From contig JACPIQ010000068.1 in assembly GCA_016188005.1 (NCBI GenBank), positions 124,001 through 188,000 of the forward strand: a stretch of DNA of 64,000 nucleotides, given 5' to 3'. The stretch is from Candidatus Rokuibacteriota bacterium. GTDB taxonomy: Bacteria > Methylomirabilota > Methylomirabilia > Rokubacteriales > CSP1-6. Made by a program: the position numbers and the translations under genes. A model generated the notes under the pieces. It saw only the letters and a program-made list of their open reading frames with translations, was not told where the DNA came from and made no database searches. Shown here in pieces: positions 1 to 64,000 of the stretch (positions within the stretch are counted from its first letter, which is position 1; each line of letters starts with the position of its first letter).

Positions 1-825
1 GCCTTCGAGAACTCCATCGAGGACGTGCTGGCGATGATCAAGCCGGGCACCCGCGAGGCCCACATCGTGGGAGGGCATCACCCCGACTGGCCTTTCGAGT
101 ACTACGAGCGCCTCATCGCGGCCATCCACGCCTCCCGTCCCGAGACGCAGATCAAGGCCTTCACGGCGGCGGAAGTGGACTTCTGGTGGCGCCGCTGGAA
201 GATCGAGCCCCGCGAGGCGCTCGCGCGGCTCAAGGAGGCGGGGCTACATTCCATGCCGGGCGGGGGCGCCGAGATCTTCTCCCGGCGCCTGCAGAAGCGG
301 CTCAACTTCACTGGCAAGGCCGATGCCGACCGCTGGTGCGAGATCCACGGGATCGCGCATGGGCTCGGCATCAAGACGAACGCCACCATGCTCTATGGCC
401 ACGTGGAAACGCTCGCAGAGCGCGTGGATCACCTGCTGCGGCTCAGGGAGCAGCAGGACCGCTCCGGGGGCTTCCTCACCTTCATCCCGCTGGCCTATCA
501 GGTGGGCAACACGAAGCTCGTGCCCCGCCAGACTCCGCCGACCGACGATCTCAGGACCATCGCCATCTCCCGGCTCCTCCTCGACAACTTCCCCCACGTG
601 GAAGCCTACTGGGTGATGCTCGGCGAAGAGACTGCCTCGCTGGCGCTTCACTTCGGCGCCTCCGACGTCAACGGCACGCTGGAGGAGGAGAAGATCGCCC
701 ACATGGCCAAGGCCGAGAGCCCGGCGGGGCTCGCCCGCGAGCAGATCCTCCGGATGATCCGCGACGCGGGCAAGACTGCCGTGGAGCGTGACGCCCTCTA
801 CAACGTGGTGCGGGTGTGGAGCTGA
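1..825 (+). CDS. mqnE: Aminofutalosine synthase MqnE, 5'-truncated by window edge
   Basis: Radical-SAM enzyme family that joins 3-[(1-carboxyvinyl)oxy]benzoate to SAM-derived adenosine to give aminofutalosine, an early step of futalosine-route menaquinone synthesis. The frame is open to base 1 (reading AFENSIEDVLAMIKPG), so the N-terminal CxxxCxxC cluster lies outside the window. Family landmarks seen are VGGHHPDWPFEYY, IKAFTAAEVDFWW, LHSMPGGGAEIF, TNATMLYGHVET and GGFLTFIPLAYQ. The last has the MqnE pattern rather than the MqnC one (FVPWSF in the next gene). The stop overlaps the start of mqnC by 10 bases, suggesting coupled translation. The family call is firm; only the start is missing. 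Confidence 0.92.
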   Translation, partial: AFENSIEDVLAMIKPGTREAHIVGGHHPDWPFEYYERLIAAIHASRPETQIKAFTAAEVDFWWRRWKIEPREALARLKEAGLHSMPGGGAEIFSRRLQKRLNFTGKADADRWCEIHGIAHGLGIKTNATMLYGHVETLAERVDHLLRLREQQDRSGGFLTFIPLAYQVGNTKLVPRQTPPTDDLRTIAISRLLLDNFPHVEAYWVMLGEETASLALHFGASDVNGTLEEEKIAHMAKAESPAGLAREQILRMIRDAGKTAVERDALYNVVRVWS

Positions 826-1901
826 GCCCGCAGGAGGCGATCCGGGAGAAGGTCGAGGCGGGCCGGCGCCTGGAGCGGGCCGAGGGCCGCTGGCTCCTCA
901 CCGAGGCGCCGCTGCTGGACCTCGGCAGCCTCGCCCAGGCCGCCCGGTTCCGGCGCCTGCCAGAGCGCCGCGTCACTTTCGTCGTCGACTCCAACCCGAA
1001 CTACACCAATGTCTGCGTCACCGACTGCCAGTTCTGCGCCTTTTACCGCAAGCCCGGTCACCCGGAGGCCTGGACGCTGGGCGTCGAGGAGGTGCTCCGA
1101 AAGGTCGAGGCCGCTGCGCGCGACGGCGCCACGACCGTGCTGCTGCAGGGGGGTCACAACCCGGAGCTGCCGCTGGAGTACTACCTCTCGCTGGTCCGGG
1201 AGACCCGGCGGCGCTTCCCGTCGGTCACTCCCCACTTCTTCACGGCCTCGGAGATCCACACCATGGCCGGGGTGAGCGGGCTCGACGTGGCCGGAGTGAT
1301 CGGGCGCCTGAAGGAGGCCGGGCAGACCACGCTGCCCGGCGGGGGGGCGGAGGTGCTCTCCGCGCGCGTCAGGACCCGCATCGCGCCCAAGAAGGGCGGG
1401 CCCGACAGCTGGCTCGAGGTGCACCGCGAGGCCCACCGCCAGGGACTCAGGTCCACGGCCACCATGATGTACGGGCACGTGGAAGAGCCCGAGGACATCC
1501 TCGACCACTGGGAGGCGATCCGGGACCTCCAGGACCAGCACGGCGGGTTCACGGCCTTCGTACCGTGGTCGTTCAAGCCGGGACACACGCTCCTCGAGAA
1601 GTGGATCAAGCACTACCAGGGACCGAGCGCCTACCTCCGCATGCTCGCCGCCGCCCGCCTCTACCTCGACAACTTCCAGCACATCCAGGCCTCGTGGTTC
1701 TCCGGGGGCAAGCGCACCGGCCAGGTCGCGCTCTCCTGGGGCGCCGACGACTTCGGCGGGACGCTCTTCGAGGAGAACGTGCACGCGGCCGCGGACTACG
1801 TGAACCGGACCACCGTGGCGGAGATCGTGACCCTGATCCGCGAGGCCGGCTTCACGCCGGCCCAGCGCACCACGACCTACGAGATCCTCCGCGAGTTCTA
1901 G
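816..1901 (+). CDS. mqnC: Cyclic dehypoxanthinyl futalosine synthase MqnC
   Basis: Radical-SAM enzyme that cyclises dehypoxanthinyl futalosine to the spiro cyclic intermediate of menaquinone synthesis. The protein has 361 residues, a normal length. It shows NYTNVCVTDCQFCAFYR with the CxxxCxxC Fe4S4 motif, LLQGGHNPELPLEYY, FFTASEIHTMAG, TTLPGGGAEVLS, ATMMYGHVE and FTAFVPWSFKPG. The GTG start overlaps the end of mqnE. The TAG stop is the first triplet of the inverted-repeat element at 1899-2044, so the element supplies the end of this gene. With mqnE it forms an operon, and the mqnD-like gene converges from the other side. Confidence 0.93.
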   Translation: MELSPQEAIREKVEAGRRLERAEGRWLLTEAPLLDLGSLAQAARFRRLPERRVTFVVDSNPNYTNVCVTDCQFCAFYRKPGHPEAWTLGVEEVLRKVEAAARDGATTVLLQGGHNPELPLEYYLSLVRETRRRFPSVTPHFFTASEIHTMAGVSGLDVAGVIGRLKEAGQTTLPGGGAEVLSARVRTRIAPKKGGPDSWLEVHREAHRQGLRSTATMMYGHVEEPEDILDHWEAIRDLQDQHGGFTAFVPWSFKPGHTLLEKWIKHYQGPSAYLRMLAAARLYLDNFQHIQASWFSGGKRTGQVALSWGADDFGGTLFEENVHAAADYVNRTTVAEIVTLIREAGFTPAQRTTTYEILREF

Positions 1902-2044
1902 GGGTCAGGTCTTGCAATCCGACACGTAGCCCTGTCCCCGCCCCTGCTGTCCGCCCGGCGGTACACGATGACGAGTACGCTGACCCCGTATCACGATGCA
2001 GGGCCGCGGCCGCGCCGATGTCGTAATGCAAGACCTGACCCCTA
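1899..2044. mobile_element. MITE-like palindromic element with perfect 18-bp terminal inverted repeats
   Basis: The left end TAGGGGTCAGGTCTTGCA (1899-1916) and right end TGCAAGACCTGACCCCTA (2027-2044) are exact reverse complements. Pairing continues imperfectly for about 10 more bases (ATCCGACACG against GATGTCGTAA). The 110-base interior has no credible gene. The terminal TAG/CTA triplets are the stop codons of the two convergent genes mqnC and mqnD. From general knowledge, 'GGGGTCAGGTCTTGCA' ends recur in soil-bacterial genomes beside Y1/IS200-like (REP-associated) transposases. On that basis this looks like a non-autonomous copy, but the link is recalled and not searched here. It may also fold as a long hairpin acting as a bidirectional terminator. 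Confidence 0.75.
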
Positions 2045-2869
2045 GATGGGGTCAATGGGGGGGATCTCGGAGATCAGGCCCCGGGCATGCGCCATCTGGT
2101 AGAGCCGGAGGAGCGCGCCGCGCCCGTCGTCACCCAGCCGCCGCGTGTACTCGTTGACGTACATGAGGACGAAGCGGCGGCAGGTCTCCTTGTCGATGCC
2201 CCGCCCGTACTGCATGGCGTACTCGAGAGCCTCGTCGAGATGGGCGTAGCCGTACTCGATGGAGTCGCGAAGGCCCTGGGAGATCGTCCGATGCAGCTCC
2301 TCCCCCAGATCGCGCCGCATGACGTTCACGCCAAGTGGCAGCGGCAGGGCGGTCTCCTTCTCCCACGCCTGCCCGAGATCGAGCACCTTCACGAGCCCCA
2401 TGGCGGCGTGCGTGATCTGCCCCTCGTGGATCAGGAGGCCCAGATGCGCCTGCCCCTCGAGCACCGCCCTCGGGATCTTGTCGAAGGCGACCTCGATGAC
2501 CGGCGGGTCGCCGCAGTACAGCCGCAGCAGCAGCGCCGCGGTGGTGTGGCTGCCGGGGATCGCGACCACGTGCTGGGACACCCTCGCGGGATCCATCGGC
2601 TCCCGGGCAACGAGGATGGGGCCGTAGCCCTTCCCCATGGAGGCCCCCGGATCCATGAGACGGTAGCGGTCGGCGATGAGGGTGTAGGTTGCGGCCGAGA
2701 CTGCCGTGACCTCGAGCTCCGCGGTCCTCGCGCGGCGGTTCAGCGACTCGATGTCCTCCAGGACGTGCTGCACATCGAAGCCCGGGAGACGCACCTTCCC
2801 CGCGTTGAGCGCATGGAACATGAAGGCGTCATCAGGATCCGGGCTGTGACCGATACGGATGACAGGCAT
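2042..2869 (-). CDS. mqnD: MqnD-like menaquinone enzyme (1,4-dihydroxy-6-naphthoate synthase / MqnA-MqnD family)
   Basis: The protein has 275 residues and a two-lobed periplasmic-binding-protein-like fold family (VitK2_biosynth). MqnD converts cyclic dehypoxanthinyl futalosine to 1,4-dihydroxy-6-naphthoate. Visible motifs are IGHSPDPDDAFMFHAL near the N terminus (compare SPCPNDTFxFxAL in MqnD), DIESLNRRA, EVTAVSAATYTLIADRY and MGKGYGPILVAREP. These resemble MqnD more than chorismate dehydratase MqnA, which would begin IGxxxYLN. The ATG at 2869 is chosen because GAGGAG lies 5 bases upstream; a longer in-frame start at 2914 has no such site. The stop lies in the repeat end. Convergence on mqnE/mqnC supports the pathway role. 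Confidence 0.78.
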   Translation of the reverse strand: MPVIRIGHSPDPDDAFMFHALNAGKVRLPGFDVQHVLEDIESLNRRARTAELEVTAVSAATYTLIADRYRLMDPGASMGKGYGPILVAREPMDPARVSQHVVAIPGSHTTAALLLRLYCGDPPVIEVAFDKIPRAVLEGQAHLGLLIHEGQITHAAMGLVKVLDLGQAWEKETALPLPLGVNVMRRDLGEELHRTISQGLRDSIEYGYAHLDEALEYAMQYGRGIDKETCRRFVLMYVNEYTRRLGDDGRGALLRLYQMAHARGLISEIPPIDPI

Positions 2870-2952
2870 TGCCTCTCCTCGTGACAGAGCTCGCGACTCG
2901 CGACGGCATTCCACAGGCGCCGCGCTGGCATGTGCCCAGAAAGGGTATCACA

Positions 2953-2969
2953 GGGGCCCGGCGGGCCCC
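2953..2969. terminator. GC-rich hairpin after the PHP gene
   Basis: A perfect 7-bp stem with a 3-base loop (GGGGCCC GGC GGGCCCC) lies 45 bases beyond the minus-strand PHP stop and upstream of the mqnD-like gene. Read on the minus strand, the hairpin is followed by only a short T run (CCCTTT). It is therefore either a weak intrinsic terminator or merely a stable hairpin. Confidence 0.4.
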
Positions 2970-3013
2970 ATCGTCACGGGCGCCGCCACCTCGCAGGGCG
3001 CCCGGCGGGGCGG

Positions 3014-3613
3014 CTAATCCTCGATCGAGAGGAGGTTCCAGCCCGGCCCGGCGACGGCTCCATCGCCCGGAGCGAAGTCCACCCGGAAGTCGCCGGCCTT
3101 GATCGCCCGCAGGATGGCGTCGGGGGTCCGTGGGGCGTCCACCTCGATCCACGCCCGGCCGTAATCGGCGTCGCGGTGCGAGTCGTCCGTGGCAATCTTC
3201 GGCAGGCCAATGGCCTCCACATCGTATTCGGCCTGGTAGATCCCCGTGTCACTCAGCTCCACCGCGTGGATGGGCACGCCCGCCGCGGTGAGCGTCGCGA
3301 TCCGCCGGAGCGTCTCGTCCACGGTCAGCTTGTAGCGGCCGGGGTGGTTGAGCACGAAGAGCGTCTCGTGCTCGCCGAGGATCTTCCCCACGTGCTGCGA
3401 GAGCGGGCGGTAGTCCAGCTCTATCCCGCTCAGGATGAGCATGCGGTCGTCGCCGGCGGGGATGCGGAACCAGTAGTCGTCCGCGATCCGGTCGTCGTGA
3501 TCGGTGATGGCGAGGAAGTCGTAGCCGAGATCGCGGTAGCGGGCCACCACCTCGTCCACCGGGCGGCGCCCGTCGGAGAGCGTGGTGTGGGCGTGCAGGT
3601 TACCCTTGAGCAG
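3014..3613 (-). CDS. PHP-domain metal-dependent phosphoesterase
   Basis: PHP domains are TIM-barrel-like phosphoesterases that bind metals through His and Asp residues. Seen here are NLHAHT (the HxH motif), TLSDG, FLAITDHDD, LSGIELDY, FVLNHPGRY and IATDDSHR near the C terminus, so the whole domain (about 199 residues) is present. The substrate is not predictable. The start is a problem. The first ATG/GTG/TTG in frame is the GTG at 3559, which would remove the HAH motif. The only candidate that keeps it is a CTG at 3611-3613, just downstream of the TGA that ends the preceding gene in the same frame. The start given here is that CTG. Initiation by CTG or readthrough of the TGA are both possible. 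Confidence 0.7.
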   Translation of the reverse strand: MLKGNLHAHTTLSDGRRPVDEVVARYRDLGYDFLAITDHDDRIADDYWFRIPAGDDRMLILSGIELDYRPLSQHVGKILGEHETLFVLNHPGRYKLTVDETLRRIATLTAAGVPIHAVELSDTGIYQAEYDVEAIGLPKIATDDSHRDADYGRAWIEVDAPRTPDAILRAIKAGDFRVDFAPGDGAVAGPGWNLLSIED

Positions 3614-3622
3614 CGGCGAGGC

Positions 3623-3979
3623 TCACTCCCAGACGAGGCTGAAGCCGAACCCGAACCAGCCGCTCGTCTCGTGCTGTACGATCCCGTCCCCGCGGCCGGC
3701 CGGCGCGGTCCAGGCCGACAGCCCCACCTTCTTGACGGGGCCCGAGACGGGAGCGGCAGTCAGGGGCTCGATGAAGGCGGGCTCATGACGCACGCGCACG
3801 TCTTCTCTGTAGAACTCCGCTTCGCGGGGCCGCGTGGCGTCGCGCACGGCCGGCCCCGGGGCGAGGATCTGGAATCTCGGCTCCGGGGAGGGCGCCCCCC
3901 GGGCCTGCTGCGCGAGACCGGGGCCCGTCCAGAGCAGCGCCAGCAAGCCCCCCGCCGCGACGAGAAGAACCCTGTTCAT
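3623..3979 (-). CDS. Small secreted protein of unknown function
   Basis: The protein has 118 residues. The N terminus is a convincing signal peptide: MNR, a hydrophobic LLVAAGGLLALLW core, and a probable cleavage after GLAQQA. The mature part is Arg/Pro-rich and ends with SGWFGFGFSLVWE, an aromatic-terminal strand of the kind seen in outer-membrane-associated proteins. I do not recognise a family. The TGA stop is in the same frame as, and 9 bases before, the apparent CTG start of the PHP gene, so the two are probably translated from one message or were once one frame. Confidence 0.55.
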   Translation of the reverse strand: MNRVLLVAAGGLLALLWTGPGLAQQARGAPSPEPRFQILAPGPAVRDATRPREAEFYREDVRVRHEPAFIEPLTAAPVSGPVKKVGLSAWTAPAGRGDGIVQHETSGWFGFGFSLVWE

Positions 3980-4033
3980 GAACTCATGATGGCAGATCGG
4001 TCAGGTCCAGGCAAGGAGAAGCGGCGGCCCGCG

Positions 4034-5407
4034 TCAGTTGCGCGCGCAGAGCGCCGCGAGGGGGCCCAGGTCGGCAGCGCCCTCGAGGCCGAGGACGGCC
4101 TTCTCGAGCTCGGCCACCTGCGCCGGAGCCAGCGCCCGTGAGGCGTTGTCGCGGAACTTGTCCACCACCTCCGCCTCGCTCAGCGGGAGCTCCGGTCCGC
4201 CCCGGTTGTGGTCCTGGCGCGCTTCGAGAAGGCTCCCGTCCACGAGCCGCACGCGGACGCGCCCGGGAAAGGTCTTCGGGAACGGTGACTCCGGATCCAC
4301 GGTGTAGCGGACCCGCCGCGCCAGCTCCAGCGCGCCGGGATCCGAGAGGCGCTCCGCCGAGAACGAGGCCACCCCCACTCGCTCGTCCAGCAACCCTGCG
4401 GCCACGGCGAATGGCAGGCTGAACTGGGCCTCGTAGGCCGTGCGCGGCCGCCGCTTGGCGGCAGCGGGCTCGCAGACGATGGGCACCTCCCCCTGCGGGA
4501 CGATGCACTCGATGTCCGCCACCGACGCCGCGCTGACGCCGGAGTCCCGCCTGAGGCGGGCGGCCGCGTCAACATAGGCGTGGTTGTAGTGGCAGCAGGG
4601 ATACGGTTTGAAGGAGATGCGCAGCGTTTCCCACTCCCGGCCGAGAGAGTCGAGGAGGGGCGCCAGGTCTGGCGCCTCGCCCAGGGCGGCCCGGTAGAAC
4701 CCGAAGCGCCCCTCGAGGCCCGTAGCCGGACCGCTGAAGCCCCCCTTTGCAAGGCCTGCCGCGAGCAGTCCCGAGTGAGCCGCCCACCCCGGATGCACCC
4801 GTTTCACGGGGGAGCCGTCCTCGAGGAACTCCATCACGCCCGAGGCGAAGCTGGCGGTGATGCCCATGGCCGCCGTGATCCCGCTCTCGTCGAGGCCCAG
4901 GCACCGGCCGGCGGTGACCGCGGCCGCGAAGGCCCCGCACACGGCCGTGGCGTGCCAGCCCCGCTCGTGGAATCGCCCCGGCGCCGCCATGCCGATCCGC
5001 GTCACCGTCTCGTAGCCCGCCACCAGCGCGATCAGCGCCGACCGGCCATCAAATCCCTCGGACTGGCCGAGGGCCAGGATCACGGGGACGAGCACGGCGG
5101 AGGCGTGGGTGATGGACGGCGAGTGGGTGTCGTCGAAATCGAGACCGTGGGCCAGGCAGCCGTTCGCGAGAGCCGCCAGCGGCGGCGTGGCCGTGAGCGG
5201 CGAACCGATGACGACACACGGGCCGCTGCCCCCCCACTGGCGCGCCAGCGAGAGCACCGGGGCGGCAAGCTCCTCTCTGGAGGCCGCCAGCGCACAGCCG
5301 ATGGTGTCCAGGACCCGGAGCGCCGCATTGTCCCGGACGGCCGAGGGAATTGCCCCGGCGTCGAGGCGCGCGGCAAAGCAGCCCAGGACTTGCGCCGCTG
5401 TCGCCAT
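4034..5407 (-). CDS. MmgE/PrpD family protein
   Basis: The family contains 2-methylcitrate dehydratase PrpD, cis-aconitate decarboxylase and many uncharacterised dehydratase-like proteins. The 457 residues match the family length. Typical features seen are an all-helical N-terminal part with LDTIGCALAASR, NGCLAHGLDFDDTH, HASAVLVPVILALG, GYETVTRIGMAA, GWHATAVCGAFAAA, DGSPVKRVHPGWAAHSG and FKPYPCCHYNHAYVDAA. The gene stands apart from prpB/prpC-type genes, so a methylcitrate-cycle role is not supported, and the substrate is unknown. The ATG at 5407 fits the family N terminus. A candidate sigma-70-type promoter lies about 100 bases upstream. Confidence 0.85.
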   Translation of the reverse strand: MATAAQVLGCFAARLDAGAIPSAVRDNAALRVLDTIGCALAASREELAAPVLSLARQWGGSGPCVVIGSPLTATPPLAALANGCLAHGLDFDDTHSPSITHASAVLVPVILALGQSEGFDGRSALIALVAGYETVTRIGMAAPGRFHERGWHATAVCGAFAAAVTAGRCLGLDESGITAAMGITASFASGVMEFLEDGSPVKRVHPGWAAHSGLLAAGLAKGGFSGPATGLEGRFGFYRAALGEAPDLAPLLDSLGREWETLRISFKPYPCCHYNHAYVDAAARLRRDSGVSAASVADIECIVPQGEVPIVCEPAAAKRRPRTAYEAQFSLPFAVAAGLLDERVGVASFSAERLSDPGALELARRVRYTVDPESPFPKTFPGRVRVRLVDGSLLEARQDHNRGGPELPLSEAEVVDKFRDNASRALAPAQVAELEKAVLGLEGAADLGPLAALCARN

Positions 5408-5807
5408 GAGGCTACGACCGCACGGACAGCGGCACCGGCCGGCGGATCCGCCCGGGCCGCGCCTGGGCCGTGTCCGCCCGGATGCTCGGATTGATCATGG
5501 CGGGTATTGTCGGTGAGTCCCGCAACCGTCGTCAAGGCGCGCCAGATCCCTCTGCGCCGGCGCATGGTGTAAACGCTCTATGGCCAGGCGGCGCGAGCGT
5601 TCTCGAGCCGAGCTCCCGGCCAGGCGAGAGCCGTCTCGGCTTGCTGGCATCCGTGCCCGCCCTCTGCCCATTCGGCTCTCCCCCTTACCTAGATCTCCCC
5701 AGGTGTAGCGGTCACCCAGGGCCCATACCAGGCAAAATTGGGTATTGCATTTCACAGCGTGTCTTGGATAATAGGGCCCTCGAGGACAGCGCCGGGCCAC
5801 CCTGTAT
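5408..5807. other. 400-bp intergenic region
   Basis: This lies between two minus-strand genes. The left part holds the candidate promoter for the MmgE/PrpD gene. The remaining stretch, about 5540-5807, has a lower GC patch (5720-5770) but no convincing gene, RNA or repeat. Short open frames on both strands have no recognisable motif or ribosome-binding site. Confidence 0.5.
5506..5535 (-). promoter_or_regulatory. Candidate sigma-70-type promoter for the MmgE/PrpD gene
   Basis: On the minus strand TTGACG (5530-5535) and GACAAT (5506-5511) are separated by 18 bases, matching -35 in 5 of 6 and -10 in 4 of 6 positions. The site lies about 100 bases before the ATG at 5407. It rests on sequence match only. 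Confidence 0.35.
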
Positions 5808-6164
5808 TCATAGGCCCTTCAGCTTAGAAAGGGTAACGCTCAAGTGGGTGAGCACGTCTGGCTTCCTGATCACATCGACCGCGCCGATGGCCAGCGCCTT
5901 CCTGGTCAGCTCGTGGTCGGCGTGCCCCGAAAGGATCACCACCGGCAGGGCCGGGTGTCGGTCCCGGATCCGGGCCAGGACCGCGAGCCCGCTGAGCCCC
6001 GGCATCACCAGGTCGAGCAGCACGCCGTCCACGCTTGTGGACCCCAGGAGATGCAGCGCCTCGCTGCCGTCGAGCGCCACCAGAGCCCCGTCGCCCCCGG
6101 CCCGGATCCTGTCCGCGATCACCTCGGCCACGGACGGATCGTCGTCCACCACGAGAATCCTCAT
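5808..6164 (-). CDS. Single-domain response regulator (receiver only)
   Basis: The protein is 118 residues long, a CheY-like receiver without an output domain. It shows the acidic pair in ILVVDDDPS, the phospho-acceptor Asp in GVLLDLVMPGLSG, the conserved Ser/Thr region VVILSGHAD and the Lys in VIRKPD. The ATG at 6164 starts directly at MRILVVDDD, the family N terminus; an upstream ATG at 6209 would add 15 residues without homology. It is divergent, across 68 bases, from a sigma-54 activator with its own receiver, so both may share a phosphorelay. The cognate kinase is not adjacent. Confidence 0.85.
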   Translation of the reverse strand: MRILVVDDDPSVAEVIADRIRAGGDGALVALDGSEALHLLGSTSVDGVLLDLVMPGLSGLAVLARIRDRHPALPVVILSGHADHELTRKALAIGAVDVIRKPDVLTHLSVTLSKLKGL

Positions 6165-6232
6165 GGCGCTCTCGGGCAGGAGTATCCGGGCCGCGCCCGC
6201 CCCCGTCAAGGGATAACGGAGTAGACCAGCCC

Positions 6233-7735
6233 ATGGCCCAGGCGAGCACGCTCATCATCGACTCCAATGCCGAGAGCCGCGACGTGCTCGCGCGCGTCGT
6301 CACGGACGCGGGCCACGCGGTCCTCGCCGCGGCCGACGCCGCCGAGGGGCTCGCGCTGCTCTCGACCCTGCACCCCCAGGTGGTTCTGCTCGACCTCGAC
6401 ATGCCTGGGACAGAGCCGTTCGAGGTGATCCAGCAGATCCGGCTGGAGGCCACGGACGCCGCCGTCCTGGCGCTGTCGAGGGTGAGGGACACGGGCTTCG
6501 TGGTCCGGACGATGCGGACGGGAGCTTCGGACTTCATCGTCAAGCCGGCGTCGGCGGGCGCGATCCAGCAAGCCGTCGCCAGCGCCCTGGCGCGCACCGA
6601 GGGACCACTGGCAGGCGAGAGCGCGAGCAGCGCCGTACCGGCTGCCGATCGCCACTGGCCCGACCTGGACCTGCTCTTCAGGAACAGCGGACGCATGCAG
6701 GACGTGGAGAGCGTCGTGCGGCGGGCCGCGGACACCAACGCCACGATCCTCGTGCAGGGAGAGAGCGGGACGGGCAAGGAGATGGTGGCCAAGGCCATCC
6801 ACTACATCTCCCAGCGCCGGGACAGGCCGTTCCTCAAGGTCAACTGCGCTTCCCTGCCTGGCGAGCTGCTCGAGTCCGAGCTGTTCGGCCACGAGAAGGG
6901 CGCCTTCACGGGCGCGCACCGGCGCAAGCCCGGCAAGTTCGAGCTCGCCCACCGGGGGACCTTCCTGCTCGACGAGATCGGCGAGATGCCGCTGGGCCTT
7001 CAGGCCAAGCTCCTGCACGTGCTGCAGGATGGAACGTTCTTCCGGGTGGGCGGCAGCGAGCTGATCGACGCCGACGTCCGGCTCGTTGCGGCGACCAACA
7101 AGGACCTTGCCGCGGTCATGGGCGCGGGGCTCTTCCGCGAGGACCTCTACTATCGCCTCAACGTGGTCACGATCGCCGTGCCGCCCCTGCGCGAGCGGCG
7201 CGAGGAGATCCCGATCCTGGCCGAGCATTTCCTCAAGAAGTTCTGCCGCCAGTACGAGCGGGAGACGCCGAGGATCTCGCCCGAGACCATGCGGCTCCTC
7301 GAGGAGTACGCCTGGCCAGGTAATGTCCGCGAGCTGGAGAACATGATCAAGCGGCTCGTCGTACTCCAGAAGGACGGACTCCTGCAGGAGGAGATCGCGC
7401 TGAGGCGCGGGCGCCGCTGGTCGGCGCCTCAGCCCGCGCCCGCCCTGGTGGGAGCCCCGGCTCCCCCGCAGCCGCAGTCCCCGCCCGCGCGGGTCGCTAC
7501 AAATTTCGAGGCCTCCGTCGGTCTGAAGGAGATCGCCCGGCGCGCCGCCAGGGAGGCGGAGAGGGCTGTGCTCAAGGAAGTCCTGGACCGCGTGAGGTGG
7601 AACCGCGCCGAGGCCGCGAGGCTCCTCAAGATCAGCTACAAGGCCCTGCTTTATAAGATCACGGCGGCCGGGCTCGACGGCAAGAACGGGGCGCGCGCGA
7701 AGAAGGACAGGGATTCGCCACTTGACAAAAATTAG
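6233..7735 (+). CDS. Sigma-54-dependent response regulator (receiver, AAA+, Fis-type HTH)
   Basis: An NtrC-class activator of 500 residues that would drive open-complex formation by sigma-54 RNA polymerase. Domains in order are: receiver (about 1-120) with phospho-acceptor Asp in VVLLDLDMPG and Lys in FIVKPA; a AAA+ domain with Walker A GESGTGKE, GAFTGA loop, Walker B FLLDEIGEM and the WPGNVRELEN sensor; a Pro/Ala-rich linker; and a C-terminal helix-turn-helix (WNRAEAARLLKISYKALLYKI). The ATG at 6233 begins right at the receiver, preceded by a GGA/CGGAG-like site. The GAFTGA loop is canonical, unlike the GSFTGA forms of the other two activators in this window. Target promoters may include the -24/-12 site just downstream. 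Confidence 0.92.
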   Translation: MAQASTLIIDSNAESRDVLARVVTDAGHAVLAAADAAEGLALLSTLHPQVVLLDLDMPGTEPFEVIQQIRLEATDAAVLALSRVRDTGFVVRTMRTGASDFIVKPASAGAIQQAVASALARTEGPLAGESASSAVPAADRHWPDLDLLFRNSGRMQDVESVVRRAADTNATILVQGESGTGKEMVAKAIHYISQRRDRPFLKVNCASLPGELLESELFGHEKGAFTGAHRRKPGKFELAHRGTFLLDEIGEMPLGLQAKLLHVLQDGTFFRVGGSELIDADVRLVAATNKDLAAVMGAGLFREDLYYRLNVVTIAVPPLRERREEIPILAEHFLKKFCRQYERETPRISPETMRLLEEYAWPGNVRELENMIKRLVVLQKDGLLQEEIALRRGRRWSAPQPAPALVGAPAPPQPQSPPARVATNFEASVGLKEIARRAAREAERAVLKEVLDRVRWNRAEAARLLKISYKALLYKITAAGLDGKNGARAKKDRDSPLDKN

Positions 7736-7892
7736 TCTCGCGATTGACCTGTGCAGTTCCTACCGGGGCACAACCCGATAGGGGCTCAGCGGCCCCGGAG
7801 CCAGCGGCGAGATCGCGACATTCGTATAACTCACTGAGAACGATCGGTTCTCGAGGGGCCCCGTGTCTCCCGGCACCCGCGTGGCCCACGTA

Positions 7893-7908
7893 TGGCGCAG
7901 GCTTTGCA
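7893..7908 (+). promoter_or_regulatory. Sigma-54 (-24/-12) promoter
   Basis: TGGCGCAGGCTTTGCA matches the TGGCACG-N4-TTGCW consensus, with the invariant GG and GC spaced exactly 10 bases apart. It lies 98 bases before the GTG at 8006 and 157 bases after the preceding activator gene. It would drive the GGDEF-like gene and probably the following activator and export genes. Confidence 0.7.
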
Positions 7909-7992
7909 CAGTCATCGAGCGCTGTCGGGTTCCGGGGAGAGGTTCAGCATGCCCGTGAGGGCGGCCGGCAGGCCACAGCTCTGGGGCGAGGC

Positions 7993-7999
7993 AAAGGAG
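7993..7999 (+). promoter_or_regulatory. Strong Shine-Dalgarno site fixing the GTG start at 8006
   Basis: AAAGGAG is placed 6 bases before GTG 8006. An ATG at 7892 in the same frame falls within the sigma-54 promoter and has no such site, so the GTG is preferred. Confidence 0.75.
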
Positions 8000-8005
8000 T
8001 GTTCG

Positions 8006-8503
8006 GTGACTGACTTCATGGAGCCTGGGACCGGCGTGTTCGCGGAGGGCGCGTTTCGTCATCTGCTGACACGGGAGGCACTCAGGGCGACGCGGTACCA
8101 GGACTTCTTCTCCATCTGTCTCGTCAGGCCCGACTGGGCCGGCGAGAGCCGGGCGGCGGAGGAGGGAACGCGTCACGCGATCTCCAGGAAGATCGCCGAG
8201 TTCCTCCGATCCACGGACATGGTGGCCCGGGTCGAGGACGGCATCGCCGTGCTCCTGCTGCACACCGAAGGGGCTGACGCCATGCGCGTCGCCGAGCGGA
8301 TCCGCACCCACATCGAGCACGTCGCATTCACCGGTGACCCTGGCACAAGCCCGCGCCAGATCACGCTGAGCGTCGGAGGAGTTTCCTTCCCGCGCGACGG
8401 GTACAACGACGTCATTCTCCTCTCGCGGGCGCAGGCGCACCTGGCGGAGGCCTCCCGTCGCGGAGGCAACCAGGTCGTCTACGCCAGCGAGAGCAGGCGC
8501 TGA
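8006..8503 (+). CDS. Degenerate GGDEF-like domain protein
   Basis: The protein has 165 residues. The fold signature of a diguanylate cyclase is visible: TREALRATRYQDFFSICLV (the usual phe-rich first strand), ISRKIAEFLRSTDMVARVEDGIAVLLLHTEGADAMRVAERIR, TLSVGGVSFPRDG and LLSRAQAHLAEASRRGGNQVVY. The position of the catalytic GGDEF motif reads VEDGIAV, so cyclase activity is unlikely. A binding or regulatory role is more plausible. It has no separate sensor domain. It sits between two sigma-54 activators and directly behind a -24/-12 promoter, 12 bases before the next activator. Confidence 0.7.
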   Translation: MTDFMEPGTGVFAEGAFRHLLTREALRATRYQDFFSICLVRPDWAGESRAAEEGTRHAISRKIAEFLRSTDMVARVEDGIAVLLLHTEGADAMRVAERIRTHIEHVAFTGDPGTSPRQITLSVGGVSFPRDGYNDVILLSRAQAHLAEASRRGGNQVVYASESRR

Positions 8504-8515
8504 GGACCCAGACCG

Positions 8516-9940
8516 ATGAAAACGCTCGTCCTCGACGAAACGCTGGACATCTCGCAGGATCTGCACCGGCTGCTGGCGGCGCGCAGAGCGGATGCCGCCT
8601 TCGTCTGCTCCCCGCACGAGTTCCAGCTGGCCGAGGCAGCGAACGGGCCCGCCCCCCTGCGGATCGTGAACCTCTCCCCGACCCTCGGTGCCTGGGAGCT
8701 CGCTCGGTACCTCAGGGCCGGGGAGGGCCGGCCAACCACGCTCGTGCTCTTCGGCCCGGAGTCCTCCGAGGGTCTCGAGCATCTCTCGAGCCTGCCCGGC
8801 GTGGAGTGCGTCGAGCGTCCCCGCAGCACGGCCGACCTCGGGGCGCTGCTGGACCGAGCGCTGGACAGGGCGCAGGCGGCCGCAGGGGCGGCGCCGACGG
8901 CACCGGTGCCCAAGGCCTTGCCGGCGCCGGGGAGCTTCATGGTCTCGGACATCATCGGCCAGTCGCCCCAGCTCCGCGACGTCTTCGCCAAGATCGAGAA
9001 GGTGGCGGGGGGCAACGCGAACGTGTGTATCGTCGGTGAGAGCGGCACGGGCAAGGAGCTCATCGCCCGGGCCATCCACTACAACAGCCCCCGCCGGGAC
9101 CGGCCGCTGGTCACCCTGGATTGCACGGCCATTCCCGAAGGGCTCATGGAGAGCCACCTCTTCGGCCACGTGCGCGGTTCCTTCACGGGCGCCGTGGAGC
9201 ATCGTGACGGTGTCTTCTCCCTCGCCCACACGGGGACGCTCTTCATCGATGAGATCAGCGAGCTGTCGCTGCCGCTGCAGGCCAAGCTCCTGCGGGTGGT
9301 CCAGAGCCGGGAGTTCGTCAAGGTCGGCGGCACCAAGCCGATCCGGACCGACATCCGTCTCATCACCGCCAGCAACCGGGACCTCGGCCGTGCCGTGGAG
9401 GACGGCAACTTCCGCGAGGACCTCTACTACCGCGTCGCCGTCGTGATGATCCAGAGCCCCGCCCTGCGGGAGCGGCGGGGCGACATTCCGCTCTTGGTGG
9501 AGCACTTCCTGGACAAGTTCAGCGCCGCCCACCGCAAGCCCATCCGGGCCGTGACCCCGCACGCCATGGAGCTGCTGACCAGCTATCAGTGGCCGGGCAA
9601 CGTGCGGCAGCTCGAGAACTGCATCGAGCAGGCCGTGGTACTGTGCGAGGCGGACGTGGTGGACGTGGACGCCCTCTGGCTCGGGGACACGGCGCCCCAG
9701 CGCGGGGAGGCCGACAGCTCGATCCGGATCCGCTCCGGCCTCACGCTCAGGGATGTGGAGCAGCAGTACATCCTGCGCACGCTCCAGGAGACAGGCGGCA
9801 ACCGGACCCGAGCCGCCCGCATCCTCGGTATCAGCCTGCGCTGCCTTCAGTACAAGCTGAAGGCCTACGCCGAGGGCGCCGCCGACCCCTCGGCTCAACC
9901 CAGTCGGGCCAGCGAGCCCGGGCACCTGCTAGGAGTCTAA
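8516..9940 (+). CDS. Sigma-54 activator with degenerate receiver
   Basis: The protein has 474 residues. The N-terminal 130 residues have receiver-like length but lack the acidic pocket and a D-x-x-MPG phospho-site (the region reads LRIVNLSPTLGAWE), so control by phosphorylation is doubtful. The AAA+ domain is intact, with Walker A GESGTGKE, GSFTGA loop, Walker B LFIDEISEL, arginine-finger region FREDLYYR and WPGNVRQLEN. A Fis-type HTH follows (GGNRTRAARILGISLRCLQYKL). It lies 3 bases before the export gene at 9944 and is probably co-transcribed with it. It resembles PEP-CTERM-cluster activators that work without a partner kinase. Confidence 0.88.
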   Translation: MKTLVLDETLDISQDLHRLLAARRADAAFVCSPHEFQLAEAANGPAPLRIVNLSPTLGAWELARYLRAGEGRPTTLVLFGPESSEGLEHLSSLPGVECVERPRSTADLGALLDRALDRAQAAAGAAPTAPVPKALPAPGSFMVSDIIGQSPQLRDVFAKIEKVAGGNANVCIVGESGTGKELIARAIHYNSPRRDRPLVTLDCTAIPEGLMESHLFGHVRGSFTGAVEHRDGVFSLAHTGTLFIDEISELSLPLQAKLLRVVQSREFVKVGGTKPIRTDIRLITASNRDLGRAVEDGNFREDLYYRVAVVMIQSPALRERRGDIPLLVEHFLDKFSAAHRKPIRAVTPHAMELLTSYQWPGNVRQLENCIEQAVVLCEADVVDVDALWLGDTAPQRGEADSSIRIRSGLTLRDVEQQYILRTLQETGGNRTRAARILGISLRCLQYKLKAYAEGAADPSAQPSRASEPGHLLGV

Positions 9941-9943
9941 GCG

Positions 9944-10771
9944 ATGAAGATGCCTCTCTTCCGGCTGCCGTCCCTGCTCGCGCTCTCCCTGCTCCTCCTT
10001 CGGCTCGGGGGGGGCTCCGCACTGGCCGCGGAGGAAGCCTTCGTCATCGGACCCGAGGATGTGCTCGACATCCAGGTCTGGGACAACAAGGATCTCAACC
10101 AGGTCACGTTCGTCCGGCCTGACGGCAAGATCTCCCTGCCGCTGGTGGGGGAGGTCCAGGCTGCCGGCAAGACGGTCCAGAGCCTCACCGCCGATCTCGT
10201 GGCCGCCTACGGCAAGACCGTGAAGGAGCCCGCGGTCACGGTGATCGTGAGGGACATCAAGAGCCGGCCCGTGTACTTCATCGGCGGCTTCGGCAAGGCC
10301 GGTCCCCTCCAGCTCACCCGGGAGCTGAACATGCTCCAGGCGCTGGGTATCGTCGGCGGGGTGGTGGCGGGGGCGGACGCGGAGAAGGGGTTCCTGCTCC
10401 GTGGCGACAAGCGGCTGCCCCTGGATTTCGACAAGCTCCTCAGGAGGGGCGATCTCTCCCAGAACACCAGGCTCGAGCCCGGGGACACGGTTGTCGTCCC
10501 CCTGGCCGACGTGGTCTACATCCAGGGGGAGGTGAGGGCCCCGGGAGTGGTCAAGTACACCAATGACCTGACCATCGTCAAGGCCATCACGCTGACCGGC
10601 GGCCTCACTCAGCTGGCCGCTGCGGGCCGGGTCGATCTGGTGAGAACTGAAGGCGAAAAAAAGGTGCGCATCCGGATCGACCTTGATAAGATGCTCCGGG
10701 CCCCGGAGGAGAATCCCGACATGCGGTTGAGGCCCGACGACATCATCTTTGTGCCCCAGAGACTCTTCTAG
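9944..10771 (+). CDS. Polysaccharide export protein (Wza-like, Poly_export/SLBB)
   Basis: Outer-membrane/periplasmic export channel component of the exopolysaccharide machinery, 275 residues. It has a signal peptide (MKMPLFR, Leu-rich core, cleavage near ALAAEE) with no lipobox cysteine, so it is not obviously a lipoprotein. A Poly_export domain follows (FVIGPEDVLDIQVWDNKDLNQVTFVRPDGKISLPLVGEV, split here by residue variation). Two SLBB-type segments come after it (VYFIGGFGKAGPLQL and VYIQGEVRAPGVVKY). The C terminus RLRPDDIIFVPQRLF is typical. It resembles the XrtA/PEP-CTERM export protein class. Confidence 0.9.
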   Translation: MKMPLFRLPSLLALSLLLLRLGGGSALAAEEAFVIGPEDVLDIQVWDNKDLNQVTFVRPDGKISLPLVGEVQAAGKTVQSLTADLVAAYGKTVKEPAVTVIVRDIKSRPVYFIGGFGKAGPLQLTRELNMLQALGIVGGVVAGADAEKGFLLRGDKRLPLDFDKLLRRGDLSQNTRLEPGDTVVVPLADVVYIQGEVRAPGVVKYTNDLTIVKAITLTGGLTQLAAAGRVDLVRTEGEKKVRIRIDLDKMLRAPEENPDMRLRPDDIIFVPQRLF

Positions 10772-12338
10772 ACAAGGCGCAGGCCCTGGGGGGAAGGGGC
10801 GGTGGTGGTCCCTTCCCTCCAGCCTCCCGTTCTCGGTCGCTTCTCTCCTCCTGATTCTGCTCGCCAGCACTCCCGCATCGCCCCAGGAGTCGTCGACGCC
10901 CGCCGCGCCGTCGTCTCAGCAGGGCCAGGCCCCACCGCCAGCGACGGGCGGAGAGAGGGGCGCCACGACACCGGCCACGGTAACGCCGAGGGAGCCCCCC
11001 TTCGTCCCACCCGTGCCCCCGCCTCCATCTCAGACCCGGGTGCCGGGGCCCTTCCGGGAGCCTTTCCTCGCGGACCGGACCATGAGCTTCGAGCTGCATC
11101 CGAGCTTCGGTTTCACCGAGGAGTACACGGACAACTTCACGCTCGCCTCCCGCGGTAGGACCGACAACTTCCGCTCGTCGCTCAACTCGGGACTGAGCCT
11201 GCTGATCAACCGTCCCAGGACCAAGGGCAGCGTCTCGGGCAGCGTCAGCGTCAGCCACGACAGCGCGACGGGGCAGGAGGACTACCAGATCTTCCCCACG
11301 CTGAACGGCTCGGTCCGCCACACCTTCAATCCCCGGCTCAGCCTCACCGTCACCGACAGCTTCACCAGGACGGACGAGCCCTCGCTGGGGGATCAGGGCG
11401 GGCTCCGGCGCGAGCGCGACGTCTTTACCAGCAACTCCTTCAGCATCGCCGCCGACTGGCTCCTAGACCTCATCGCCACCCAGAGCTACTACCGCAACAC
11501 GATCTTCTTCGGTAATGCCGACACCGTCAGCCACATCCTCGGGGTCAACGCCACGACCCCGCTGGGGGCCCTGATGAGCCTCACCGCGGGGTACGAGTTG
11601 AGCCTGCGCGAGACGTCGGGAGGGACCAGCTCGGTCAGCACGGGGACGACGACGGCCAACGAGAACGTCTCCTCGTCGAGCACGGGCCACCGGGTGCTGG
11701 CCTCGCTCTCCCGGCAAGTGGGGGCGTTCGGCAGCGCCGGGCTTTCGAGCTCCTACTCGATCACCTCCACGGACGACAGCGACAGCCGGCTGTGGAACAT
11801 CTCCCTGTTCACGGCCTACGGCCTCCCCACCGGGCTGTCGCTCTCGGGCAGCCTCGGCTACAGCCTGTTCGACTCGGACCAGGGGGACACGCTGTCGACG
11901 TTCTCCACCAACAGCAGCATCAGCTACCGCTTCGTGAGGACGGTGATCAGCCTCACTGCGTTCCAGGATTTCAGGCAGACGGCAGAGGAAGGGCAGGACT
12001 TCGGGGTCGTGGTCACCCGAACCCTCACGGGCACCATCACCTACCAGCTCACCCCGTTCATCACCACGAACGCGAGGGTCTCCTACAGCCGCAACGAGCC
12101 CACCGGAAGCGGCAACGCCGCCTCGGCCCAGTCAAGCACCGCATTCACGGCGGGCGCCGGGCTGTCGTGGCAGGTCCTCCGCTGGCTCAGCATGACGCTC
12201 GACTACACCCACACCGAGCGCAGCAGCGACAGCTCGAGGGATCTGACCTTCGGCGACGCATCGGGCGGCTCTCAGAGCCAGCCAGCGAGTGACGTCTCGG
12301 AGAACCGGGCCTTTCTCAGTCTGACCGCGTCTTTCTAG
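10749..12338 (+). CDS. Outer-membrane beta-barrel protein of exosortase EPS loci
   Basis: The protein has 529 residues, is rich in Ser, Thr and aromatic residues, and has alternating strands throughout. It has a hydrophobic signal segment (FSVASLLLILLASTPAS), then a Pro/Ser-rich linker, then a long barrel region starting about residue 110 (ELHPSFGFTEEYTDNFTL). The last residues, ENRAFLSLTASF, end in Phe as expected for an outer-membrane protein. Position behind the export gene matches the PEP-CTERM-associated barrel family (TIGR03016-like). The TTG start at 10749 overlaps the previous gene by 23 bases; it is the only start before the signal segment, but no good ribosome site is seen, so the exact start is uncertain. 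Confidence 0.78.
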   Translation: MCPRDSSRQGAGPGGKGRWWSLPSSLPFSVASLLLILLASTPASPQESSTPAAPSSQQGQAPPPATGGERGATTPATVTPREPPFVPPVPPPPSQTRVPGPFREPFLADRTMSFELHPSFGFTEEYTDNFTLASRGRTDNFRSSLNSGLSLLINRPRTKGSVSGSVSVSHDSATGQEDYQIFPTLNGSVRHTFNPRLSLTVTDSFTRTDEPSLGDQGGLRRERDVFTSNSFSIAADWLLDLIATQSYYRNTIFFGNADTVSHILGVNATTPLGALMSLTAGYELSLRETSGGTSSVSTGTTTANENVSSSSTGHRVLASLSRQVGAFGSAGLSSSYSITSTDDSDSRLWNISLFTAYGLPTGLSLSGSLGYSLFDSDQGDTLSTFSTNSSISYRFVRTVISLTAFQDFRQTAEEGQDFGVVVTRTLTGTITYQLTPFITTNARVSYSRNEPTGSGNAASAQSSTAFTAGAGLSWQVLRWLSMTLDYTHTERSSDSSRDLTFGDASGGSQSQPASDVSENRAFLSLTASF

Positions 12339-12469
12339 TTCAGCGACGCTTCTTGTAGGCACCCCCCACTTCTGGCGCCCCTACGCAACTCTTGCATGAC
12401 CCGGCGGCGTCTCTGAAGCAGCCGATTCTATTGGACGCCTCGTGAGGAAGGCGCGGAGCCGCGCAGAAT

Positions 12470-12485
12470 TGGCGCGACTGGCGCC
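12470..12485 (+). promoter_or_regulatory. Weak candidate sigma-54 promoter
   Basis: TGGCGCGACTGGCGCC has GG and GC at the required 10-base spacing and a good -24 half, but lacks the TT of the -12 half. It lies about 130 bases before the priming-transferase gene, in the 280-bp gap after the barrel gene. A GCGCGG/CCGCGC hairpin (12451-12464) lies just upstream. Confidence 0.28.
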
Positions 12486-12617
12486 TTTCTTACCTTGTGT
12501 GGCCAGCAAAGTTCCCCGACACCCTGGTAAGGTGAGGCTTAGGAATCAATAGGTTGAGAGAGGCGGTATCAGCCTCTCCTGGCACCCGGCTTGCTGCGCA
12601 TCCCTCCCCAGCGAGCC

Positions 12618-13988
12618 ATGCTGAGAATATTCCGGCACTACATCCCGAGCCTGTCTCTCCTCCTCTTCGCCGGAGACCTGGCCGTCATCTACGGGGCCTT
12701 CCACGTCGTCACACTGACCGGCTCCTGGCTCGGCCAGAGCGAACCGCTCCCCAAGCTGGTCTTCGTGATGGCCCTGGCCCCCTTCGTGCTGCACCTGGGG
12801 GGCCTCTACGACATCCACCTCCCGCTGGGGCGCCGCGAGATGGTCGCGCGCCTCCTGGCCTGCCAGGCGGTCACCGGTCTCCTCATCGCCGCGGGGGGCT
12901 TCGTCGTGCCGCACCTGAGGCTCGGGCGCGCCGCCTACTTCGAGATCGGGATCGCGGCCACGGTGGGCCTCCTCGCCTGGCGCGCGGCCTGGCTCGGGCC
13001 CTGGTCGCACCGGCACATGAGGATCCGTGTGCTGGTGCTCGGCACCGGGGTCATCGGCAAGGTGATCGCCGGCCTGCAACAGACTGGCGCCCGGCCGTTC
13101 ACCGTCATCGGCTTCCTCGACGACAACCCGAACGCTCCCGAGACGATCCCCGACGGACATGTCTTGATCGGCAAGATCAAGGATCTGCCGGCCATCGTGG
13201 ACGAGCTGCGGCCCGACCTCGTGGTCGTGGCGCAGATGAACCGGCGCGGCAGCTTCCCCGGCAAGGCGCTGCTCGACTGCCGCCTCCGCGGCATCCAGGT
13301 AGAGGACTGGCCCACCTTCTACGAGAAGGAGACGGGGAAGATCCTCGTGACCGATCTCCGGCCGAGCTGGCTCATCTTCTCCGACGGCTTCGTCAAGACC
13401 CCGCGCACCGAGATCATCAAGCGGCTCGCCGACGTACTGCTGGCGCTCGCCGGGCTCGCCGTGGCATTGCCCCTCATGGCGCTGGCCGCTCTGGCGATCA
13501 AGCTCGAGTCGCCGGGTCCGGCGCTCTTCCGCCAGCCGCGGCTGGGCCAGAACGGCCGCGTGTTCATCCTCAACAAGTTCCGCTCCATGCGCCAGGACGC
13601 CGAGAAGGAGACGGGACCGGTCTGGGCGCAGCAGCAGGACCCGCGCGTGACCCGGGTCGGCGGCATCCTCCGGCGCACCCGGCTCGACGAGCTGCCGCAG
13701 CTCCTCAACGTGCTGGTCGGAGACATGAGCTTCATCGGCCCGCGCCCCGAACGGCCCGAATTCGTCTACGAGCTCCAGAAGCAGATCCCGTTCTACATGG
13801 AACGGCTCTCGGTGAAGCCCGGGATCACCGGCTGGGCGCAGGTCCGGTACCGCTACGGGGCCTCGCTGGAGGATGCCCTCGAGAAGCTCCAGTACGATCT
13901 CTACTACATCAAGAACCTCTCTCTCTTCCTGGATCTGCTCATCCTGCTGAACACGATCCAAGTCGTTCTCTTCGCGAGAGGGCGCTAG
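12618..13988 (+). CDS. Polyprenyl-phosphate sugar phosphotransferase (priming enzyme)
   Basis: It starts the repeat unit by moving a sugar-1-phosphate from a nucleotide sugar to undecaprenyl phosphate at the inner membrane. The 456 residues contain several N-terminal membrane helices, a Rossmann-like CoA-binding-type segment (VLVLGTGVIGKVIAGL), then the catalytic bacterial sugar transferase domain. That domain shows IIKRLADVLLALAG, FRQPRLGQNGRVFILNKFRSM, TRLDELPQLLNVLVGDMSFIGPRP (read in two parts) and PGITGWAQVRYRYG. This architecture matches the exosortase-associated EpsB-like family. The ATG at 12618 is preferred over an upstream non-ATG start at 12591. The next gene follows after 43 bases. 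Confidence 0.9.
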   Translation: MLRIFRHYIPSLSLLLFAGDLAVIYGAFHVVTLTGSWLGQSEPLPKLVFVMALAPFVLHLGGLYDIHLPLGRREMVARLLACQAVTGLLIAAGGFVVPHLRLGRAAYFEIGIAATVGLLAWRAAWLGPWSHRHMRIRVLVLGTGVIGKVIAGLQQTGARPFTVIGFLDDNPNAPETIPDGHVLIGKIKDLPAIVDELRPDLVVVAQMNRRGSFPGKALLDCRLRGIQVEDWPTFYEKETGKILVTDLRPSWLIFSDGFVKTPRTEIIKRLADVLLALAGLAVALPLMALAALAIKLESPGPALFRQPRLGQNGRVFILNKFRSMRQDAEKETGPVWAQQQDPRVTRVGGILRRTRLDELPQLLNVLVGDMSFIGPRPERPEFVYELQKQIPFYMERLSVKPGITGWAQVRYRYGASLEDALEKLQYDLYYIKNLSLFLDLLILLNTIQVVLFARGR

Positions 13989-14031
13989 CCGTGGTTGATC
14001 GACCCACGCCTGACAAGGGGAACATGCCCAC

Positions 14032-16266
14032 ATGGACATCCTGACGATTCTCAAGCAGGTCGCCCGGTCCGTCGTCGCTCGCCGGAAGCGGTGGGTGCTG
14101 GCCGGGATCGCCCTCGCCCTCCTCGCCTTCGTGCCGACCGCCTACCTCCTCTCCCAGGAGCCGCCGCGGTACCGGACCTCGGCCCTCATCCTGATCGAGA
14201 ACAAGCCGGACCGGACGCCGCTCTTCCAGGAGTTCTCGCCGTTCCGGCCGCTCTCGGTCCAGTTCGCGATCCTCCGCAGCCGGAGCCTCGCCGAGGTGGT
14301 GATCGAGAGCCTGCCCCGGGCCACCGTCGAGGACCTGATCGAGAACCCCTACTCCCGGGACCACGCCCTCGAGTTCCAGAACTGGATTCGCCGGCTTCGC
14401 GGGGAGGAGATCGTGGTGGAGAGCCCCCAGCGCCGGGCCCTGGCCGAGCTCCAGCAGGCGCGCGTGCGGTTCACTCCGCAGGGGGATTCCGGGATCGTGG
14501 CCATCACGGCGGAGGCCTCGAAGCCCCGCGCGGCGCTCGACATCGCCAACACCTACATCGAGGCCCTGCTCTCCCGCACCCGCTCCTTCAACGTGGACGA
14601 CACCAAGGTCACCCGCGAGTTCCTCGAGCAGCAGCACAGTCAGGTGAGCCAGGCCCTGGCCCAGAGCGACGGGGCCCTCCGCCAGTTCACCCTGGCGCGC
14701 GGCGGCATCAAGCCGCCCGCCCGGAATGCAGAGACGGTGCAGCGGCTGGCCCAGGTCGAGCAGACCCTGGCCGAGATCCAGGCCAACAGGAACATGAGCC
14801 AGAGCCGGCTCGCCGCCATGAAGGCCAAGCTGGACACGCTCCCGCCGCCGGCGCCGGCGGCGCCGCGAGTCGCAGCCGCGGCGCCAGCGCCGCCCTCGCC
14901 GCGGATCCAGCTCCTTCGGGGCAAGCTCGCCACCCTCCAGCGGCAGCTCCTCGAGTACGAGTCGCTCTACACCGATCGGCACCCGCGCGTGGCGGGAACC
15001 CGCCGGCAGATCGACGAGGTCCGGGCAGAGCTGGGGGACGCTGTGAAGGACATGCCGCAAGTCGCCGCGGCCTCGACCGCCAGTGCGGTGCCCGCCCAGG
15101 ACCGCGCCGCCTTCGCCGAGACCGTCGCGGCCCTGGAGAGCTCGGTCCTGGCGCTCGGCGCCCAGGAGGAGGCCCTCCGCGATCAGGGCGCGAGGCTCCG
15201 GCGTAGCCTGTCGGGTCTCTCGAAGGACGAGATGGAGTTCACGCGCCTCAACAGCGACAACGACTCCAACCGCCGGCTCCAGGCCCTGCTCTCGGAGAAG
15301 CTGACCGCGGCACGCATGCGGGAGCAGGGCGAGATGAAGGTCGTCAAGGTCATCGATCCTCCCCAGGTCCCCTTCCCCGCCGCGAACCAGAAGCGGCTCA
15401 AGTTCCTGGGCATCGCGGTGGTGCTGGCGCTCGTGGCGGGGGCGGGCGTGCCGATGGCCGTCGAGTACTTCAACCGGCCGGTCCAGTCCGAGCACGACAT
15501 CCGCCAGCTCACGGGCCTCCCGATCCTCTCGACGATTCCCCTCGTCCGCTCCCGCCGCTCGATGTTCCTCCTGGGGAGCGGCCAGCCCGAGGATATGCGG
15601 CAGGAGGACTACTTCCTGTTCCTCGAGGCCTTCAGACGGCTCAGGGTCGAGATCCAGCTCCTCGGGCGGGAGCTGCCCATGCGGCGGATCATGGTCGCCA
15701 GTGCCCTGCCCGGCGAGGGGAAGTCCACGGTGGTCGTCAACCTCGGCCTGACCTTCGGGGAGGTCGGCAAGCACGTGATCATCGCGGATGCGGACTTCCA
15801 CCGCCCGACGCTGCACCGGACGCTCAAGACCCCCAACAACAAGGGCTTCAGCGACCTTCTGGCCGGGACCGGGGATCTCAGAGAGGCCATGAGCCCGGTG
15901 GCGGAGGGTGTGTGGCTGTCCCCGCGCGGCACCTCCTCGACAGCGCTGTCGCGCACGGGGCTCGGCTCCCAGCGGCTCACCGAGGTCCTCGAGACCATGG
16001 CCGCCGAGGCCGAGTTCGTCCTCCTCGACTCGTCCCCGATCCTGCTGATCCCGGACAACCTCTACATGGCGGCGGCAGCCGACGGCGTCCTGCTCGTCGT
16101 CCAGGCCGGGGTCACGCGTCCCCGCGAGCTGCTGCGCACCAAGGACATCATCGAGAAGTCCGGGACGCCCATCATCGGCGTCGTGCTGAACCAGGTGCCG
16201 GTCAAGGCGGTGAACCAGTACTACAGCTATTACCGGTCGTACGTGCGTCACGACCCGAAGGCCTGA
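14032..16266 (+). CDS. Wzc-like polysaccharide co-polymerase fused to BY-kinase
   Basis: Controls chain length and assembly, and phosphorylates tyrosines. The 744 residues comprise a Wzz domain with a first membrane helix (about 20-40), a long coiled-coil periplasmic part with an Ala/Pro-rich insert (about 270-300), a second membrane helix (LKFLGIAVVLALVAGAGV), and a cytoplasmic kinase domain. The kinase has Walker A ALPGEGKST, Walker A' IIADADFHRP and Walker B FVLLDSSP. The C terminus carries a tyrosine cluster (QYYSYYRSYV), the usual autophosphorylation tail. In many exosortase loci the chain-length protein and the kinase are separate genes; here they are one polypeptide, as in proteobacterial Wzc. 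Confidence 0.92.
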   Translation: MDILTILKQVARSVVARRKRWVLAGIALALLAFVPTAYLLSQEPPRYRTSALILIENKPDRTPLFQEFSPFRPLSVQFAILRSRSLAEVVIESLPRATVEDLIENPYSRDHALEFQNWIRRLRGEEIVVESPQRRALAELQQARVRFTPQGDSGIVAITAEASKPRAALDIANTYIEALLSRTRSFNVDDTKVTREFLEQQHSQVSQALAQSDGALRQFTLARGGIKPPARNAETVQRLAQVEQTLAEIQANRNMSQSRLAAMKAKLDTLPPPAPAAPRVAAAAPAPPSPRIQLLRGKLATLQRQLLEYESLYTDRHPRVAGTRRQIDEVRAELGDAVKDMPQVAAASTASAVPAQDRAAFAETVAALESSVLALGAQEEALRDQGARLRRSLSGLSKDEMEFTRLNSDNDSNRRLQALLSEKLTAARMREQGEMKVVKVIDPPQVPFPAANQKRLKFLGIAVVLALVAGAGVPMAVEYFNRPVQSEHDIRQLTGLPILSTIPLVRSRRSMFLLGSGQPEDMRQEDYFLFLEAFRRLRVEIQLLGRELPMRRIMVASALPGEGKSTVVVNLGLTFGEVGKHVIIADADFHRPTLHRTLKTPNNKGFSDLLAGTGDLREAMSPVAEGVWLSPRGTSSTALSRTGLGSQRLTEVLETMAAEAEFVLLDSSPILLIPDNLYMAAAADGVLLVVQAGVTRPRELLRTKDIIEKSGTPIIGVVLNQVPVKAVNQYYSYYRSYVRHDPKA

Positions 16267-16278
16267 GAGGAGATCCCG

Positions 16279-17595
16279 GTGACCGACTGGATAGCGACCC
16301 TCAAGCAGAAACTCGAGACGAAGACGGCCCGCGTCTCCGTCGTCGGCATGGGCTACGTCGGGCTCTCGCTGGCGGTGGAGCTGGCCAGGGCGGGACTCAA
16401 GGTGCGGGGCGTCGACCTCGACCTCGAGCGAGTGAGCCTGCTCAACCGGGGCACGTCGTACCTGGTGGACGTGTCGAGCGACGCCCTCGCCCCGCTCGTT
16501 GCCGCGGGCACGCTGACGGCCACGACCGGCTTCGAGGAGGCGGGGAGCGCTGACGCCATCATCATCTGCGTCCCCACGCCGCTGCGGAAGAGCAAGGAGC
16601 CCGACATCTCGTTCATCCTCTCGGCGATGGAGCACCTCCTGCCGCGGCTGCGTCGCGGCCAGCTCCTGGTGCTGGAGAGCACCACCTTCCCGGGGACCAC
16701 CGAGGAGGTGGTGCAGCCCAGGCTCGAGTCGATGGGGTTCACGATCGGCACGGACTTCTTCCTGGCCTTCTCGCCCGAGCGCGTGGACCCGGGCAACCAG
16801 CGCTTCACGACGGCCAACATCCCCAAGGTGGTGGGCGGCGTCACGCGGGCCTGCACGGAGCTGGCCGCCGCGCTCTACCGGCACGTGACCTCGAGCGTCT
16901 TCGAGGCCTCCAGCCCACGGGTGGCCGAGACGGCCAAGCTCCTGGAGAACACGTTCCGGAGCGTGAACATCGCGCTGGCGAACGAGCTGGCTTTCGCCTG
17001 CCGGAAGATCGGCGTGGACCCGTGGGAGGTCATCGACGCCGCGGCCACCAAGCCCTTCGGCTTTATGCCCTTCTACCCGGGGCCCGGCATCGGCGGCCAC
17101 TGCATCCCGGTGGATCCGCTCTACCTGTCGTGGAAGATCCGGCTCACCGGCTACGAGGCCCAGTTCATCGCGCTGGCCGACCAGATCAACCGTGCCATGC
17201 CCGAGCACGTCGTCACGCTGGTCGCCGACTCGCTCAACGAGCGCGGCCGGGCGGTCCGCGGGGCCTCGGTGCTCGTCCTGGGCGTCACCTACAAGCCCGA
17301 CGTCAACGACATCCGCGAGTCTCCGGCCCTCGAGATCATCGAGATGCTCGCCCGCAAGGGCGCCCGCCTGTCCTACGCGGACCCGTTCACGCCCCAGCTC
17401 AGTGTGGACGGGCACAAGTTCAGCGCGGTGGAGCCGTCGGGCGAGGCCTTCGCGGCGGCCGACTGCGTGCTGATCCTCACCAACCACTCCGCCTTCGACT
17501 ACGCGGCCGTCGTCGAGCGCGCGCCGCTGGTCGTGGACACCCGCAACGCGCTCAAGGCGTACCGGCGGGCGCACCCGTCGATCGTCACCCTCTGA
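16279..17595 (+). CDS. Nucleotide-sugar 6-dehydrogenase (UDP-GlcNAc/ManNAc type)
   Basis: NAD-dependent four-electron oxidation of a UDP-hexose(amine) C6 to a uronic acid. The 438 residues contain the Rossmann motif VSVVGMGYVGLSLA, FSPERVDPG, a central helix with AETAKLLENTFRSVNIALANE, and the active-site GPGIGGHCIPVDP with catalytic Cys275. A C-terminal UDP-binding domain follows (GVTYKPDVNDIRESPALEI). GHCIPVDP and the neighbouring wecB and glmS genes favour UDP-GlcNAc or UDP-ManNAc as substrate over UDP-glucose. The GTG at 16279 has AGAGGAG upstream. Confidence 0.9.
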   Translation: MTDWIATLKQKLETKTARVSVVGMGYVGLSLAVELARAGLKVRGVDLDLERVSLLNRGTSYLVDVSSDALAPLVAAGTLTATTGFEEAGSADAIIICVPTPLRKSKEPDISFILSAMEHLLPRLRRGQLLVLESTTFPGTTEEVVQPRLESMGFTIGTDFFLAFSPERVDPGNQRFTTANIPKVVGGVTRACTELAAALYRHVTSSVFEASSPRVAETAKLLENTFRSVNIALANELAFACRKIGVDPWEVIDAAATKPFGFMPFYPGPGIGGHCIPVDPLYLSWKIRLTGYEAQFIALADQINRAMPEHVVTLVADSLNERGRAVRGASVLVLGVTYKPDVNDIRESPALEIIEMLARKGARLSYADPFTPQLSVDGHKFSAVEPSGEAFAAADCVLILTNHSAFDYAAVVERAPLVVDTRNALKAYRRAHPSIVTL

Positions 17596-17604
17596 GGAGT
17601 CACC

Positions 17605-18642
17605 ATGGGTATCGTGCTCGTGACGGGCGGTGCTGGGTTCATCGGGTCGCATCTCGTGGATCGGCTCCTCGAGAGCGGCACGGTGGTCCGCGTGCTGGAC
17701 AACCTCTCGACGGGGTCGCTCCGCAACCTCCAGGGGGCGGCTGACGGCCGGGGCGGCGGCAACGGACCGTCGGGAGCACTCGCGCCGGGCCGGCGCCTGG
17801 AGCTCATGATCGGGGATGTGCGGGACGACCGGCTCGTGCGCCGGGCCATGCGCAACGCGGAATGCGTCTTCCACATGGCGGCCGTCCCCCCGAGCCCTGT
17901 CGCCCTCACCAACCCCATGGAGCTGCACACGGTCAACGTCCACGGCACCCTCAACGTCCTCCACGGCGCGGCCACCGAGGGTGTGCCCCGGGTCGTCTTC
18001 GCCTCGTGCGCGTCGGTGTACGGACCCACGGTTGCGACACCCGTCGGCGAGGACTGCCCCGCCCATCCGGTCTCGGTCTTCGCCGCCTCCAAGCTCGCGG
18101 GCGAGATCTACTGTCGCGCCTACCACAGCACCCACGGACTCCAGACGGTCGCGCTCAGGTACTTCAGCGTCTACGGACCCAGGCAGAACGGCATCTCCGG
18201 GGGGGCGCTCGTCCCGGCCCTCATCGACACCCTCAGGCGTCGCGGTCGCCCCCTCATCGCCGGAGACGGCCGGCGCGCCCGGGACTTCCCCTTCGTCGAC
18301 GACGCGGTGGAGGCGACCCGGGCGGCTGCGGTCTCCCCGGGGGCCGCCGGGCGCGTCATCAACGTGGGCTCGGGGCAGCCGGCCTCGGCATTCGAGGTGC
18401 TGGACATCCTCAAGCGGCTGCTCCGGAGCGATGCCGTCCCACGTCTCAGGCAGCGGCCCACCGAGCCCGGCACGCCCATGACAGCCCGCACCACGCTGGC
18501 CACCGAGCTCCTGGGATGCGCGCCGCGGGTGTCGCTGGTGAGCGGCCTCGCCCGGTCGGCCCAGTTCTTCGCCGAGGCGGAGCGGGCGGACGAGCCTCTC
18601 CTGGCCGAGGTGGGGTCCCATGAAGAACGCGCTGACGTTTGA
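17605..18642 (+). CDS. NAD-dependent epimerase/dehydratase family protein with Tyr-to-Phe change
   Basis: Extended short-chain dehydrogenase of 345 residues. It has TGGAGFIGSHLV at the N terminus, the DNLSTG loop, FHMAAVP, FASCASVYGP and ALRYFSVYGPRQ, so the fold and nucleotide-sugar site look whole. The catalytic YxxxK motif reads FAASK: codon TTC at 18079-18081 makes residue 159 Phe where family members have the proton-transferring Tyr (Lys163 is kept). Activity as a normal 4-epimerase or dehydratase is therefore doubtful unless another residue substitutes. It has a GAGGAG site 5 bases before the ATG. Its 3' end overlaps the deacetylase gene by 23 bases. Confidence 0.85.
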   Translation: MGIVLVTGGAGFIGSHLVDRLLESGTVVRVLDNLSTGSLRNLQGAADGRGGGNGPSGALAPGRRLELMIGDVRDDRLVRRAMRNAECVFHMAAVPPSPVALTNPMELHTVNVHGTLNVLHGAATEGVPRVVFASCASVYGPTVATPVGEDCPAHPVSVFAASKLAGEIYCRAYHSTHGLQTVALRYFSVYGPRQNGISGGALVPALIDTLRRRGRPLIAGDGRRARDFPFVDDAVEATRAAAVSPGAAGRVINVGSGQPASAFEVLDILKRLLRSDAVPRLRQRPTEPGTPMTARTTLATELLGCAPRVSLVSGLARSAQFFAEAERADEPLLAEVGSHEERADV

Positions 18643-19480
18643 CGTCGAGGAGTACTTCCACGCCGAGGTCTTCTCCGGCGTTCTTCGTCCCGCGGACTGG
18701 CCGGGGCTGGAGAGCCGGGTCGAGTCCAGCACCAGGCGGCTGCTCGACATCCTCGACCGGGAGCGGGTGCGGGCCACCTTCTTCGTCCTGGGCTGGGTGG
18801 CGGAGCGCCACCCGGCCCTCGTGCGGGAGATCGCGGCGCTGGGCCACGAGATCGGCTGCCACGGCTACGGACACCGGATGATCCAGCACCTGGAGCGCCA
18901 CGAGTTCGCGGAGGACGTCCGGCGCGCCAAGAAGGTGCTGGAGGACACGGCGGGGGCGCCCGTCCTGGGCTACCGGGCCCCCACCTTCTCGGTGATGCGG
19001 GAGACCCTGTGGAGTCTCGAGGTCCTCGGGGAGGCGGGCTTCCTGTACGACTCGAGCATCTTCCCCATCCTGCACGACCGCTACGGGATCCCCGACGCCC
19101 CGCGGTTCCCGCACCGGCTGCCGGTCAACGGTACCGGCGGGATCACCGAGTTCCCGCTCTCGACGGTCACCCTTCTCGGACGCCGCCTCCCGGTGGCCGG
19201 TGGCGGCTACTTCCGCCTCCTGCCCTACGCGATGACGCGCCGGGCGATCTCGCGGTTGAACCTCAGGGAGCGCCAGCCCGCCATCGTCTACCTGCATCCC
19301 TGGGACGTGGATCCGGACCAGCCGAGACAGCCGGTCAACGCCTTCTCCTGGTGGCGGCACACGGTGAACGCGGACAAGGTGGCCGGGCGGCTGCAGCGGC
19401 TCCTGCTGGACTTCCGCTTCGCCCCGGCCTGCGAGGTCCTCGCGGACTCGGATCTCCTGCCCGTCGGAGACCCGCGATGA
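18620..19480 (+). CDS. NodB-type polysaccharide deacetylase of exosortase loci
   Basis: Predicted to remove N-acetyl (or O-acetyl) groups from the polysaccharide. The 286 residues begin with ALTFDVEEYFHAEVF (catalytic Asp region). They contain HEIGCHGYGHRMI with the metal-binding His pair, LGYRAPTFSV, YDSSIFP and a C-terminal segment IVYLHPWDVDPDQPR. This set, including the DUF3473-like C terminus, matches the PEP-CTERM-associated deacetylase family. There is no signal peptide, as in that family. The ATGA overlap with the next gene indicates coupling. Confidence 0.9.
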   Translation: MKNALTFDVEEYFHAEVFSGVLRPADWPGLESRVESSTRRLLDILDRERVRATFFVLGWVAERHPALVREIAALGHEIGCHGYGHRMIQHLERHEFAEDVRRAKKVLEDTAGAPVLGYRAPTFSVMRETLWSLEVLGEAGFLYDSSIFPILHDRYGIPDAPRFPHRLPVNGTGGITEFPLSTVTLLGRRLPVAGGGYFRLLPYAMTRRAISRLNLRERQPAIVYLHPWDVDPDQPRQPVNAFSWWRHTVNADKVAGRLQRLLLDFRFAPACEVLADSDLLPVGDPR

Positions 19481-20565
19481 AGATCGCCGCTGTGGTCGGC
19501 GCCCGGCCGAACTTCGTCAAGATCGCCCCCATCCTGGCCGCCCTCAGGGATCGATCCGAGGCACGGACGACCCTGATCCACACCGGGCAACACTATGACG
19601 TCCGGATGTCGGAGGCCTTCTTCGCCAACCTCGAGATCCCGACGCCGGGCGTGAACCTGGACGTCCGGTCCGGGACGGCGGCGGCCCAGATCGCCGGCGT
19701 GATGCAGCGCCTGGAGCCGGTCCTCGCGGCCTCCCGCCCGGATATCGTCGTCGTGGTGGGCGACGTCAACTCGACGATCGCCGCGGCGCTGACCGCGGTC
19801 AAGGTCGGCGTGCCCGTGGCACACGTGGAGGCCGGGCTCCGGAGCTTCGACCGCACCATGCCCGAGGAGATCAACCGCGTGCTCACGGACGCGATCTCCG
19901 ATCTCCTCTTCACCACCGAACCCGCCGCGCAGGAGAACCTCGCCCGCGAGGGAATCCCGGCCCACCGGGTCCACTTCGTCGGCAACGTCATGATCGATAC
20001 CCTCTTCCGCTACCGGGAGCGAGCGGAGCAGTCGCCGATCCTCGGGACCCTCGGGGTGGAGGCCGGCGCCTACGCCGCGCTCACGCTGCACCGGCCCAGC
20101 AACGTTGACAGCGCCGAGGCGCTGGGTCGCATGGTCTCCGCGGTGGCGCGGATCCAGGCCGAGATCCCGGTGGTGTTCCCGGTGCATCCCCGCACCCGGC
20201 AGCGCCTGGCCGGCATGGGCGGCAGCCTGCCGGCGGTGCCGGGGCTACGGCTCATCGACCCGCTGCCGTACCTCGACTTCGTCTGTCTCATGGCGCACGC
20301 CCGCTGCGTCCTGACCGACTCCGGCGGCATTCAGGAGGAGACCACGGCGCTGGGCATCCCCTGCCTCACGCTCCGGACCAGCACCGAGCGGCCCATCACG
20401 GTGGCGCGCGGGACCAACCGGGTCGTGGGCGTGGAGCCCGAGGCCATCTTCTCGGCCTGGCGACAGATCGCCGAGGGGCGCTGGCCGGCGGGCGAGCTCC
20501 CCGAGCTGTGGGACGGCAAGGCGGCCGAGCGCATCGTGCGGATCCTGCTCGGGTCGGCAAGGTAG
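19477..20565 (+). CDS. wecB: UDP-N-acetylglucosamine 2-epimerase (non-hydrolysing)
   Basis: Interconverts UDP-GlcNAc and UDP-ManNAc, the step before oxidation by the dehydrogenase at 16279. The 362 residues, the usual size, show VVGARPNFVKIAPI, LIHTGQHYDVRMS, VVVVGDVNSTIAAAL, HVEAGLRSFDRTMPEEINR, LTLHRPSNVD, FPVHPRTRQRL and LTDSGGIQEETTALGIPCLTLR (in pieces). These include the GARPN nucleotide-binding and the catalytic Glu/Asp/His residues. The ATG overlaps the TGA of the previous gene by 4 bases. Confidence 0.95.
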   Translation: MKIAAVVGARPNFVKIAPILAALRDRSEARTTLIHTGQHYDVRMSEAFFANLEIPTPGVNLDVRSGTAAAQIAGVMQRLEPVLAASRPDIVVVVGDVNSTIAAALTAVKVGVPVAHVEAGLRSFDRTMPEEINRVLTDAISDLLFTTEPAAQENLAREGIPAHRVHFVGNVMIDTLFRYRERAEQSPILGTLGVEAGAYAALTLHRPSNVDSAEALGRMVSAVARIQAEIPVVFPVHPRTRQRLAGMGGSLPAVPGLRLIDPLPYLDFVCLMAHARCVLTDSGGIQEETTALGIPCLTLRTSTERPITVARGTNRVVGVEPEAIFSAWRQIAEGRWPAGELPELWDGKAAERIVRILLGSAR

Positions 20566-20572
20566 AGGAGCC

Positions 20573-21595
20573 ATGGACGTTCGCGTGCTGAGCGACGAGA
20601 CTGTCGAGTGGGACGCCTTCGTCCGCGGAACGCCGGACGGCAGCCCCTTCCACCTGATCGCCTGGAAGCACGCCGTCCAGACGGCCTTCGGCCACCGCCC
20701 CCACTACCTCTTCGCCGGAGGCGCCACGGGCATCGAGGGCGTGCTGCCGCTCTTCGAGGTGCGCGGGCCGCTCGGAGGCCGGGCCCTCGTCTCGGTCCCT
20801 TACGGTGTCTACGGAGGCATCTGCGCCCGGTCCGGGGAGGTCCGCCAGGCGCTGCTCGACTCGGCGAGCGGGCTGGCCCGGCGGCTCGGCGCTCGCTACG
20901 TGGAGCTGCGCCACCGGGCGCCCCAGCGAATGAACCTTCCCACCAAGGCACTCTACGTGAGCTTCTCGCGGCCCATCTCGCCTTCCGAGGACGAGAACCT
21001 CGCGGCCATCCCTCGCAAGCAGCGGCGGATGACGCGCCAGGGCGCCAAGTTCGGACTGCGCGTCGAATTCGGGCCGGAGCACCTCGACGGCTTCTATGAC
21101 ATCTACGCCTCGAGCGTCCACATGCTCGGCTCGCCGGTCTTCCCGCGGGGCCTCTTCCATGCCATCGCACAGGAGTTCGGCAAGGACTGCGAGCTCCTGA
21201 CGGTCTGGAAGGACGCCCGGATGGTCGCCGGGGTCCTGACGCTCCTCTACGAGGACCAGGTCCTGCCCTATTACGGCGGTGCCCTGCGGGAGGCCTTCCA
21301 GTACGCCGTGAACGACTTCATGTACTGGGAGCTCATGTGTCACGCTGCCCGGGCCGGCTTCCGCCTCTTCGATTTCGGCCGGAGCCGCGAGGGCACCGGG
21401 CCCTACCACTTCAAGCGCCACTGGGGCTTCGAGCCGGAGCCCCTGCCCTACCAGTACGTGCTGCGGGACGGCGCGGCGCTGCCAAACCTGAGCCCCTCCA
21501 ACCCGAAGATGCGCCTGGCGGTCGAGACGTGGAAGCGGCTGCCCCTGGGTCTGACCAAGCGCATCGGCCCGACGCTCACGAAGTACTTGCCCTAG
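20573..21595 (+). CDS. FemAB-like GNAT protein of exosortase EPS loci
   Basis: The 340 residues contain two GNAT-like halves, as in FemAB peptidyltransferases. Seen are SPFHLIAWKHAVQTAFGHRP, LVSVPYGVYGGICA, YVELRHR, IPRKQRRMTRQGAKFGL, FYDIYASSVHMLGSPVFP, YYGGALREAFQYAVNDFMYWEL and LFDFGRSREGTGPYHFKRHWGFEP (in parts). This pattern matches the PEP-CTERM/XrtA FemAB family (TIGR03019-like). It may transfer an aminoacyl or acyl group to the glycan; the donor is unknown. GAGGAG precedes the ATG. It is the first of two FemAB/GNAT-like genes in the locus. Confidence 0.88.
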   Translation: MDVRVLSDETVEWDAFVRGTPDGSPFHLIAWKHAVQTAFGHRPHYLFAGGATGIEGVLPLFEVRGPLGGRALVSVPYGVYGGICARSGEVRQALLDSASGLARRLGARYVELRHRAPQRMNLPTKALYVSFSRPISPSEDENLAAIPRKQRRMTRQGAKFGLRVEFGPEHLDGFYDIYASSVHMLGSPVFPRGLFHAIAQEFGKDCELLTVWKDARMVAGVLTLLYEDQVLPYYGGALREAFQYAVNDFMYWELMCHAARAGFRLFDFGRSREGTGPYHFKRHWGFEPEPLPYQYVLRDGAALPNLSPSNPKMRLAVETWKRLPLGLTKRIGPTLTKYLP

Positions 21596-21604
21596 GACCC
21601 CCAC

Positions 21605-22843
21605 ATGAACATTCTCATGCTCGGCCGCTGGCTGCCCGTTCCCCGCCGTGTCGAGGAGGTGGGACGGGAGTACCGGTTCGCGCGCTGCCTCGCACGGTCC
21701 CACCGGCTCACGCTCGCCTTCGTCACCGACGAGCCCAATCCGGTCGGCTGCGTCTCGGCGCTCCGCGAGGAGTTCGGCGACATCGAGTTCGCCGTGGTGC
21801 CGCGCGGCTGGAAGACGGTGTCCAGCGCCGTGCGCCTCGCGACCGGCGAGTCCTGCACCATGGCCTATCACCGCTCGGAGGCCCTCAGCACCCGGCTCGG
21901 CGACCGGGTGCGCACCTCCCGCTACGACCTCGTCCTCGTCTCGGCATCGAGCATGATCCGCTACGCCCTGGAGCTGGGGACGGACATCCCGGTCCTCATG
22001 GACTTCGGGGACATCGACTCGGAGTGGTGGCTGCGCCAGGCCCAGGTCCGCGCGTTCCCCGGCGCGAGCTTCTACCGGACGGAGGGCATGCGGCTCCGGC
22101 TGGCGGAGGCCGCCGTCGCCCGGCGGGCCGCCCGCTGTCTCGTCGGCAGCCCCCAGGGCGCGCGTGTGCTGGCGACCTTCGCCCCCTGGGCTCCCACGAC
22201 GGCCATCCCCAACGGCGTGGACTCCGACTACTTCACCCCGGGGCTCCGGCTCCCGTCGGCGCCGACGGCCCTCTGCGTGAGCGCCATCGAGACCGACGGC
22301 GACGCGGAGGCCGCCGCCGAGTTCTGCCGATCGGTGCTCCCGCGCGTCCTGGCCCGCATCCCGGACGCGCGCTTCGTCGTGCCCGCCCGGCAGGCGCCAC
22401 CGTCCATCCGCGCGCTCGAGCAGATCCCCGGCGTGGTGGTCGCAGCGCCCGTGAGCGACGTGCGCCCATTCCTCCACCGCGCGGCCATCGCCATCGCCCC
22501 CCTGGCAGCCCCCCGCGGACTGCAGACGGGGGTTCTCGAGGCCATGGCCAGCGGCGTGCCCGTCGTGACGACCTCCCAGGGGATCGAGGGGATCGCTGCC
22601 ACGCGGGGCCGTCACCTCCACGTGGAGGACGGCACTCCCGGCTTCAGCCAGCGGGTGACGGAGCTCCTCGAGGATCCGGGGCTCCGCGCCGAGATCGGCG
22701 CCCAGGGACGGGACTTCGTCCAGACGCACCATTCCTGGGACGCCGCGAGCGCGCAGCTGCTGGAGCTGGTCGAGACGGTCGTGCCCAAGGGACGGCCGGC
22801 CCGGCATGCGCCACGCGAGTCGAGGGTGCGCGTCGGGACATGA
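21605..22843 (+). CDS. GT4-type glycosyltransferase of exosortase loci
   Basis: The 412 residues have a GT-B fold. The N terminus is MNILMLGRWLPVPRRVEEVGREYRFARCLAR. A family-typical DFGDIDSEWW motif lies near the middle, followed by AIPNGVDSDYFTPG and C-terminal GLQTGVLEAMASGVPVVTT with the donor-binding Glu. This corresponds to the exosortase-associated sugar transferase family (TIGR03087-like). A second member lies at 62403. The acceptor and donor cannot be told from sequence. ATGA overlap with the next gene. Confidence 0.88.
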   Translation: MNILMLGRWLPVPRRVEEVGREYRFARCLARSHRLTLAFVTDEPNPVGCVSALREEFGDIEFAVVPRGWKTVSSAVRLATGESCTMAYHRSEALSTRLGDRVRTSRYDLVLVSASSMIRYALELGTDIPVLMDFGDIDSEWWLRQAQVRAFPGASFYRTEGMRLRLAEAAVARRAARCLVGSPQGARVLATFAPWAPTTAIPNGVDSDYFTPGLRLPSAPTALCVSAIETDGDAEAAAEFCRSVLPRVLARIPDARFVVPARQAPPSIRALEQIPGVVVAAPVSDVRPFLHRAAIAIAPLAAPRGLQTGVLEAMASGVPVVTTSQGIEGIAATRGRHLHVEDGTPGFSQRVTELLEDPGLRAEIGAQGRDFVQTHHSWDAASAQLLELVETVVPKGRPARHAPRESRVRVGT

Positions 22844-23943
22844 AGGTGCGGCGGGTGGAGTCCCCGGAGGAGTTCGAGGCCCTGGCGCCCGTGTGGCGGG
22901 AGGTCGCCACCGCAGGCGGATGCGCCTCGCCCTTTCTCAGCCATGACTGGTTCGCCTGCTGCTGGCGCGCCGCCGTCCCGGCCCGCCGTCCGCTCCTGCT
23001 CCTCGTGGAGGACACCGCCGGTCCCGTCGCCCTGGTCCCGCTGGCGCGCTGGGGCGCGCGGCTGCGAGGCCTGCCCGTCAAGGTGCTCGGCACGCTGGAC
23101 GCCCCCGACACGCCGTTCGTCGACTGGCCCATGGCCGGCGGCCCGGAACAGGTCACCGACGCCGTGATGGCGCACCTCGTCGCGCGCGGGGACTGGGACC
23201 TGCTGATCCTCGACAAGATGCCCGTGGATTCCCCGATCGTGAAGGTCCTCGAGTCCAGGACTCCCGGCGGCGTCCCCTGCCAGCGCGCGGCCACCCTCCG
23301 CTCGCCGTACCTCGACGTGAGCGGGACCTGGGAGGCCTTCTGGTCGCAGACGAGCCAGCGCTTCAAGAAGACCTTCCGCAGCGTGCGGAATCGTCTCGAG
23401 AAGGCGGGGTGCGTCGGCGTCGAGGAGCACCGGAATCTCGCCGTGGACGGCGGCCCCTTCGCCGAGGCGCTGGACGTGTCCCTGCGCAGCTGGAAGGGGC
23501 CGCGCCGCCTGGCCATGGGCAACATGCCGGGGATGCCGGAGTTCTTCCGCGGGCTCACGGAGCGCGCCAGCGCGCGGGGATGGCTCCGGCTCTGGGTGCT
23601 GAGGCTCGACGGGCGCGCGGTGGCCACCGAGTACCAGCTGGAGGCAGACGGCCACGTCCACGCGCTCCGGGCCGACTTCGACGCGAGCCTCCCGGAGGAT
23701 CTCTCGCCGGGCGCCCATCTCAGCGGCCACATCGTCCGGGCCCTCTTCGACCGTGAGGGGGTGCACGAGTACGACATGGGACCCGGCGACAACGAGTACA
23801 AGTCACGCTGGGCCATGGGCGCCCACGAGACGGTCCGGCTCCGGCTCTTCCATCCCGGCATCTACGGCAAGTCCCTCTTCGCCATGGAGACCCGGGCCGT
23901 GCCCGCGCTCCGGCGCCTCCGTCGAGGGCTCTCCGCATCATGA
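22840..23943 (+). CDS. GNAT/CelD-like acyltransferase
   Basis: The 367 residues resemble the CelD/BcsL acetyltransferase group of cellulose and EPS loci. Seen are FLSHDWFACCWRAA, LVEDTAGPVALVPLARW, TSQRFKKTFRSVRNRLEKAG (the basic helix typical of the group), ALDVSLRSWKG, GWLRLWVLRLDGRAVATEYQL, HALRADFDASLPEDLSPGAHL and YDMGPGDNEYKSRWA. Possible roles are O- or N-acylation of the glycan. It is coupled on both sides by 4-bp overlaps with the glycosyltransferase and the asparagine-synthetase-like gene. Confidence 0.8.
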   Translation: MKVRRVESPEEFEALAPVWREVATAGGCASPFLSHDWFACCWRAAVPARRPLLLLVEDTAGPVALVPLARWGARLRGLPVKVLGTLDAPDTPFVDWPMAGGPEQVTDAVMAHLVARGDWDLLILDKMPVDSPIVKVLESRTPGGVPCQRAATLRSPYLDVSGTWEAFWSQTSQRFKKTFRSVRNRLEKAGCVGVEEHRNLAVDGGPFAEALDVSLRSWKGPRRLAMGNMPGMPEFFRGLTERASARGWLRLWVLRLDGRAVATEYQLEADGHVHALRADFDASLPEDLSPGAHLSGHIVRALFDREGVHEYDMGPGDNEYKSRWAMGAHETVRLRLFHPGIYGKSLFAMETRAVPALRRLRRGLSAS

Positions 23944-25784
23944 CGCTCATCGCCGGCATCGCCTTCAGGGATCCGCGGCGGCCCGTGCAGGCGCACGACC
24001 TCTCGCCGCTCCTCGCCCGCGCGCCGCAGGCCGGCAAGACGTGGCGGATCGCGCTGCCGGGAGCCGGCCTGGCTGCGGCCGGCGACGGCCTCTGGGTGGA
24101 GCAATGCGAGCGGGGCTGGGCCGTGGGCGATCTCGACCTGACGAACCCCGAGGAGCTGTCCGGGCCCGAGGCCGGCACCTCACCGGAGCGGCGCCTTCTC
24201 GACTCGCTGCTCGCACGGGAGGGGCGGGGCCTCGACCAGGTGCGAGGGGCCTTCGCCGTGGCGCTATGGGACGCCCCCGCCCGGCGGCTCCTCCTCGCCG
24301 TCGATCCCTTCGGGCTGCGTCGCCTCTACTACGCCGCGACGGGAGATACCCTCGGCTTCAGCTCGCGTCCCCTCCCGGCGCTCGCCATCCCCGGGGTCAG
24401 TCGGGATCTCGATCCCGATGCCGCCTACGCGTACCTGAACTTCGGCACGGTGCCCGCGCCTCAGACCATGCACCGGGCCGTCCGCCGGCTGCCCGCCGGG
24501 CACCTCCTCGTCTGGGAGAACGGGCGCCTGACCCTCGAGCGGTACTGGGACCTCCGCTACGACGAGCGCCCGCTCCCGACAGCGGCCGCCGCGGCAGCGC
24601 TCTGGCGGCACACGGAGGAGGCAGTGCGTGAGGCGATCCGGGGCCTGGACCCGAAGCAGGCGGGGGCGTTCCTGAGCGGCGGGACGGACAGCAGCACCGT
24701 GGTGGGCTTCATGAGCCGCATGGCCGGCGAGCGCGTGAACGCCTTCTCCATCGGCTTTTCCGAGGAGCGGTACAACGAGCTCGCCTACGCCGAGCTGGCG
24801 GCCCGGCGCTTCGAGGCAGCCCACTACACGAAGCTCGTCGGCGCGGACGACGCGCTGGCCTGCGTTCCCGACCTCATCGAAGCCTACGACGAGCCGTTCG
24901 GCAACGACTCGGCGATTCCGACCTACCTCTGCGCGCGGCTGGCGCGGGATGCGGGCGTCCAGACGCTGCTCGCGGGCGACGGCGGTGACGAGATCTTCGG
25001 TGGCAACGAGCGGTACCGGCGCGAGCGCATCCTCGCGCGCTACCAGCGGCTTCCGGCGGCCCTCCGCACACGGGTCATCGAGCCGGTTCTCCGTGCCCTG
25101 CCCCCGGGGGGGCTTGGCCCCCTGGGCAAGGCCCAGCGCTACGTCCAGCGCGCGACGACGCCGAATCCGGCGCGCTTCTACGATAGTGAGTTCTTCATCG
25201 CCCGGGAGCGGAGCCGCCTCCTGCACCCGGACTTCCAGGCGGCCGTCACGCCCGACTGGCCGCGCCTGGTCGCCCAGCGGCACTTCGACGCGGCCGGGGC
25301 TGCGAGCGAGCTCAACCGGCTCCTCTACGTCGACCTCAAGATCACCCTCGCCGACAACGATCTCTTCAAGGTGACGCGGACCGCCCAGGCCGCAGGGCTG
25401 GCGGTGCGCTTCCCGCTGCTCGACCGGCGGCTGGTGGAGTTCACGGCCACCCTGCCGGCCTGGCACAAGGTTCGCGGCACCGAGAAGCGCCATCTGTTCA
25501 AGCGCGCCTTCGCCCCGCTCCTGCCCCAAGAGATTCTCGCCAAGAAGAAGCACGGCTTCGGGCTGCCGGTGTCGGACTGGCTCCGCAGCCACCGGGGATT
25601 CCGGGAGTTCGCGCGCGACACTCTGCTCTCCCGACGGGCGCTCGAGCGGGGCTACTTCGCCCCGGGCGCCGTCGAGTCCCTGTTCCGTCTCCACGCGGAG
25701 GACTCGACCGCCTTCTACGGCAGCGTGCTCTGGACCCTCGTGATGCTCGAGGCCTGGCACCAGCGGCACGGGGACCGGGCGTGA
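23940..25784 (+). CDS. Asparagine-synthetase-like protein lacking the glutaminase cysteine
   Basis: The 614 residues have the two-domain AsnB layout. The N-terminal Ntn glutaminase domain starts MTLIAGIAF instead of MCGIAG: the catalytic Cys2 is gone, and the RGPD and NGEIYN glutamine-site motifs are replaced (GWAVGDLDLTN). The C-terminal ATP-pyrophosphatase domain is intact, with AFLSGGTDSSTVVGF, FSIGFSEERYNELAYA, YDEPFGNDSAIPT, LLAGDGGDEIFGGNERY and RFPLLDRRLVEF. It may use free ammonia, take ammonia from a partner, or ligate another amine to an activated carboxylate, for example uronic-acid amidation or a beta-lactam-synthetase-like reaction. It is one of three AsnB homologues in the window. 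Confidence 0.87.
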   Translation: MTLIAGIAFRDPRRPVQAHDLSPLLARAPQAGKTWRIALPGAGLAAAGDGLWVEQCERGWAVGDLDLTNPEELSGPEAGTSPERRLLDSLLAREGRGLDQVRGAFAVALWDAPARRLLLAVDPFGLRRLYYAATGDTLGFSSRPLPALAIPGVSRDLDPDAAYAYLNFGTVPAPQTMHRAVRRLPAGHLLVWENGRLTLERYWDLRYDERPLPTAAAAAALWRHTEEAVREAIRGLDPKQAGAFLSGGTDSSTVVGFMSRMAGERVNAFSIGFSEERYNELAYAELAARRFEAAHYTKLVGADDALACVPDLIEAYDEPFGNDSAIPTYLCARLARDAGVQTLLAGDGGDEIFGGNERYRRERILARYQRLPAALRTRVIEPVLRALPPGGLGPLGKAQRYVQRATTPNPARFYDSEFFIARERSRLLHPDFQAAVTPDWPRLVAQRHFDAAGAASELNRLLYVDLKITLADNDLFKVTRTAQAAGLAVRFPLLDRRLVEFTATLPAWHKVRGTEKRHLFKRAFAPLLPQEILAKKKHGFGLPVSDWLRSHRGFREFARDTLLSRRALERGYFAPGAVESLFRLHAEDSTAFYGSVLWTLVMLEAWHQRHGDRA

Positions 25785-26785
25785 CAGCCAAGGTGGCGGT
25801 CCTCCGCGCCCTGTCGAGCGCCCTGTATCACGGCGGCATCGTGGGACCCCTCACGGCGCTGGCGGGCCGCGCGCGACGCGGGCCGACCTTCCAGGTGCTC
25901 ACCTTCCATCGAGTGGGCGATGCCGGGGATCCGTTCCTTCCGGCGATGCCGACGCGGGTCTTCGGGGCGCAGATGGCCCACATCGCCCGGCATTACCGCG
26001 TTCTCACCGTCGAGGACCTGGTGGAGCGCATGCGCTCGGGCCGCGTGCCCCGCAACGCGCTGGCCATCACCTTCGACGACGGATACCGCGACAATCTGAC
26101 CGAGGCGGCGCCCATCCTGGCCCGCCACGGCCTCCCGGCCACCATCTTCCTGACGACGGGCTGCATCGGCACCGGCCAGATCCCGTGGTTCGACCAGCTG
26201 GCCATCGCACTGAAGACCACCCCGCGAGACGCCCTGCGCCTGGCGGCCGATCGCATCCTGCCCCTCGGCACCCGGGAGGAGCGCCTCCGCGCACTCGAGG
26301 CAACCCTGGGATACCTCAAGCGCGTCACGGACGAGGAGCGCCGGGACGGCCTGGACCGGATCCTGGACCAGCTCGGGGGGAGCGCGCCAGGGGAGACGAA
26401 GAGCCTCATGCTCAGCTGGGACGAGGTGCAGACCCTCCAGGGCCTGGGCTTCGCCGTGGGCGCTCACACCGTGAGCCACCCGATCCTCTCGCGGACCTCC
26501 GCCGACCGGGCCCGGGAGGAGATCTGCGGCTGCAAGCGCGACATCGAGCGGCACCTTGGAGGGGCGATTCGCGGCTTCGCGTACCCGAACGGGGGCGCAA
26601 GGGATTACACCGAGACCGTCAAGCACCTCGTGCGCGAGGCCGGATTCGCCTGGGCGGTGACCACCCAGCACGGGCTCAACACGCCCCGGACGCCACCCCT
26701 GGAACTGCGGCGCGGCGGGCCGCGCGAGGACCATCTCCCGACCTACGCCCTGAGGCTGGCGTACTACCGCTTGGCTGAACCCTGA
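25781..26785 (+). CDS. Polysaccharide deacetylase (NodB domain)
   Basis: The 334 residues contain a NodB domain with FQVLTFHRVGD, ALAITFDDGYRDN (catalytic Asp and metal Asp), ATIFLTTGCIGTG and VGAHTVSHPILSR (metal His pair). A C-terminal FAYPNGGARDYTE segment follows. It has no signal peptide. It belongs to the general CE4 class, distinct from the exosortase-type deacetylase at 18620, so the locus has two deacetylases of different subfamilies. The GTG start overlaps the previous stop by 4 bases. The enzyme may act on GlcNAc or ManNAc units of the polymer. Confidence 0.87.
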   Translation: MTAKVAVLRALSSALYHGGIVGPLTALAGRARRGPTFQVLTFHRVGDAGDPFLPAMPTRVFGAQMAHIARHYRVLTVEDLVERMRSGRVPRNALAITFDDGYRDNLTEAAPILARHGLPATIFLTTGCIGTGQIPWFDQLAIALKTTPRDALRLAADRILPLGTREERLRALEATLGYLKRVTDEERRDGLDRILDQLGGSAPGETKSLMLSWDEVQTLQGLGFAVGAHTVSHPILSRTSADRAREEICGCKRDIERHLGGAIRGFAYPNGGARDYTETVKHLVREAGFAWAVTTQHGLNTPRTPPLELRRGGPREDHLPTYALRLAYYRLAEP

Positions 26786-26803
26786 CCGTGGAGGATCCTC
26801 CCC

Positions 26804-28638
<1,835 letters not shown>

Positions 28639-28642
<4 letters not shown>

Positions 28643-29892
28643 GTTTCAGGACCGTCTTCGTCGCGCCGCGCGTCCCGTACCCGCTAGACTCGGGACTGAC
28701 CCAGCGGATGTTCCACGTCCTGAACGCGCTGACCAGTCTGGGCCCCGTGGATCTCGTGTGCTATCGTGATAATCAGCTTCCGTGCGACGATGGCGATCTC
28801 GGACCGCTACGCGACCTTTGCGACACGCTCCAAGCCCTGCCCTATCCGTCAGCGCCCGGGCACGCCAGCTCCCGGAGCCGGCGGGACGTGCTCCGGCAGT
28901 TCGTGATCTCGCGGACACCGCATCTCGTCAGCGACTTCGCGGGCGTGCCGCTCGTCGAGCGCGCCGCAGCGCTGGCCCAGCGGGCCGACCTCGTCTGGGC
29001 CGAGCGCATCTTCGTGGCCGAGTGGCTGACCACGGATCGCGGCAAGACCATCGTCGATCTCGACGACCTCGAGTCCGTAAAGCAGAATCGGCGGCTAACA
29101 CTCGAGCCCGCGGGCCCGTGGGGCCTCGCCCTCCGCCTGGACAACCTGAAGCTCCGCCGGCTGGAGCGGCGGGCGCCATCGCGCTATGCCCGCGTCGTCG
29201 TGTGCTCGAACCCGGACCGACGGTTCTTCCCCGCCCGCCACCGCGGCGCGGTGCTCGTCGTGCCCAACGGTGTCCCGGCCCGGTTGCTCCACGCTCCGAC
29301 GCGGCCACGCGATCCCGCGAGTCTCGTCCTTGTCGGCACCATGCGGTACGAGCCCAACGTCGATGCGGCGATGTGGCTCGTCCGCGAGATCCTCCCTCGG
29401 GTCGCCGAGGCGGTGCCCGACGTGCGGCTGTACTTGGTCGGTGACGATCTGCGGGGGACCCTCGGCCGCATGCACGACGGACACCGCATCATCGTTACCG
29501 GCCGCGTCGACGACGTCGCCCCCTATGTGTCGCGCGCCACGGTGAGCCTGGCGCCGCTCCGCGTCGGCGGCGGAACGCGGATCAAGATCCTCGAGGCCTT
29601 CGCGCTGGGCACCCCCGTGGTGTCGACTTCCATCGGCGCTGAGGGGTTGGACGTCGTTCCGGGGCGCCATCTCAGGATCGCGGACACGCCGGAGTCCTTC
29701 GCGGCTGCGGTCGTGGACCTCCTGCGCGACCCCGTGGCCCGCGAGTCGCTGGCCGAGGCGGGGCGCCGCCTCGTCGCGGAGTGGTATACCTGGGAAGCGA
29801 TCGGGACCCGGCTCGGCGCAGACCTTCGGGAGCTGCTCGCCCACCGCAGCGAGCCGGCTGCGGCCGGGCGATCCCGTCTGAGCGCGTGGTGA
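28639..29892 (+). CDS. Glycosyltransferase, GT4-like
   Basis: The 417 residues have a GT-B fold. The N terminus is TVFVAPRVPYPLDSGLTQRMFHVL, with IVDLDDLESVKQNRR in the middle. The C-terminal half carries LVLVGTMRYEPNVDAAMWLVREILPRV, APLRVGGGTRIKILEAFALGTPVVST and a donor-binding Glu. The G-GTR-KILEA pattern is close to the exosortase-associated and capsule glycosyltransferases. The linkage made is unknown. It is coupled by ATGA overlap to glmS and followed by the GT2 pair. Confidence 0.85.
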
Positions 29893-29897
29893 CCACG

Positions 29898-30869
29898 ATG
29901 GACGTCACCGTGATCGTCTGCACCTACAACCGGGCCGCGTCCCTGCGTGACACGCTCGAGGCGCTGAGGGAACAGCAGGTCCCTCCGACGCTCGCCTGGG
30001 AAGTGGTGGTCGTGGACAACAACTCGCACGACGAGACCGGGGCGGTCGTACGGGAGTTCGCCGCCCGTGGTCCGATGCCCGTCAAGTACGTGTTCGAGTC
30101 CAGGCAGGGAGTGAGCGCGGCCCGGAACGCCGGCATCGACCACGCCACGGGGGACATCATCGCATTCACCGACGACGATGTGCTCCCGGGCCCGGACTGG
30201 GTTGCCGCGATCCTTCCTCTGCTTCGCGAGCACTCCGCAGACATCCTCGGCGGCCGCGTCCTCCCCCGCTGGCCCCGTCCGGCGCCTCCGTGGCTCAGCG
30301 GGTCCCGGACCCTCCTGCACGCCCTCGCCCTGATGGACCACGGGACCGTCGAGCGGATCACCCCCGCGACCCGTCACCCTCGCGTGTGGACCTGCAACGT
30401 GGCCATCAGGCGCGAGGCCATTGCCCGAGTCGGCTCCTTCGACCCCGGTCTGGGACGGAGGGGGGCGAAGCTCCACGGGGGAGAAGACACCGATTTCCTG
30501 TCCCGCGCTCTGGCCCATGGCGTCGCGGTTGTCTACGACCCGCGCCTCCTCGTGTGGCACAAGATCCCCGCGGCGCGGATGCGCCGGTCCTACTTCCGGC
30601 GGTGGCACTTCGAGGGCGCCGAGGGAATGGCGCTGCAGGCCGGGCCCCCGGAGGGCCGCCGGCTCCTGGGCGTCTCCCTCTTCAGCTACCGGTGGCTCCT
30701 CGTCCGGCTGGCGGCCTGGCTGGTCGCCGCCTGCCGGAGGCGGCCGGATGCCCTGGAGCTCCAGCTGGACTTCCTCGCCGCCGCTGGCCGCTGGTGGGGG
30801 GAATGGCGGGCGTCGAGAGCCGGCGGGGAGCAGCCGGCTGGCGGCCGCGCCCGTCACGGCGCGGAGTGA
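29898..30869 (+). CDS. GT2 glycosyltransferase, tandem copy 1
   Basis: The protein of 323 residues has a GT-A fold. It shows VTVIVCTYNRAASLRDTLEAL, VVVVDNNSHDETGAVVREFA, SRQGVSAARNAGIDHATG, and the metal-binding FTDDDVLPGPDW (DxD equivalent). The late segment has GEDTDFLSRAL, then WHKIPAARMRRSYFRRWHFEGAEGM (read in parts). The C terminus has SLFSYRWLLVRLAAWLV, a possible membrane-associated helix, and DFLAAAGRWWGEW. A GTG at 29889, in frame and overlapping the preceding TGA, is an alternative start. The next gene is a close paralogue in direct repeat. Confidence 0.88.
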   Translation: MDVTVIVCTYNRAASLRDTLEALREQQVPPTLAWEVVVVDNNSHDETGAVVREFAARGPMPVKYVFESRQGVSAARNAGIDHATGDIIAFTDDDVLPGPDWVAAILPLLREHSADILGGRVLPRWPRPAPPWLSGSRTLLHALALMDHGTVERITPATRHPRVWTCNVAIRREAIARVGSFDPGLGRRGAKLHGGEDTDFLSRALAHGVAVVYDPRLLVWHKIPAARMRRSYFRRWHFEGAEGMALQAGPPEGRRLLGVSLFSYRWLLVRLAAWLVAACRRRPDALELQLDFLAAAGRWWGEWRASRAGGEQPAGGRARHGAE

Positions 30870-30874
30870 CCAGG

Positions 30875-31819
30875 ATGGATATGACGGTCATGGTGTGCAC
30901 CCACAACCGTGCGCCCTCGCTGCGCCACACGCTGGAGGCGCTTGCGGCCCAGCGGTCTCCCGTGGCGGTCGACTGGGAAATCGTCATCGTGGACAACAAC
31001 TCCCGCGACGAGACCGCGACCGTGGTGCGGGAATTCGCCGCCCGGGCTCCGGCACCGGTGACCTACCTCTTCGAGCCCCGGCAGGGCGTGAGCTGGGCCC
31101 GGAATGCAGGGGTGGCGGTGGGCAAGGGGGAGGTCGTCGCCTTTACCGATGACGACGTGAGGCCGGCCTCCGACTGGGTCGCGATGCTGTGGACCCTGCT
31201 GAGCGAGTCGAAGGCCGACATGATCGGAGGGCGGATCCTGCCCGACTGGTCGGGTCCGCTCCCCGGATGGCTTGCTCGGAATCGGTGGCTCTACGGTAAT
31301 CTGGCTCTCGTGGACCATGAACACCGGGAGTGGCTGGTGCAGGAGCGTGGAACTCTCCAGCTCTGGTGTGCCAACCTGGCGGCTCGGCGCTCTCTCCTGG
31401 ACACCATCGGGCCTTTCGACGTCACCCTGGGTCGAGTCGGGACCCGGCTCAAGAGCGGCGAGGACGTGGACATGGTCAGGCGAGCCCTGGCGGCGGGCGC
31501 CCATGTCCTGTACGACCCGCGGCTGGTCGTGTGGCACAAGATCCCGGAGGAACGGATGCGCCCATCGTACTTCCGGCGCTGGCACTTCGACGGCGCCGAG
31601 GGAATGGCCCTGCGGGCCGGGCCCCCGGCGGGCCACCGGCTCCTTGGCGTCTCCCTCTTCAGCTACCGGTGGCTCCTCGCGCGGCTGGCGGCCTGGCTCT
31701 CCGCTCTCTGCCGGCGGCGGGACGCCTTCGAGCGCGAGCTGGACTTCCTCGCCGCTGCCGGCCGCTGGTGGGGGGAGTGGCAGGTATCGAGGACCGGTCG
31801 GGGGCGGCACTCTCCATGA
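30875..31819 (+). CDS. GT2 glycosyltransferase, tandem copy 2
   Basis: The 314 residues are closely similar to the preceding gene from end to end. Seen are MTVMVCTHNRAPSLRHTLEAL, VIVDNNSRDETATVVREFAAR, PRQGVSWARNAGVAVGKG, FTDDDVRPASDW, SGEDVDMVRRALAAGA, FRRWHFDGAEGMALRAGPPAGHR (in parts), SLFSYRWLLARLAAWL and DFLAAAGRWWGEW. The pair probably arose by duplication and then diverged in the acceptor-binding middle part. ATG 30875 is chosen; a GTG at 30866 overlapping the preceding stop is possible. The TGA overlaps the start of the ligase gene. Confidence 0.88.
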   Translation: MDMTVMVCTHNRAPSLRHTLEALAAQRSPVAVDWEIVIVDNNSRDETATVVREFAARAPAPVTYLFEPRQGVSWARNAGVAVGKGEVVAFTDDDVRPASDWVAMLWTLLSESKADMIGGRILPDWSGPLPGWLARNRWLYGNLALVDHEHREWLVQERGTLQLWCANLAARRSLLDTIGPFDVTLGRVGTRLKSGEDVDMVRRALAAGAHVLYDPRLVVWHKIPEERMRPSYFRRWHFDGAEGMALRAGPPAGHRLLGVSLFSYRWLLARLAAWLSALCRRRDAFERELDFLAAAGRWWGEWQVSRTGRGRHSP

Positions 31820-33180
31820 GCGGGCTCAGGGACGTCGTCTTCACCATTCTTCTCCTGGGGCTGGTGCCGGTGAGCTTCAGGCGCCCCTGGGTGGGCGTGC
31901 TGGCCTGGTCGTGGATCGCGTACATGGCCCCCCATCAGCTCACGTGGGGCTTCGGGCGCGTGCTCCCGGTCGCCATGCTCATCGGGGTCGCCACCCTCGC
32001 CGGATTCCTGCTCACCAAGGACCGCAAGCCCGTCCCCCGCGTCACCGGCACCGTCCTCATGACGGCCCTCGCCGCTCACTTCACGCTGACGACCCTCCTC
32101 GCCCACAACCCGACGCTGGCCGCGGGCAAGCTGGACTGGGTCCTCAAGTCCATGCTGATGACCTTCGTGACGATGGCGCTCTTCCAGGACCGCGCCCGCC
32201 TCCGAGCCCTCTACCTGGTGATGGCGCTGTCGCTGGGCTTCTACGGCTTCAAGGGCGGGCTGTGGGTGCTCCGCACCGGCGGCGGCGAGGTGGTGCAGGG
32301 TCCCGGCACCACCTTCTTCGCCGACAACAACACCCTGGGGCTCGCCCTCTGCATGGTGCTGCCGCTGCTGCTCTACCTGTCGCGGGAGGAGCCGCGCCGG
32401 TGGCTCAAGCTGCTCCTGCGCGCGACCTTCGCCCTCACCATCATCGCCATCCTGTTCACCTACTCCCGGGGCGCCTTTCTCGGCCTGACGGTGATCCTGG
32501 CTATCCTCATCTGGCGCTCCCCCTGGCGCCTGCGGTTTGCCGTCGCGATCGTCGTCGCCGCACTCGTCGCCGCGCCCTTGCTCCCGGAGCGCCTGTGGCT
32601 GCGCCTCGGCTCCATCTCCGACCAGGAGAGCGCCGAGACGCGCGACCAGTCCGCCGCGGGACGCATCGAGGCCTGGAGCGTCGCCTGGAACCTGGCGCTC
32701 AGCCGCCCGTTCACCGGCGCCGGTTTCCGCGCCTTCCACAACGCGGAGATCTGGGACAGGTACCACCCCGGGCTCTACGTCAAGGTCCGGGACGCCCACA
32801 GCCTGTACTTCGAGGTCCTGGGCGAGCATGGCTTCCTCGGCTTTGCCCTCTACATGGCGCTCCTGCTCAACACGCTCGTCCACCTCAGGCGGATCCGGAA
32901 GCGCTGGCGGGGCGATCCCGAGCACGGCTACCTGTCCCGCTACGCCGAGATGACCCAGCTGTCCCTGTATCCCTTCCTGGTGGCGGGGGCCTTCCTCACC
33001 GTCGCCTACTTCGATCTCTACCAGCACCTCATCGGTACCAGCATCGTGCTGCAGACCCTGGCGGCGCGGGCGGAGGCGGCGGAGGCGGCGGCGGTCACCG
33101 TGCCCCGGACCGCCCGGCTCCAGCCCTTCCGGGGCCGCCGGCACGGCGCGCCCGTTCCATCGAGGACACGCCATGCTTGA
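31816..33180 (+). CDS. O-antigen ligase/polymerase-like membrane protein (exosortase-associated)
   Basis: The 454 residues form a polytopic inner-membrane protein with about 10-12 hydrophobic segments. A long periplasmic loop (about 255-330) carries RDQSAAGRIEAWSVAWNLALSRPFTGAGFRAF, a pattern of the Wzy_C/WaaL family. The N terminus (FTILLLGLVPVSFRRPWVGVLAWSWIAYMAPHQLTWGF, in parts) and the FFADNNTLGLAL motif match the 'probable O-glycosylation ligase, exosortase A-associated' family (TIGR03097-like). It would polymerise or ligate lipid-linked glycan in the periplasm. The C-terminal 40 residues are basic and cytoplasmic. Confidence 0.88.
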   Translation: MSGLRDVVFTILLLGLVPVSFRRPWVGVLAWSWIAYMAPHQLTWGFGRVLPVAMLIGVATLAGFLLTKDRKPVPRVTGTVLMTALAAHFTLTTLLAHNPTLAAGKLDWVLKSMLMTFVTMALFQDRARLRALYLVMALSLGFYGFKGGLWVLRTGGGEVVQGPGTTFFADNNTLGLALCMVLPLLLYLSREEPRRWLKLLLRATFALTIIAILFTYSRGAFLGLTVILAILIWRSPWRLRFAVAIVVAALVAAPLLPERLWLRLGSISDQESAETRDQSAAGRIEAWSVAWNLALSRPFTGAGFRAFHNAEIWDRYHPGLYVKVRDAHSLYFEVLGEHGFLGFALYMALLLNTLVHLRRIRKRWRGDPEHGYLSRYAEMTQLSLYPFLVAGAFLTVAYFDLYQHLIGTSIVLQTLAARAEAAEAAAVTVPRTARLQPFRGRRHGAPVPSRTRHA

Positions 33181-33955
33181 GATGATCGCCGACCTCTGGC
33201 GCCATCGCGACCTGATCGTCAGCTTCGCGCGCCGCGACATCAAGGCGCGCTACAAGCAGACGGTGCTGGGCATCGCCTGGGCCGTGCTGCAGCCGCTGTC
33301 CATGATGGTCGTCTTCACCCTGGTCTTCTCCCTCTTCGCGAAGATCCCGAGCGACGGCCTGCCCTATCCGATCTTCGCGTACAGCGGCCTCATCTTCTGG
33401 ACCTACTTCGCCAGCGCCATCAGCGGCGGCACCACCACCATGGTGGGGAACTCCTCCCTGATCCGGAAGATCCACTTCCCGCGGGCGACGCTCCTCGTGG
33501 CCGTCCTCATCGCGGGCTCCCTCGATCTCCTGGTGTCCGCGTCCCTCTTCCTCGCCATGATGGCGTACTACCACGTCGCCGTGACGCTCACCGCCCTCTG
33601 GGCGCTCCCTCTGCTCGTGGTCCAGATGCTCTTCGCCCTCGGTGTCGCGAGTCTCACCTCGGCCGCACACGTCAACTTCCGCGACATCGGTCACGGCCTG
33701 CCGCTGCTCCTCCAGCTCTGGATGTTCGCGAGCCCCGTCGCCTACCCGATCAGCGTCATCCCGGAGTGGCTCCTGCCCTTCTACCTCCTCAATCCGATGG
33801 CGCCCATCATCGACGGCTACCGACGGGCCCTCCTCCACGGCGTGGCGCCCGATCTGGCTGCCGTCGGGCTCAGCGCCCTCGCCGTCACCCTCTTCGCGAT
33901 CCTCGCCCTGTCCGTCTTCAGGCGGGCGGAGCGCACCTTCGCCGATGTCATCTGA
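33173..33955 (+). CDS. ABC-2 type polysaccharide exporter permease (Wzm-like)
   Basis: Inner-membrane half of an ABC exporter moving lipid-linked polysaccharide to the periplasm. The 260 residues contain six membrane segments. The N terminus LIVSFARRDIKARYKQTVLGIAWAVLQPL carries the typical amphipathic helix and the YKQTxLGxxWxxxxP motif, followed by FAYSGLIFWTYFASAI, VGNSSLIRKIHFPRATL and FASPVAYP. The ATG overlaps the ligase gene by 8 bases, and the ATPase gene follows after 6 bases, so the three are one unit. Confidence 0.93.
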   Translation: MLEMIADLWRHRDLIVSFARRDIKARYKQTVLGIAWAVLQPLSMMVVFTLVFSLFAKIPSDGLPYPIFAYSGLIFWTYFASAISGGTTTMVGNSSLIRKIHFPRATLLVAVLIAGSLDLLVSASLFLAMMAYYHVAVTLTALWALPLLVVQMLFALGVASLTSAAHVNFRDIGHGLPLLLQLWMFASPVAYPISVIPEWLLPFYLLNPMAPIIDGYRRALLHGVAPDLAAVGLSALAVTLFAILALSVFRRAERTFADVI

Positions 33956-33961
33956 GAGATC

Positions 33962-35200
33962 ATGATGCCCACCCAGGACACGACGGTCGAGCTGGACAAG
34001 GTCTCCAAGCGCTACCGGCTCCGGCGAGGCTGGTACGTGACGTCCATCAGGGACGAGGTTGGGCGCCTCACCGCCCGGCTGATGGGCCGGCCCGCGCCGC
34101 CCCGGGAGGAGTTCTGGGCGCTCCGGGACGTGACGTTCTCCCTCAAGCGGGGCGACGTGCTGGGCCTCGTCGGCGCCAACGGAGCAGGCAAGAGCACGCT
34201 CCTGAAGATCCTCTCCGGCGTCACGGTGCCGACCCTTGGCACCTTCAGCGCCACGGGACGCCTGGGGGCGCTCATCGAGGTGGGGGCCGGCTTCCACCCC
34301 GAGCTGACCGGCCGCGAGAACATCTTCCTCAACGGCACCATCATGGGGATGCCCCGGCGCGAGGTGCAGGGCAAGTTCGACCGCATCGTCAGCTTCGCGG
34401 AGATCGAGCGCTTCATCGACACGCCGATCAAGTTCTACTCCTCGGGCATGCAGATGCGGCTGGGCTTCTCGGTGGCCGCCCACACCGACCCCGATATCCT
34501 GCTGATCGACGAGATCCTGGCGGTGGGCGACGCCTCCTTCCAGGCCAAGTGCCTCAACAAGCTGGCCGAGCTGAAGGACCAGGACAAGACGATCATCCTG
34601 GTGTCCCACAACCTCACCAACATCACCGAGCACTCGAGGGTCGTGGCCTGGCTCGACCGGGGGAAGCTCAGGATGATCGGGGAGCCCGAGAGCGTCGTGA
34701 ACGCGTACCTCGAGCATGTGACGGCCGGCATGACCTCGGCCGACGCCGGGACGGCATCCGTGCGCGGGGACAATCCGCAGGTCTCCATCCTGTCCGTGGC
34801 CACCCGGGACGCTCAGGAGACCGCGCGCACGACCTTCGATCGCGGCGACACCGTGCTCGTGGACATCACCTACGCGGCGGCGGCGGCGGTCCCGGGCGCC
34901 GTCTTCGGAGTCTCGGTCCACGACGTCCACGGCTACCCCCTGGGCGGCATCGTCACGGATCCGGACTGCATCAAGATCACCGCGCCCTCGGAGCGCGCGG
35001 TGCTGCGGTTGACGCTCGACCCGCTCCTCTTCAACCGCGGCACCTACACGTTCTCTGTCCACGTCCAGGATCCGCGCCTCAAGAAGTACTACGACCTGAG
35101 GCGGCGGGCGGCCCGGATCACGATCGATGGCCAGCGGGCCTCGGGGCGAGACGCCACCGGATACATCCACTACCCGCACCAGTGGGAGCAACTGCGATGA
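33962..35200 (+). CDS. ABC exporter ATPase with Wzt-type C-terminal domain
   Basis: Partner of the permease at 33173. The 412 residues comprise an ATPase domain (about 1-240) with Walker A GANGAGKST, signature SSGMQMRLGFSVA and Walker B DILLIDEILAVGD, then the switch-region VSHN. A C-terminal beta-sandwich domain (about 270-400) has VDITYAAAA, GVSVHDVHGYPLGG and GTYTFSVHVQDPRLKKYYDLR. In Wzt proteins the C-terminal domain recognises the modified non-reducing end of the glycan. The terminal tailoring (methyl, acyl) encoded nearby may therefore be the export signal. The ATG at 33962 is followed by a second ATG; either works. Confidence 0.92.
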   Translation: MMPTQDTTVELDKVSKRYRLRRGWYVTSIRDEVGRLTARLMGRPAPPREEFWALRDVTFSLKRGDVLGLVGANGAGKSTLLKILSGVTVPTLGTFSATGRLGALIEVGAGFHPELTGRENIFLNGTIMGMPRREVQGKFDRIVSFAEIERFIDTPIKFYSSGMQMRLGFSVAAHTDPDILLIDEILAVGDASFQAKCLNKLAELKDQDKTIILVSHNLTNITEHSRVVAWLDRGKLRMIGEPESVVNAYLEHVTAGMTSADAGTASVRGDNPQVSILSVATRDAQETARTTFDRGDTVLVDITYAAAAAVPGAVFGVSVHDVHGYPLGGIVTDPDCIKITAPSERAVLRLTLDPLLFNRGTYTFSVHVQDPRLKKYYDLRRRAARITIDGQRASGRDATGYIHYPHQWEQLR

Positions 35201-35637
35201 GGCACTCCGCGCTTCGACGGATCGCGCTCGGTGCGGCGCTCGTCTTCGGTCTCTGGCCCGCACCGGTCGAGCCACTGCCCCGCAGCCCGGCACTGATCAG
35301 GCAGCAGCTCGAGACGAGCCTGCAGCAGCAGCTCCAGGCCCTGAGCGCCCTGGACGAGCCCGATCGCGCGCAGAAGCTGACCTGGGAGGCCTACGTCCAG
35401 ATGCGGGCGGCTCACGGGAACATGATCATCAACGCCTCCAACACCAAGTTCCCGGACCCGCTCTTCCCCCTCGCGGACCGGCGGATCGAACAGGCCCGCG
35501 CCCAGATCCTCTCCGCTCACGATGCCTTGAAGAGCCGGAAGACCTGGAACGCCTCCAGCAACCCCATCGACGTCGCGCGGAAGCACCTGACCGAGGCCGT
35601 CCGCCTGACGCGGATCATCGTCGCCACGACCTTCTGA
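35197..35637 (+). CDS. Small secreted helical protein of unknown function
   Basis: The protein has 146 residues. A signal peptide (MRHSALRRIALGAALVFGLWPAPVEP) is followed by helical, Gln-, Ala- and Arg-rich sequence: LIRQQLETSLQQQLQALSAL and EQARAQILSAHDALKSRK. I do not recognise a family. It is locked between the Wzt-like ATPase (ATGA overlap) and the amidotransferase gene (1-base gap), so it probably serves the export or assembly machinery in the periplasm. It has no cysteine and no C-terminal membrane anchor, so it is not an exosortase substrate. Confidence 0.65.
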   Translation: MRHSALRRIALGAALVFGLWPAPVEPLPRSPALIRQQLETSLQQQLQALSALDEPDRAQKLTWEAYVQMRAAHGNMIINASNTKFPDPLFPLADRRIEQARAQILSAHDALKSRKTWNASSNPIDVARKHLTEAVRLTRIIVATTF

Positions 35638-35638
35638 C

Positions 35639-37537
35639 ATGTGCGGGATCGCAGGGATCGTCGACGTCGGGGGCGCGCTGGTGGAGCCGGCGCTGCTCCA
35701 GGCCATGACCCGGGTGCAGGCCCACCGGGGCCCTGACGGGGAGGGGTTCGTCCACCGTGGGGCCGCGGGGCTCGGCCATCGACGGCTCGCCATCATCGAT
35801 CTGGCCACCGGGGACCAGCCCATGGCCAATGACGACGACTCCATGTGGATCGTCTTCAATGGCGAGATCTACAATTACCGGGAGATCCGCGCCGATCTCC
35901 AGGCCCGCGGGGCGCGCTTCCGCACCAGCTCGGACACGGAAGTGATCCTGCGGGCCTACGAAGCCGAGGGTCCCGCCTGCGTCCACCGGCTCCGCGGCAT
36001 GTTCGCCTTCGCCATCCTCGACGGGCGGGCCCGCCGCCTCTTTCTCGCCCGCGACAGGACCGGCATCAAGCCCCTCGTTTACGCCTGGGACGGCCGCCGC
36101 CTGCACTTCGCCTCGGAGCTGAAGGCCCTCCTTGAGGATCCCGGCCTCTCCCGGGAGCTCGATCTGCAGGCCCTGGGCGACTACTTCACCCACCACTACA
36201 TCCCGGCGCCGCGGACGATCTTCCGCGCGATCCGCAAGTTGCCTCCGGCCTCGACGCTCCTCCTACCCCTGGACGGAGGGGAGCCGGTGATCTCCCGCTA
36301 CTGGCGGCTCCGCTTCGCACCCGACGACGCCGTGGGCGAGCGGGAGTGGATCGCGCGGCTCCGCGCCCACCTGACGGATGCCGTCGAGAGCCACATGGTG
36401 AGTGATGTGCCCATCGGGGCCTTCCTCAGCGGCGGCATGGACTCGAGCACCGTCGTGGCGCTCATGGCGCGGGCCTCGTCCCGTCCCATCCGGACCTTCT
36501 CCATCGGGTTCGACGAGGCGGACTTCGACGAGCTGGGCTTCGCCCGCCAGCTCGCCGCACACTACGGCACCGATCACTACGAGATGGTCGTCAAGCCCAG
36601 CGCGCTGGAGGTGCTGCCGCGCCTGGCCTGGCAGCTCGACGAGCCCTTCGCCGACTCCTCCGCCATCCCGACCTACTACGTGTCGAAGATCACGCGTGAG
36701 CACGTGACCGTCGCGCTGTCGGGAGATGGCGGGGACGAGAGCTTCGCCGGCTACCGGCGTTACGCCCGCGCCCAGGCGCTCCACGAGCGGCTGGATCGGG
36801 GGCTCCTGGCCGGGACCCGTCCCGCGCTCCGGCTGCTCTCCCGGCTGATGCCGGCTGGCGCCCGGGGGCAGGGGTATGCGGGGCTCCTGGGCGCCGGGCC
36901 GGTGGACCGGTACTTCCGCCTCATCACCGGCCAGCGCCGCGAGACGCTGCGCCGCCTCCTCGCCGACGAGCTGGCCCCGGTGGCCGACGGCGCCACGGAT
37001 CCAGCCCCGTTCCGGCGGCTCGCGGCCGACAGCGGCGCCAGGGACTACGTCTCCGCGCTCCAGTGGATCGACATCGAGACCTATCTGCCCGACGACATCC
37101 TGACCAAGGTGGATCGGACCAGCATGCTGGTCTCGCTGGAGTCGCGGGTCCCGCTGCTCGACCACAGGCTCATGGAGTTCGTGGGAACGATCCCGCTCTC
37201 ACTGAAGCTCCGGCAGGGCGCCGGCAAGTATATTCTGAAGCAGGCCATGGCCGGTCTCCTGCCCCCGGACATCCTCACGCGGAGGAAAATGGGGTTCGGG
37301 GTGCCGCTCGGCTCCTGGTTCAGGAACGAGCTGCGGGAGATGACCCGGGACCTCCTGCTCTCCCCGCGGGCGCGCCAGCGGGGCCTGGTCCGGCCGGCTG
37401 CCGTGGAGGAGCTGCTGAGGATCCACGACGGAGGCCGGGACTGCTCGCCGCGGCTGTGGGCACTCCTGTCGCTCGAGCTCTGGTGCCGCGAGTGGCTGGA
37501 CCGGCCGCCGGCTCGGACGGCCGGGGAGACGCCTTGA
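35639..37537 (+). CDS. Asparagine-synthetase-type amidotransferase
   Basis: The 632 residues have a complete glutaminase domain (MCGIAGIVD with Cys2, HRGPDGEGFVH, LGHRRLAIIDL, FNGEIYNYREI, TSSDTEVIL). The ATP-PPi synthetase domain is also complete (GAFLSGGMDSSTVVALM, DEPFADSSAIPTYYVS, ALSGDGGDESFAGYRRY, DILTKVDRTSM, SRVPLLDHRLMEF). In exosortase EPS loci such proteins are thought to amidate uronic acids rather than make asparagine; that is inference from context. There is a second active-type copy at 37755 and a Cys-less copy at 23940. Confidence 0.92.
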   Translation: MCGIAGIVDVGGALVEPALLQAMTRVQAHRGPDGEGFVHRGAAGLGHRRLAIIDLATGDQPMANDDDSMWIVFNGEIYNYREIRADLQARGARFRTSSDTEVILRAYEAEGPACVHRLRGMFAFAILDGRARRLFLARDRTGIKPLVYAWDGRRLHFASELKALLEDPGLSRELDLQALGDYFTHHYIPAPRTIFRAIRKLPPASTLLLPLDGGEPVISRYWRLRFAPDDAVGEREWIARLRAHLTDAVESHMVSDVPIGAFLSGGMDSSTVVALMARASSRPIRTFSIGFDEADFDELGFARQLAAHYGTDHYEMVVKPSALEVLPRLAWQLDEPFADSSAIPTYYVSKITREHVTVALSGDGGDESFAGYRRYARAQALHERLDRGLLAGTRPALRLLSRLMPAGARGQGYAGLLGAGPVDRYFRLITGQRRETLRRLLADELAPVADGATDPAPFRRLAADSGARDYVSALQWIDIETYLPDDILTKVDRTSMLVSLESRVPLLDHRLMEFVGTIPLSLKLRQGAGKYILKQAMAGLLPPDILTRRKMGFGVPLGSWFRNELREMTRDLLLSPRARQRGLVRPAAVEELLRIHDGGRDCSPRLWALLSLELWCREWLDRPPARTAGETP

Positions 37538-37570
37538 TGCACCGTCCCGGGAAGTCGCCAGCCGACTACG

Positions 37571-37717
37571 CGGGGCGGGGCCGGGGGCGCTCTCCCCGGA
37601 ACCGTGGCTTCTGCGTGTTTACGAAGCCGGACACCGTCATGTCGTGGCCCGTTCCAGCCGGGGGCACCGCGCAGCGAGGTAGCGTGTTCCGGGGAGGGCG
37701 CCCCCGGCCCCGCCCGG
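37571..37717. repeat. 147-bp element bounded by 32-base near-perfect inverted repeats
   Basis: The arm at 37571-37602 and the reverse complement of 37686-37717 agree at 30 of 32 positions (core CCCCGGAAC / GTTCCGGGG plus GC-rich flank). Inside is a second hairpin (GGCTTC, 11-base loop, GAAGCC). It fills most of the 217-bp gap between two amidotransferase genes that are otherwise in a tight operon. There is no gene inside. It may be a MITE or REP-like insertion or an RNA structure. Confidence 0.65.
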
Positions 37718-37754
37718 CGGACCGCCGGCGCATTCCTGCGAGAGGGCACTAGCC

Positions 37755-39644
37755 GTGTGCGGCATCGCCGGGCTGGTCTTCAGCGATCCCGGGCATCCGG
37801 TGGACCGCGCCCTGCTCGGCCGGATGACGACCGTCCTCTCCCACCGCGGCCCCGATGCCGACGGCTACCACATGGGGGCGGGCGTCGGACTCGGTCACCG
37901 CCGGCTCAGCATCATCGACCTGCGGACGGGGGATCAGCCCATCTACAACGAGACCCGATCCGTGGCGGTGGTCTTCAACGGCGAGATCTACAATTACAGG
38001 GAGCTGGCCTCCGGGCTCGAGGCGCGGGGCCACCACTTCGCCACGCACTCGGACACGGAGACGATCGTGCACGCCTACGAGGAGCACGGGGTCCGCTGCG
38101 TCGACCGGTTCCGCGGCATGTTCGCCTTCGCGCTCTGGGACGAGCCCCGGCGGCGCCTCGTGCTGGCCCGGGACCGCGCCGGCAAGAAGCCACTCTACTA
38201 CCACGCCGATGCCGAGCGTCTGGCCTTCGCCTCCGAGATCAAGGCCCTCCGGGAGGATCCGAGCATCAAGCGGCGGGTGAGCCTCGAGGCGCTGAGCGAC
38301 TACCTGAGCCTCGGGGCCATCCCCGCCCCCGGCACGGTCTTCGAGGGGATCCGGCAGCTGCCGCCGGCCCATCTCCTCGTCTGGGAGGCCGGGCGCATCC
38401 GCATCGAGGAATACTGGGACGTGGCCTTCCAGATCCGCCCGCGGCCGGAGGCGGAGGCCCTGGAGGAGCTGGACGGGCTCCTCGACGAGGCGGTGAAGCT
38501 GCGGCTGGTTTCCGATGTCCCGCTGGGCGCCTTTCTCAGCGGCGGGGTGGACTCATCATCCGTCGTCGCCTCGATGGCGCGGCAGTCCTCCCGCCCCGTC
38601 ATCACCACCACCGTCGGGTTCGCCGAGGCGAGCCACAGCGAGCTCGGGCATGCCCGGGCCGTGGCGACGGCCGTGGGCAGCGAGCATCACGAGCTGCTGG
38701 TGCGCCCCCGCGCGGTGGAGGACCTGCCGCAGCTCGTCTGGCATCTCGACCAGCCCTTCGCCGACTCCTCCGCCCTGCCCACCTACTACGTCTCCCGCGC
38801 CACCCGCGAGCGCGTCACGGTGGCCCTGTCGGGAGACGGCGGCGACGAGCTGTTCGCGGGCTACCAGCGGCGCTACGGCGTCCATCGGCTCGAGAACCGG
38901 CTGCGGGGCCTGGTCCCGGGGCCGATCCGCCGCGGCCTCCTGGCCCCCCTGGGGCGGCTCTACCCGCAGTGGCAGCGCCTCCCGCGGCCGCTGCGATTCA
39001 AGCTCGTGCTCATGAATCTTGGGCGCTCGTTCGAGCGCGCCTACTTCAACGACCTGTCGCTGTTCCGGGAGCACGAGAAGGCGGCCCTGCTCACCCCCGA
39101 GTTCGTCCGCCAGCTGGGCTCCCACGACTCCTTCGAGGCCTTCGGACGGCGGTTCGAGCGCGTCCGGGACGCCGATCCCCTCACGCGGATCCTGTACGTG
39201 GACTTCAAGACGTGGCTGGCCGACGACATCCTGGTCAAGGTGGACCGGATGAGCATGGCCTGCTCGCTCGAGGTGCGCGCCCCGCTCCTGGACCACAGGA
39301 TCATCGAGTTCGCTGCCACCCTCCCTCCCGAGCTGAAATACCGGGGCCCGATCTCCAAGTACCTCCTCAAGCGTCATCTGGAGCGCCGGCTGCCGGCGGC
39401 GCCAGTGCACCGGCAGAAGCAGGGGTTCACCCTGCCGCTGGCGGCCTGGCTCCGGGGGGAGCTGCGCGAGCTGGCCCGCGATCTTCTCCTGTCCCCGCGG
39501 ACGGAGCAGCGCGGCTACCTGAGGGCGGAGGCCGTGCAGGGGATCTGGCGGTCGCACCAGCAGGGCACCCGCGACCACTCGGCCCAGATCTGGGCGCTGA
39601 TGGCCCTCGAGCTGTGGCACCGGGCGTACGTGGACACGCCATGA
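37755..39644 (+). CDS. Asparagine-synthetase-type amidotransferase (exosortase EPS type)
   Basis: The 629 residues are a full-length AsnB homologue with both active sites: MCGIAGLVFSDPGHPVD, HRGPDADGYHM, GHRRLSIIDLRTGDQPIYNE, FNGEIYNYREL, SDTETIVHAYEEHG, AFLSGGVDSSSVVASM, ALSGDGGDELFAGYQRRY and DILVKVDRMSM. It is closest in pattern to the XrtA-associated amidotransferase family (TIGR03108-like). The GTG start has the usual N-terminal Met-Cys, needed because Cys2 becomes the N-terminal nucleophile. It lies beyond the inverted-repeat element, with the methyltransferase coupled at its 3' end. Confidence 0.92.
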   Translation: MCGIAGLVFSDPGHPVDRALLGRMTTVLSHRGPDADGYHMGAGVGLGHRRLSIIDLRTGDQPIYNETRSVAVVFNGEIYNYRELASGLEARGHHFATHSDTETIVHAYEEHGVRCVDRFRGMFAFALWDEPRRRLVLARDRAGKKPLYYHADAERLAFASEIKALREDPSIKRRVSLEALSDYLSLGAIPAPGTVFEGIRQLPPAHLLVWEAGRIRIEEYWDVAFQIRPRPEAEALEELDGLLDEAVKLRLVSDVPLGAFLSGGVDSSSVVASMARQSSRPVITTTVGFAEASHSELGHARAVATAVGSEHHELLVRPRAVEDLPQLVWHLDQPFADSSALPTYYVSRATRERVTVALSGDGGDELFAGYQRRYGVHRLENRLRGLVPGPIRRGLLAPLGRLYPQWQRLPRPLRFKLVLMNLGRSFERAYFNDLSLFREHEKAALLTPEFVRQLGSHDSFEAFGRRFERVRDADPLTRILYVDFKTWLADDILVKVDRMSMACSLEVRAPLLDHRIIEFAATLPPELKYRGPISKYLLKRHLERRLPAAPVHRQKQGFTLPLAAWLRGELRELARDLLLSPRTEQRGYLRAEAVQGIWRSHQQGTRDHSAQIWALMALELWHRAYVDTP

Positions 39645-40375
39645 GCAGCTTCGAGCGGCAGTGGCGGGGCCGCTTCGAGCGCTTCGCCACGCGCCACGGG
39701 GAGGAGCACCAGGTGTCGGGCTGGTCGGCCGTGGGGCTCCGGCGCCGCGTCGCCCTCTTCCAGCAGCTCCTCGACGGGGGGCTCTTCCACCCCGGCGCGC
39801 GCCTCCTCGAGCTGGGCTGCGGCGCGGGCACCTACGTGCGCCTCCTGGCCAAGCGCGGCCATCCCGTCGTCGGCCTCGACTACTCGCTGCCGAGCCTCGA
39901 GCGGTCCCTGGCCTCCGATTCCGGTGGGCTCGGCCGCTACGTCGCCGGTGAGGCCTATGCCCTGCCCTTCGCCAGCGGGAGCTTCGAGGGCCTGCTCTGC
40001 ATCGGCGTCCTGCAGGCGCTCACGCGGCCCGAGGAGGCGCTCCGCGAGATGCTGAGGGTGCTCGGGCCTGGCGGGCGGCTGCTGGTGGAGACCCTGAACC
40101 CCTGGAGCCCGCTGGCGCTGACCCGGCGGATGCGCAGCCGGCTCACGGGTGAACCGCTCCGCCTCCATTACGGCGCCCCCCGCGGGATCGAGAGGGCCCT
40201 CGGCGCCACGGGGGCGAGGGCGCTCAGCCGGATCAGCCTGCTCCTGCCGCCCCGGTCGCTTCCGGGCCTGGCCGACCCGCTGGGCACGCCCTGGGTCGCC
40301 GCCGCCGTGAAGGCAGTGCCCGGCATGCGGCACCTGGCGCCCCACGCCTTCTGGATCGTCGGAGAACGGTCGTGA
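39641..40375 (+). CDS. SAM-dependent methyltransferase
   Basis: A class I methyltransferase of 244 residues: LLELGCGAGTYVRLLAKRGHPVVGLDYS (SAM site, motif I), YALPFASGSFEGLLCIGVLQAL (motif II region), REMLRVLGPGGRLLVETLNP (motif III). The C-terminal part is variable and includes ISLLLPPRSLPGLADP. It may methylate a sugar hydroxyl or uronic acid; terminal methylation would fit chain-end recognition by the Wzt-like ATPase. It overlaps the flanking genes by 4 bases on both sides. Confidence 0.87.
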   Translation: MSSFERQWRGRFERFATRHGEEHQVSGWSAVGLRRRVALFQQLLDGGLFHPGARLLELGCGAGTYVRLLAKRGHPVVGLDYSLPSLERSLASDSGGLGRYVAGEAYALPFASGSFEGLLCIGVLQALTRPEEALREMLRVLGPGGRLLVETLNPWSPLALTRRMRSRLTGEPLRLHYGAPRGIERALGATGARALSRISLLLPPRSLPGLADPLGTPWVAAAVKAVPGMRHLAPHAFWIVGERS

Positions 40376-42435
40376 TCGGCTACGTCACGCTCTTCGCCGT
40401 GGCCGCGAGCGCGGCCCTGGGCACCGCGGCGGTGGCCCGGCGGCCCCTGCGCCTGCCCCACATCTCATTCGCGGCCGGCATGCTCGGCTTCACCCTGGAG
40501 GCGGCCGCCGGCTACGGACTCCTCTTCCACTCCGTGAGCGTGTCCGCCCATGCCCGCTGGCTCCTCGCGCTGAGGACGGTGGCGCTCCTGCTTCCGCTCC
40601 CGTGGGCGGTCTTCGCCTTCGTGTCGGCCCGCCGCCCCGACGCAGCCATCCCGCGGGCGTGGCGACTGTCCTTCGTGGCGGGCGGGGCGACCCTGGCGGC
40701 CGTGGCGGCCGCGGGGCTCCACTGGCCGTTCCTGGCCAGCGCCTGGCCGCGCGGCCCCCTGCCTTACGCCCTCCTGACGCCGGCAGGCCAGATCGGCATC
40801 GCCGTCGAGATCCTGGCCACGATCGCGGTGCTGTACGGGCTGGAGCCCTCGATCCGGAACTCGTACGGCTCCGCGCGCTGGCAGCTCAAGTACCTGGCGC
40901 TGGGGCTCGGCGGGATCTTCGTGGTGCGCTTCTACCTCCTGAGCCAGCTGCTCCTTTTCCGCATGCTGACACCGGACAGCCTCGCCATCGGGAGCATGAC
41001 GCTCGCCCTGGGCCTGGGCTTCGTCGCGGTGGGCCTCGCGCGGACCGGCGCGCTGCGGACAGGCCTCGCCGTGTCTCGCCACTTCGTCTACCGTTCCGTC
41101 GTCGTCGGGATCTGCGGCGCGTACCTGATCCTGGCCGGGGCCGGCGGGTGGCTCCTCAACACGCTCGGCATCCCGGACCAGGCGTTCTGGGGCACGCTGG
41201 TCCTCTTCGTCTCCGTCATGGGGCTCGCGGCGCTCCTCTTGTCCGAGAGCCTGCGCTGGCGGCTCAGGCGGTACATCAGCACGCACTTCTACGCCGACAA
41301 GTACGATTACCGACAGCAGTGGCGGAGCTTCACCCAGAGCCTCGCCTCCCGTGTCACCGTCGACGGGATCGCCGGGAGCCTGCTGCGCAGCCTGATGGAC
41401 ACCGTCGGGACCACCCGCGCAGCGCTCTACCTGGCCGAGGAGAGCGGCGGCCCGATGAGGCAGGCAGCGGCCCTCGGCACGGACCGGCTCCCGAAGGAGC
41501 TGTCCTTCCGGCTGGAGGATTTCTCGGACCGGCCCGGCTCCCCCGAGGCCCGCCTCGCCGCCACGCTCGGCGGCGGCCGGCCGGAGGCGCTCCTGCCGGT
41601 CGGCATAGCGGTCGCCGTTCCCCTGCCTTCCCAGGGCCGGCTCCTCGGCGTGATACTGGTCGGGTCCGAGCGCACGGAGGCCTCGTACGGGCAGGAGGAC
41701 CTCGATCTCCTCACCACCGTCGGCGAGCAGGCCGCCAGCGCCATCGCCACCGCGCGCCTCTCGGAGCAGCTCGGCCAGAGCCGCGCCTTCGACGCCTTCA
41801 ACCGGCTCAGCTCGTTCATCGTCCACGACTTGAAGAACTCCATCTCCGCGCTCTCGCTCCTCAACCAGAACGCCCGCGCTCACCTCGATGACCCGGAGTT
41901 CCAGCGCGATGCGCTCGGGACGCTGGAGCGCACGGTCGGGCGCATGCAGAAGCTCCTCGGCCGCCTCGCGAGCCGCCAGGCGGGCGAGCCCCTCGCGATG
42001 GAGGAGATCCAGCTCCCGCCCGTCGCGGAGGAGACAGCGGAGGTCGCGCTGAGCGGCAGCCGCGCCAGGCCGAAGCTCCTGCTGGAGCCCGTTCCGGCCG
42101 TCCGGGCCGACGCCGACGCGATCCAGCGGGTCATCCAGAACCTCATCACCAACGCCGTGGAGGCCATGGACGGCGAGGGAGAGATCACGCTCCGCACCTT
42201 CGCCCGCGACGGGTTCGTCGGCTGCTCCGTGACGGATGCCGGCTGCGGCATGTCGGAGGAGTTCATCCGGAAGTCGCTCTTCGTCCCCTTCCAGAGCACG
42301 AAGAAGGGAGGCTGGGGGATCGGGCTCTACCAGGCCCGGGAGATCCTCGCGGCCCACGGCGGCCGGATCGAGGTGGCCAGCCAGGAAGGCCACGGCACCA
42401 CCGTGACGCTCCTCCTGCCGGAGGCCCGGCCGTGA
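40372..42435 (+). CDS. prsK: Histidine kinase PrsK of the PEP-CTERM system
   Basis: Sensor kinase partnered with PrsR (47773). The 687 residues begin with a 7-8 helix membrane region (about 1-290). A GAF-like domain follows (about 315-465; GTTRAALYLAEESGG to GEQAASAIATARL). The DHp/HATPase core has the phospho-acceptor His in SSFIVHDLKNSISALSLL, N box VIQNLITNAVEAMDG, G1 DAGCGMSEEFI and G2 GGWGIGLYQAREILAAHGG. This layout matches the PEP-CTERM kinase family (TIGR02916-like). The membrane-bound N terminus may read envelope state. The GTG start is coupled to the methyltransferase; the exosortase follows with a 4-base overlap. Confidence 0.92.
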   Translation: MIGYVTLFAVAASAALGTAAVARRPLRLPHISFAAGMLGFTLEAAAGYGLLFHSVSVSAHARWLLALRTVALLLPLPWAVFAFVSARRPDAAIPRAWRLSFVAGGATLAAVAAAGLHWPFLASAWPRGPLPYALLTPAGQIGIAVEILATIAVLYGLEPSIRNSYGSARWQLKYLALGLGGIFVVRFYLLSQLLLFRMLTPDSLAIGSMTLALGLGFVAVGLARTGALRTGLAVSRHFVYRSVVVGICGAYLILAGAGGWLLNTLGIPDQAFWGTLVLFVSVMGLAALLLSESLRWRLRRYISTHFYADKYDYRQQWRSFTQSLASRVTVDGIAGSLLRSLMDTVGTTRAALYLAEESGGPMRQAAALGTDRLPKELSFRLEDFSDRPGSPEARLAATLGGGRPEALLPVGIAVAVPLPSQGRLLGVILVGSERTEASYGQEDLDLLTTVGEQAASAIATARLSEQLGQSRAFDAFNRLSSFIVHDLKNSISALSLLNQNARAHLDDPEFQRDALGTLERTVGRMQKLLGRLASRQAGEPLAMEEIQLPPVAEETAEVALSGSRARPKLLLEPVPAVRADADAIQRVIQNLITNAVEAMDGEGEITLRTFARDGFVGCSVTDAGCGMSEEFIRKSLFVPFQSTKKGGWGIGLYQAREILAAHGGRIEVASQEGHGTTVTLLLPEARP

Positions 42436-43292
42436 GGATGGCCACGCTCCGGCTCGCGGGCGGGAGCCCGTGGCTCTCCCCCGCCATTGCCGTCGCAGGG
42501 GTGGCCGCTCTCTATGCCCCCGTCGTCGCCAGCATGGCCGACGAGTGGGCGAGGTTCCCCAACCTGTCCCATGGCTTCGCGATCCCGCTGATCGCGGCGT
42601 ATCTCGTCTGGGCACGCTGGGACCGCTTGGCCCAGATTCCCGTCGGCTCCTCTCCGCTCGGACTTCCCCTCGCGGTGCTGGGCCTGGCCATGCTGGTCAT
42701 GGGGTCCCTCGTCGGCGAGCCCTTCCTGGCCCGCGTCTCCCTGCCCGTGACCCTCGTGGGCACGTTGCTGTTCCTGGCCGGGGCACCGGCCACCCGGCAG
42801 CTCTGGATCGGGGTGGCCTACCTGGTCTTCATGATCCCCTTGCCCTACGTGACCTTGCGGGACGTCACCTACCAGTCCCGCCTCTTCGACGCTGCCGTGA
42901 CGGCCGAGGCGCTGCGCTGGCTTGGCGTGCCCGTGCTCCGGGAAGGTGTCATGCTCCACCTGGCGAACATGACTCTCGAGGTGGCCGACGAGTGCAGCAG
43001 CATCCCCGCCGTCGCCGCACTGGTCGCACTCGGCGCCGCCTATGCCCAGATCAACCCCCGCCCGACCTGGGTCCGCGTCCTCCTCGTGCTGGCGGCAGCA
43101 CCCCTGGGGCTCGCCTCGAACATCGTGCGTCTGGTCCTCACCTCGCTCGGCGCCTACTACCTCGGCCGGATCGCGCTCGAGAACGTGATCCACAAGTTCA
43201 ACGGGACCAGCGTCTTCCTCCTCACCGTGGTCCTGCTGATCGTGCTCGACGGCGCCCTCATGTCTCTCTGGCGCAGGAGGCGCCGGTCGTGA
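42432..43292 (+). CDS. Exosortase (transpeptidase-like membrane protease), atypical active site
   Basis: Sorts proteins with a PEP-CTERM-type tail: cleaves near the C terminus and attaches the protein to the cell envelope or glycan. The 286 residues have about 8 membrane helices. The catalytic triad is visible: Cys188 in VADECSSIP, Arg233 in SNIVRLVLTSLGAYYLG and His254 in VIHKFNGTSVFLL. The usual ACSG[IL]R motif is ECSSIP here, so the basic residue after the Cys loop is Pro, and the subtype cannot be assigned to XrtA with confidence. EpsI is a separate, coupled gene. No substrate with a PEP-CTERM tail is in the window. Confidence 0.88.
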   Translation: MRMATLRLAGGSPWLSPAIAVAGVAALYAPVVASMADEWARFPNLSHGFAIPLIAAYLVWARWDRLAQIPVGSSPLGLPLAVLGLAMLVMGSLVGEPFLARVSLPVTLVGTLLFLAGAPATRQLWIGVAYLVFMIPLPYVTLRDVTYQSRLFDAAVTAEALRWLGVPVLREGVMLHLANMTLEVADECSSIPAVAALVALGAAYAQINPRPTWVRVLLVLAAAPLGLASNIVRLVLTSLGAYYLGRIALENVIHKFNGTSVFLLTVVLLIVLDGALMSLWRRRRRS

Positions 43293-43948
43293 GGCCGCCG
43301 TGGCGGCTGGGGCTCCTCCTGGGGCTGCTGCTCGTCGCCGGAGCGACGATCGTCCTCATCCCCGGGGTGCGCGAGCAGCGCGACCATGCCCTGCTGGCCC
43401 TGGCGCCGAGCCCGGCGGGCTGGACCTCGCTCGAAGGCGCGCCGGAGTGGGCCCTCCCCGTGGATCCCAATGGGCGGTCAGCACTGCGACGGACCTATCA
43501 GCGCGGCCCGGACACCCTGTGGGTGTCGGTGGCGGTGTTCAGCCGGCAGCAGGAGCCCGAGCGCCGGGCCGCGATCAACCTGATCTACCCGGAGCGGAAC
43601 ACCGTCCGGATCGATCGGCTGCCCTTCACCCTGTCCCTCAACGGCTCGCCGGATCCCCCACTCGAGCTTCCCGCCATGGTCATCCAGCGGGACCAGGAGC
43701 GACGGCTGCTGGTGGTCTACTGGCACCAGATGGGCCGCCGGGCGTACGGCAGCGAGTACGCGCACCGGCTGGCGCTCACGCGGGACATCCTGTTCGCCCG
43801 GCGGGCCGACTCGGTGCTGGTCCGGATCGCCACCCCCCTGCCGCCGGAAGGGACCCTTGACCAGCGCCTTGGCCCCCTGCGGGAGATCGCTCCGGCCCTC
43901 TATGCGGCGGTGCGCCTGGCCGGATCGGCGAGCGACCAGCAGCGGTGA
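43289..43948 (+). CDS. epsI: EpsI family protein (exosortase-associated, DUF3485)
   Basis: The 219 residues have an N-terminal membrane anchor (WRLGLLLGLLLVAGATIVLIP), then a periplasmic domain. The domain shows GWTSLEGAPEWALPVDPNG, DTLWVSVAVFSRQQEPERRA, LVVYWHQMGRRAYGSEYAHRLALTRD (in parts) and DSVLVRIATPL. The YW-Q-xGR-xY pattern is that of EpsI/DUF3485 proteins, which accompany or are fused to exosortases. The biochemical role is unknown; in some organisms it is needed for EPS production. The GTG overlaps the exosortase stop by 4 bases. Confidence 0.85.
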   Translation: MRPPWRLGLLLGLLLVAGATIVLIPGVREQRDHALLALAPSPAGWTSLEGAPEWALPVDPNGRSALRRTYQRGPDTLWVSVAVFSRQQEPERRAAINLIYPERNTVRIDRLPFTLSLNGSPDPPLELPAMVIQRDQERRLLVVYWHQMGRRAYGSEYAHRLALTRDILFARRADSVLVRIATPLPPEGTLDQRLGPLREIAPALYAAVRLAGSASDQQR

Positions 43949-43964
43949 GGCACACGGCCTGAGC

Positions 43965-45146
43965 ATGCCCGGTCTCGACCACGACACACGGCGCTCCCCT
44001 CTGGCGCTGGCGGCCGGCGCAACCGGCCGGAGGCCCAGGATCGCCCAGGTCATCCCCTCCCTCCGGGTGGGGGGGCTCGAGAAGGTGGTGCTCCGCCTGG
44101 TCGAGTCGCTCGGGGATCCGATCGAGCACCTCGTCGTCACCCCCTCGGGCGACGGTCCCCTCCGCGAGGACTTCCCGCGAGGGGTACGGGTGGTGGCGAT
44201 GTCGGAGCACCATCCATCGGACAGGTGGAATGCCCTGCGGATGGCGCGCCTCTTCCGCGCCTTCAGGCCCGACATCGTCCACACGCGCAACTGGACCTGC
44301 ATCGATGCCGTCATCGGCGCCCGGCTCGCCCGCGTGCCCGTGGTCGTCCATGGCGAGCATGGCCGCGACGCCGCCGATCCCCACGGGCGCAATCCCCTCC
44401 GCCGCCGGGTGCGCCGGTGGCTGGCACCGCTGGTCACCGAGTTCGTCACCGTCTCGCGCGATCTCGCCCGCTGGCTCATCGAGGAGGTGGGCGTCCCCGC
44501 GCGCAAGGTGACGCATCTCTGCAACGGCGTGGACACGAAGCGCTTCCTCCCCGGGGACCGCGACGTCGCCCGCAGGGCGCTCGGAGTTCCCGACGGCCTG
44601 CCCGTCGTCGGCACTGTCGGTCGGCTGGATCCGGTGAAGGATCACGCCGGGCTGATCCGGGTCTTCACCCAGGAGCTGGGGCGGCGGGCCGCGATCCTCG
44701 TCATCGCCGGAGATGGCCCGGCCCGCCCGCAACTCGCGGAGCTCGTGCGCACATGCGGCGCCGGCGGCCGAATCCGCCTGCTTGGCGAGCGCGACGACAT
44801 CCCGCTGGTGCTTCGCGCCCTGGACCTCTTCGTCCTCCCGTCGGTGGGCGAGGGCATCTCCAACGCGATCCTCGAGGCGATGGCCACCGGCCTGCCCGTG
44901 GTGGCGACGCGGGTAGGGGGCAACCCCGAGCTGGTCGCCGATGGCCGGACCGGCTGGCTCGTCGAGCCGGGATCGACGGCGGCCCTGGCAGAGGCCATGA
45001 GCGGGTACCTCGACGACCCCGCGCTGGCGAGGCGGCACGGCCGGGCCGCCCGCGAGAGGGTGGAACGGGAGTTCAGCCTCGAGCGGATGCTGGCCGGCTA
45101 CGCGGACCTCTACCGGCGCTGCCTCGCGCGGGTGAGAATCCGATGA
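43965..45146 (+). CDS. GT4 glycosyltransferase of exosortase loci
   Basis: The 393 residues have a GT-B fold. After a 25-residue leader the domain starts IAQVIPSLRVGGLEKVVLRLVESL. Then come VHTRNWTCIDAVIGARLARVPVVVHGEHGRD (in parts), VTHLCNGVDTKRFLP, GTVGRLDPVKDHAGLIRVF and LDLFVLPSVGEGISNAILEAMATGLPVVAT, with the EX7E-type donor site. This matches the exosortase-associated family TIGR03088. The start is ATG 43965; the extra leader before IAQV makes a later start conceivable, but none is obvious. The stop overlaps the next glycosyltransferase. Confidence 0.87.
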   Translation: MPGLDHDTRRSPLALAAGATGRRPRIAQVIPSLRVGGLEKVVLRLVESLGDPIEHLVVTPSGDGPLREDFPRGVRVVAMSEHHPSDRWNALRMARLFRAFRPDIVHTRNWTCIDAVIGARLARVPVVVHGEHGRDAADPHGRNPLRRRVRRWLAPLVTEFVTVSRDLARWLIEEVGVPARKVTHLCNGVDTKRFLPGDRDVARRALGVPDGLPVVGTVGRLDPVKDHAGLIRVFTQELGRRAAILVIAGDGPARPQLAELVRTCGAGGRIRLLGERDDIPLVLRALDLFVLPSVGEGISNAILEAMATGLPVVATRVGGNPELVADGRTGWLVEPGSTAALAEAMSGYLDDPALARRHGRAARERVEREFSLERMLAGYADLYRRCLARVRIR

Positions 45147-46333
45147 GCCCGCGCCGGATCCTCCACGTGCTGGACCATTCGCTGCCCATCGGCAGCGGCT
45201 ACAGCTACCGGAGCCGGAGCATCGTCATGTTCCAGCGACGGCTCGGGCTGGAGCCCCTGATCCTCACCTCCCCCAAGCAGGGGACGGCCGCGGACTGCTG
45301 CGACACGATCGAGGGGATCCGCCACCACAGAACGGGGCAGCCCGGCGGCCGCATGCCGTTCCTCCGTGAGCTCCTGCTCATGCGCCGCCTGGCGGGACGG
45401 ATCGGGCAGGTCGCCCGCGCGGAGCGGGTTGACCTGCTCCACGCCCACTCGCCGGTCCTCAACGGGCTTCCCGCCATCTGGGCGGGGAGGCGGCTGGGCC
45501 TCCCGGTGGTCTACGAGGTTCGCACCTTCTGGGAAGATGCGGCAGTGAACCACGGCACGTACGCGGAAGGCTCGCTCCGCTACCGGATGACGCGGGTGCT
45601 CGAGACCCTGGCGGTGAAGCAGGCGGACCGGGTCGTCGCCATCTGCGAAGGCATCCGAGGCGAGCTCCTCCGCCGGGGAGTGCCCCGGGACCGGGTCACG
45701 GTGGTGCCGAACGGGGTCGACGCCGACTGGTTCGAACCCCGGGAGCGAGCCACCGCCCTGGCGGCCCGCCTGGGGCTCGGGGAGGGCCCGGTGTTCGGCT
45801 ACGTGGGGTCCTTCAGCCGCTACGAGAATCTCCCGTTCCTCGCCCGCGCGGCGCCCGATTTCCTGCGCCGGCTCCCGGGCGGACGCCTTCTCCTGGTGGG
45901 GGGCGGGCGCGACGAGACCGCCCTCCGGGAGGCGGCCCTCGAGGCCGGGCCGGGCGTCATCCTCACCGGGCGCATCCCGCACGATCAGGTCCGGGGCATC
46001 TACACCCTGCTGGACGTCCTCGTCCTGCCGCGCCGGCGCATCCGGCTCACCGAGCTGGTGACGCCGCTGAAACCGCTGGAAGCCATGGCCATGGGGAAGC
46101 CGGTGCTGGCCAGCGACATCGGCGGCCACGCCGAGCTCATCCGGGACGGCGAGACCGGCGTCCTCTTCCGCGCCGAGGACCGCGAGTCCCTGGTCACCGA
46201 GGCGGTGCGTCTGGGCGAGCACCCGATGCTGCGCCAGCGGCTAGGCGAGACGGGCCGCCGCTTCGTCGAGGCCGAGCGGACGTGGGATCGGGTCGTGGCA
46301 GGCTACCTCGACGTGTACGGGAGCGCCGCCTGA
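45143..46333 (+). CDS. GT4 glycosyltransferase of exosortase loci
   Basis: The 396 residues have a GT-B fold. They open with RILHVLDHSLPIGSGYSYRSRSIV, a start typical of exosortase family TIGR04063. TSPKQG, LLHAHSPVLNGLPAIWAGR, VYEVRTFWEDAAVNHGTYAEGSLRYR (in parts), VVPNGVDADWFEPRE, FGYVGSFSRYENLPFL and TPLKPLEAMAMGKPVLASDIGGHAELI (in parts) follow. With the preceding gene it forms the usual pair downstream of the exosortase. Linkage specificity is not predictable. Confidence 0.9.
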   Translation: MSPRRILHVLDHSLPIGSGYSYRSRSIVMFQRRLGLEPLILTSPKQGTAADCCDTIEGIRHHRTGQPGGRMPFLRELLLMRRLAGRIGQVARAERVDLLHAHSPVLNGLPAIWAGRRLGLPVVYEVRTFWEDAAVNHGTYAEGSLRYRMTRVLETLAVKQADRVVAICEGIRGELLRRGVPRDRVTVVPNGVDADWFEPRERATALAARLGLGEGPVFGYVGSFSRYENLPFLARAAPDFLRRLPGGRLLLVGGGRDETALREAALEAGPGVILTGRIPHDQVRGIYTLLDVLVLPRRRIRLTELVTPLKPLEAMAMGKPVLASDIGGHAELIRDGETGVLFRAEDRESLVTEAVRLGEHPMLRQRLGETGRRFVEAERTWDRVVAGYLDVYGSAA

Positions 46334-46376
46334 TGCGTGTGCTCGTCGGATCCGGCGGCGCGCGGCGAGGCGCGCG

Positions 46377-47783
46377 ATGAACCCCTGGCTGGTCGGTCAC
46401 GTCCTCTTCCCGCTCCACGAGCGGCTCAAGCGGAAGCCGACGTTCCGCTGGCTCCCGGAGCTCGAGCGCACCCAGTGGCTCGCGCCCGACCGACTGCGCG
46501 AGTTCCAGTTCCGCCGTCAGCGCCAGCTGCTCGAGTGGGCGTACGCGCATGTGCCGTACTACCGCGGCGTGATGGACGAGCACGGGCTGCCTCCCCACCG
46601 GATCGCCTCCCCGGAGGACTTCCACCGGCTGCCCTTCCTCACGCGCGACCTGATCCGCGGCCGCTTCGAGGAGCTCCGGGCGCGCGCCAGGCTGCCCCAC
46701 GTGCATCGCCGCTCCTCGGGCGGATCCACGGGCTCGCCCGTCACCATCGAGGTGGACATGGGCCGCATGGGCATCGCCGAGGCGGCCCGCCTGCGGTCCC
46801 ACCGCTGGTTCGGCGTGGAGCCCGGCGCGCGGGAGGTGCTGGTCTGGGGCTCGCCGCTGGAGATCACGCGCCAGGACCGCGTCCGTGACCTCCGGGACTG
46901 GCTCCTCAACTCGAGGATCCTGCCGGCCTTCGACATGGGCGAGGACCGGCTGCCCGCCTCCGCCGCGGCACTGCTCGCCTACCGTCCGGCCAGGATCTAC
47001 GGCTACGCCAATGCGGTGTATCTCCTGGCCCGGTACTTCCTGCGTGAGGGACTTCCACGTCCCGAGGGCCTCCGCGTCGTGTTCACGACCGCCGAGCCGC
47101 TCTTCCCCTACCAGCGCGAGGCCATCGCCGCGGGCTTCGGCTGTCCCGTGGCCGAGGAGTACGGCTGCCGCGACGGAGGCCTCGTGGCGCTGGGCTGCCC
47201 GGAGGGAGGCCTGCACGTGTTCGCCGAGGGAAGCTACGTCGAGATCCTCGACCCGGACGCGGATGGCCGCGGGGAGATCGTCCTCACGTGCCTCGACTCA
47301 CTGGCCTTCCCGACCATCCGCTACCGGACCGGCGACTTCGGAGCCTTCGACCCCACGCCGTGCCGCTGCGGCCGGAGCCTGCCGAAGATCCACCCCGTCG
47401 AGGGGCGGCTGCTCGACTTCCTCGTCACGCCCGGCGGGCGCCTCCTGCACCCCACCTCGGCCATGCACATCCTGCGCGAGATCCCGTGGGTGCGCGACTC
47501 CCGCGTCGTCCAGGATGCCATCGATCACGTGAGTGTCCAGCTCGTGGCTGCGGCTCCCCCGGACTCCGCGGCGAAGGCGGGCCTGCTGTCCAAGTTCCGG
47601 ATGCTCCTCGGCGCTGACATCCGCGTCGACATCGTGGAGCTCCCGGCCCTGCCGCCCACGGCGTCTGGCAAGTTCCGCCCCGTGGAGTCGCGGGTAGGCC
47701 GCGACACCCTCGAGACGATGATGGCCGCATCACGCCGGCGGCCGCGACCGGCGACACCGGAGGCCCTCAGGCATGGACCGTGA
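46377..47783 (+). CDS. CapK/PaaK-like adenylate-forming ligase
   Basis: ANL-superfamily enzyme of 468 residues. It shows RRSSGGSTGSPVTIEVD (phosphate-binding loop), VFTTAEPLFPYQREAIAAGF, EYGCRDGG, FPTIRYRTGDFG (adenylate and hinge Asp), CRCGRSLPKIHPVEGRLLDF, and a C-terminal LPALPPTASGKFRPVESRV with the catalytic Lys. CapK-type proteins in capsule and EPS loci activate carboxylic acids for transfer to CoA or a carrier protein. The ACP, FkbH-like and AAC(3) genes downstream make a carrier-bound acyl group a good guess. It overlaps the prsR start by 11 bases. Confidence 0.87.
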   Translation: MNPWLVGHVLFPLHERLKRKPTFRWLPELERTQWLAPDRLREFQFRRQRQLLEWAYAHVPYYRGVMDEHGLPPHRIASPEDFHRLPFLTRDLIRGRFEELRARARLPHVHRRSSGGSTGSPVTIEVDMGRMGIAEAARLRSHRWFGVEPGAREVLVWGSPLEITRQDRVRDLRDWLLNSRILPAFDMGEDRLPASAAALLAYRPARIYGYANAVYLLARYFLREGLPRPEGLRVVFTTAEPLFPYQREAIAAGFGCPVAEEYGCRDGGLVALGCPEGGLHVFAEGSYVEILDPDADGRGEIVLTCLDSLAFPTIRYRTGDFGAFDPTPCRCGRSLPKIHPVEGRLLDFLVTPGGRLLHPTSAMHILREIPWVRDSRVVQDAIDHVSVQLVAAAPPDSAAKAGLLSKFRMLLGADIRVDIVELPALPPTASGKFRPVESRVGRDTLETMMAASRRRPRPATPEALRHGP

Positions 47784-49221
47784 ACGGCTGCTGAACGTCG
47801 AGGACGACGAGGACATCCGGACCCAGCTCAAGTACGCGCTCCAGGAGCAGTACCAGGTGACCCTCGCGGAGAACAGAAGGGAGGCTCTCGCGGCGGTGCG
47901 CGAGCTCCAGCCCTCTGTCGTGACGCTGGATCTCGGCCTGCCGCCGGAGCCGGACTCGGCCGGGGAGGGGCTCAAGGCGCTCGAGGAGATCCTCGACGTC
48001 GCCCCCGGGATCAAGGTCGTCGTCATCACGGGTAACAGCGACCGCGCCAACGCGCTCAAGGCCGTGGACCTCGGCGCCTTCGACTTCCACCTCAAGCCCG
48101 TGAACCTGGACGACCTGCGCGTGGTCCTCGGCCGGGCCACCTATCTGCGCCAGCTCGAGCGCGAGAGCGAGCAGCGGACGCGCCAGGAGGAGCGGGCGGT
48201 CAGCTTCCGCGACATCCTGGGCACGACGCAGAAGATGCGCGAGATCTTCAACGTCATCAGCCGCGTGGCCAAGACCGACGCCACCGTCCTCATCGAAGGA
48301 GAGAGCGGGACGGGCAAGGAGCTGATCGCCCGCGCCATCCACACCAGCAGCCCGCGCCGGAACGCGCCCTTCGTGGCCATCAACTGCGGGGCCATCCCCG
48401 AGACGCTCCTCGAGAGCGAGCTGTTCGGCCACGAGAAGGGCTCCTTCACGGGCCCCTTCGTGGCCATCAACTGCGGGGCCATCCCCGAGACGCTCCTCGA
48501 GAGCGAGCTGTTCGGCCACGAGAAGGGCTCCTTCACGGGCGCTCACGTCCAGCGCAAGGGCAAGATCGAGGTCGCCTCGGGCGGGACGCTGTTCCTCGAC
48601 GAGATCGGCGAGATGAGCGTGCCGCTGCAGGTCAAGCTCCTGCGCTTCCTCCAGGAGCGGGAGATCGAGCGGGTGGGCGGCCGCGAGCCGATCCGGATCG
48701 ACGTGCGCGTGCTGGCCGCCACCAACAGCCACCTCGAGCAGGGCATCCAGAAGGGGACGTTCCGGGAAGACCTCTTCTACCGCCTGTCGGTCGTCGCCAT
48801 CCGGGTGCCCCCGCTCCGGGAGCGGGGGGAGGACATCGTCCTCCTGGCCAACGTCTTCCTGCGCCGGGCCGGACAGACCATGAAGCGCAAGACGCGGTTC
48901 AGCGCGGCGGCCCTCGAGGCCCTCGTGCGCTATCCGTGGCCGGGGAATATCCGGGAGCTGGAGAACAAGGTGCAGCGCGCCGTCATCATGACCACGGGCC
49001 GCACCATCGAGCCGGCCGATCTGGAGCTCTCCGCCGCCGCCGACGCGCCCCTGCCGACGCTCCGCGAGGCCCGCTCGGGGCACGAGCGAAAGCTCGTGAT
49101 CGACGCCCTGGCGCGGAGCGGGGGCAACATCAGCCGCGCGGCGCAGTCCGTCGGGGTGAGCCGCCCCACGTTCCACGAGATGCTGGCCCGGCACGGTATC
49201 GACGCCAAGGCGTTTCGCTGA
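47773..49221 (+). CDS. prsR: Sigma-54 response regulator PrsR with duplicated GAFTGA region
   Basis: Partner of PrsK. The receiver (about 1-125) has VEDDEDI, the phospho-acceptor Asp in VVTLDLGLPP and Lys in FHLKPVN. The AAA+ domain has Walker A GESGTGKE, Walker B LFLDEIGEM, FREDLFYRL and WPGNIRELEN, then a Fis-type HTH (GGNISRAAQSVGVSRPTFHEML). Residues 199-227 and 228-256 are an exact tandem copy of a 29-residue stretch containing ELFGHEKGSFTG, the loop that touches sigma-54. The first copy ends GSFTGP and the second GSFTGA. Without the copy the length would be 453, the normal size. It is 87 bases (in frame), so the product is full length but may not activate transcription normally. Confidence 0.92.
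   Translation: MDRERLLNVEDDEDIRTQLKYALQEQYQVTLAENRREALAAVRELQPSVVTLDLGLPPEPDSAGEGLKALEEILDVAPGIKVVVITGNSDRANALKAVDLGAFDFHLKPVNLDDLRVVLGRATYLRQLERESEQRTRQEERAVSFRDILGTTQKMREIFNVISRVAKTDATVLIEGESGTGKELIARAIHTSSPRRNAPFVAINCGAIPETLLESELFGHEKGSFTGPFVAINCGAIPETLLESELFGHEKGSFTGAHVQRKGKIEVASGGTLFLDEIGEMSVPLQVKLLRFLQEREIERVGGREPIRIDVRVLAATNSHLEQGIQKGTFREDLFYRLSVVAIRVPPLRERGEDIVLLANVFLRRAGQTMKRKTRFSAAALEALVRYPWPGNIRELENKVQRAVIMTTGRTIEPADLELSAAADAPLPTLREARSGHERKLVIDALARSGGNISRAAQSVGVSRPTFHEMLARHGIDAKAFR
48367..48540 (+). repeat. Perfect 87-bp tandem duplication inside prsR
   Basis: Bases 48367-48453 and 48454-48540 are identical. The unit encodes 29 residues from PFVAINCG to GSFTG. The lack of any synonymous difference indicates a very recent event or an assembly artefact. 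Confidence 0.95.
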
Positions 49222-49243
49222 TGCCCGCATCACCCTCCCGTCC

Positions 49244-50473
49244 ATGAACCCGGTGCCGGCGGCGGCGGCGCTGACATTCCGGGACATCCAGCTCGGACAG
49301 CGGTTCGAGATCGAGCGGACGTTCACCGCCGACGACGTGGAGCGCTTCGCCGCCCTCAGCGGCGACTGGAGCCCCCTGCACGTGGACCCCGCCTACGCCG
49401 CCTCCACGGAGTTCGGTGGCTGCGTCCTCCACGGCATGCTGCTGGCCTCGCTCTTCTCCCGGCTGGTCGGGATGCACATCCCGGGCGCTGCCGCTCTCTA
49501 CCTGGGCCAGGATCTCGCCTTCCGGCGTCCCGTGCTCGTCGGGGAGAGGGTGCAAGCCTCGGCGAAGGTGACGGCCAAGAACGAGGCGACGGCGACCCTG
49601 GCGCTCGCCACGGAGATCCGCAACGAGGCGGGACTGGTGGTCGTGAGCGGCGCGGCCAAGGTGAAGGTGCGCGGCGCGCGCCCCGGCCCGGAGGCCGCCG
49701 CGCCTCCGCCCCCGGCGCACCCGGACGCGGGCAGGCGTGTGGCCCTCGTGACGGGAGCCTCCCGGGGGATCGGCGGGGCCATCGCGCGGAGGCTCGCCGC
49801 CCGGGACATCGCCGTGGCCGTCAACTACCACCAGCGCGCCGACCGCGCCCAGCAGCAGGTCCGGGACATCCGGCAGGCAGGCGGGCATGCCGTCGCCGTC
49901 CAGGCCGACGTGCGGGAGCCTGATCAGGTCTCGCGCATGGTCAGGACCGTCGCCGACGAGCTGGGCGGCCTGAGCCTGGTGGTCAACGCCGCCATCGGGG
50001 GGCTCGAGCAGCACCGATTCGTCGACCTCGACTGGGCCGCCTTCCAGCAGCAGCTCGACTACCAGCTCAAGGCCGTGGTCCACGTCTGCCAGGCCGCCTA
50101 TCCCCTCCTCAAGGCCGCAGGGGGTGGCGCCATCGTCAACGTGCTGTCTCAGGCCGCCTCCGGTGTGCCGCCCGCGCTCATGGCGGACTACGTGGCCGCC
50201 AAGTATGCGCTTCACGGCCTGTCCAAGGCCCTCGCCGTCGAGTGGGCCGCCGACGGTGTCCGCGTCAACACGGTCTCGCCCGGGCTGACGCGAACGGATC
50301 TGACCGAGCACTATCCCGACCGCGTGTTCAAGATGGAGGCCGCCCGCGTTCCCCTGCGCCGGCTCGCGAGCCTCGAGGACGTGGCGAGTGCGGTGGCCTT
50401 CATGCTGAGCGACGAGTCCGCCTTCCTGACCGGCGTCGACGTGCCGGTCTCCGGCGGCCAGGTGATGCCGTGA
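49244..50473 (+). CDS. MaoC-like hydratase fused to short-chain dehydrogenase/reductase
   Basis: A 409-residue fusion. Residues about 10-145 form a MaoC hot-dog domain with SGDWSPLHVDPAYAASTEFGG and VLHGML, the catalytic Asp/His region of (R)-specific enoyl hydratases. A Pro/Ala-rich linker (PEAAAPPPPAHP) follows. Residues about 163-409 form a FabG-like SDR with ALVTGASRGIGGAIA, VVNAAIGG, Ser in NVLSQAAS and the YVAAK Tyr-Lys pair. The two activities could run enoyl to 3-hydroxyacyl to 3-oxoacyl or the reverse on CoA or ACP thioesters. The SDR could instead act on another hydroxyacyl. Next to a CapK ligase and ahead of an ACP, it suggests supply of a hydroxyacyl group. Confidence 0.88.
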   Translation: MNPVPAAAALTFRDIQLGQRFEIERTFTADDVERFAALSGDWSPLHVDPAYAASTEFGGCVLHGMLLASLFSRLVGMHIPGAAALYLGQDLAFRRPVLVGERVQASAKVTAKNEATATLALATEIRNEAGLVVVSGAAKVKVRGARPGPEAAAPPPPAHPDAGRRVALVTGASRGIGGAIARRLAARDIAVAVNYHQRADRAQQQVRDIRQAGGHAVAVQADVREPDQVSRMVRTVADELGGLSLVVNAAIGGLEQHRFVDLDWAAFQQQLDYQLKAVVHVCQAAYPLLKAAGGGAIVNVLSQAASGVPPALMADYVAAKYALHGLSKALAVEWAADGVRVNTVSPGLTRTDLTEHYPDRVFKMEAARVPLRRLASLEDVASAVAFMLSDESAFLTGVDVPVSGGQVMP

Positions 50474-50492
50474 CCTGCGGCGGAGACAACCG

Positions 50493-51770
50493 GTGAGAGT
50501 CGGGACGGTCGCGCGAATCGCGCTGCGGGCGGGCCCGCGGGAGCGGTACTGGGCGCTCCGGCGCCACATCTCCCGGCTGGCGTTCCTGGGCCAGCCCCGG
50601 AGACGCCCTTTCGCCCGCGTGCTCGCCCGGGACTACCTGCGCTTCGCGCTCGGCGCTGCGCGGCCTGTCCGGGGGGAGGGGCGCCAGCGCGCCGAGGCCG
50701 CCGTGGGCTGGCTCCTCCGGGCGCAGTCGGTCACCCCGGACGACGGCGTCTCGCTCGGGTACTTTCCGTGCCTTCCGGACACCACTGCCGGCTGGCTTCC
50801 CTCGTACCCGGAGACCACGGGCTACATCATTCCCTCCCTCCTCGAGTTCGCCGAGGTGTTCGGCCGGGACGATGTCCGGCAGCGTGCGCTCCGGATGGCC
50901 GCCTGGGAGATCCAGGTCCAGATGCCGTCGGGCGCGGTCCAGGGCGGCACCGTCTGCGCCCCCGACCGGCAGGTGCCCGCCGTGTTCAACACGGGCATGG
51001 TGTTGCACGGATACACCGCGGCCTACCGGGCCACCGGCGAGACAGGCTTCCTCGAGGCAGGCCGGCGGGCCGCCGATTTCCTCGTGGCCGACCTGGACGG
51101 TGACGGGCACTTCCGCTCCCACGGCACCTTCGTGGCCCAGCACCGCATCAAGACCTACAACTGCCTCTGTGGCTGGGCCCTCTGGCGCTTCGCCGAGGAC
51201 TCCGGCGACGACCGCTACGCCAAGGTCGCCCTCAGGGCCGCCGAGGCGGCGGCCGGCCAGCAGCACCCCAACGGATGGTTCGCGAACAACTGCCTGACGG
51301 ACCCCGAGGCGCCGCTGACCCACACCATCGGATACACCCTGCAGGGGCTCCTCGAGATCGGCCTTCTCGCGGGGCGCCAGGATCTGGTGGACGCTGTCCG
51401 GAGTGGCCTCGCGCCGCTCATCGGGCGGATCTCGCGCGGGGGCTTCCTCCACGGGTGCTTCTTCTCCAACTGGGAGCCGGCCACGTTCTCCTCGTGCCTG
51501 ACGGGGAGCGCCCAGCTCGCCGTCGTCTGCTTGCGGCTCTCCCAGCAGACGTCAGAGCCCGGGTACCGGACGGCGGCCGACCGCCTGCTCGACCATCTCA
51601 AGGCGCACCAGCTCCTGGGCTCACCGGATCCCGCGCTGGACGGCGCCATCGGGGGCTCGTTCCCGCTGCTCGGAAGCTACATGACGGCGGGCTATCCGAA
51701 CTGGGCCACCAAGTACCTCCTCGACGGCCTGCTCCTGCAGGAGCGCCTGGGCCCGAACAGCGGCACATGA
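50493..51770 (+). CDS. Six-hairpin (alpha/alpha barrel) glycosidase-like protein, cytoplasmic
   Basis: The 425 residues contain repeated helical hairpins: AVGWLLRAQSVTPDDGVSLGYFP, PSYPETTGYIIPSLLEFAEV, AAWEIQVQMPSGAVQGG, NTGMVLHGYTAAYRATGETGFLEAGRRAADFLV (in parts), YNCLCGWALWRFAEDSGD, LTHTIGYTLQGLLEIG and GSAQLAVVCLRLS. This is the (alpha/alpha)6 toroid of six-hairpin glycosidases and related lyases or epimerases. No catalytic set is clear and there is no signal peptide, so it may act on lipid-linked intermediates in the cytoplasm. The GTG start follows a GCGGAGA site. It is coupled to the AAC(3)-like gene by ATGA. Confidence 0.7.
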   Translation: MRVGTVARIALRAGPRERYWALRRHISRLAFLGQPRRRPFARVLARDYLRFALGAARPVRGEGRQRAEAAVGWLLRAQSVTPDDGVSLGYFPCLPDTTAGWLPSYPETTGYIIPSLLEFAEVFGRDDVRQRALRMAAWEIQVQMPSGAVQGGTVCAPDRQVPAVFNTGMVLHGYTAAYRATGETGFLEAGRRAADFLVADLDGDGHFRSHGTFVAQHRIKTYNCLCGWALWRFAEDSGDDRYAKVALRAAEAAAGQQHPNGWFANNCLTDPEAPLTHTIGYTLQGLLEIGLLAGRQDLVDAVRSGLAPLIGRISRGGFLHGCFFSNWEPATFSSCLTGSAQLAVVCLRLSQQTSEPGYRTAADRLLDHLKAHQLLGSPDPALDGAIGGSFPLLGSYMTAGYPNWATKYLLDGLLLQERLGPNSGT

Positions 51771-52645
51771 GCACCGCGGCGCGGGGGATCGTGGCTCTCC
51801 TCCCGAAGGGAGCCAAGGAGCGGCTCAAGGGATGGCGCAAGCGGCTGCGGCTGGCCTATCTCCGCCGCTGGCGGGCCTTCGGGCCCGACGACCTGGCGGC
51901 CGCGGTCCAGCGACTCGGCGTCGCCCCGGGCGACGTGGTGATGGTTCACAGCTCTTTCGACCGGTTCGCGGGGTTCGCCGGCAAGCCCACCGACGTGCTC
52001 CGCGTGCTCCAGGAGGCGGTGGGCCCCACCGGCACCCTGCTGATGCCGACGCTCCCCTTCACCGTGACCGCCGTCGAGTACGTGTCGCGAGGGGAGATCT
52101 TCGACGTCCGGCGGACGCCCTCGCGGGTCGGCCTGCTCACCGAGCTGTTCCGCCGCTCCGCGGGCGTCGTGCGCAGCGTCCACCCGACCCACCCGGTGGC
52201 GGCCTGGGGGGCCCGCGCGGCGGAGATGATCGCCACTCACCACCTGGCGCGGACGCCCTGCGGTGAAGGCAGTCCCTTTGCGCGGCTCCTCGAGCGGGAC
52301 GGCCGCGTCCTCTTCCTGGGGGCGGACATCGACTCGATGACGCTCTTCCACTGCGTCGAGGAGATGCTCGAGCCGGGCATGCCGATCTCGCCCTTCACGA
52401 AGGACGAGATCGCCCTCGAGAGCCGGGACGAGACGGGCGGAATCCTCCTGACCAAGACGCGTCTCTTCGATCCTGCGGTGTCGCGCCGACGGAACCTCGA
52501 GAAGCTCCGTCCCGTCCTCCGGCAGCGGGGCAGGTGGGCGCAGGGCCGGGTGGGCGGACTTGACCTGATCCTCCTCAACGCGCGAGACGTCCTGGCGGCG
52601 GGCCGCTGGCTCGCCGAGCACGGAGTGTACTGCTATGACGCATGA
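51767..52645 (+). CDS. AAC(3)-family N-acyltransferase (probable sugar acyltransferase)
   Basis: The 292 residues have the antibiotic N-acetyltransferase (AAC(3)) fold. Seen are GVAPGDVVMVHSSFDRF, VGPTGTLLMPTLPF, TPSRVGLLTELFRRSAGVVRSVHPTHPVAAWG (in parts), TPCGEGSPFARLLERDGRVLFLGADIDSMTLFH (in parts) and the catalytic His region HPTHPVAAWG. Members inside polysaccharide loci transfer acyl groups from thioesters to amino sugars rather than causing drug resistance. Position between the alpha/alpha-barrel and FkbH/ACP genes supports that here. I therefore do not read it as a resistance gene. Confidence 0.84.
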   Translation: MSTAARGIVALLPKGAKERLKGWRKRLRLAYLRRWRAFGPDDLAAAVQRLGVAPGDVVMVHSSFDRFAGFAGKPTDVLRVLQEAVGPTGTLLMPTLPFTVTAVEYVSRGEIFDVRRTPSRVGLLTELFRRSAGVVRSVHPTHPVAAWGARAAEMIATHHLARTPCGEGSPFARLLERDGRVLFLGADIDSMTLFHCVEEMLEPGMPISPFTKDEIALESRDETGGILLTKTRLFDPAVSRRRNLEKLRPVLRQRGRWAQGRVGGLDLILLNARDVLAAGRWLAEHGVYCYDA

Positions 52646-54533
52646 CGCATCGACCGCGGCCGAGGCCCGCCGCGCCCTCCGTGCGGCTCTCGACGGCAGC
52701 GACCTCGCGGCGGCCAGGCGGGCGGCCCGGACACTGCTGGGCCAGCCCTCCCAGGGAGCCGCGGCGGCCTTCATCCGCCGGGCGATCGAGAACGCAGCGG
52801 CGGAGCGTCTGGGGCTCGCCCCGCTGAGGGTGGCCCTCCTCTCGTCCTTCTCCATCGAGTTCATCCACGACCTGCTGATCGCGCTGGGCTTCCTCGAGGG
52901 GCTGCACCTGCAGATCCACCAGGCGGGCTTCTCCCAGTTCCGCCAGGAGCTCCTCGGCGCGGACTCCGGCCTCTACGCCTTCTCCCCCGATGTCGTCGTG
53001 CTCGCCCTGGAAGGCAAGGACGTCGCCCCCGTGCTGTACGCCCACGAGGCGCCGGAGGGCGACGACCGCCTCGGGCAGGCGGTGGCCGAGGCCGGGCAGG
53101 AGCTGGCCACGCTCGTGAGGGCGTTCCGCGACCGCTCGGCCGCGACGCTCCTGGTCCACAACTTCGCCCCGCCCACGTGGCGCCACCTCGGGATCCTCGA
53201 TGGGCACCTCGGCCCCGGCCAGGCCGAGATGGTCGGCATGCTCAACGCCGAGCTGGCCCGCCTCTGCCGCGAGACCCGAGGCGCCTACGCCGTCGACTAC
53301 GCGGGTCTCGTCCACCGCGCGGGCGCGCTCCGGTGGTACGACGACCGGATGGATCACTACGCGAAGGCCCCGATCGGGCAGGCGGTGCTGCCGGAGCTGG
53401 CCCGCGAGCACGTGAAGTTCTTCCGCGCGCTGGCCGGAAAGGCCAAGAAGTGCCTCGTCCTCGACCTCGACAACACGCTGTGGGGAGGGATCCTCGGCGA
53501 GGACGGGCCCACGGGGATAAAGCTCGGACCCGACTACCCCGGGAGCGCCTACGTGGCCTTCCAGCGGGCGATCCGCGGCCTCCGCCAGCGGGGCGTCATC
53601 CTGGCCGTGGCCAGCAAGAACAACCCCGACGACGTCGACGAGCTCCTCGCCACGCATCCGCACATGGTGCTGCGCCCGCAGGACTTCTCCGTCCTCCGCG
53701 TCGGCTGGGGCGCCAAGAGCCGGTCTCTCGCAGAGATCGCCGCGCACCTCAACATCGCCCTCGACCACGTGCTCTTCGCCGACGACAATCCCGCCGAGTG
53801 TGACGAAGTCGCCCATGCCCTGCCGGCGGTGACCGTCCTGCCCCTGCCCGCGCGGCCGGAGCACTTCGTCCGGGCCCTCCTCGAGCCCGGGTACTTCGAC
53901 GGCCTGAGCGTCTCCGCCGAGGATCTCCGGCGCGCCGAGCTGTACCAGCAGCGCGACCAGGCCGAGGCGCTCCGCGCCGAGAGCGGCTCGCTGGAGGACT
54001 TCTACCGGCGGCTCGAGATGGAGGTGATCCTCGCCCCGGTGCGCGACGGCTCGGTGGCGCGTGCGGCGCAGCTGACCCAGAAGACGAACCAGTTCAACGT
54101 GACGACCATCCGGTACAGCGAGGCGGACCTCCTCGAGCGCCAGGCGAGCCCGGCGTGGCTGGTGCGTACGGTCCAGGTGCGGGACCGCTTCGGCGACAAC
54201 GGCATCGTCGGCGTCGTGATGGCACGCGCCGAGGCCGACGAGATGGAGGTCGACTCGCTCCTGCTCAGCTGCCGCGTGATCGGGCGCACCGTCGAGACGG
54301 CGATGCTGGCGCACGTGTGCGAGCACGCGCTCCGCCTGGGCAGCCGGCGTGTCCGCGGTCGCATCGTTCCCACGGCCAAGAACCTCCCGGTCCGCGATCT
54401 CTACCTGCGCCACGGTTTCCGCCGCGAGTCCGGCGAGGAGCCCGGGGAGACCTCCTGGATCCTCGACCTCGCCGGGGAGCCCGTCCGGCATCCCGACTGG
54501 ATGAAGGTCGTCTCGGACCCCTCCGCGCGCTGA
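52635..54533 (+). CDS. FkbH-like HAD-IIIC protein
   Basis: The 632 residues comprise an N-terminal SGNH-like segment (about 65-270; ALLSSFSIEFIHDLLIALGF, ALEGKDVAPVLY, LVHNFAPPTWRHLG) and a HAD phosphatase core with CLVLDLDNTLWGGILGEDG (DxDxT), VASKNNPDDV and LFADDNPAEC. A C-terminal GNAT-like part follows (TQKTNQFNVTTIRYSEADL, VRDRFGDNGIVGVVMA, HVCEHALRLGSRRVRGRIVPTAKN in parts). FkbH proteins load a glyceryl unit from 1,3-bisphosphoglycerate onto an ACP by phosphate removal, so a glyceryl-ACP precursor is plausible. The ACP gene follows 59 bases downstream. The gene overlaps the AAC(3) gene by 11 bases. Confidence 0.88.
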   Translation: MTHDASTAAEARRALRAALDGSDLAAARRAARTLLGQPSQGAAAAFIRRAIENAAAERLGLAPLRVALLSSFSIEFIHDLLIALGFLEGLHLQIHQAGFSQFRQELLGADSGLYAFSPDVVVLALEGKDVAPVLYAHEAPEGDDRLGQAVAEAGQELATLVRAFRDRSAATLLVHNFAPPTWRHLGILDGHLGPGQAEMVGMLNAELARLCRETRGAYAVDYAGLVHRAGALRWYDDRMDHYAKAPIGQAVLPELAREHVKFFRALAGKAKKCLVLDLDNTLWGGILGEDGPTGIKLGPDYPGSAYVAFQRAIRGLRQRGVILAVASKNNPDDVDELLATHPHMVLRPQDFSVLRVGWGAKSRSLAEIAAHLNIALDHVLFADDNPAECDEVAHALPAVTVLPLPARPEHFVRALLEPGYFDGLSVSAEDLRRAELYQQRDQAEALRAESGSLEDFYRRLEMEVILAPVRDGSVARAAQLTQKTNQFNVTTIRYSEADLLERQASPAWLVRTVQVRDRFGDNGIVGVVMARAEADEMEVDSLLLSCRVIGRTVETAMLAHVCEHALRLGSRRVRGRIVPTAKNLPVRDLYLRHGFRRESGEEPGETSWILDLAGEPVRHPDWMKVVSDPSAR

Positions 54534-54592
54534 CAGCCGGGACCGCCGCGGGACTGGCCCACGCCGCACCTACCCTGGAGATGCCCGGAGAC

Positions 54593-54817
54593 ATGGAAGA
54601 CCGAGTCAAGCAGATCATGGCCGATGTCCTCGACCTGGACCCGCTGGCCATCGACGGCGAGACGGCGATGGACAGCACCGAATCGTGGGACTCCCTGACC
54701 CACATCAACCTCTGCCTCAGCCTCGAGCAGGACTTCCAGGTGTCGTTCAGCGTCGGCGAGATGGAAGCCATGCTGTCCTACGAGGAGATTCTTCGCGTCC
54801 TCACCGAGAAGCTGTAG
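54593..54817 (+). CDS. Acyl carrier protein
   Basis: The 74-residue acidic four-helix carrier has the phosphopantetheine Ser34 in STESWDSLTHINL. The start and helices are typical (VKQIMADVLDLD, LSLEQDFQVSFS, MLSYEEILRVL). The ATG at 54593 follows CCCGGAG; an in-frame ATG at 54581 is an alternative start. It is specific to this locus by position behind the FkbH-like gene and the AAC(3) gene, and it would carry the acyl or glyceryl group. It needs a 4'-phosphopantetheinyl transferase from elsewhere. Confidence 0.9.
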   Translation: MEDRVKQIMADVLDLDPLAIDGETAMDSTESWDSLTHINLCLSLEQDFQVSFSVGEMEAMLSYEEILRVLTEKL

Positions 54818-54822
54818 GCGCC

Positions 54823-56004
54823 ATGAAGGCCGTGCTCGTGCACCCGTACCGTCTGGGCACGGCCGGACTCACCACGTTCGTGCTGAGGCTCCAGGAAGGG
54901 CTCACGGCCACGGGCTGGCAGGCGCTGGTCCTGGTGGCCGGGGACAGCAACCGGGTGGTCCCGCAGGAGGGGGCGCCCGGCCTCCACGCGATCTACCTCA
55001 GGCGCATGTGGCCGGAGTCCTCCCGGCTGAAGGCGTTCGCCGGCTTCTGGGCGATGCTCCCCCTCACCCTCTGGCATCTCTGGTCCTTCCTGCGACGGGA
55101 GCGCGTGGACGTCGTGCACCTGCACTTCACCATCCCCGCCTCGCTCTACTTCGTCGCCCTGCGCCCGTTCAGCCGCTGGAAGCTCCTGGCCACCTTTCAC
55201 GGAACCGATGGGTATGGGCTGCGGCGTCGCGGCACCCGGTACCGCCTGCTGGTGCGGCTGGTGCTGGCGGGTGCGGACCTCGTGACCGCCGTGTCGGGGG
55301 ACCTCCTGCGGACGGTGAAGACGGTGTACCCTGCGCTCCGCGCCGGCACCCGCGTCATCCTCAACGGCAATCCCGCCGTCGCTGGGCCCCTGCCGGCGGC
55401 CGCTCTGCCCCCGTCGCCGACGCTGCCGGACCGCTTCGTGCTCGCGGTGGGAAGCCTCATCCCGCGCAAGGGCTACGACGTCCTGGTCCGGGCGGCGGGG
55501 CTGGCGCAGGATCGCGGTCACCCCCTCGACGTGGTCGTCGTCGGGGACGGCCCGGAGGCCGCGGCGCTCGCGAGGCTGGCGCGGGAGTCGGGCGTCGGCG
55601 CCCGCGTGGTCTTCGCGGGTGAGATGTCGCACGCGGCGGCCTTGCAGTTCTACCCGCGCGCCAGCTTCTTCGTCCACACCGCCCGGGAAGAGGCCTTCGG
55701 CCTCGTGCTCCTCGAGGCGATGTCCTTCGGCAAGGCGGTGATCGCCACCCGCGTCGGCGGGATCCCGGAATTCGTGCGGCACGGCGAGACCGGGCTCCTC
55801 GTGGAGCCCGACGATGCGGACGCGCTCGCCGAGGCCATGATGCGGCTGGACACCGACCGGGCCCTCTGCGCCGCGCTGGCGGCGCGCGGGCAGGAGACAG
55901 CCCTCAGGGACTACTCGTGGGACCGCGTCGTGGAGGCCTACCGCGCGGCCTACGAGGACGTCCTGCGGTCGCCGTCCCGCCATCCCTCCCCGGCCACCCG
56001 GTGA
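54823..56004 (+). CDS. GT4 glycosyltransferase
   Basis: The 393 residues have a GT-B fold: VLVHPYRLGTAGLTTFVLRLQEGL, VVHLHFTIPASLYFVAL, LLATFHGTDGYGLRRRGTRYR (in parts), VTAVSGDLLRTVKTVYPAL, FVLAVGSLIPRKGYDVLVRAAG, FVHTAREEAFGLVLLEAMSFGKAVIATRVGGIPEF (in parts) with the donor-binding Glu pair. It follows the acyl carrier protein after 5 bases and is the last plus-strand gene before the convergent junction with the minus-strand block. Donor and acceptor are unknown. Confidence 0.88.
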   Translation: MKAVLVHPYRLGTAGLTTFVLRLQEGLTATGWQALVLVAGDSNRVVPQEGAPGLHAIYLRRMWPESSRLKAFAGFWAMLPLTLWHLWSFLRRERVDVVHLHFTIPASLYFVALRPFSRWKLLATFHGTDGYGLRRRGTRYRLLVRLVLAGADLVTAVSGDLLRTVKTVYPALRAGTRVILNGNPAVAGPLPAAALPPSPTLPDRFVLAVGSLIPRKGYDVLVRAAGLAQDRGHPLDVVVVGDGPEAAALARLARESGVGARVVFAGEMSHAAALQFYPRASFFVHTAREEAFGLVLLEAMSFGKAVIATRVGGIPEFVRHGETGLLVEPDDADALAEAMMRLDTDRALCAALAARGQETALRDYSWDRVVEAYRAAYEDVLRSPSRHPSPATR

Positions 56005-56009
56005 CCCCC

Positions 56010-56051
56010 CTGACGCTTCCGGGGCCGGGCCGCGCCGGACACGGGCGTCAG
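56010..56051. terminator. Hairpin between convergent genes
   Basis: CTGACGC (56010-56016) pairs with GCGTCAG (56045-56051), and inside it TCCGG pairs with CCGGA. The structure sits exactly between two convergent glycosyltransferase genes and includes the stop of the minus-strand one. It has no T tract, so its efficiency as an intrinsic terminator is doubtful. Confidence 0.35.
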
Positions 56052-57319
56052 GCTGCCGGCCCCGGTCCTCGCACCAGCCGGTCGAAGTGCCGGGCCAGCT
56101 CGGCCGTCAGCTGCGCCCTGCTGAAGCCCTGGAGCCGCCCCGCACTCGCCGCCATCCCGCCGAGATGGCCGGCCCGCCAGGCCGCGCAGGCCGCGACGAG
56201 CGCCTGGCGCAGCCCGGCTCCGTCCCTGGGATCCACGGCCCAGCCGCCACCCACCTGCGCGAGCACCTCCGTGGTGGCGCCGGGCCGGACCACCGCGAGG
56301 ACCGGCCGTCCGGCGCGCAGGTACTCGAAGAGCTTCGCGGGCACCAGGTCGACCGTGTCGGCCGACGCCTGCAGCAGGAGAAGCATGTCGGCGCCGGTGA
56401 GCTCGCGCAGGGCCGCGTCGTAGGGCACCCGCGGGAGGAACTGCACCCGTCCCGTCAGCCCGGCCGCTGTCACCGCGCCGGCCACAGCGGCCGACTCACC
56501 GTAGGGCCCGCCGCCCAGGAACCTGAACCGCAGCCGGCCCGGATCGATGTCCCCCGCCGCCACGGCCTCCCCCACCGCCTCGAAGACCGGCCGGGGGTCG
56601 CGGAACTCGGCATTGACGTTGCCGGCGTGGACCACGACCAGCTCGTCTCCCGACGACCGCTCGGCCAGCGGCAGCGCGGTGAAATCGGCCTCGTCGAAGC
56701 CGTTCGGGATGGCGGCGAACTTGACCGGGGGCTCGTCGGGATAGCGCGCCGCGAGCACGTCCCGCAGCCGACGGGTGCTGCCGATCACGAGGGCGGCCCG
56801 GCGAACCACCATGCGCTCGAGCCGCCGCGCCGCCCTGTGCACCACCCGGGGCGTGCCGGGCTCCGGCGGATCCTCGTACCACGGGTCACGGAAGTCCGTC
56901 ACCCAGGGAACACGTCCCGTGCGCGCCAGCGAGGCGGCGATGAGATGCGCCGTGGCGTGGGGACTGGTCGAGTAGATGAGCTCCGGCGGGTCGTCCCTGA
57001 GAATACGCCTCCCGGCCCTCACCCCCCATGGCCACCAGCCGATCCACCGGTCGGGAATGGCCGTCAGCGCCAGGTGCAGGCCCCTCACGGACAGATGGCG
57101 CTTGCTGTCGAGATAGGCCGTGCGGACGACGCGCACCTCGGGCGGGACCTGACGCATGAGCGCCGGGTCCACCACCTCGTAGGCGTCCGGGCGCACGGTC
57201 AGCACCGTCACCCGCCAGCCATGGGCGCCGAGGTAGCGCGTGTACTTGAGCGTACGGAGGACGCCGCTGCTGCTGGACTCCGGCGGGTAATGGAAGGCGA
57301 CGAAGAGGGCGTGCCTCAT
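56048..57319 (-). CDS. GT4-like glycosyltransferase
   Basis: The 423 residues have a GT-B fold. They show ALFVAFHYPPESSSSGVLRTLKYTRYL (in parts), VTVLTVRPDAYE, LIYSTSPHATAHLIAASLA, VTDFRDPWYEDPPEP, VIGSTRRLRDVLAARYP, FAAIPNGFDEADF, VHAGNVNAEFRDPRPV and PAKLFEYLRAGRPVLAVV. This resembles the WbuB/fucosyl-type GT4 group in EPS loci. It ends the minus-strand block begun at 61120 and lies 29 bases after the beta-helix gene. It is probably co-transcribed with the secreted protein genes upstream. Confidence 0.86.
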   Translation of the reverse strand: MRHALFVAFHYPPESSSSGVLRTLKYTRYLGAHGWRVTVLTVRPDAYEVVDPALMRQVPPEVRVVRTAYLDSKRHLSVRGLHLALTAIPDRWIGWWPWGVRAGRRILRDDPPELIYSTSPHATAHLIAASLARTGRVPWVTDFRDPWYEDPPEPGTPRVVHRAARRLERMVVRRAALVIGSTRRLRDVLAARYPDEPPVKFAAIPNGFDEADFTALPLAERSSGDELVVVHAGNVNAEFRDPRPVFEAVGEAVAAGDIDPGRLRFRFLGGGPYGESAAVAGAVTAAGLTGRVQFLPRVPYDAALRELTGADMLLLLQASADTVDLVPAKLFEYLRAGRPVLAVVRPGATTEVLAQVGGGWAVDPRDGAGLRQALVAACAAWRAGHLGGMAASAGRLQGFSRAQLTAELARHFDRLVRGPGPAA

Positions 57320-57348
57320 TCCGGAGCTGCAATCGCGCGCGGCCGGCC

Positions 57349-58641
57349 TCAGGGCTTGATGCCCAGGGGAACGGGGCCGGCAGCGCGCTCGATCGCGCCC
57401 GGAATCGGGGCCACGCCCCTCCGGACGCCGAAGAAGTCGTCGCCTGGCTGGAGCAGGCGCGTCCCCGCGCCCGCGGTCCCATGCCCCAGCGCCGACCCTG
57501 CGAGCGGGGAGAAATCACCCGCCTCCGGCCGGGCGAAGCACGCCGTGACCGAGCAGTCCACGTTGCCCGCCAGCGTCACGCCCGTCCGCTGGAGGGGGAG
57601 GGCCGGCGTGCCCGCCCGGGCGTTCACGGCGTTGTTGACGATGACGACCTCCAGGGGGCCATTGCTGGGGAGCTGGATCCCCGCCGCTCCGTTGGCGTAG
57701 ATCGTGTTGTGCGCCACGACCACGCCCCGCAGCCAGCCGCGGCCCCGGAAGTCCTCGAGGCCGATGCCGGCCACGGCATTCCCCACGGCGATGTTGTTCC
57801 GGACCACGGCCGGCCCACCCCCGACCACGATGCCCGACGAGCTCCGGGAGCCCATGACCAGGTTGCGCTCGACGAGACTCGGGCCTCGCGCCTCGCCGGC
57901 GCCGTACACCATGATCCCCGGCCCCTTGGTGTCCACGATCACGTTGTCCCTGACGATCCCGGACGAGTTGGCCTTGATCTGCACACCGTAGCCGATCTGC
58001 GGGTCCGGAGCTGTCACGTCCCGGACGAAGTTCCGCTCCACGAGCAGGTCCGAGACCGTGCACGACCGGCCGTCGTGGCAGCCGAAGTACATGGCGGTGG
58101 TCCACGGGGAGAGGATCTCGTTCCGCCGAACGGTCAAGCCCCGCACGCTGGCGTGGTTGGCCACCACGGCGATGCCGCCCGGCCCGAGGAAGCGACACTC
58201 CTCGACGGTCACCTCCTCGCCGCCGAACACCCTGACCGCGTCCACGCCGGGGAGGCTCGGACCGAACTCGAGGCCCCGGACGATCACGTGGCTGGCGCGG
58301 ATCTCGAGGACGTTGGAGGTCGAGCCCTGGTAGACGATGCGCGGGCGGCGCGCGGGATCGGCGGCGCGCAGCACGACCGGCGCCCCCGGCGCCCCCCCGG
58401 CGCGGATCCCGCACGGCCCCTGGTAGTCCCCGGCGCGAAGCGACAGCTCCTCTCCGGGCTTCAGCATCCGCAGGGCGGCGCACCAGTCTGCCCCCGGCCC
58501 GATCTCGCCCCCCGCGGCGGGCCGCGCGGCGCCCGCCGCGGCCGCCGCCACGAGCAGCCACTGCGCGAACACCCGCCACACGACGGGCCTGCGCGGCCGA
58601 CGGAGATGGGCCGCTCGCGATCGGCGAGCCGGCTCCCTCAT
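57349..58641 (-). CDS. Secreted right-handed beta-helix repeat protein
   Basis: The 430 residues start with a signal/anchor segment (VFAQWLLVAAAAAGAARPAAGG after an Arg-rich n-region). From about residue 70 there are repeated short strands: VLEIRASHVIVRGLEFG, VTVEECRFLGPGGIAVVANHASVRGLTVRRNEI (in parts), LLVERNFVRDV, GIVRDNVIVDTKGPGIMVYG, AVVRNNIAVGNAVAGIG and VVVAHNTIYANGAAGIQL. This is the parallel beta-helix pattern of polysaccharide lyases, epimerases and glycosidases (NosD/CASH class). It could be a uronate epimerase or lyase acting on the polymer in the periplasm. The start overlaps the previous gene by 4 bases, and I see no catalytic motif that settles the reaction. Confidence 0.82.
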   Translation of the reverse strand: MREPARRSRAAHLRRPRRPVVWRVFAQWLLVAAAAAGAARPAAGGEIGPGADWCAALRMLKPGEELSLRAGDYQGPCGIRAGGAPGAPVVLRAADPARRPRIVYQGSTSNVLEIRASHVIVRGLEFGPSLPGVDAVRVFGGEEVTVEECRFLGPGGIAVVANHASVRGLTVRRNEILSPWTTAMYFGCHDGRSCTVSDLLVERNFVRDVTAPDPQIGYGVQIKANSSGIVRDNVIVDTKGPGIMVYGAGEARGPSLVERNLVMGSRSSSGIVVGGGPAVVRNNIAVGNAVAGIGLEDFRGRGWLRGVVVAHNTIYANGAAGIQLPSNGPLEVVIVNNAVNARAGTPALPLQRTGVTLAGNVDCSVTACFARPEAGDFSPLAGSALGHGTAGAGTRLLQPGDDFFGVRRGVAPIPGAIERAAGPVPLGIKP

Positions 58642-59879
58642 CGGCCGGGCTGCGGGCGCGCCGCTGGCCTGTACACCCGGACGTTCTGGTCGATGCCGTT
58701 CACGACGAGGAACACCCCCCGCGAGCGGGAGAAGCGAAAGCGGCCGAAGGTGCCGTTGGGCGGCGCGGGGGTCATGACGGCACCGCCCCCGGTCTCCACG
58801 GTCACGGCGCCGGTGTCGGGATCGACGAAGTACACCCTGTTGCCGCCCCCGTAGGCCGCGTAGCGGTCGCCCACGGGATCGTGGGCGAAGCCGGGAGCGT
58901 AGAGCTGGGGCCACGGCGCCCCGCCGAGTCGCAGAGCCCGGCGCTTCAGGCTTCCCTCCCGCCCCGCCGCGAAGTCGTAGTAGAAGAGGCCGCGCGGCCC
59001 TGCCATCACGAAGCGACGGCGCCGGGGGTCGAAGAGCGCGGTATAGAAGCGGTTCGCGGTGTCGTTGGGCTGCTGGCCGTCGTCGAGCGTCGAGTGACGC
59101 GATCCGGGGGGCGCCGAGGGATCGAATGCCCGGAGGCGCCCGGCGTCGTGGTAGAGGACCCGGCTCCGCACCGAGTCCCAGGTCGAGACGATCCCGAGGA
59201 AGTAGGCGGGCAGCGGATCGCGCGCCAGGTACTCCCAGCGCTTCGCGGGATGGTCCCAGAGGAACACGTCGTTGATCTCGGCCCCGGCCCACCACCGCGA
59301 CCCGCCCGCCACCCACGTCCTGTTCACGCTGGGCATGTGGGTGAGCCCATTGTAGGTGTGGCGGGAGGCGGGGTAGACGCCGTTGGCATCCGTGTACCTG
59401 CTCGGGGGGGGCGTCGAGCTCTTGGGGTCCGACTCCTGCGGGCCCAGTCGCTGGAGGTACGGGATCAGCCCGACGGTGGGATCGAACTCCCGCCGCCAGC
59501 GCCGCGCGGCGAGGTCGAAGGCGTAGACCTCGTTGCCGGCGTAGTCACTGTCGCCCCCGGCGGCCAGGATGAACAGGAGATCGCGAGCCTCGTCCCAGGC
59601 GGCGCCGTTCCAGGCGGTCACGATGGACGCGGGGCCGCCGGATCCCTTGAGAGCGCTGAGGCTCCTCCCGGCACCGTCTCGCCAGAGCACCGAGTCCAGC
59701 CTGGTGTCCGGCAGCTCGACCCAGGTGCCGGGCGGAACGTCCGGGAACGCCCTCTCCGCGCCCACTCGCGGCCCGAGGAGCGCCCAGACCAGCCCCGCAG
59801 CCAGCAGCGCCAGACAGCTCCGCCACGCGACCGGCGCCCGAGCGGGGAGGCTCCTCGCGGGCCCCCGGCCCGCCCTCAC
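58638..59879 (-). CDS. Secreted kelch/beta-propeller-like protein 1
   Basis: The 413 residues have an N-terminal hydrophobic segment (WRSCLALLAAGLVWALLG). Blades are marked by aromatic and Gly-rich repeats: LLFILAAGGDSDYAGNEVYAFDLAARRW (in parts), PASRHTYNGLTHMP, RTWVAGGSRWWAGAEINDVFLWD (in parts), GIVSTWDSVRSRVLYHDAG, RRFVMAGPRGLFYYD and YAAYGGGNRVYFVD. This resembles kelch or galactose-oxidase-type propellers, but no copper ligand set is apparent. The GTG at 59879 overlaps the previous stop. It is a paralogue-like partner of the gene at 59876. The function is unknown; glycan binding is a guess. Confidence 0.72.
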   Translation of the reverse strand: MRAGRGPARSLPARAPVAWRSCLALLAAGLVWALLGPRVGAERAFPDVPPGTWVELPDTRLDSVLWRDGAGRSLSALKGSGGPASIVTAWNGAAWDEARDLLFILAAGGDSDYAGNEVYAFDLAARRWRREFDPTVGLIPYLQRLGPQESDPKSSTPPPSRYTDANGVYPASRHTYNGLTHMPSVNRTWVAGGSRWWAGAEINDVFLWDHPAKRWEYLARDPLPAYFLGIVSTWDSVRSRVLYHDAGRLRAFDPSAPPGSRHSTLDDGQQPNDTANRFYTALFDPRRRRFVMAGPRGLFYYDFAAGREGSLKRRALRLGGAPWPQLYAPGFAHDPVGDRYAAYGGGNRVYFVDPDTGAVTVETGGGAVMTPAPPNGTFGRFRFSRSRGVFLVVNGIDQNVRVYRPAARPQPGR

Positions 59880-61120
59880 GGCCCGTCGCCGTAGCGGTAG
59901 AGGAACAGGTGGGACGTCTCCACGTGGCTCCCGAAGAGCACGGTCACGTTGTGGAGCGGGTCGTACACCGCCACGCGCCCACCCGGCCTCACGCCCGGAA
60001 CGTCCCCCGCGAGAGGAATCGTCTCCCACGTCCGCGTCGTCGGATGATAGGCGTTTGCGCCCGGCGGATCGTAGCGGAACCACAGCAACACCTTGCTCGT
60101 CGAGTCCCAGACCACGTACATGTAGTTCTCGCGTCCATGAGGCCCGCCCGGCACAGCTCCCAGGTCCTCCATCGCCTGCGTATCCATTCGATACCGGTAC
60201 AGGCGGCCCGCCACGCCGTCGATCGCGTAGATGACCCGCTCGGCGTGGTCCACCGCGAGGTACTCCTTGTTGATCCGGATCTCGCGCCGCCCGGCGCCGG
60301 CCGATAGCGACCGGTTCACCCACCGGTCCTCGCCGATCCGGTAGGTGGACACCATCGCGCCACCGCCTCCGCTGTAGCCGAACCGGATGAGCGAGTCGTT
60401 CTTGGGGTCGTACACGGACATCCACGTCTCGACGGACTGCCCCACGTTCCCGCTGACATCCCGCCACTGCCGCGCCGCCGGGTCGAACTGCATGATCCGG
60501 TTGAGCCTGAACCCGGGGTCGCTGGTGCGGGCGCCGGTCTCCCCCGGACAGTTGGCCGTGCCCACCTCCATCACACCCGGCACCATCCAGAAGACCTTCC
60601 GCTTCGAGTCCCAGGTCCAGCCCACGAAGTCCGGGTGCTTCGGCTGCATCTGGCCGGCCGGGCCGCAGTACGGGTACTCGAGCCTCCACCCCGCGTTGCG
60701 GTCAGCGCGGCTCGCCCACCGCTCCCCCAGCGACAGGGACCAGGTCTCCTGCCGGTAGGACTGGTCGAACTCGGTTCCCCTGTAATCGCCGCCCGTCATG
60801 TAGATCCGGCCGTCGTCGGGGTTGTGAGCAGCCGTGAGGTGCTTGATCGGGCCCATGGGACCGCGGCCCCTGAGCGGCATCTCCAGCCCCACCCACTGCT
60901 TGAGCGGGATGTCGACCCGACCCACCGTCCGGGACTGCTCCGCGATCGCAATCGAAGCGGCCACGATCGCTGCGAGGGCGATCGTGATCGTGACGAACGC
61001 CGCTCGTCCCACCGCGCGCCGCCGTTCAGCCGCCGGGGAAGGTGCGTGACGGCCGCACCGACCCGCTCCGGGTCCGCCGCCGAGATCCGTCGTCGCGGCC
61101 CGGGGCGTCAGATCGCGCAT
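59876..61120 (-). CDS. Secreted kelch/beta-propeller-like protein 2
   Basis: The 414 residues have a membrane/signal segment (about 40-62, AAFVTITIALAAIVAASIAIA) after an Arg-rich start. Propeller-like repeats follow: IKHLTAAHNPDDGRIYMTGGDY, ETWSLSLGERW, FVGWTWDSKRKVFWMVPG, QFDPAARQWRDVS, MSVYDPKNDSLIRFGYSGGGG, YLAVDHAERVIYAIDG and VWDSTSKVLLWFRYDP. It is similar in layout to the next gene. It is the first gene of the minus-strand block and lies divergent from the jelly-roll gene at 61306. It is probably exported; the ligand is unknown. Confidence 0.72.
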   Translation of the reverse strand: MRDLTPRAATTDLGGGPGAGRCGRHAPSPAAERRRAVGRAAFVTITIALAAIVAASIAIAEQSRTVGRVDIPLKQWVGLEMPLRGRGPMGPIKHLTAAHNPDDGRIYMTGGDYRGTEFDQSYRQETWSLSLGERWASRADRNAGWRLEYPYCGPAGQMQPKHPDFVGWTWDSKRKVFWMVPGVMEVGTANCPGETGARTSDPGFRLNRIMQFDPAARQWRDVSGNVGQSVETWMSVYDPKNDSLIRFGYSGGGGAMVSTYRIGEDRWVNRSLSAGAGRREIRINKEYLAVDHAERVIYAIDGVAGRLYRYRMDTQAMEDLGAVPGGPHGRENYMYVVWDSTSKVLLWFRYDPPGANAYHPTTRTWETIPLAGDVPGVRPGGRVAVYDPLHNVTVLFGSHVETSHLFLYRYGDGP

Positions 61121-61222
61121 TTTTTTCGCAGCCTCCGCATCGCCGTCGGCAGCGCCGCGTTCCCACGTGTCCGCACGCTCCCGACGGGCACGCCCGCGGG
61201 CGGCGACAGGCGCTGGAATCCA

Positions 61223-61251
61223 TCGGCATCAGTGGCTCTCTCCCGTATACT
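61223..61251 (+). promoter_or_regulatory. Candidate sigma-70-type promoter for the jelly-roll gene
   Basis: TCGGCA (61223-61228) and TATACT (61246-61251) are separated by 17 bases. The -10 match is good (5 of 6) and the -35 fair (4 of 6). It lies in the 185-bp divergent gap, 55 bases before the TTG start at 61306. Confidence 0.4.
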
Positions 61252-61305
61252 ACACTTGCGTCTTCGAGGAGCCACCCCTTCTCGCCGAGGAGCCCGACAC
61301 TGAGC

Positions 61306-62406
61306 TTGAGGCTCGCGATCCTGACCGCGCTCGCCATCGCGCTGTGGCCGGCCAACCCGGCCCTCGCCCTCCCTCCCGGCTGCGAGAGCGAGACAGGTCT
61401 CGCCGCCCGCCAGGACGTCGTGTTCTGCGAGCCGTGGGAGGAGTCGGGCTGGTGGACGCGCGGCTACGTGGGAAACCCGCGGCTCCTCGACCCCGCTCCG
61501 GCCACGGCCGGCAACGTCCAGCGGACCGCCCTCGAGACCGAGGGGTGCATCTCGGGCAAGTGCCTCCGGGTGAACATGCTCAAGGGGCAGACCGGGGCGC
61601 TGAGCTTGCACTGGCCGCTCAAGAACGCCGGCCTCGCGCCCGAGCAGCTCTCCATGCGCTACTACATCAAGCTCGGTTCCACCTGGGAGCCGAACATGTG
61701 CGACGACAAGGGGGCGATCGTCGGTCACGGAGGGAAGTTCCCCGGCCCCGCCGACACCAGGGTCAATGGCGATCCAGCAGCCCCGGGCGGCCAGTGTGGG
61801 AACGGGGGGGAGCGGGGCGACGGCATCAACTGCTGGTCCCATCGGGCGGAGTTCCGCGCCTGTGGCCGGCACGGCGGCTTTACCAAGGGCGTCTGCTCGA
61901 CGAAGCCGGGAGCCGTGATGCGGTTCGGCGGCTACATCTACTACTACGGCCAGGACGGGGGCACCGGCAGCGCCGCCCCGTGGGACTCGGACTACTGGGG
62001 CCAGTTCGACACGGGCGGAGGCACCTGCGAGAGGAATCCGCGGAACCTCTTCTGCAGCGCGCCGCGAGCCAGGCGCGGGGTGAACAGCAACGAGCGGACG
62101 GGCCTGGCGATGAACGCCGGGGTGTTCGTGCGGGAGGTCTGGTACGCCGTCGAGACCTTCGTGAAGATGAACACTCCGGGCGTCGCGGACGGGATCATCC
62201 GCGGGTGGGTGGATGGGCAGCTCGCCTACGAGAAGACCAACATGGTCTTCCGGATCCCCGGCCATCAGAACCTGCACGTCCGCACCGCCTGGCTGGACGT
62301 CTACAAGGGAGGCACCCAGGGCAATTGCCGCGACATGCACATCTGGCTGGATCAGATGGTGCTGGCCACGGACGGGCCCATCGGACCGATGCCCGGAGCC
62401 AGATGA
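61306..62406 (+). CDS. Secreted jelly-roll polysaccharide-lyase-like protein
   Basis: The 366 residues start with a signal peptide (RLAILTALAIALWPANPALA). Many cysteines follow (e.g. GCESETG, CISGKCLRVNM), suggesting disulphides. Strands include LSMRYYIKLGSTWEPNMCDDKGAI and VREVWYAVETFVKMNTPGVADGIIRGWVDGQLAYEKTNMVFR (read in parts). The 'W..xExxxxxNTPG..DGxxxxWxDG' pattern is that of PL14-like alginate lyase or lectin-like beta-jelly-rolls. Starts: TTG 61306 is preferred; GAGGAG (61287-61292) is 13 bases away, closer to a CTG at 61300. It may cleave or bind uronate polymers. Confidence 0.72.
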   Translation: MRLAILTALAIALWPANPALALPPGCESETGLAARQDVVFCEPWEESGWWTRGYVGNPRLLDPAPATAGNVQRTALETEGCISGKCLRVNMLKGQTGALSLHWPLKNAGLAPEQLSMRYYIKLGSTWEPNMCDDKGAIVGHGGKFPGPADTRVNGDPAAPGGQCGNGGERGDGINCWSHRAEFRACGRHGGFTKGVCSTKPGAVMRFGGYIYYYGQDGGTGSAAPWDSDYWGQFDTGGGTCERNPRNLFCSAPRARRGVNSNERTGLAMNAGVFVREVWYAVETFVKMNTPGVADGIIRGWVDGQLAYEKTNMVFRIPGHQNLHVRTAWLDVYKGGTQGNCRDMHIWLDQMVLATDGPIGPMPGAR

Positions 62407-63650
62407 AGATCCTCTTCGTCTGCCACCGGCTGCCATTCCCGCCGAGCCGCGGCGGCAAGATCCGGCCCTTCAACATCATCCGCCACCTGAGCCGCCGGCA
62501 CGAGGTCACGGTCGCCTCGCTGGCCCGCTCGGCCGAGGAAGCCCGGGCCGGGCGTGGGCTCGAGCAGCACTGCGCGCGCCTCCTCGTGGAGACCGTGTCG
62601 GTCCCTGCCGCGCTGGCACGGATGCTGGCCCGCCTTCCGACGCCAGCCCCCTCGTCCATGGGCTACTTCCACTCACCCTCCCTGTCCCGCCGGATCCGCC
62701 AGGCCGTGCCGGACACCCGTTTCGACCTCGTCTTCGTGCATTGCGCCTTCGTGGCGCCCTACGTGGCCGATCTCCACGGCATGCCGAAGATCCTGGACTT
62801 CGGCGACATGGACTCCCAGAAGTGGCTGACCTACGCGCGGGTGCGCCGCTTCCCGCTGTCTCTGGGGTACCGGCTCGAGGGGCTCAAGCTCCAGGCCGCC
62901 GAGCGCCGGCTGGCGGCACAGTTCGACCTCTGCACGTGCACCACGCAGGCGGAGCTCGACACGCTCAAGGGCTACGGGATCGCCGCGGCGACGGGCTGGT
63001 TCCCCAACGGCGTGGACACCGAGTACTTCCAGCCGACCACCGCGCCCTATGACCCCGACCGCATCAGCTTCATCGGGCGCATGGACTACTATCCGAACCA
63101 GGAGTGCATGGTCGACTTCTGCCGGACGACGTGGCCGCTCATCCGCGCCCGGCGCCCGGCGACGACGCTCTGCATCGTGGGTGCTGCCCCGTCCCGCGAG
63201 ATCCTCGGCCTGGGCCGCCTCCCCGGAGTCACGGTGACGGGCTCGGTGCCCGACGTACGCCCCTTCGCCCACGCCTCGGCGGCCACGGTGGCGCCGCTCA
63301 GGATCGCCCGGGGCACCCAGAACAAGATCCTCGAGGCCATGGCCATGGGGATTCCGACCGTCACCAGCCCGGTGGCCGCCCGCGGCGTCGATGCCGAGCC
63401 GGGCCGCCATCTCGTCACGGCCTCCACGCCCGAGGAGTACGCGGCGGCGTTGCTCCGCCTCATGGCGCAGCCAGCCGAGCGCCTGGCGCTCGGCGCCGCG
63501 GCGCGCGCCCGCGTCCTCTCGCATCACGGCTGGGCCCGTTCCATGGAGATGCTCGACGGGCTCCTGGCCGGGCTCCCGAGCGCGCCGGACCGCGTGGAGA
63601 CGGCGCCCGCCAGCGCGCGTCTGAAGTCGCGACGGAGAGCGAGCACATGA
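62403..63650 (+). CDS. GT4-type glycosyltransferase of exosortase loci, second copy
   Basis: The 415 residues show ILFVCHRLPFPPSRGGKIRPFNIIRHLS (in parts), KILDFGDMDSQKWLTYA, GWFPNGVDTEYFQP, FIGRMDYYPNQECMVDFC, VTGSVPDVRPF and LRIARGTQNKILEAMAMGIPTVTSPVAARG (in parts). The DFGD-D-S motif and overall layout match TIGR03087, the same family as the gene at 21605. ATGA overlaps join it to the jelly-roll gene and to the dehydrogenase after it. Confidence 0.88.
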   Translation: MKILFVCHRLPFPPSRGGKIRPFNIIRHLSRRHEVTVASLARSAEEARAGRGLEQHCARLLVETVSVPAALARMLARLPTPAPSSMGYFHSPSLSRRIRQAVPDTRFDLVFVHCAFVAPYVADLHGMPKILDFGDMDSQKWLTYARVRRFPLSLGYRLEGLKLQAAERRLAAQFDLCTCTTQAELDTLKGYGIAAATGWFPNGVDTEYFQPTTAPYDPDRISFIGRMDYYPNQECMVDFCRTTWPLIRARRPATTLCIVGAAPSREILGLGRLPGVTVTGSVPDVRPFAHASAATVAPLRIARGTQNKILEAMAMGIPTVTSPVAARGVDAEPGRHLVTASTPEEYAAALLRLMAQPAERLALGAAARARVLSHHGWARSMEMLDGLLAGLPSAPDRVETAPASARLKSRRRAST

Positions 63651-64000
63651 ACATCAGCATCTTCGGGCTCGGCTACGTCGGCGCCGTCTCGCTGGCCTGC
63701 CTCGCGCGGGACGGCCACAAGGTGATCGGCGTGGACATCGACGGCTCCAAGCTCGACCTGATCCGCCGGGGCCAGACGCCCATCGTGGAGGAGGGCATGC
63801 AGCGGCTCATGCGGGAGGTCGTGGCCAGCGGCCGGGTCCACGTCACCGACGATGCCGCCTTCGCCGTGCACAACTCCGATCTCTCCTTCGTCTGCGTGGG
63901 CACGCCCGCGCGCCGCAACGGCAGCCAGGATCTCAGGGCGCTCGAGCGGCTCGCGGCGCAGCTCGGCGCGGCCCTGCGCTCGAAGCCGGCATACCACGTG
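63647..64000 (+). CDS. GDP-mannose/UDP-glucose 6-dehydrogenase family protein, 3'-truncated
   Basis: The first 118 residues are present; the frame is open at the window end. The N terminus ISIFGLGYVGAVSLACLARDGHKVIGVDID has the NAD-binding GxGYVG, and SDLSFVCVGTPARRNGSQDL follows. 'GLGYVGAVSxxCLxxDGH' is characteristic of AlgD-like GDP-mannose 6-dehydrogenase rather than of the UDP-GlcNAc type at 16279. If so, GDP-mannuronate would be a second uronic acid precursor. The active-site Cys lies outside the window. Confidence 0.85.
   Translation, partial: MNISIFGLGYVGAVSLACLARDGHKVIGVDIDGSKLDLIRRGQTPIVEEGMQRLMREVVASGRVHVTDDAAFAVHNSDLSFVCVGTPARRNGSQDLRALERLAAQLGAALRSKPAYHV

Follow-up and report, generated by a model that had tools for sequence, protein, structure and literature searches.

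A bacterial genome assigned to Candidatus Rokuibacteriota encodes a PrsR-type sigma-54 activator whose AAA+ ATPase core is interrupted by an exact tandem repeat of 87 bp. This raises the question of whether the second copy exists in living cells and, if so, whether it damages the regulator, is tolerated by it or acts as a switch. To address this, the 64-kb stretch of DNA around the gene (hereafter, the window), the remainder of the genome and related genomes were analyzed.

An exact in-frame duplication in the AAA+ core of PrsR

The gene and the elements of its central domain are located as follows:

47773-49221, + strand: prsR, response regulator and sigma-54 activator, 482 amino acids including 29 duplicated residues
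48298-48321, + strand: Walker A motif of the AAA+ domain (GESGTGKE, residues 176-183), upstream of the duplication and intact; invariant in an alignment of 14 PrsR sequences
48367-48453, + strand: copy 1 (residues 199-227), beta2-alpha2 and the start of loop L1, ending in GSFTG and followed by P
48454-48540, + strand: copy 2 (residues 228-256), followed by A, which gives the whole GSFTGA; placed by its 100% match and the orthologue alignment

The product scores 644 bits against the PrsR family profile TIGR02915 (curated cut-off, 502.6), the match being split in two by the duplication. It contains the expected receiver (PF00072), Sigma54_activat (PF00158), AAA lid (PF25601) and Fis-type helix-turn-helix (HTH_8, PF02954) domains, which confirms the sequence-only reading of the gene as PrsR. 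A profile search of the genome retrieved no second gene above the cut-off, the next best scoring 446 bits.

Tandem Repeats Finder reports a single array in the window, at 48367-48540, with a period of 87, 2.0 copies, 100% matches and a score of 348. The unit starts on a codon boundary and keeps the reading frame, adding the 29 residues PFVAINCGAIPETLLESELFGHEKGSFTG a second time, so that the perfect in-frame duplication claimed earlier is borne out. Identity between the copies stops exactly at both edges, and the endpoints have no base in common (no microhomology). Among 300 codon shuffles of prsR, the longest exact self-match at offsets of 20 to 300 averaged 10.8 nt and never exceeded 18 nt, compared to the 87 nt observed, which excludes a chance origin. 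Apart from the duplication, prsR carries no other lesion. Without the 29 residues, the product measures 453 amino acids, next to 454-455 in its closest orthologue (L063), in agreement with the earlier claim of a normal length.

The duplicated segment, which lies between the Walker A and Walker B motifs (both intact), comprises beta2, alpha2 and the start of L1. The sequence-only reading placed the repeat over a GAFTGA loop. It does cover the loop that contacts sigma-54, but the motif here is GSFTGA and its last alanine lies outside the repeat, which ends one residue earlier. As a result, the signature is complete in copy 2 alone, copy 1 giving GSFTG-P.

Distribution among orthologues and other activators

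When 95 genomes of the phylum were searched with the TIGR02915 profile, 17 of them yielded a total of 19 PrsR genes above the cut-off. In the alignment, all 19 orthologues carry the segment as a single copy without an insertion, showing that the insertion breaks a strictly conserved segment. The nearest of them is 67-72% identical to the PrsR studied here. Protein searches of the family and the phylum at a strict E value found no orthologue with the duplicated query, probably because the duplication splits the alignment.

The junction between the copies was sought more widely with a loop-to-beta2 pattern in 84,980 species, a set that may omit the window's own species. This pattern, which reads GC-rich codons only and is blind to other codons and to common 'VNC' variants, matched 28 loci, none of them another activator with this junction. 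Recurrence in other bEBPs was thus rejected: in 25 of the 28, it was the stretch preceding beta2 in a single-copy bEBP that matched, and the remaining three loci are not bEBPs. A looser pattern, run on 94 genomes of the phylum, retrieved the junction from no genome but this one, and its 11 other matches have single-copy spacing. Searches for another allele in the bin, for orthologues within the genus and for copies on plasmids were all negative. As far as these comparisons extend, the duplication appears private to this lineage, and the lack of differences between the copies indicates that it is either young or homogenized.

The PEP-CTERM system of the genome

Two further genes of the locus were identified by profile:

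40372-42435, + strand: prsK, cognate histidine kinase (TIGR02916, 421.5 bits; cut-off, 300)
42432-43292, + strand: exosortase gene of the prsR locus (TIGR02602, 159.8 bits; cut-off, 105.55)

Many XrtA/PEP-CTERM exopolysaccharide genes are found in the same locus, and the genome contains one RpoN and 25 PEP-CTERM tails above the cut-off. PrsK, an exosortase and PEP-CTERM proteins, the company expected of a PrsR family member, thus all occur in this genome. PEP-CTERM genes are predicted to be activated by PrsR (PMC1569441), and in Aquincola one such gene was shown to depend on RpoN (PMC9850573). Good sigma-54-like sites are enriched in the 1.5 kb upstream of 15 of the PEP-CTERM tails, being present in 10 of 15 regions compared to 19% of random segments (p ~8e-5), or in 5 of 15 compared to 7% at a stricter score (p ~0.003); these p-values are approximate, as the score threshold was picked after seeing the scores. 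Together with RpoN and the 25 tails, this excess indicates that the system is otherwise present; it thus appears complete, with the duplicated gene as its sole PrsR. A strong sigma-54 site within the window was rejected, since its one match contains one mismatch and chance gives such a match in 23 of 100 shuffles.

In comparison to the PrsR of the described XrtA/PEP-CTERM systems (TIGR02915; Haft et al. 2006, PMC1569441), the domain order and conserved AAA+ motifs are common to both, and both loci hold PrsK, exosortase and exopolysaccharide genes. The protein studied here differs by the 29 extra residues in its AAA+ core, and its gene is not adjacent to that of PrsK, in contrast to the tandem arrangement of 12 of 13 genomes (PMC1569441). 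In the window, prsK and prsR (40372-49221) are separated by the exosortase gene, glycosyltransferase genes and an AMP-ligase-like gene. Just 3' of prsR, an ORF at 49244-50473 matches short-chain dehydrogenases from residue 164 onward only. Its first 160 residues presumably resemble a MaoC-type dehydratase, as read from the sequence, and the ORF may be a fusion.

Predicted consequence for sigma-54 activation

In PspF, the GAFTGA loop L1 stands above the hexamer and its phenylalanine contacts the N-terminal peptide of sigma-54; mutation of this residue results in defective activators (PMC9770992). To assess the effect of the second copy, structures were predicted by AlphaFold. The two-copy PrsR, modeled with 14 sequences, reached a mean pLDDT of 72.4, with values of about 30-60 in the duplicated region; residues 201-230 and 249-269 stayed below 50, and the L1 hairpin was missing. 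For the single-copy closest orthologue, modeled with 13 of the same sequences, the mean was 80.5, and the beta2, alpha2 and L1 strands scored 70-89. This drop favors an impaired AAA+ core, although the model is biased by an alignment gap assigned to copy 1, and insertions are a kind of change that AlphaFold judges badly. In Foldseek, the best matches are still NtrC-type activators.

The reading that we hold to be somewhat probable is that of a recent, revertible and probably damaging spontaneous duplication in the sole PrsR gene, which weakens or abolishes sigma-54 activation. Mechanistically, the duplication would add a second beta2-alpha2-L1 segment of 29 residues to the ATPase core, which could then fold in two registers. 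With copy 1 in the core, the 29 residues would be inserted at the tip of the sigma-54-contacting L1, while with copy 2 in the core, GSFTGA would be whole and copy 1 would be pushed out between alpha1 and beta2. With the ring and its L1 loops impaired, PrsR would have little or no ability to activate the PEP-CTERM genes that depend on sigma-54. The earlier proposal of a disabled or altered regulator therefore stands as the best reading, which the structure predictions support weakly. Two points argue against a loss of function. Copy 2 keeps the whole GSFTGA and could take the normal place, and the frame is kept in an otherwise intact gene, yet one-third of duplications are in frame by chance.

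Exact adjacent copies, once formed, can be lost by slippage or recombination, and since the copies in prsR are both exact and adjacent, either process could restore a one-copy gene. What the data show is the sequence and frame of the array, its lack in the relatives compared and the occurrence of the other parts of the system in this genome; that the duplication is real in cells, reduces or eliminates function and is able to revert is inferred. If real, it provides a clean lesion of natural origin within the ATPase core of a regulator thought to control PEP-CTERM protein expression. A comparison of the one- and two-copy forms would then test both whether PrsR drives sigma-54 promoters and how far a bEBP tolerates insertions in its L1 region. 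As an intragenic tandem duplication, the event is ordinary in kind, and no new mechanism is indicated.

Alternative explanations

An assembly error had been considered from the outset, and the assembly itself makes it less likely than first thought. Exact overlaps between contig ends concentrate at lengths of 139-141 bp (17 of 35 matches), implying a de Bruijn k of about 141 for an assembler deduced from these lengths. At such a k, a two-copy 87-bp array is unambiguous, as its path needs sequence across the copy junction, and an untrimmed contig join would leave about 141 bp instead of 87, making a join error unlikely on these indirect grounds; an overlap-join artefact with k=87 was rejected as the main explanation. 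In addition, the duplication lies inside a 193-kb contig, approximately 20 kb from its end. A scan for exact tandem arrays with a period of at least 24, covering 2.50 of the 5.37 Mb of the genome, found 16, and the other 15 have varied periods, none of which is 87. A second copy could still have been introduced into the sequence of a one-copy cell by a chimeric library molecule or by an error of assembly or gap filling, an explanation that we consider unlikely. It would account for the occurrence of the duplication in no other genome searched and for its endpoints without microhomology, in a draft of 140 contigs that is 98.1% complete and 4.7% contaminated. Moreover, if 150-base reads were used, no single read could span the 174-bp array, and the start of one contig (C3) repeats 87 bases exactly further inside the same contig.

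If the duplication is real, it might also be tolerated: copy 2 would occupy the usual core position, copy 1 would loop out between alpha1 and beta2, and PrsR would still work, perhaps with altered assembly or activity. The full conserved segment with GSFTGA is restored by copy 2, the ORF is otherwise intact with the rest of the system present, and even the poor AlphaFold model puts the strand and helix of copy 2 (residues 239-247) at core positions, leaving copy 1 at a pLDDT of about 30. T4 lysozyme accepts engineered insertions within secondary structures (work cited in PMC2924343). There, as may be the case in PrsR, an added segment can allow the chain to fold in two ways. Confidence falls for copy 2 and the L1 region as well, however, relative to the single-copy relative, and none of the 19 orthologues has an insertion at this position, so that tolerance is a possible but doubtful outcome. 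The lysozyme insertions, from the Matthews group, were reportedly designed and their structures solved, while the PrsR insertion is natural and known from its sequence and a predicted model. It is highly improbable that the duplicated beta2-alpha2-L1 segment, through two folding registers or a copy-number on/off state, tunes the exopolysaccharide/PEP-CTERM regulon.

An evolved phase-variable switch, in which slippage between one-copy (ON) and two-copy (OFF) prsR would generate mixed exopolysaccharide/PEP-CTERM states, is similarly very improbable. The array is an exact adjacent repeat within a gene, as a phase-variable locus would have, but it is neither recurrent nor copy-number-variable among relatives (19 orthologues, 94 phylum genomes): one genome carries it, in two copies, and no copy-number variants were seen in the phylum genomes compared. 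The duplication edges also lack the endpoint homology that would seed repeat formation, so simple slippage between short repeats fails to explain the origin, and nothing at the endpoints would seed the duplication again. As single-stranded DNA, the 87-nt unit folds well (z -3.1) and, at -22.1 kcal/mol, more stably than the corresponding segment in any of the 19 orthologues (mean, -15.8; lowest, -19.6 kcal/mol). Yet another activator of the same genome has a still more stable matching segment (-23.1 kcal/mol) without being duplicated, which makes this a weak comparison, and secondary structure as the cause of the duplication was set aside as a lead at most.

Precedents for such a switch exist. 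In pneumococcus, phase variation arises from reversible sequence duplications inside capsule genes (Waite et al. 2001, 2003, cited in PMC4243769). Like the repeat in prsR, those in cap3A, cap8E and tts are spontaneous, exact tandem duplications within single ORFs of polysaccharide-related loci, where they should impair the gene and be able to revert. They concern synthesis genes in which reversion and phenotype were observed, in contrast to the in-frame duplication in a regulator known here from one sequence. In Mycobacterium tuberculosis, tandem-repeat copy-number variation is treated as phase-variable and is easily missed with short reads (PMC12817950). Its tandem duplications are of similar size, such as 57 bp at the dop promoter, but most of them lie in promoters and occur in several different copy numbers across strains and subpopulations, unlike the one coding duplication in one genome described here. 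The phase-variation-like switch proposed in the sequence-only reading finds no support apart from the general revertibility of exact tandem repeats, the duplication being a single case in the phylum.

Other repeats in the genome

Of the 15 other tandem arrays, ten were tested against Pfam without yielding a clear example within an enzyme or regulator domain that scores well: two precede the start of the domain, six fall in ORFs without a Pfam match and two have weak or marginal matches. Several of the arrays have a common intergenic repeat motif. A dispersed, apparently intergenic repeat family with a period of approximately 63-66 bases and the common core GCGAAGAGGCC..AACCGCA occurs in tandem at many genome sites, including L053 (16055), L055 (6339 and 15738), L107 (2571), L159 (9162), L135 (10054) and L171 (2152). 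On another contig (L110, G000:C75:100001-120000), positions ~588-2350 contain many repeats of about 37 bases (CTTTCAGTCCCCTCCTCATCGGGGAACGACGTGCGAC) at a spacing of about 75 bases, resembling a CRISPR array. Finally, a segment with several clustered PEP-CTERM genes (L182, G000:C63:1-20000) carries, at 9053-11100, two near-identical PEP-CTERM tails (VPEPTTLLLWGTSLLGIAGLRRW) that lie 1914 bases apart.

Follow-up and report, generated by a model that had tools for sequence, protein, structure and literature searches.

Organization of the Locus

The DNA analyzed here (the window) is a stretch of 64,000 nt from Candidatus Rokuibacteriota bacterium (GCA_016188005.1, JACPIQ010000068.1, positions 124,001–188,000, forward strand). 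Four genes, designated A, B, C, and D, lie between 57349 and 62406, all of them at the place given in the first-pass annotation; they and the adjoining features are as follows.

6035–54533 (approximate extent), plus strand: XrtA/PEP-CTERM exopolysaccharide locus, with FkbH at its end
56048–57319, minus strand: GT4 glycosyltransferase, following A after a gap of 29 nt
57349–58641, minus strand: gene A, right-handed beta-helix protein, probably secreted, 430 aa, PL31/PL6-like, candidate catalytic residues Tyr185 and Lys223
58638–58641, minus strand: ATGA, 4-nt overlap of B stop and A start
58638–59879, minus strand: gene B, predicted Kelch-type beta-propeller, probably secreted, 413 aa, GTG start
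59876–59879, minus strand: GTGA, 4-nt overlap of C stop and B start
59876–61012, minus strand: gene C, predicted Kelch-type beta-propeller, probably secreted, 378 aa from GTG 61012, ATG 61120 being possible too
61013–61305, no strand: divergent intergenic region; a single sigma-70-like site (61223–61251) is on the plus strand
61306–62406, plus strand: gene D, PL14-family protein, probably secreted, 366 aa, TTG start, candidate residues Lys144, Ser178/Arg180, and Tyr210/Tyr212
62403–63650, plus strand: XrtA-type glycosyltransferase (TIGR03087), ATGA overlap with D at 62403–62406
63647–64000, plus strand: AlgD-like GDP-mannose 6-dehydrogenase, ATGA overlap with the glycosyltransferase at 63647–63650, continuing to C68:188960 plus stop

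The block consists of two operons, C-B-A on the minus strand and D, the glycosyltransferase, and the AlgD-like gene on the plus strand. The GT4 gene (Pfam Glyco_transf_4, 39.6 bits vs. 28.5) is probably part of the former, and its product is 35% identical over 413 aa to a glycosyltransferase encoded 0.8 kb from a B-C fusion gene in a Nitrospirae genome (locus L019). The start codons of C and D (TTG 61306) are uncertain, and the starts of the long ORFs at 59316 and 60689 were not adopted as gene starts. Between 56000 and 64000, one sigma-70-like site was found for 0.3 expected, whereas no sigma-54 site (at most two mismatches, fixed GG/GC) occurs in the whole window, so that sigma-54 control of the divergent region was rejected. 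Each of the four proteins has an N-terminal hydrophobic stretch (13-residue mean 1.9–2.8) above anything from residue 70 on (0.95–1.4), in agreement with the signal segments first proposed; judging from sequence, all four are probably secreted. No NCBIfam model exceeded its cut-off for A, B, C, or D.

The adjoining exopolysaccharide locus contains proteins over the NCBIfam cut-offs for PrsR (644 vs. 503), PrsK (421 vs. 300), TIGR03013, TIGR03006, FemAB, TIGR03097, and the exosortase TIGR02602 (160 vs. 106), whereas the XrtA-specific model TIGR03109 did not reach its cut-off (162 vs. 208). On the other side of the block, the XrtA-type glycosyltransferase is well above its cut-off (452 bits vs. 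317). The AlgD-like protein has GDP-mannose 6-dehydrogenase (1mfz) as its best PDB match (445 bits, residues 1–438), followed by a UDP-glucose dehydrogenase (229 bits); it matched no AlgD-specific NCBIfam model, and at E 1e-10 none of the 15 other loci compared gave an AlgD hit. The contig continues for only some 5 kb beyond the window.

The Beta-Helix Protein

Protein A matches the Pfam Beta_helix model with 72.8 bits (cut-off 25.9). The best Foldseek match of its structural model (393 residues, pLDDT 70 overall and about 83 over model residues 11–300) was the PL31 alginate lyase PsAly (6kfn; rank 1, TMt 0.71), with PL6 enzymes, AlgE epimerases, and RbmB also among the matches; PsAly was absent from the 50 VIA matches listed. 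A profile of six A sequences found 6kfn at E 2.2e-10, with 10 bits of composition bias, whereas 6kfn was missed at E 0.01 when the profile was built from just the three Rokubacterial sequences. In the alignment, PsAly Tyr184 and Lys221 fall on Tyr185 and Lys223 in A, a pair kept in seven of the eight aligned A-type sequences (the window's own included), which carry three phylum labels; the beta-helix fused to a B-type propeller in a Kiloniellaceae genome has neither residue. Glu181, Glu216, and Asp219, which form the first cation site of PsAly, are replaced in A by Thr, Tyr, and Gln, and we therefore did not file A as a PL31 member. His154 and Arg156 of PsAly are not kept either, as read by hand from the alignment. 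Membership in PL6 was rejected: by sequence, and among the alignments shown, only the N-terminal cap gave a good match. The active-site motif of the AlgG/AlgE epimerases is DPH, and the A sequence contains no such triplet.

The Two Propellers

By sequence, C is just over the Kelch_6 cut-off (25.6 bits vs. 25.3), B is below every Pfam cut-off, and the matches of both to solved chains are only partial. Fused B-C proteins found in other genomes have an N-terminal half homologous to B and a C-terminal half homologous to C. In a model of one of these (L018), both halves have a Kelch fold (VIA Z 25.5 for the B half and 25.4 for the C half; matches of 277–285 residues, rmsd 2.8–3.4), and by way of this modeled relative the window proteins are predicted to be Kelch-type propellers as well. 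The motifs GGGHxDYxGNEVY and HTY are conserved in B, and KH, GGD, and PD in C; at the His of GGGH, which the other eight aligned B proteins share, window B has Asp110. No propeller lyase of the PL24/PL25 type was found for B or C among the sequence and structure matches listed. A recent duplication giving rise to B and C was rejected, as the two show no useful similarity (E 0.025).

Relatives of B were found in 19 IMG/VR loci. B-type propellers are also present among phage structural genes, a setting that suggests recognition of surface glycans. Neither window B nor the L039 protein had a match in INPHARED. We therefore retain a phage link for the B family and reject a phage origin of the window gene.

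The PL14-Family Protein

D matches Pfam PF21294 (Polysacc_lyase_14) with 34.3 bits (cut-off 27) over profile positions 120–199 of 215 only, and its jelly roll is predicted from the family. A Halorussus protein 34% identical to D, located in a glycan-synthesis cluster, matches the same profile with 69.3 bits over positions 7–213 of 215; a plasmid search with D returned two Halorussus records. PDB matches of D are 6kzk, 6kcw, and 5gmt (AkAly30), with 6kcv (Aly36B) reached via the Halorussus protein. We take the Lys, Ser-x-Arg, and Tyr-x-Tyr residues of AkAly30 to have the active-site roles. The candidate residues Lys144, Ser178/Arg180, and Tyr210/Tyr212 of D are all kept in the Halorussus protein, and the Lys, the Arg, and the two Tyr of that protein also align with Aly36B; the Tyr-x-Tyr of D aligns with Aly36B directly, and its Lys and Arg via this relative. 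The GGK of D aligns with GGKLPG of AkAly30 only within a stretch scoring −0.7 bits, below significance, and is shifted relative to that of Aly36B in D's own profile alignment. In PL14-like proteins of G020 (L051), G034, G084, and G097, only the C-terminal half is matched to D or PF21294, and no GGK was seen in those of L051 and L043.

The Pfam matches and the fold of the fused relative confirm that a beta-helix protein, two propeller-like proteins, and a PL14-like protein surround the divergent region.

Fusions and Co-occurrence

Relatives of A, B, and C occur fused into single proteins, which argues that the three belong together. B-C fusions are present in two class relatives (L012 and L013) and in a Nitrospirae MAG (L019); B, C, and a beta-helix form a single chain in one MAG (L020); B is joined to a beta-helix in L024 and to A through a spacer in L040. 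The spacers of the L019 and L040 fusions are Ig-like, as judged by eye. In L013 and L019, an A-type gene also adjoins the B-C gene. Some of these genes lie near PrsT and PEP-CTERM genes (L012 and L052) or near PrsT (L053), and neighboring ORFs in related loci resemble glycosyltransferases by eye. Because the order is C-B-A here and B-C in the fusions, the window genes are not plainly a split fused gene.

We also searched 95 genomes of the class, the window's own included (C and B at E 1e-3, A at E 1e-20), and found C in 4, B in 5, and A in 6. B is present in all four C genomes (hypergeometric 1.6e-6, or 3.0e-5 without the own genome) and A in four of the five B genomes (2.3e-5, or 2.9e-4 without it), in calculations that ignore phylogeny. 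The grouping of C, B, and A is beyond chance, given the GTGA and ATGA overlaps and the presence of B in all C genomes. The C profile was found in one of 245 Nitrospirota genomes, a sample of a larger set, and that one was already known. Taken together, these sequence comparisons support the view that A, B, and C function as a unit.

D behaves differently. Its full-length form occurs in 1 of the 95 genomes, its own; G034 and G084 gave partial matches, and the five other genomes holding B-type proteins yielded one 40-residue match (G097). As D is also in a separate operon, a four-gene unit was rejected. The extracellular complex of four first envisaged is not supported; absence of co-occurrence elsewhere, named at the outset as evidence against such a complex, holds for D within the genomes searched and not for the other three. 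No publication on this combination of propellers, beta-helix, and PL14 protein was among the literature matches listed.

Function and Alternatives

We consider it about evenly balanced whether the two operons, each made of overlapping genes, act on the exopolysaccharide that the cell itself has exported, the propellers holding the polymer and A and D cutting it. The AlgD-like enzyme would supply GDP-mannuronate, and the exopolymer would therefore hold mannuronate. B and C would bind this polymer in the matrix, and A, through Tyr185/Lys223, and D, through Lys144, Ser178/Arg180, and Tyr210/Tyr212, would each cut it by beta-elimination, leading to its trimming, remodeling, or release. By sequence, C, B, and A correspond, as separate genes, to domains found elsewhere in a single bacterial protein: two Kelch propellers and, in one MAG, a beta-helix as well. 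The suggestion of a uronate polymer in the first-pass annotation fits, as D is co-translated, via one glycosyltransferase, with the AlgD-like gene, and both D and A keep uronate-lyase residues.

The most serious competitor, which we regard as unlikely but deserving weight, is that A, B, and C do no more than adhere to or build the matrix: the beta-helix, its catalysis lost, would just bind the polymer, and D would be the sole enzyme, if any. The missing cation ligands of A, the Kiloniellaceae beta-helix with neither Tyr nor Lys, the Ig-like spacers, the vicinity of some loci to PEP-CTERM proteins, and the high VIA rank of the adhesin PfbA (Z 28.8) all point this way, whereas retention of the Tyr/Lys pair across three phylum labels argues for an enzyme. 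A could also be a uronate C5-epimerase, with D trimming the epimerized chain; AlgE4 and AlgE6 are among its top structural matches (VIA Z 29.7–29.8), but Z cannot separate epimerases from lyases of this fold, the DPH triplet is absent, and the matching residues are those of a lyase, which makes this reading improbable. Slightly less credit still is due to catalytic propellers, such as propeller lyases or enzymes resembling mutarotases: the strongly kept motifs of B and C and the appearance of NanM/YjhT in the structure comparison (2uvk, Z 21.4) would suit them, but eukaryotic binding Kelch domains head the list of matches and the GGGH His is Asp in window B.

The remaining alternatives concern the block as a whole. 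In the reviews cited here (PMC8618178, PMC8286568), alginate lyases of families PL14, PL31, and PL6 are for the most part treated as enzymes that degrade alginate, and the set might degrade foreign uronate polymers for food, next to exopolysaccharide genes by accident; we give this as little credence as catalytic propellers, since D overlaps exopolysaccharide biosynthesis genes and related loci are near PrsT/PEP-CTERM genes or glycosyltransferase-like ORFs. That four unrelated secreted proteins are neighbors by chance would explain why D has no link to A, B, and C outside its own genome, within the genomes searched, but the fusions and conserved adjacency of the other three contradict it, and we hold it to be very improbable.

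Returning to the handling of the cell's own polymer, a broader and more tentative proposal, which we think possible but would not yet favor, is that B-C-A represents a modular family not described before, in which a double Kelch propeller is paired with a beta-helix enzyme resembling PL31, and that it acts on exopolysaccharide in polysaccharide loci of several phyla, some of these being exosortase loci; its propeller would have been taken up by phages as a polymer-recognizing part of the virion, and here the family would join a PL14-type lyase in acting on an exosortase exopolysaccharide that contains mannuronate. If the proposal is true, the PEP-CTERM polysaccharide would be tied to alginate-like chemistry. 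To our knowledge, the chemistry of exosortase-linked exopolysaccharides is mostly not known; two candidate lyases with named candidate residues, one of them co-translated with an AlgD-like gene, make it directly testable, and the fused propeller and beta-helix proteins add a new kind of module to search for in matrices.

Comparison with Known Systems

The setting resembles the XrtA/PEP-CTERM exopolysaccharide locus described by Haft (2006; PMC1569441), in that PrsR, PrsK, an exosortase, and exopolysaccharide genes are found beside the block; a search of the main text of that paper gave no word beginning with kelch, beta-helix, lyase, or propeller. Among individual proteins, A shares the beta-helix and the Tyr/Lys pair with PsAly but lacks its Glu181, Glu216, Asp219, His154, and Arg156. 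The C-terminal half of D matches both AkAly30 (PL14) and Aly36B (PL36), which belong to jelly-roll families, but D is longer, has a Cys-rich site region, and is linked to exopolysaccharide biosynthesis genes; Aly36B has Thr where D has Ser178. In the L018 B-C protein, each half shares its fold with the Kelch-repeat proteins LZTR1, KLHDC2, and NanM/YjhT, from which this type differs in being a bacterial, probably secreted, tandem pair.

The closest functional parallel may be the matrix of Vibrio cholerae, where secreted propellers bind, and a beta-helix lyase cuts, the cell's own exopolysaccharide: the propeller of Bap1/RbmC is reported to bind VPS (PMC10102183) and RbmB to be a VPS lyase (PMC11637428). 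That the block works like this set we judge, by analogy, to be about as likely as not. As far as compared, its parts share at most a fold with the Vibrio proteins, as A does with RbmB (9ozl; VIA Z 28.7), and the likeness to Bap1/RbmC is one of analogy. The block differs in its two Kelch propellers, fused together or to the beta-helix in relatives, in its association with an exosortase locus, and in a second, PL14-type lyase candidate.

A Divergent Block beside an Exosortase Locus

The window (G000:C68:124001-188000) belongs to a 5.37-Mb draft genome and carries an XrtA/PEP-CTERM exosortase exopolysaccharide (EPS) locus, in which PrsR, PrsK, the exosortase, the TIGR03013 glycosyltransferase, the TIGR03006 deacetylase, FemAB and the TIGR03097 ligase exceed NCBIfam cut-offs. 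The four genes that the first-pass annotation had placed around a divergent promoter region are real and adjoin this locus, at 57349-62406.

6035-54533, XrtA/PEP-CTERM exosortase EPS locus
56048-57319, minus, GT4 glycosyltransferase, 29 nt after A
57349-58641, minus, A, beta-helix gene
58638-59879, minus, B, Kelch-type propeller gene
59876-61012, minus, C, Kelch-type propeller gene
61306-62406, plus, D, PL14-family gene
62403-63650, plus, TIGR03087 glycosyltransferase
63647 onward, plus, AlgD-like gene (product of 438 aa, completed from L002, the stretch beyond the window end)

Genes overlap on both strands (GTGA for C/B; ATGA for B/A, D/TIGR03087 glycosyltransferase, and glycosyltransferase/AlgD-like gene), and the block therefore consists of two operons diverging from 61013-61305. 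The best solved enzyme for the AlgD-like protein is GDP-mannose 6-dehydrogenase (1mfz, 445 bits; next enzyme 229 bits); NCBIfam assigns it to the nucleotide sugar dehydrogenases as a family and to nothing narrower, and its remaining genome matches show at most 36% identity.

The EPS locus also encodes three asparagine-synthase-like XrtA amidotransferases (23940-25784, 35639-37537, and 37755-39644), none of which reaches the TIGR03108 cut-off. Beyond the window end, ORF pieces resembling an insertion-sequence transposase by eye lie between two glycosyltransferases (L002:5507-6750).

A, B, and C as One Unit

In G036, a genome of the same order, and in G004, the B and C homologs form a fusion with B in front (the window order is C then B), and in G004 an A homolog adjoins it. 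G020 carries B and C as neighboring genes, with A on a separate contig, while a single G011 protein, truncated at the contig end, combines the last part of a B domain with repeats resembling Ig domains by eye and with an A domain. One scan of GTDB contigs gave seven loci, among which the G036 contig reappeared: a MAG labelled Nitrospirae has a beta-helix gene adjoining a B-C fusion, together with a glycosyltransferase related to the window's GT4; a MAG labelled Azambacteria has B, C and a beta-helix within one 1680-aa ORF; a MAG labelled Kiloniellaceae has a beta-helix fused to B; and at three loci B was seen without C. PrsT and a PEP-CTERM protein stand beside A or B-C genes at two loci (L012 and L052), and PrsT beside an A-type gene at the G001 locus L053. 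In G001, of the same genus as the window, gene A is reduced to a C-terminal remnant (L053:2433-2741), about 6 kb from PrsT.

Among 95 class genomes, the window's own included, C was found in four, B in five (in one genome as a 43-position match at the edge of a contig), and A in six (a remnant in one genome, truncated by the end of a contig in another). B was present in all four C genomes (chance 1.6e-6) and A in four of the five B genomes (chance 2.3e-5), both values being uncorrected for descent. The four genes had been proposed as a single secreted complex; co-occurrence holds for A, B, and C, through fusions, adjacency, and shared genomes, and fails for D, which is full-length in only one of the 95 genomes and lies in a separate operon. 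The block is real, and the coherence of three of its four genes goes beyond what a sequence-only reading could know.

Folds and Candidate Catalytic Residues of A

The model of the G036 B-C protein (pLDDT 77, pTM 0.51; mutual placement of the halves not reliable) contains a Kelch propeller in each half (VIA Z 25.5 and 25.4). The A model (393 residues, pLDDT 70, last 88 residues unreliable) has as first Foldseek match the PL31 alginate lyase PsAly (6kfn), with PL6 lyases, chondroitinase B, AlgE epimerases, and the Vibrio matrix protein RbmB among the next. In VIA many beta-helices are level at Z ~27-30, including AlgE4, AlgE6, RbmB, and an adhesin, and PsAly is absent among the best 50 matches. 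Because epimerases, RbmB, and an adhesin tie in this way, the modeled fold alone does not settle the activity of A.

A six-sequence A profile aligned with PsAly (E 2.2e-10), pairing Tyr184 and Lys221, named catalytic by the PsAly authors (PMC6796002), with Tyr185 and Lys223 of A. The PsAly residues are positions 150 and 187 of the 6kfn chain (hand count; offset 34, also consistent with Glu181, Glu216, and Asp219). Seven of eight aligned sequences, that of the window among them, keep both A residues; the exception is the Kiloniellaceae domain, where neither is present. The three cation ligands of PsAly (Glu181, Glu216, Asp219) are replaced in A by Thr, Tyr, and Gln. SjAly, an active PsAly relative, lacks His154 and Arg156, as does A, but retains the cation ligands according to the same paper, whereas A does not. 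At E 0.01, a three-sequence Rokubacterial A profile missed PsAly and found a PL6 lyase, in its N-terminal part only.

D, a Candidate Lyase

D shares 34% identity with a Halorussus protein that matches PF21294 over positions 7-213. Common to both are GGKxPG (Lys144), S-x-R (178, 180), and Y-x-Y (210, 212; D numbering). In the alignment of the Halorussus protein with the PL36 lyase Aly36B, the Lys, the Arg, and the two Tyr are matched, and the Ser stands opposite Thr; the deposited Aly36B chains carry Ala at the Lys in two of three and at the first Tyr in one of three. With D's own profile the Tyr-x-Tyr of Aly36B is aligned and the Lys shifted, and D's Lys falls opposite GGKLPG of the PL14 alginate lyase AkAly30, in a stretch scoring -0.7 bits. 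The Aly36B Lys is described as base and acid alike in a reference title in PMC8618178. Judged from these kept residues, D is therefore a credible but unproven lyase. It is a PL14-family protein apart from the A-B-C unit, linked to AlgD and probably a lyase.

On the Halorussus aquaticus plasmid, the gene of the D-like polysaccharide lyase (L042:2608-3840) has an ABC transporter on one side and glycosyltransferases on the other, making it the second PL14-type example inside a glycan-synthesis cluster. G020 encodes a Big_2 plus PL14-like protein (below cut-off; L051:10664-11845) that lacks the GGK motif; an A homolog lies about 6 kb away, and a possible PEP-CTERM protein (below cut-offs) is nearby.

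Propeller Relatives in Phages

A distant B-linker-C protein of 1091 aa (G004, L039:6507-9779; 73 bits with the B profile, 102 and 70 bits with the C profile), whose linker contains an InlB-type repeat, lies on a prophage-like contig that also encodes a RecE-like exonuclease and a phage head/protease protein (E 3e-200); an IMG/VR contig encodes a 64%-identical copy. B-half relatives are encoded in 19 of 61 IMG/VR pattern matches, some apparently mutual copies with equal scores. These 19 loci come from one scan and L056 from another (together L056-L075); the B-linker-C fusion occurs in two cases, L039 and L056, among L039 and L056-L075. In three of the 19 contigs, whose neighbors were scanned, the flanks are, contig by contig, portal and scaffold genes, a head-tail adaptor and tail terminator (weak), or a head protease with virion genes, which suggests that in phages the propeller may be a glycan-facing virion part.

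In the window's B, Asp110 stands where the GGGHxDYxGNEVY motif has His; the other eight aligned B proteins have His.

A Working Model

The mechanism we propose builds on what was observed: genes that overlap or are fused, the EPS surroundings, the folds of related proteins, and kept residues. The AlgD-like enzyme would feed a mannuronate-containing polymer, which the B and C propellers would bind and A and D would cut. Matrix lyases and propellers of EPS loci are a kind already known, of which the block is a variety, and by analogy its closest working model is the Vibrio cholerae set. There, a propeller of Bap1/RbmC binds VPS (PMC10102183) and the lyase RbmB cuts it (PMC11637428), the parts proposed here for B/C and for A/D, respectively.
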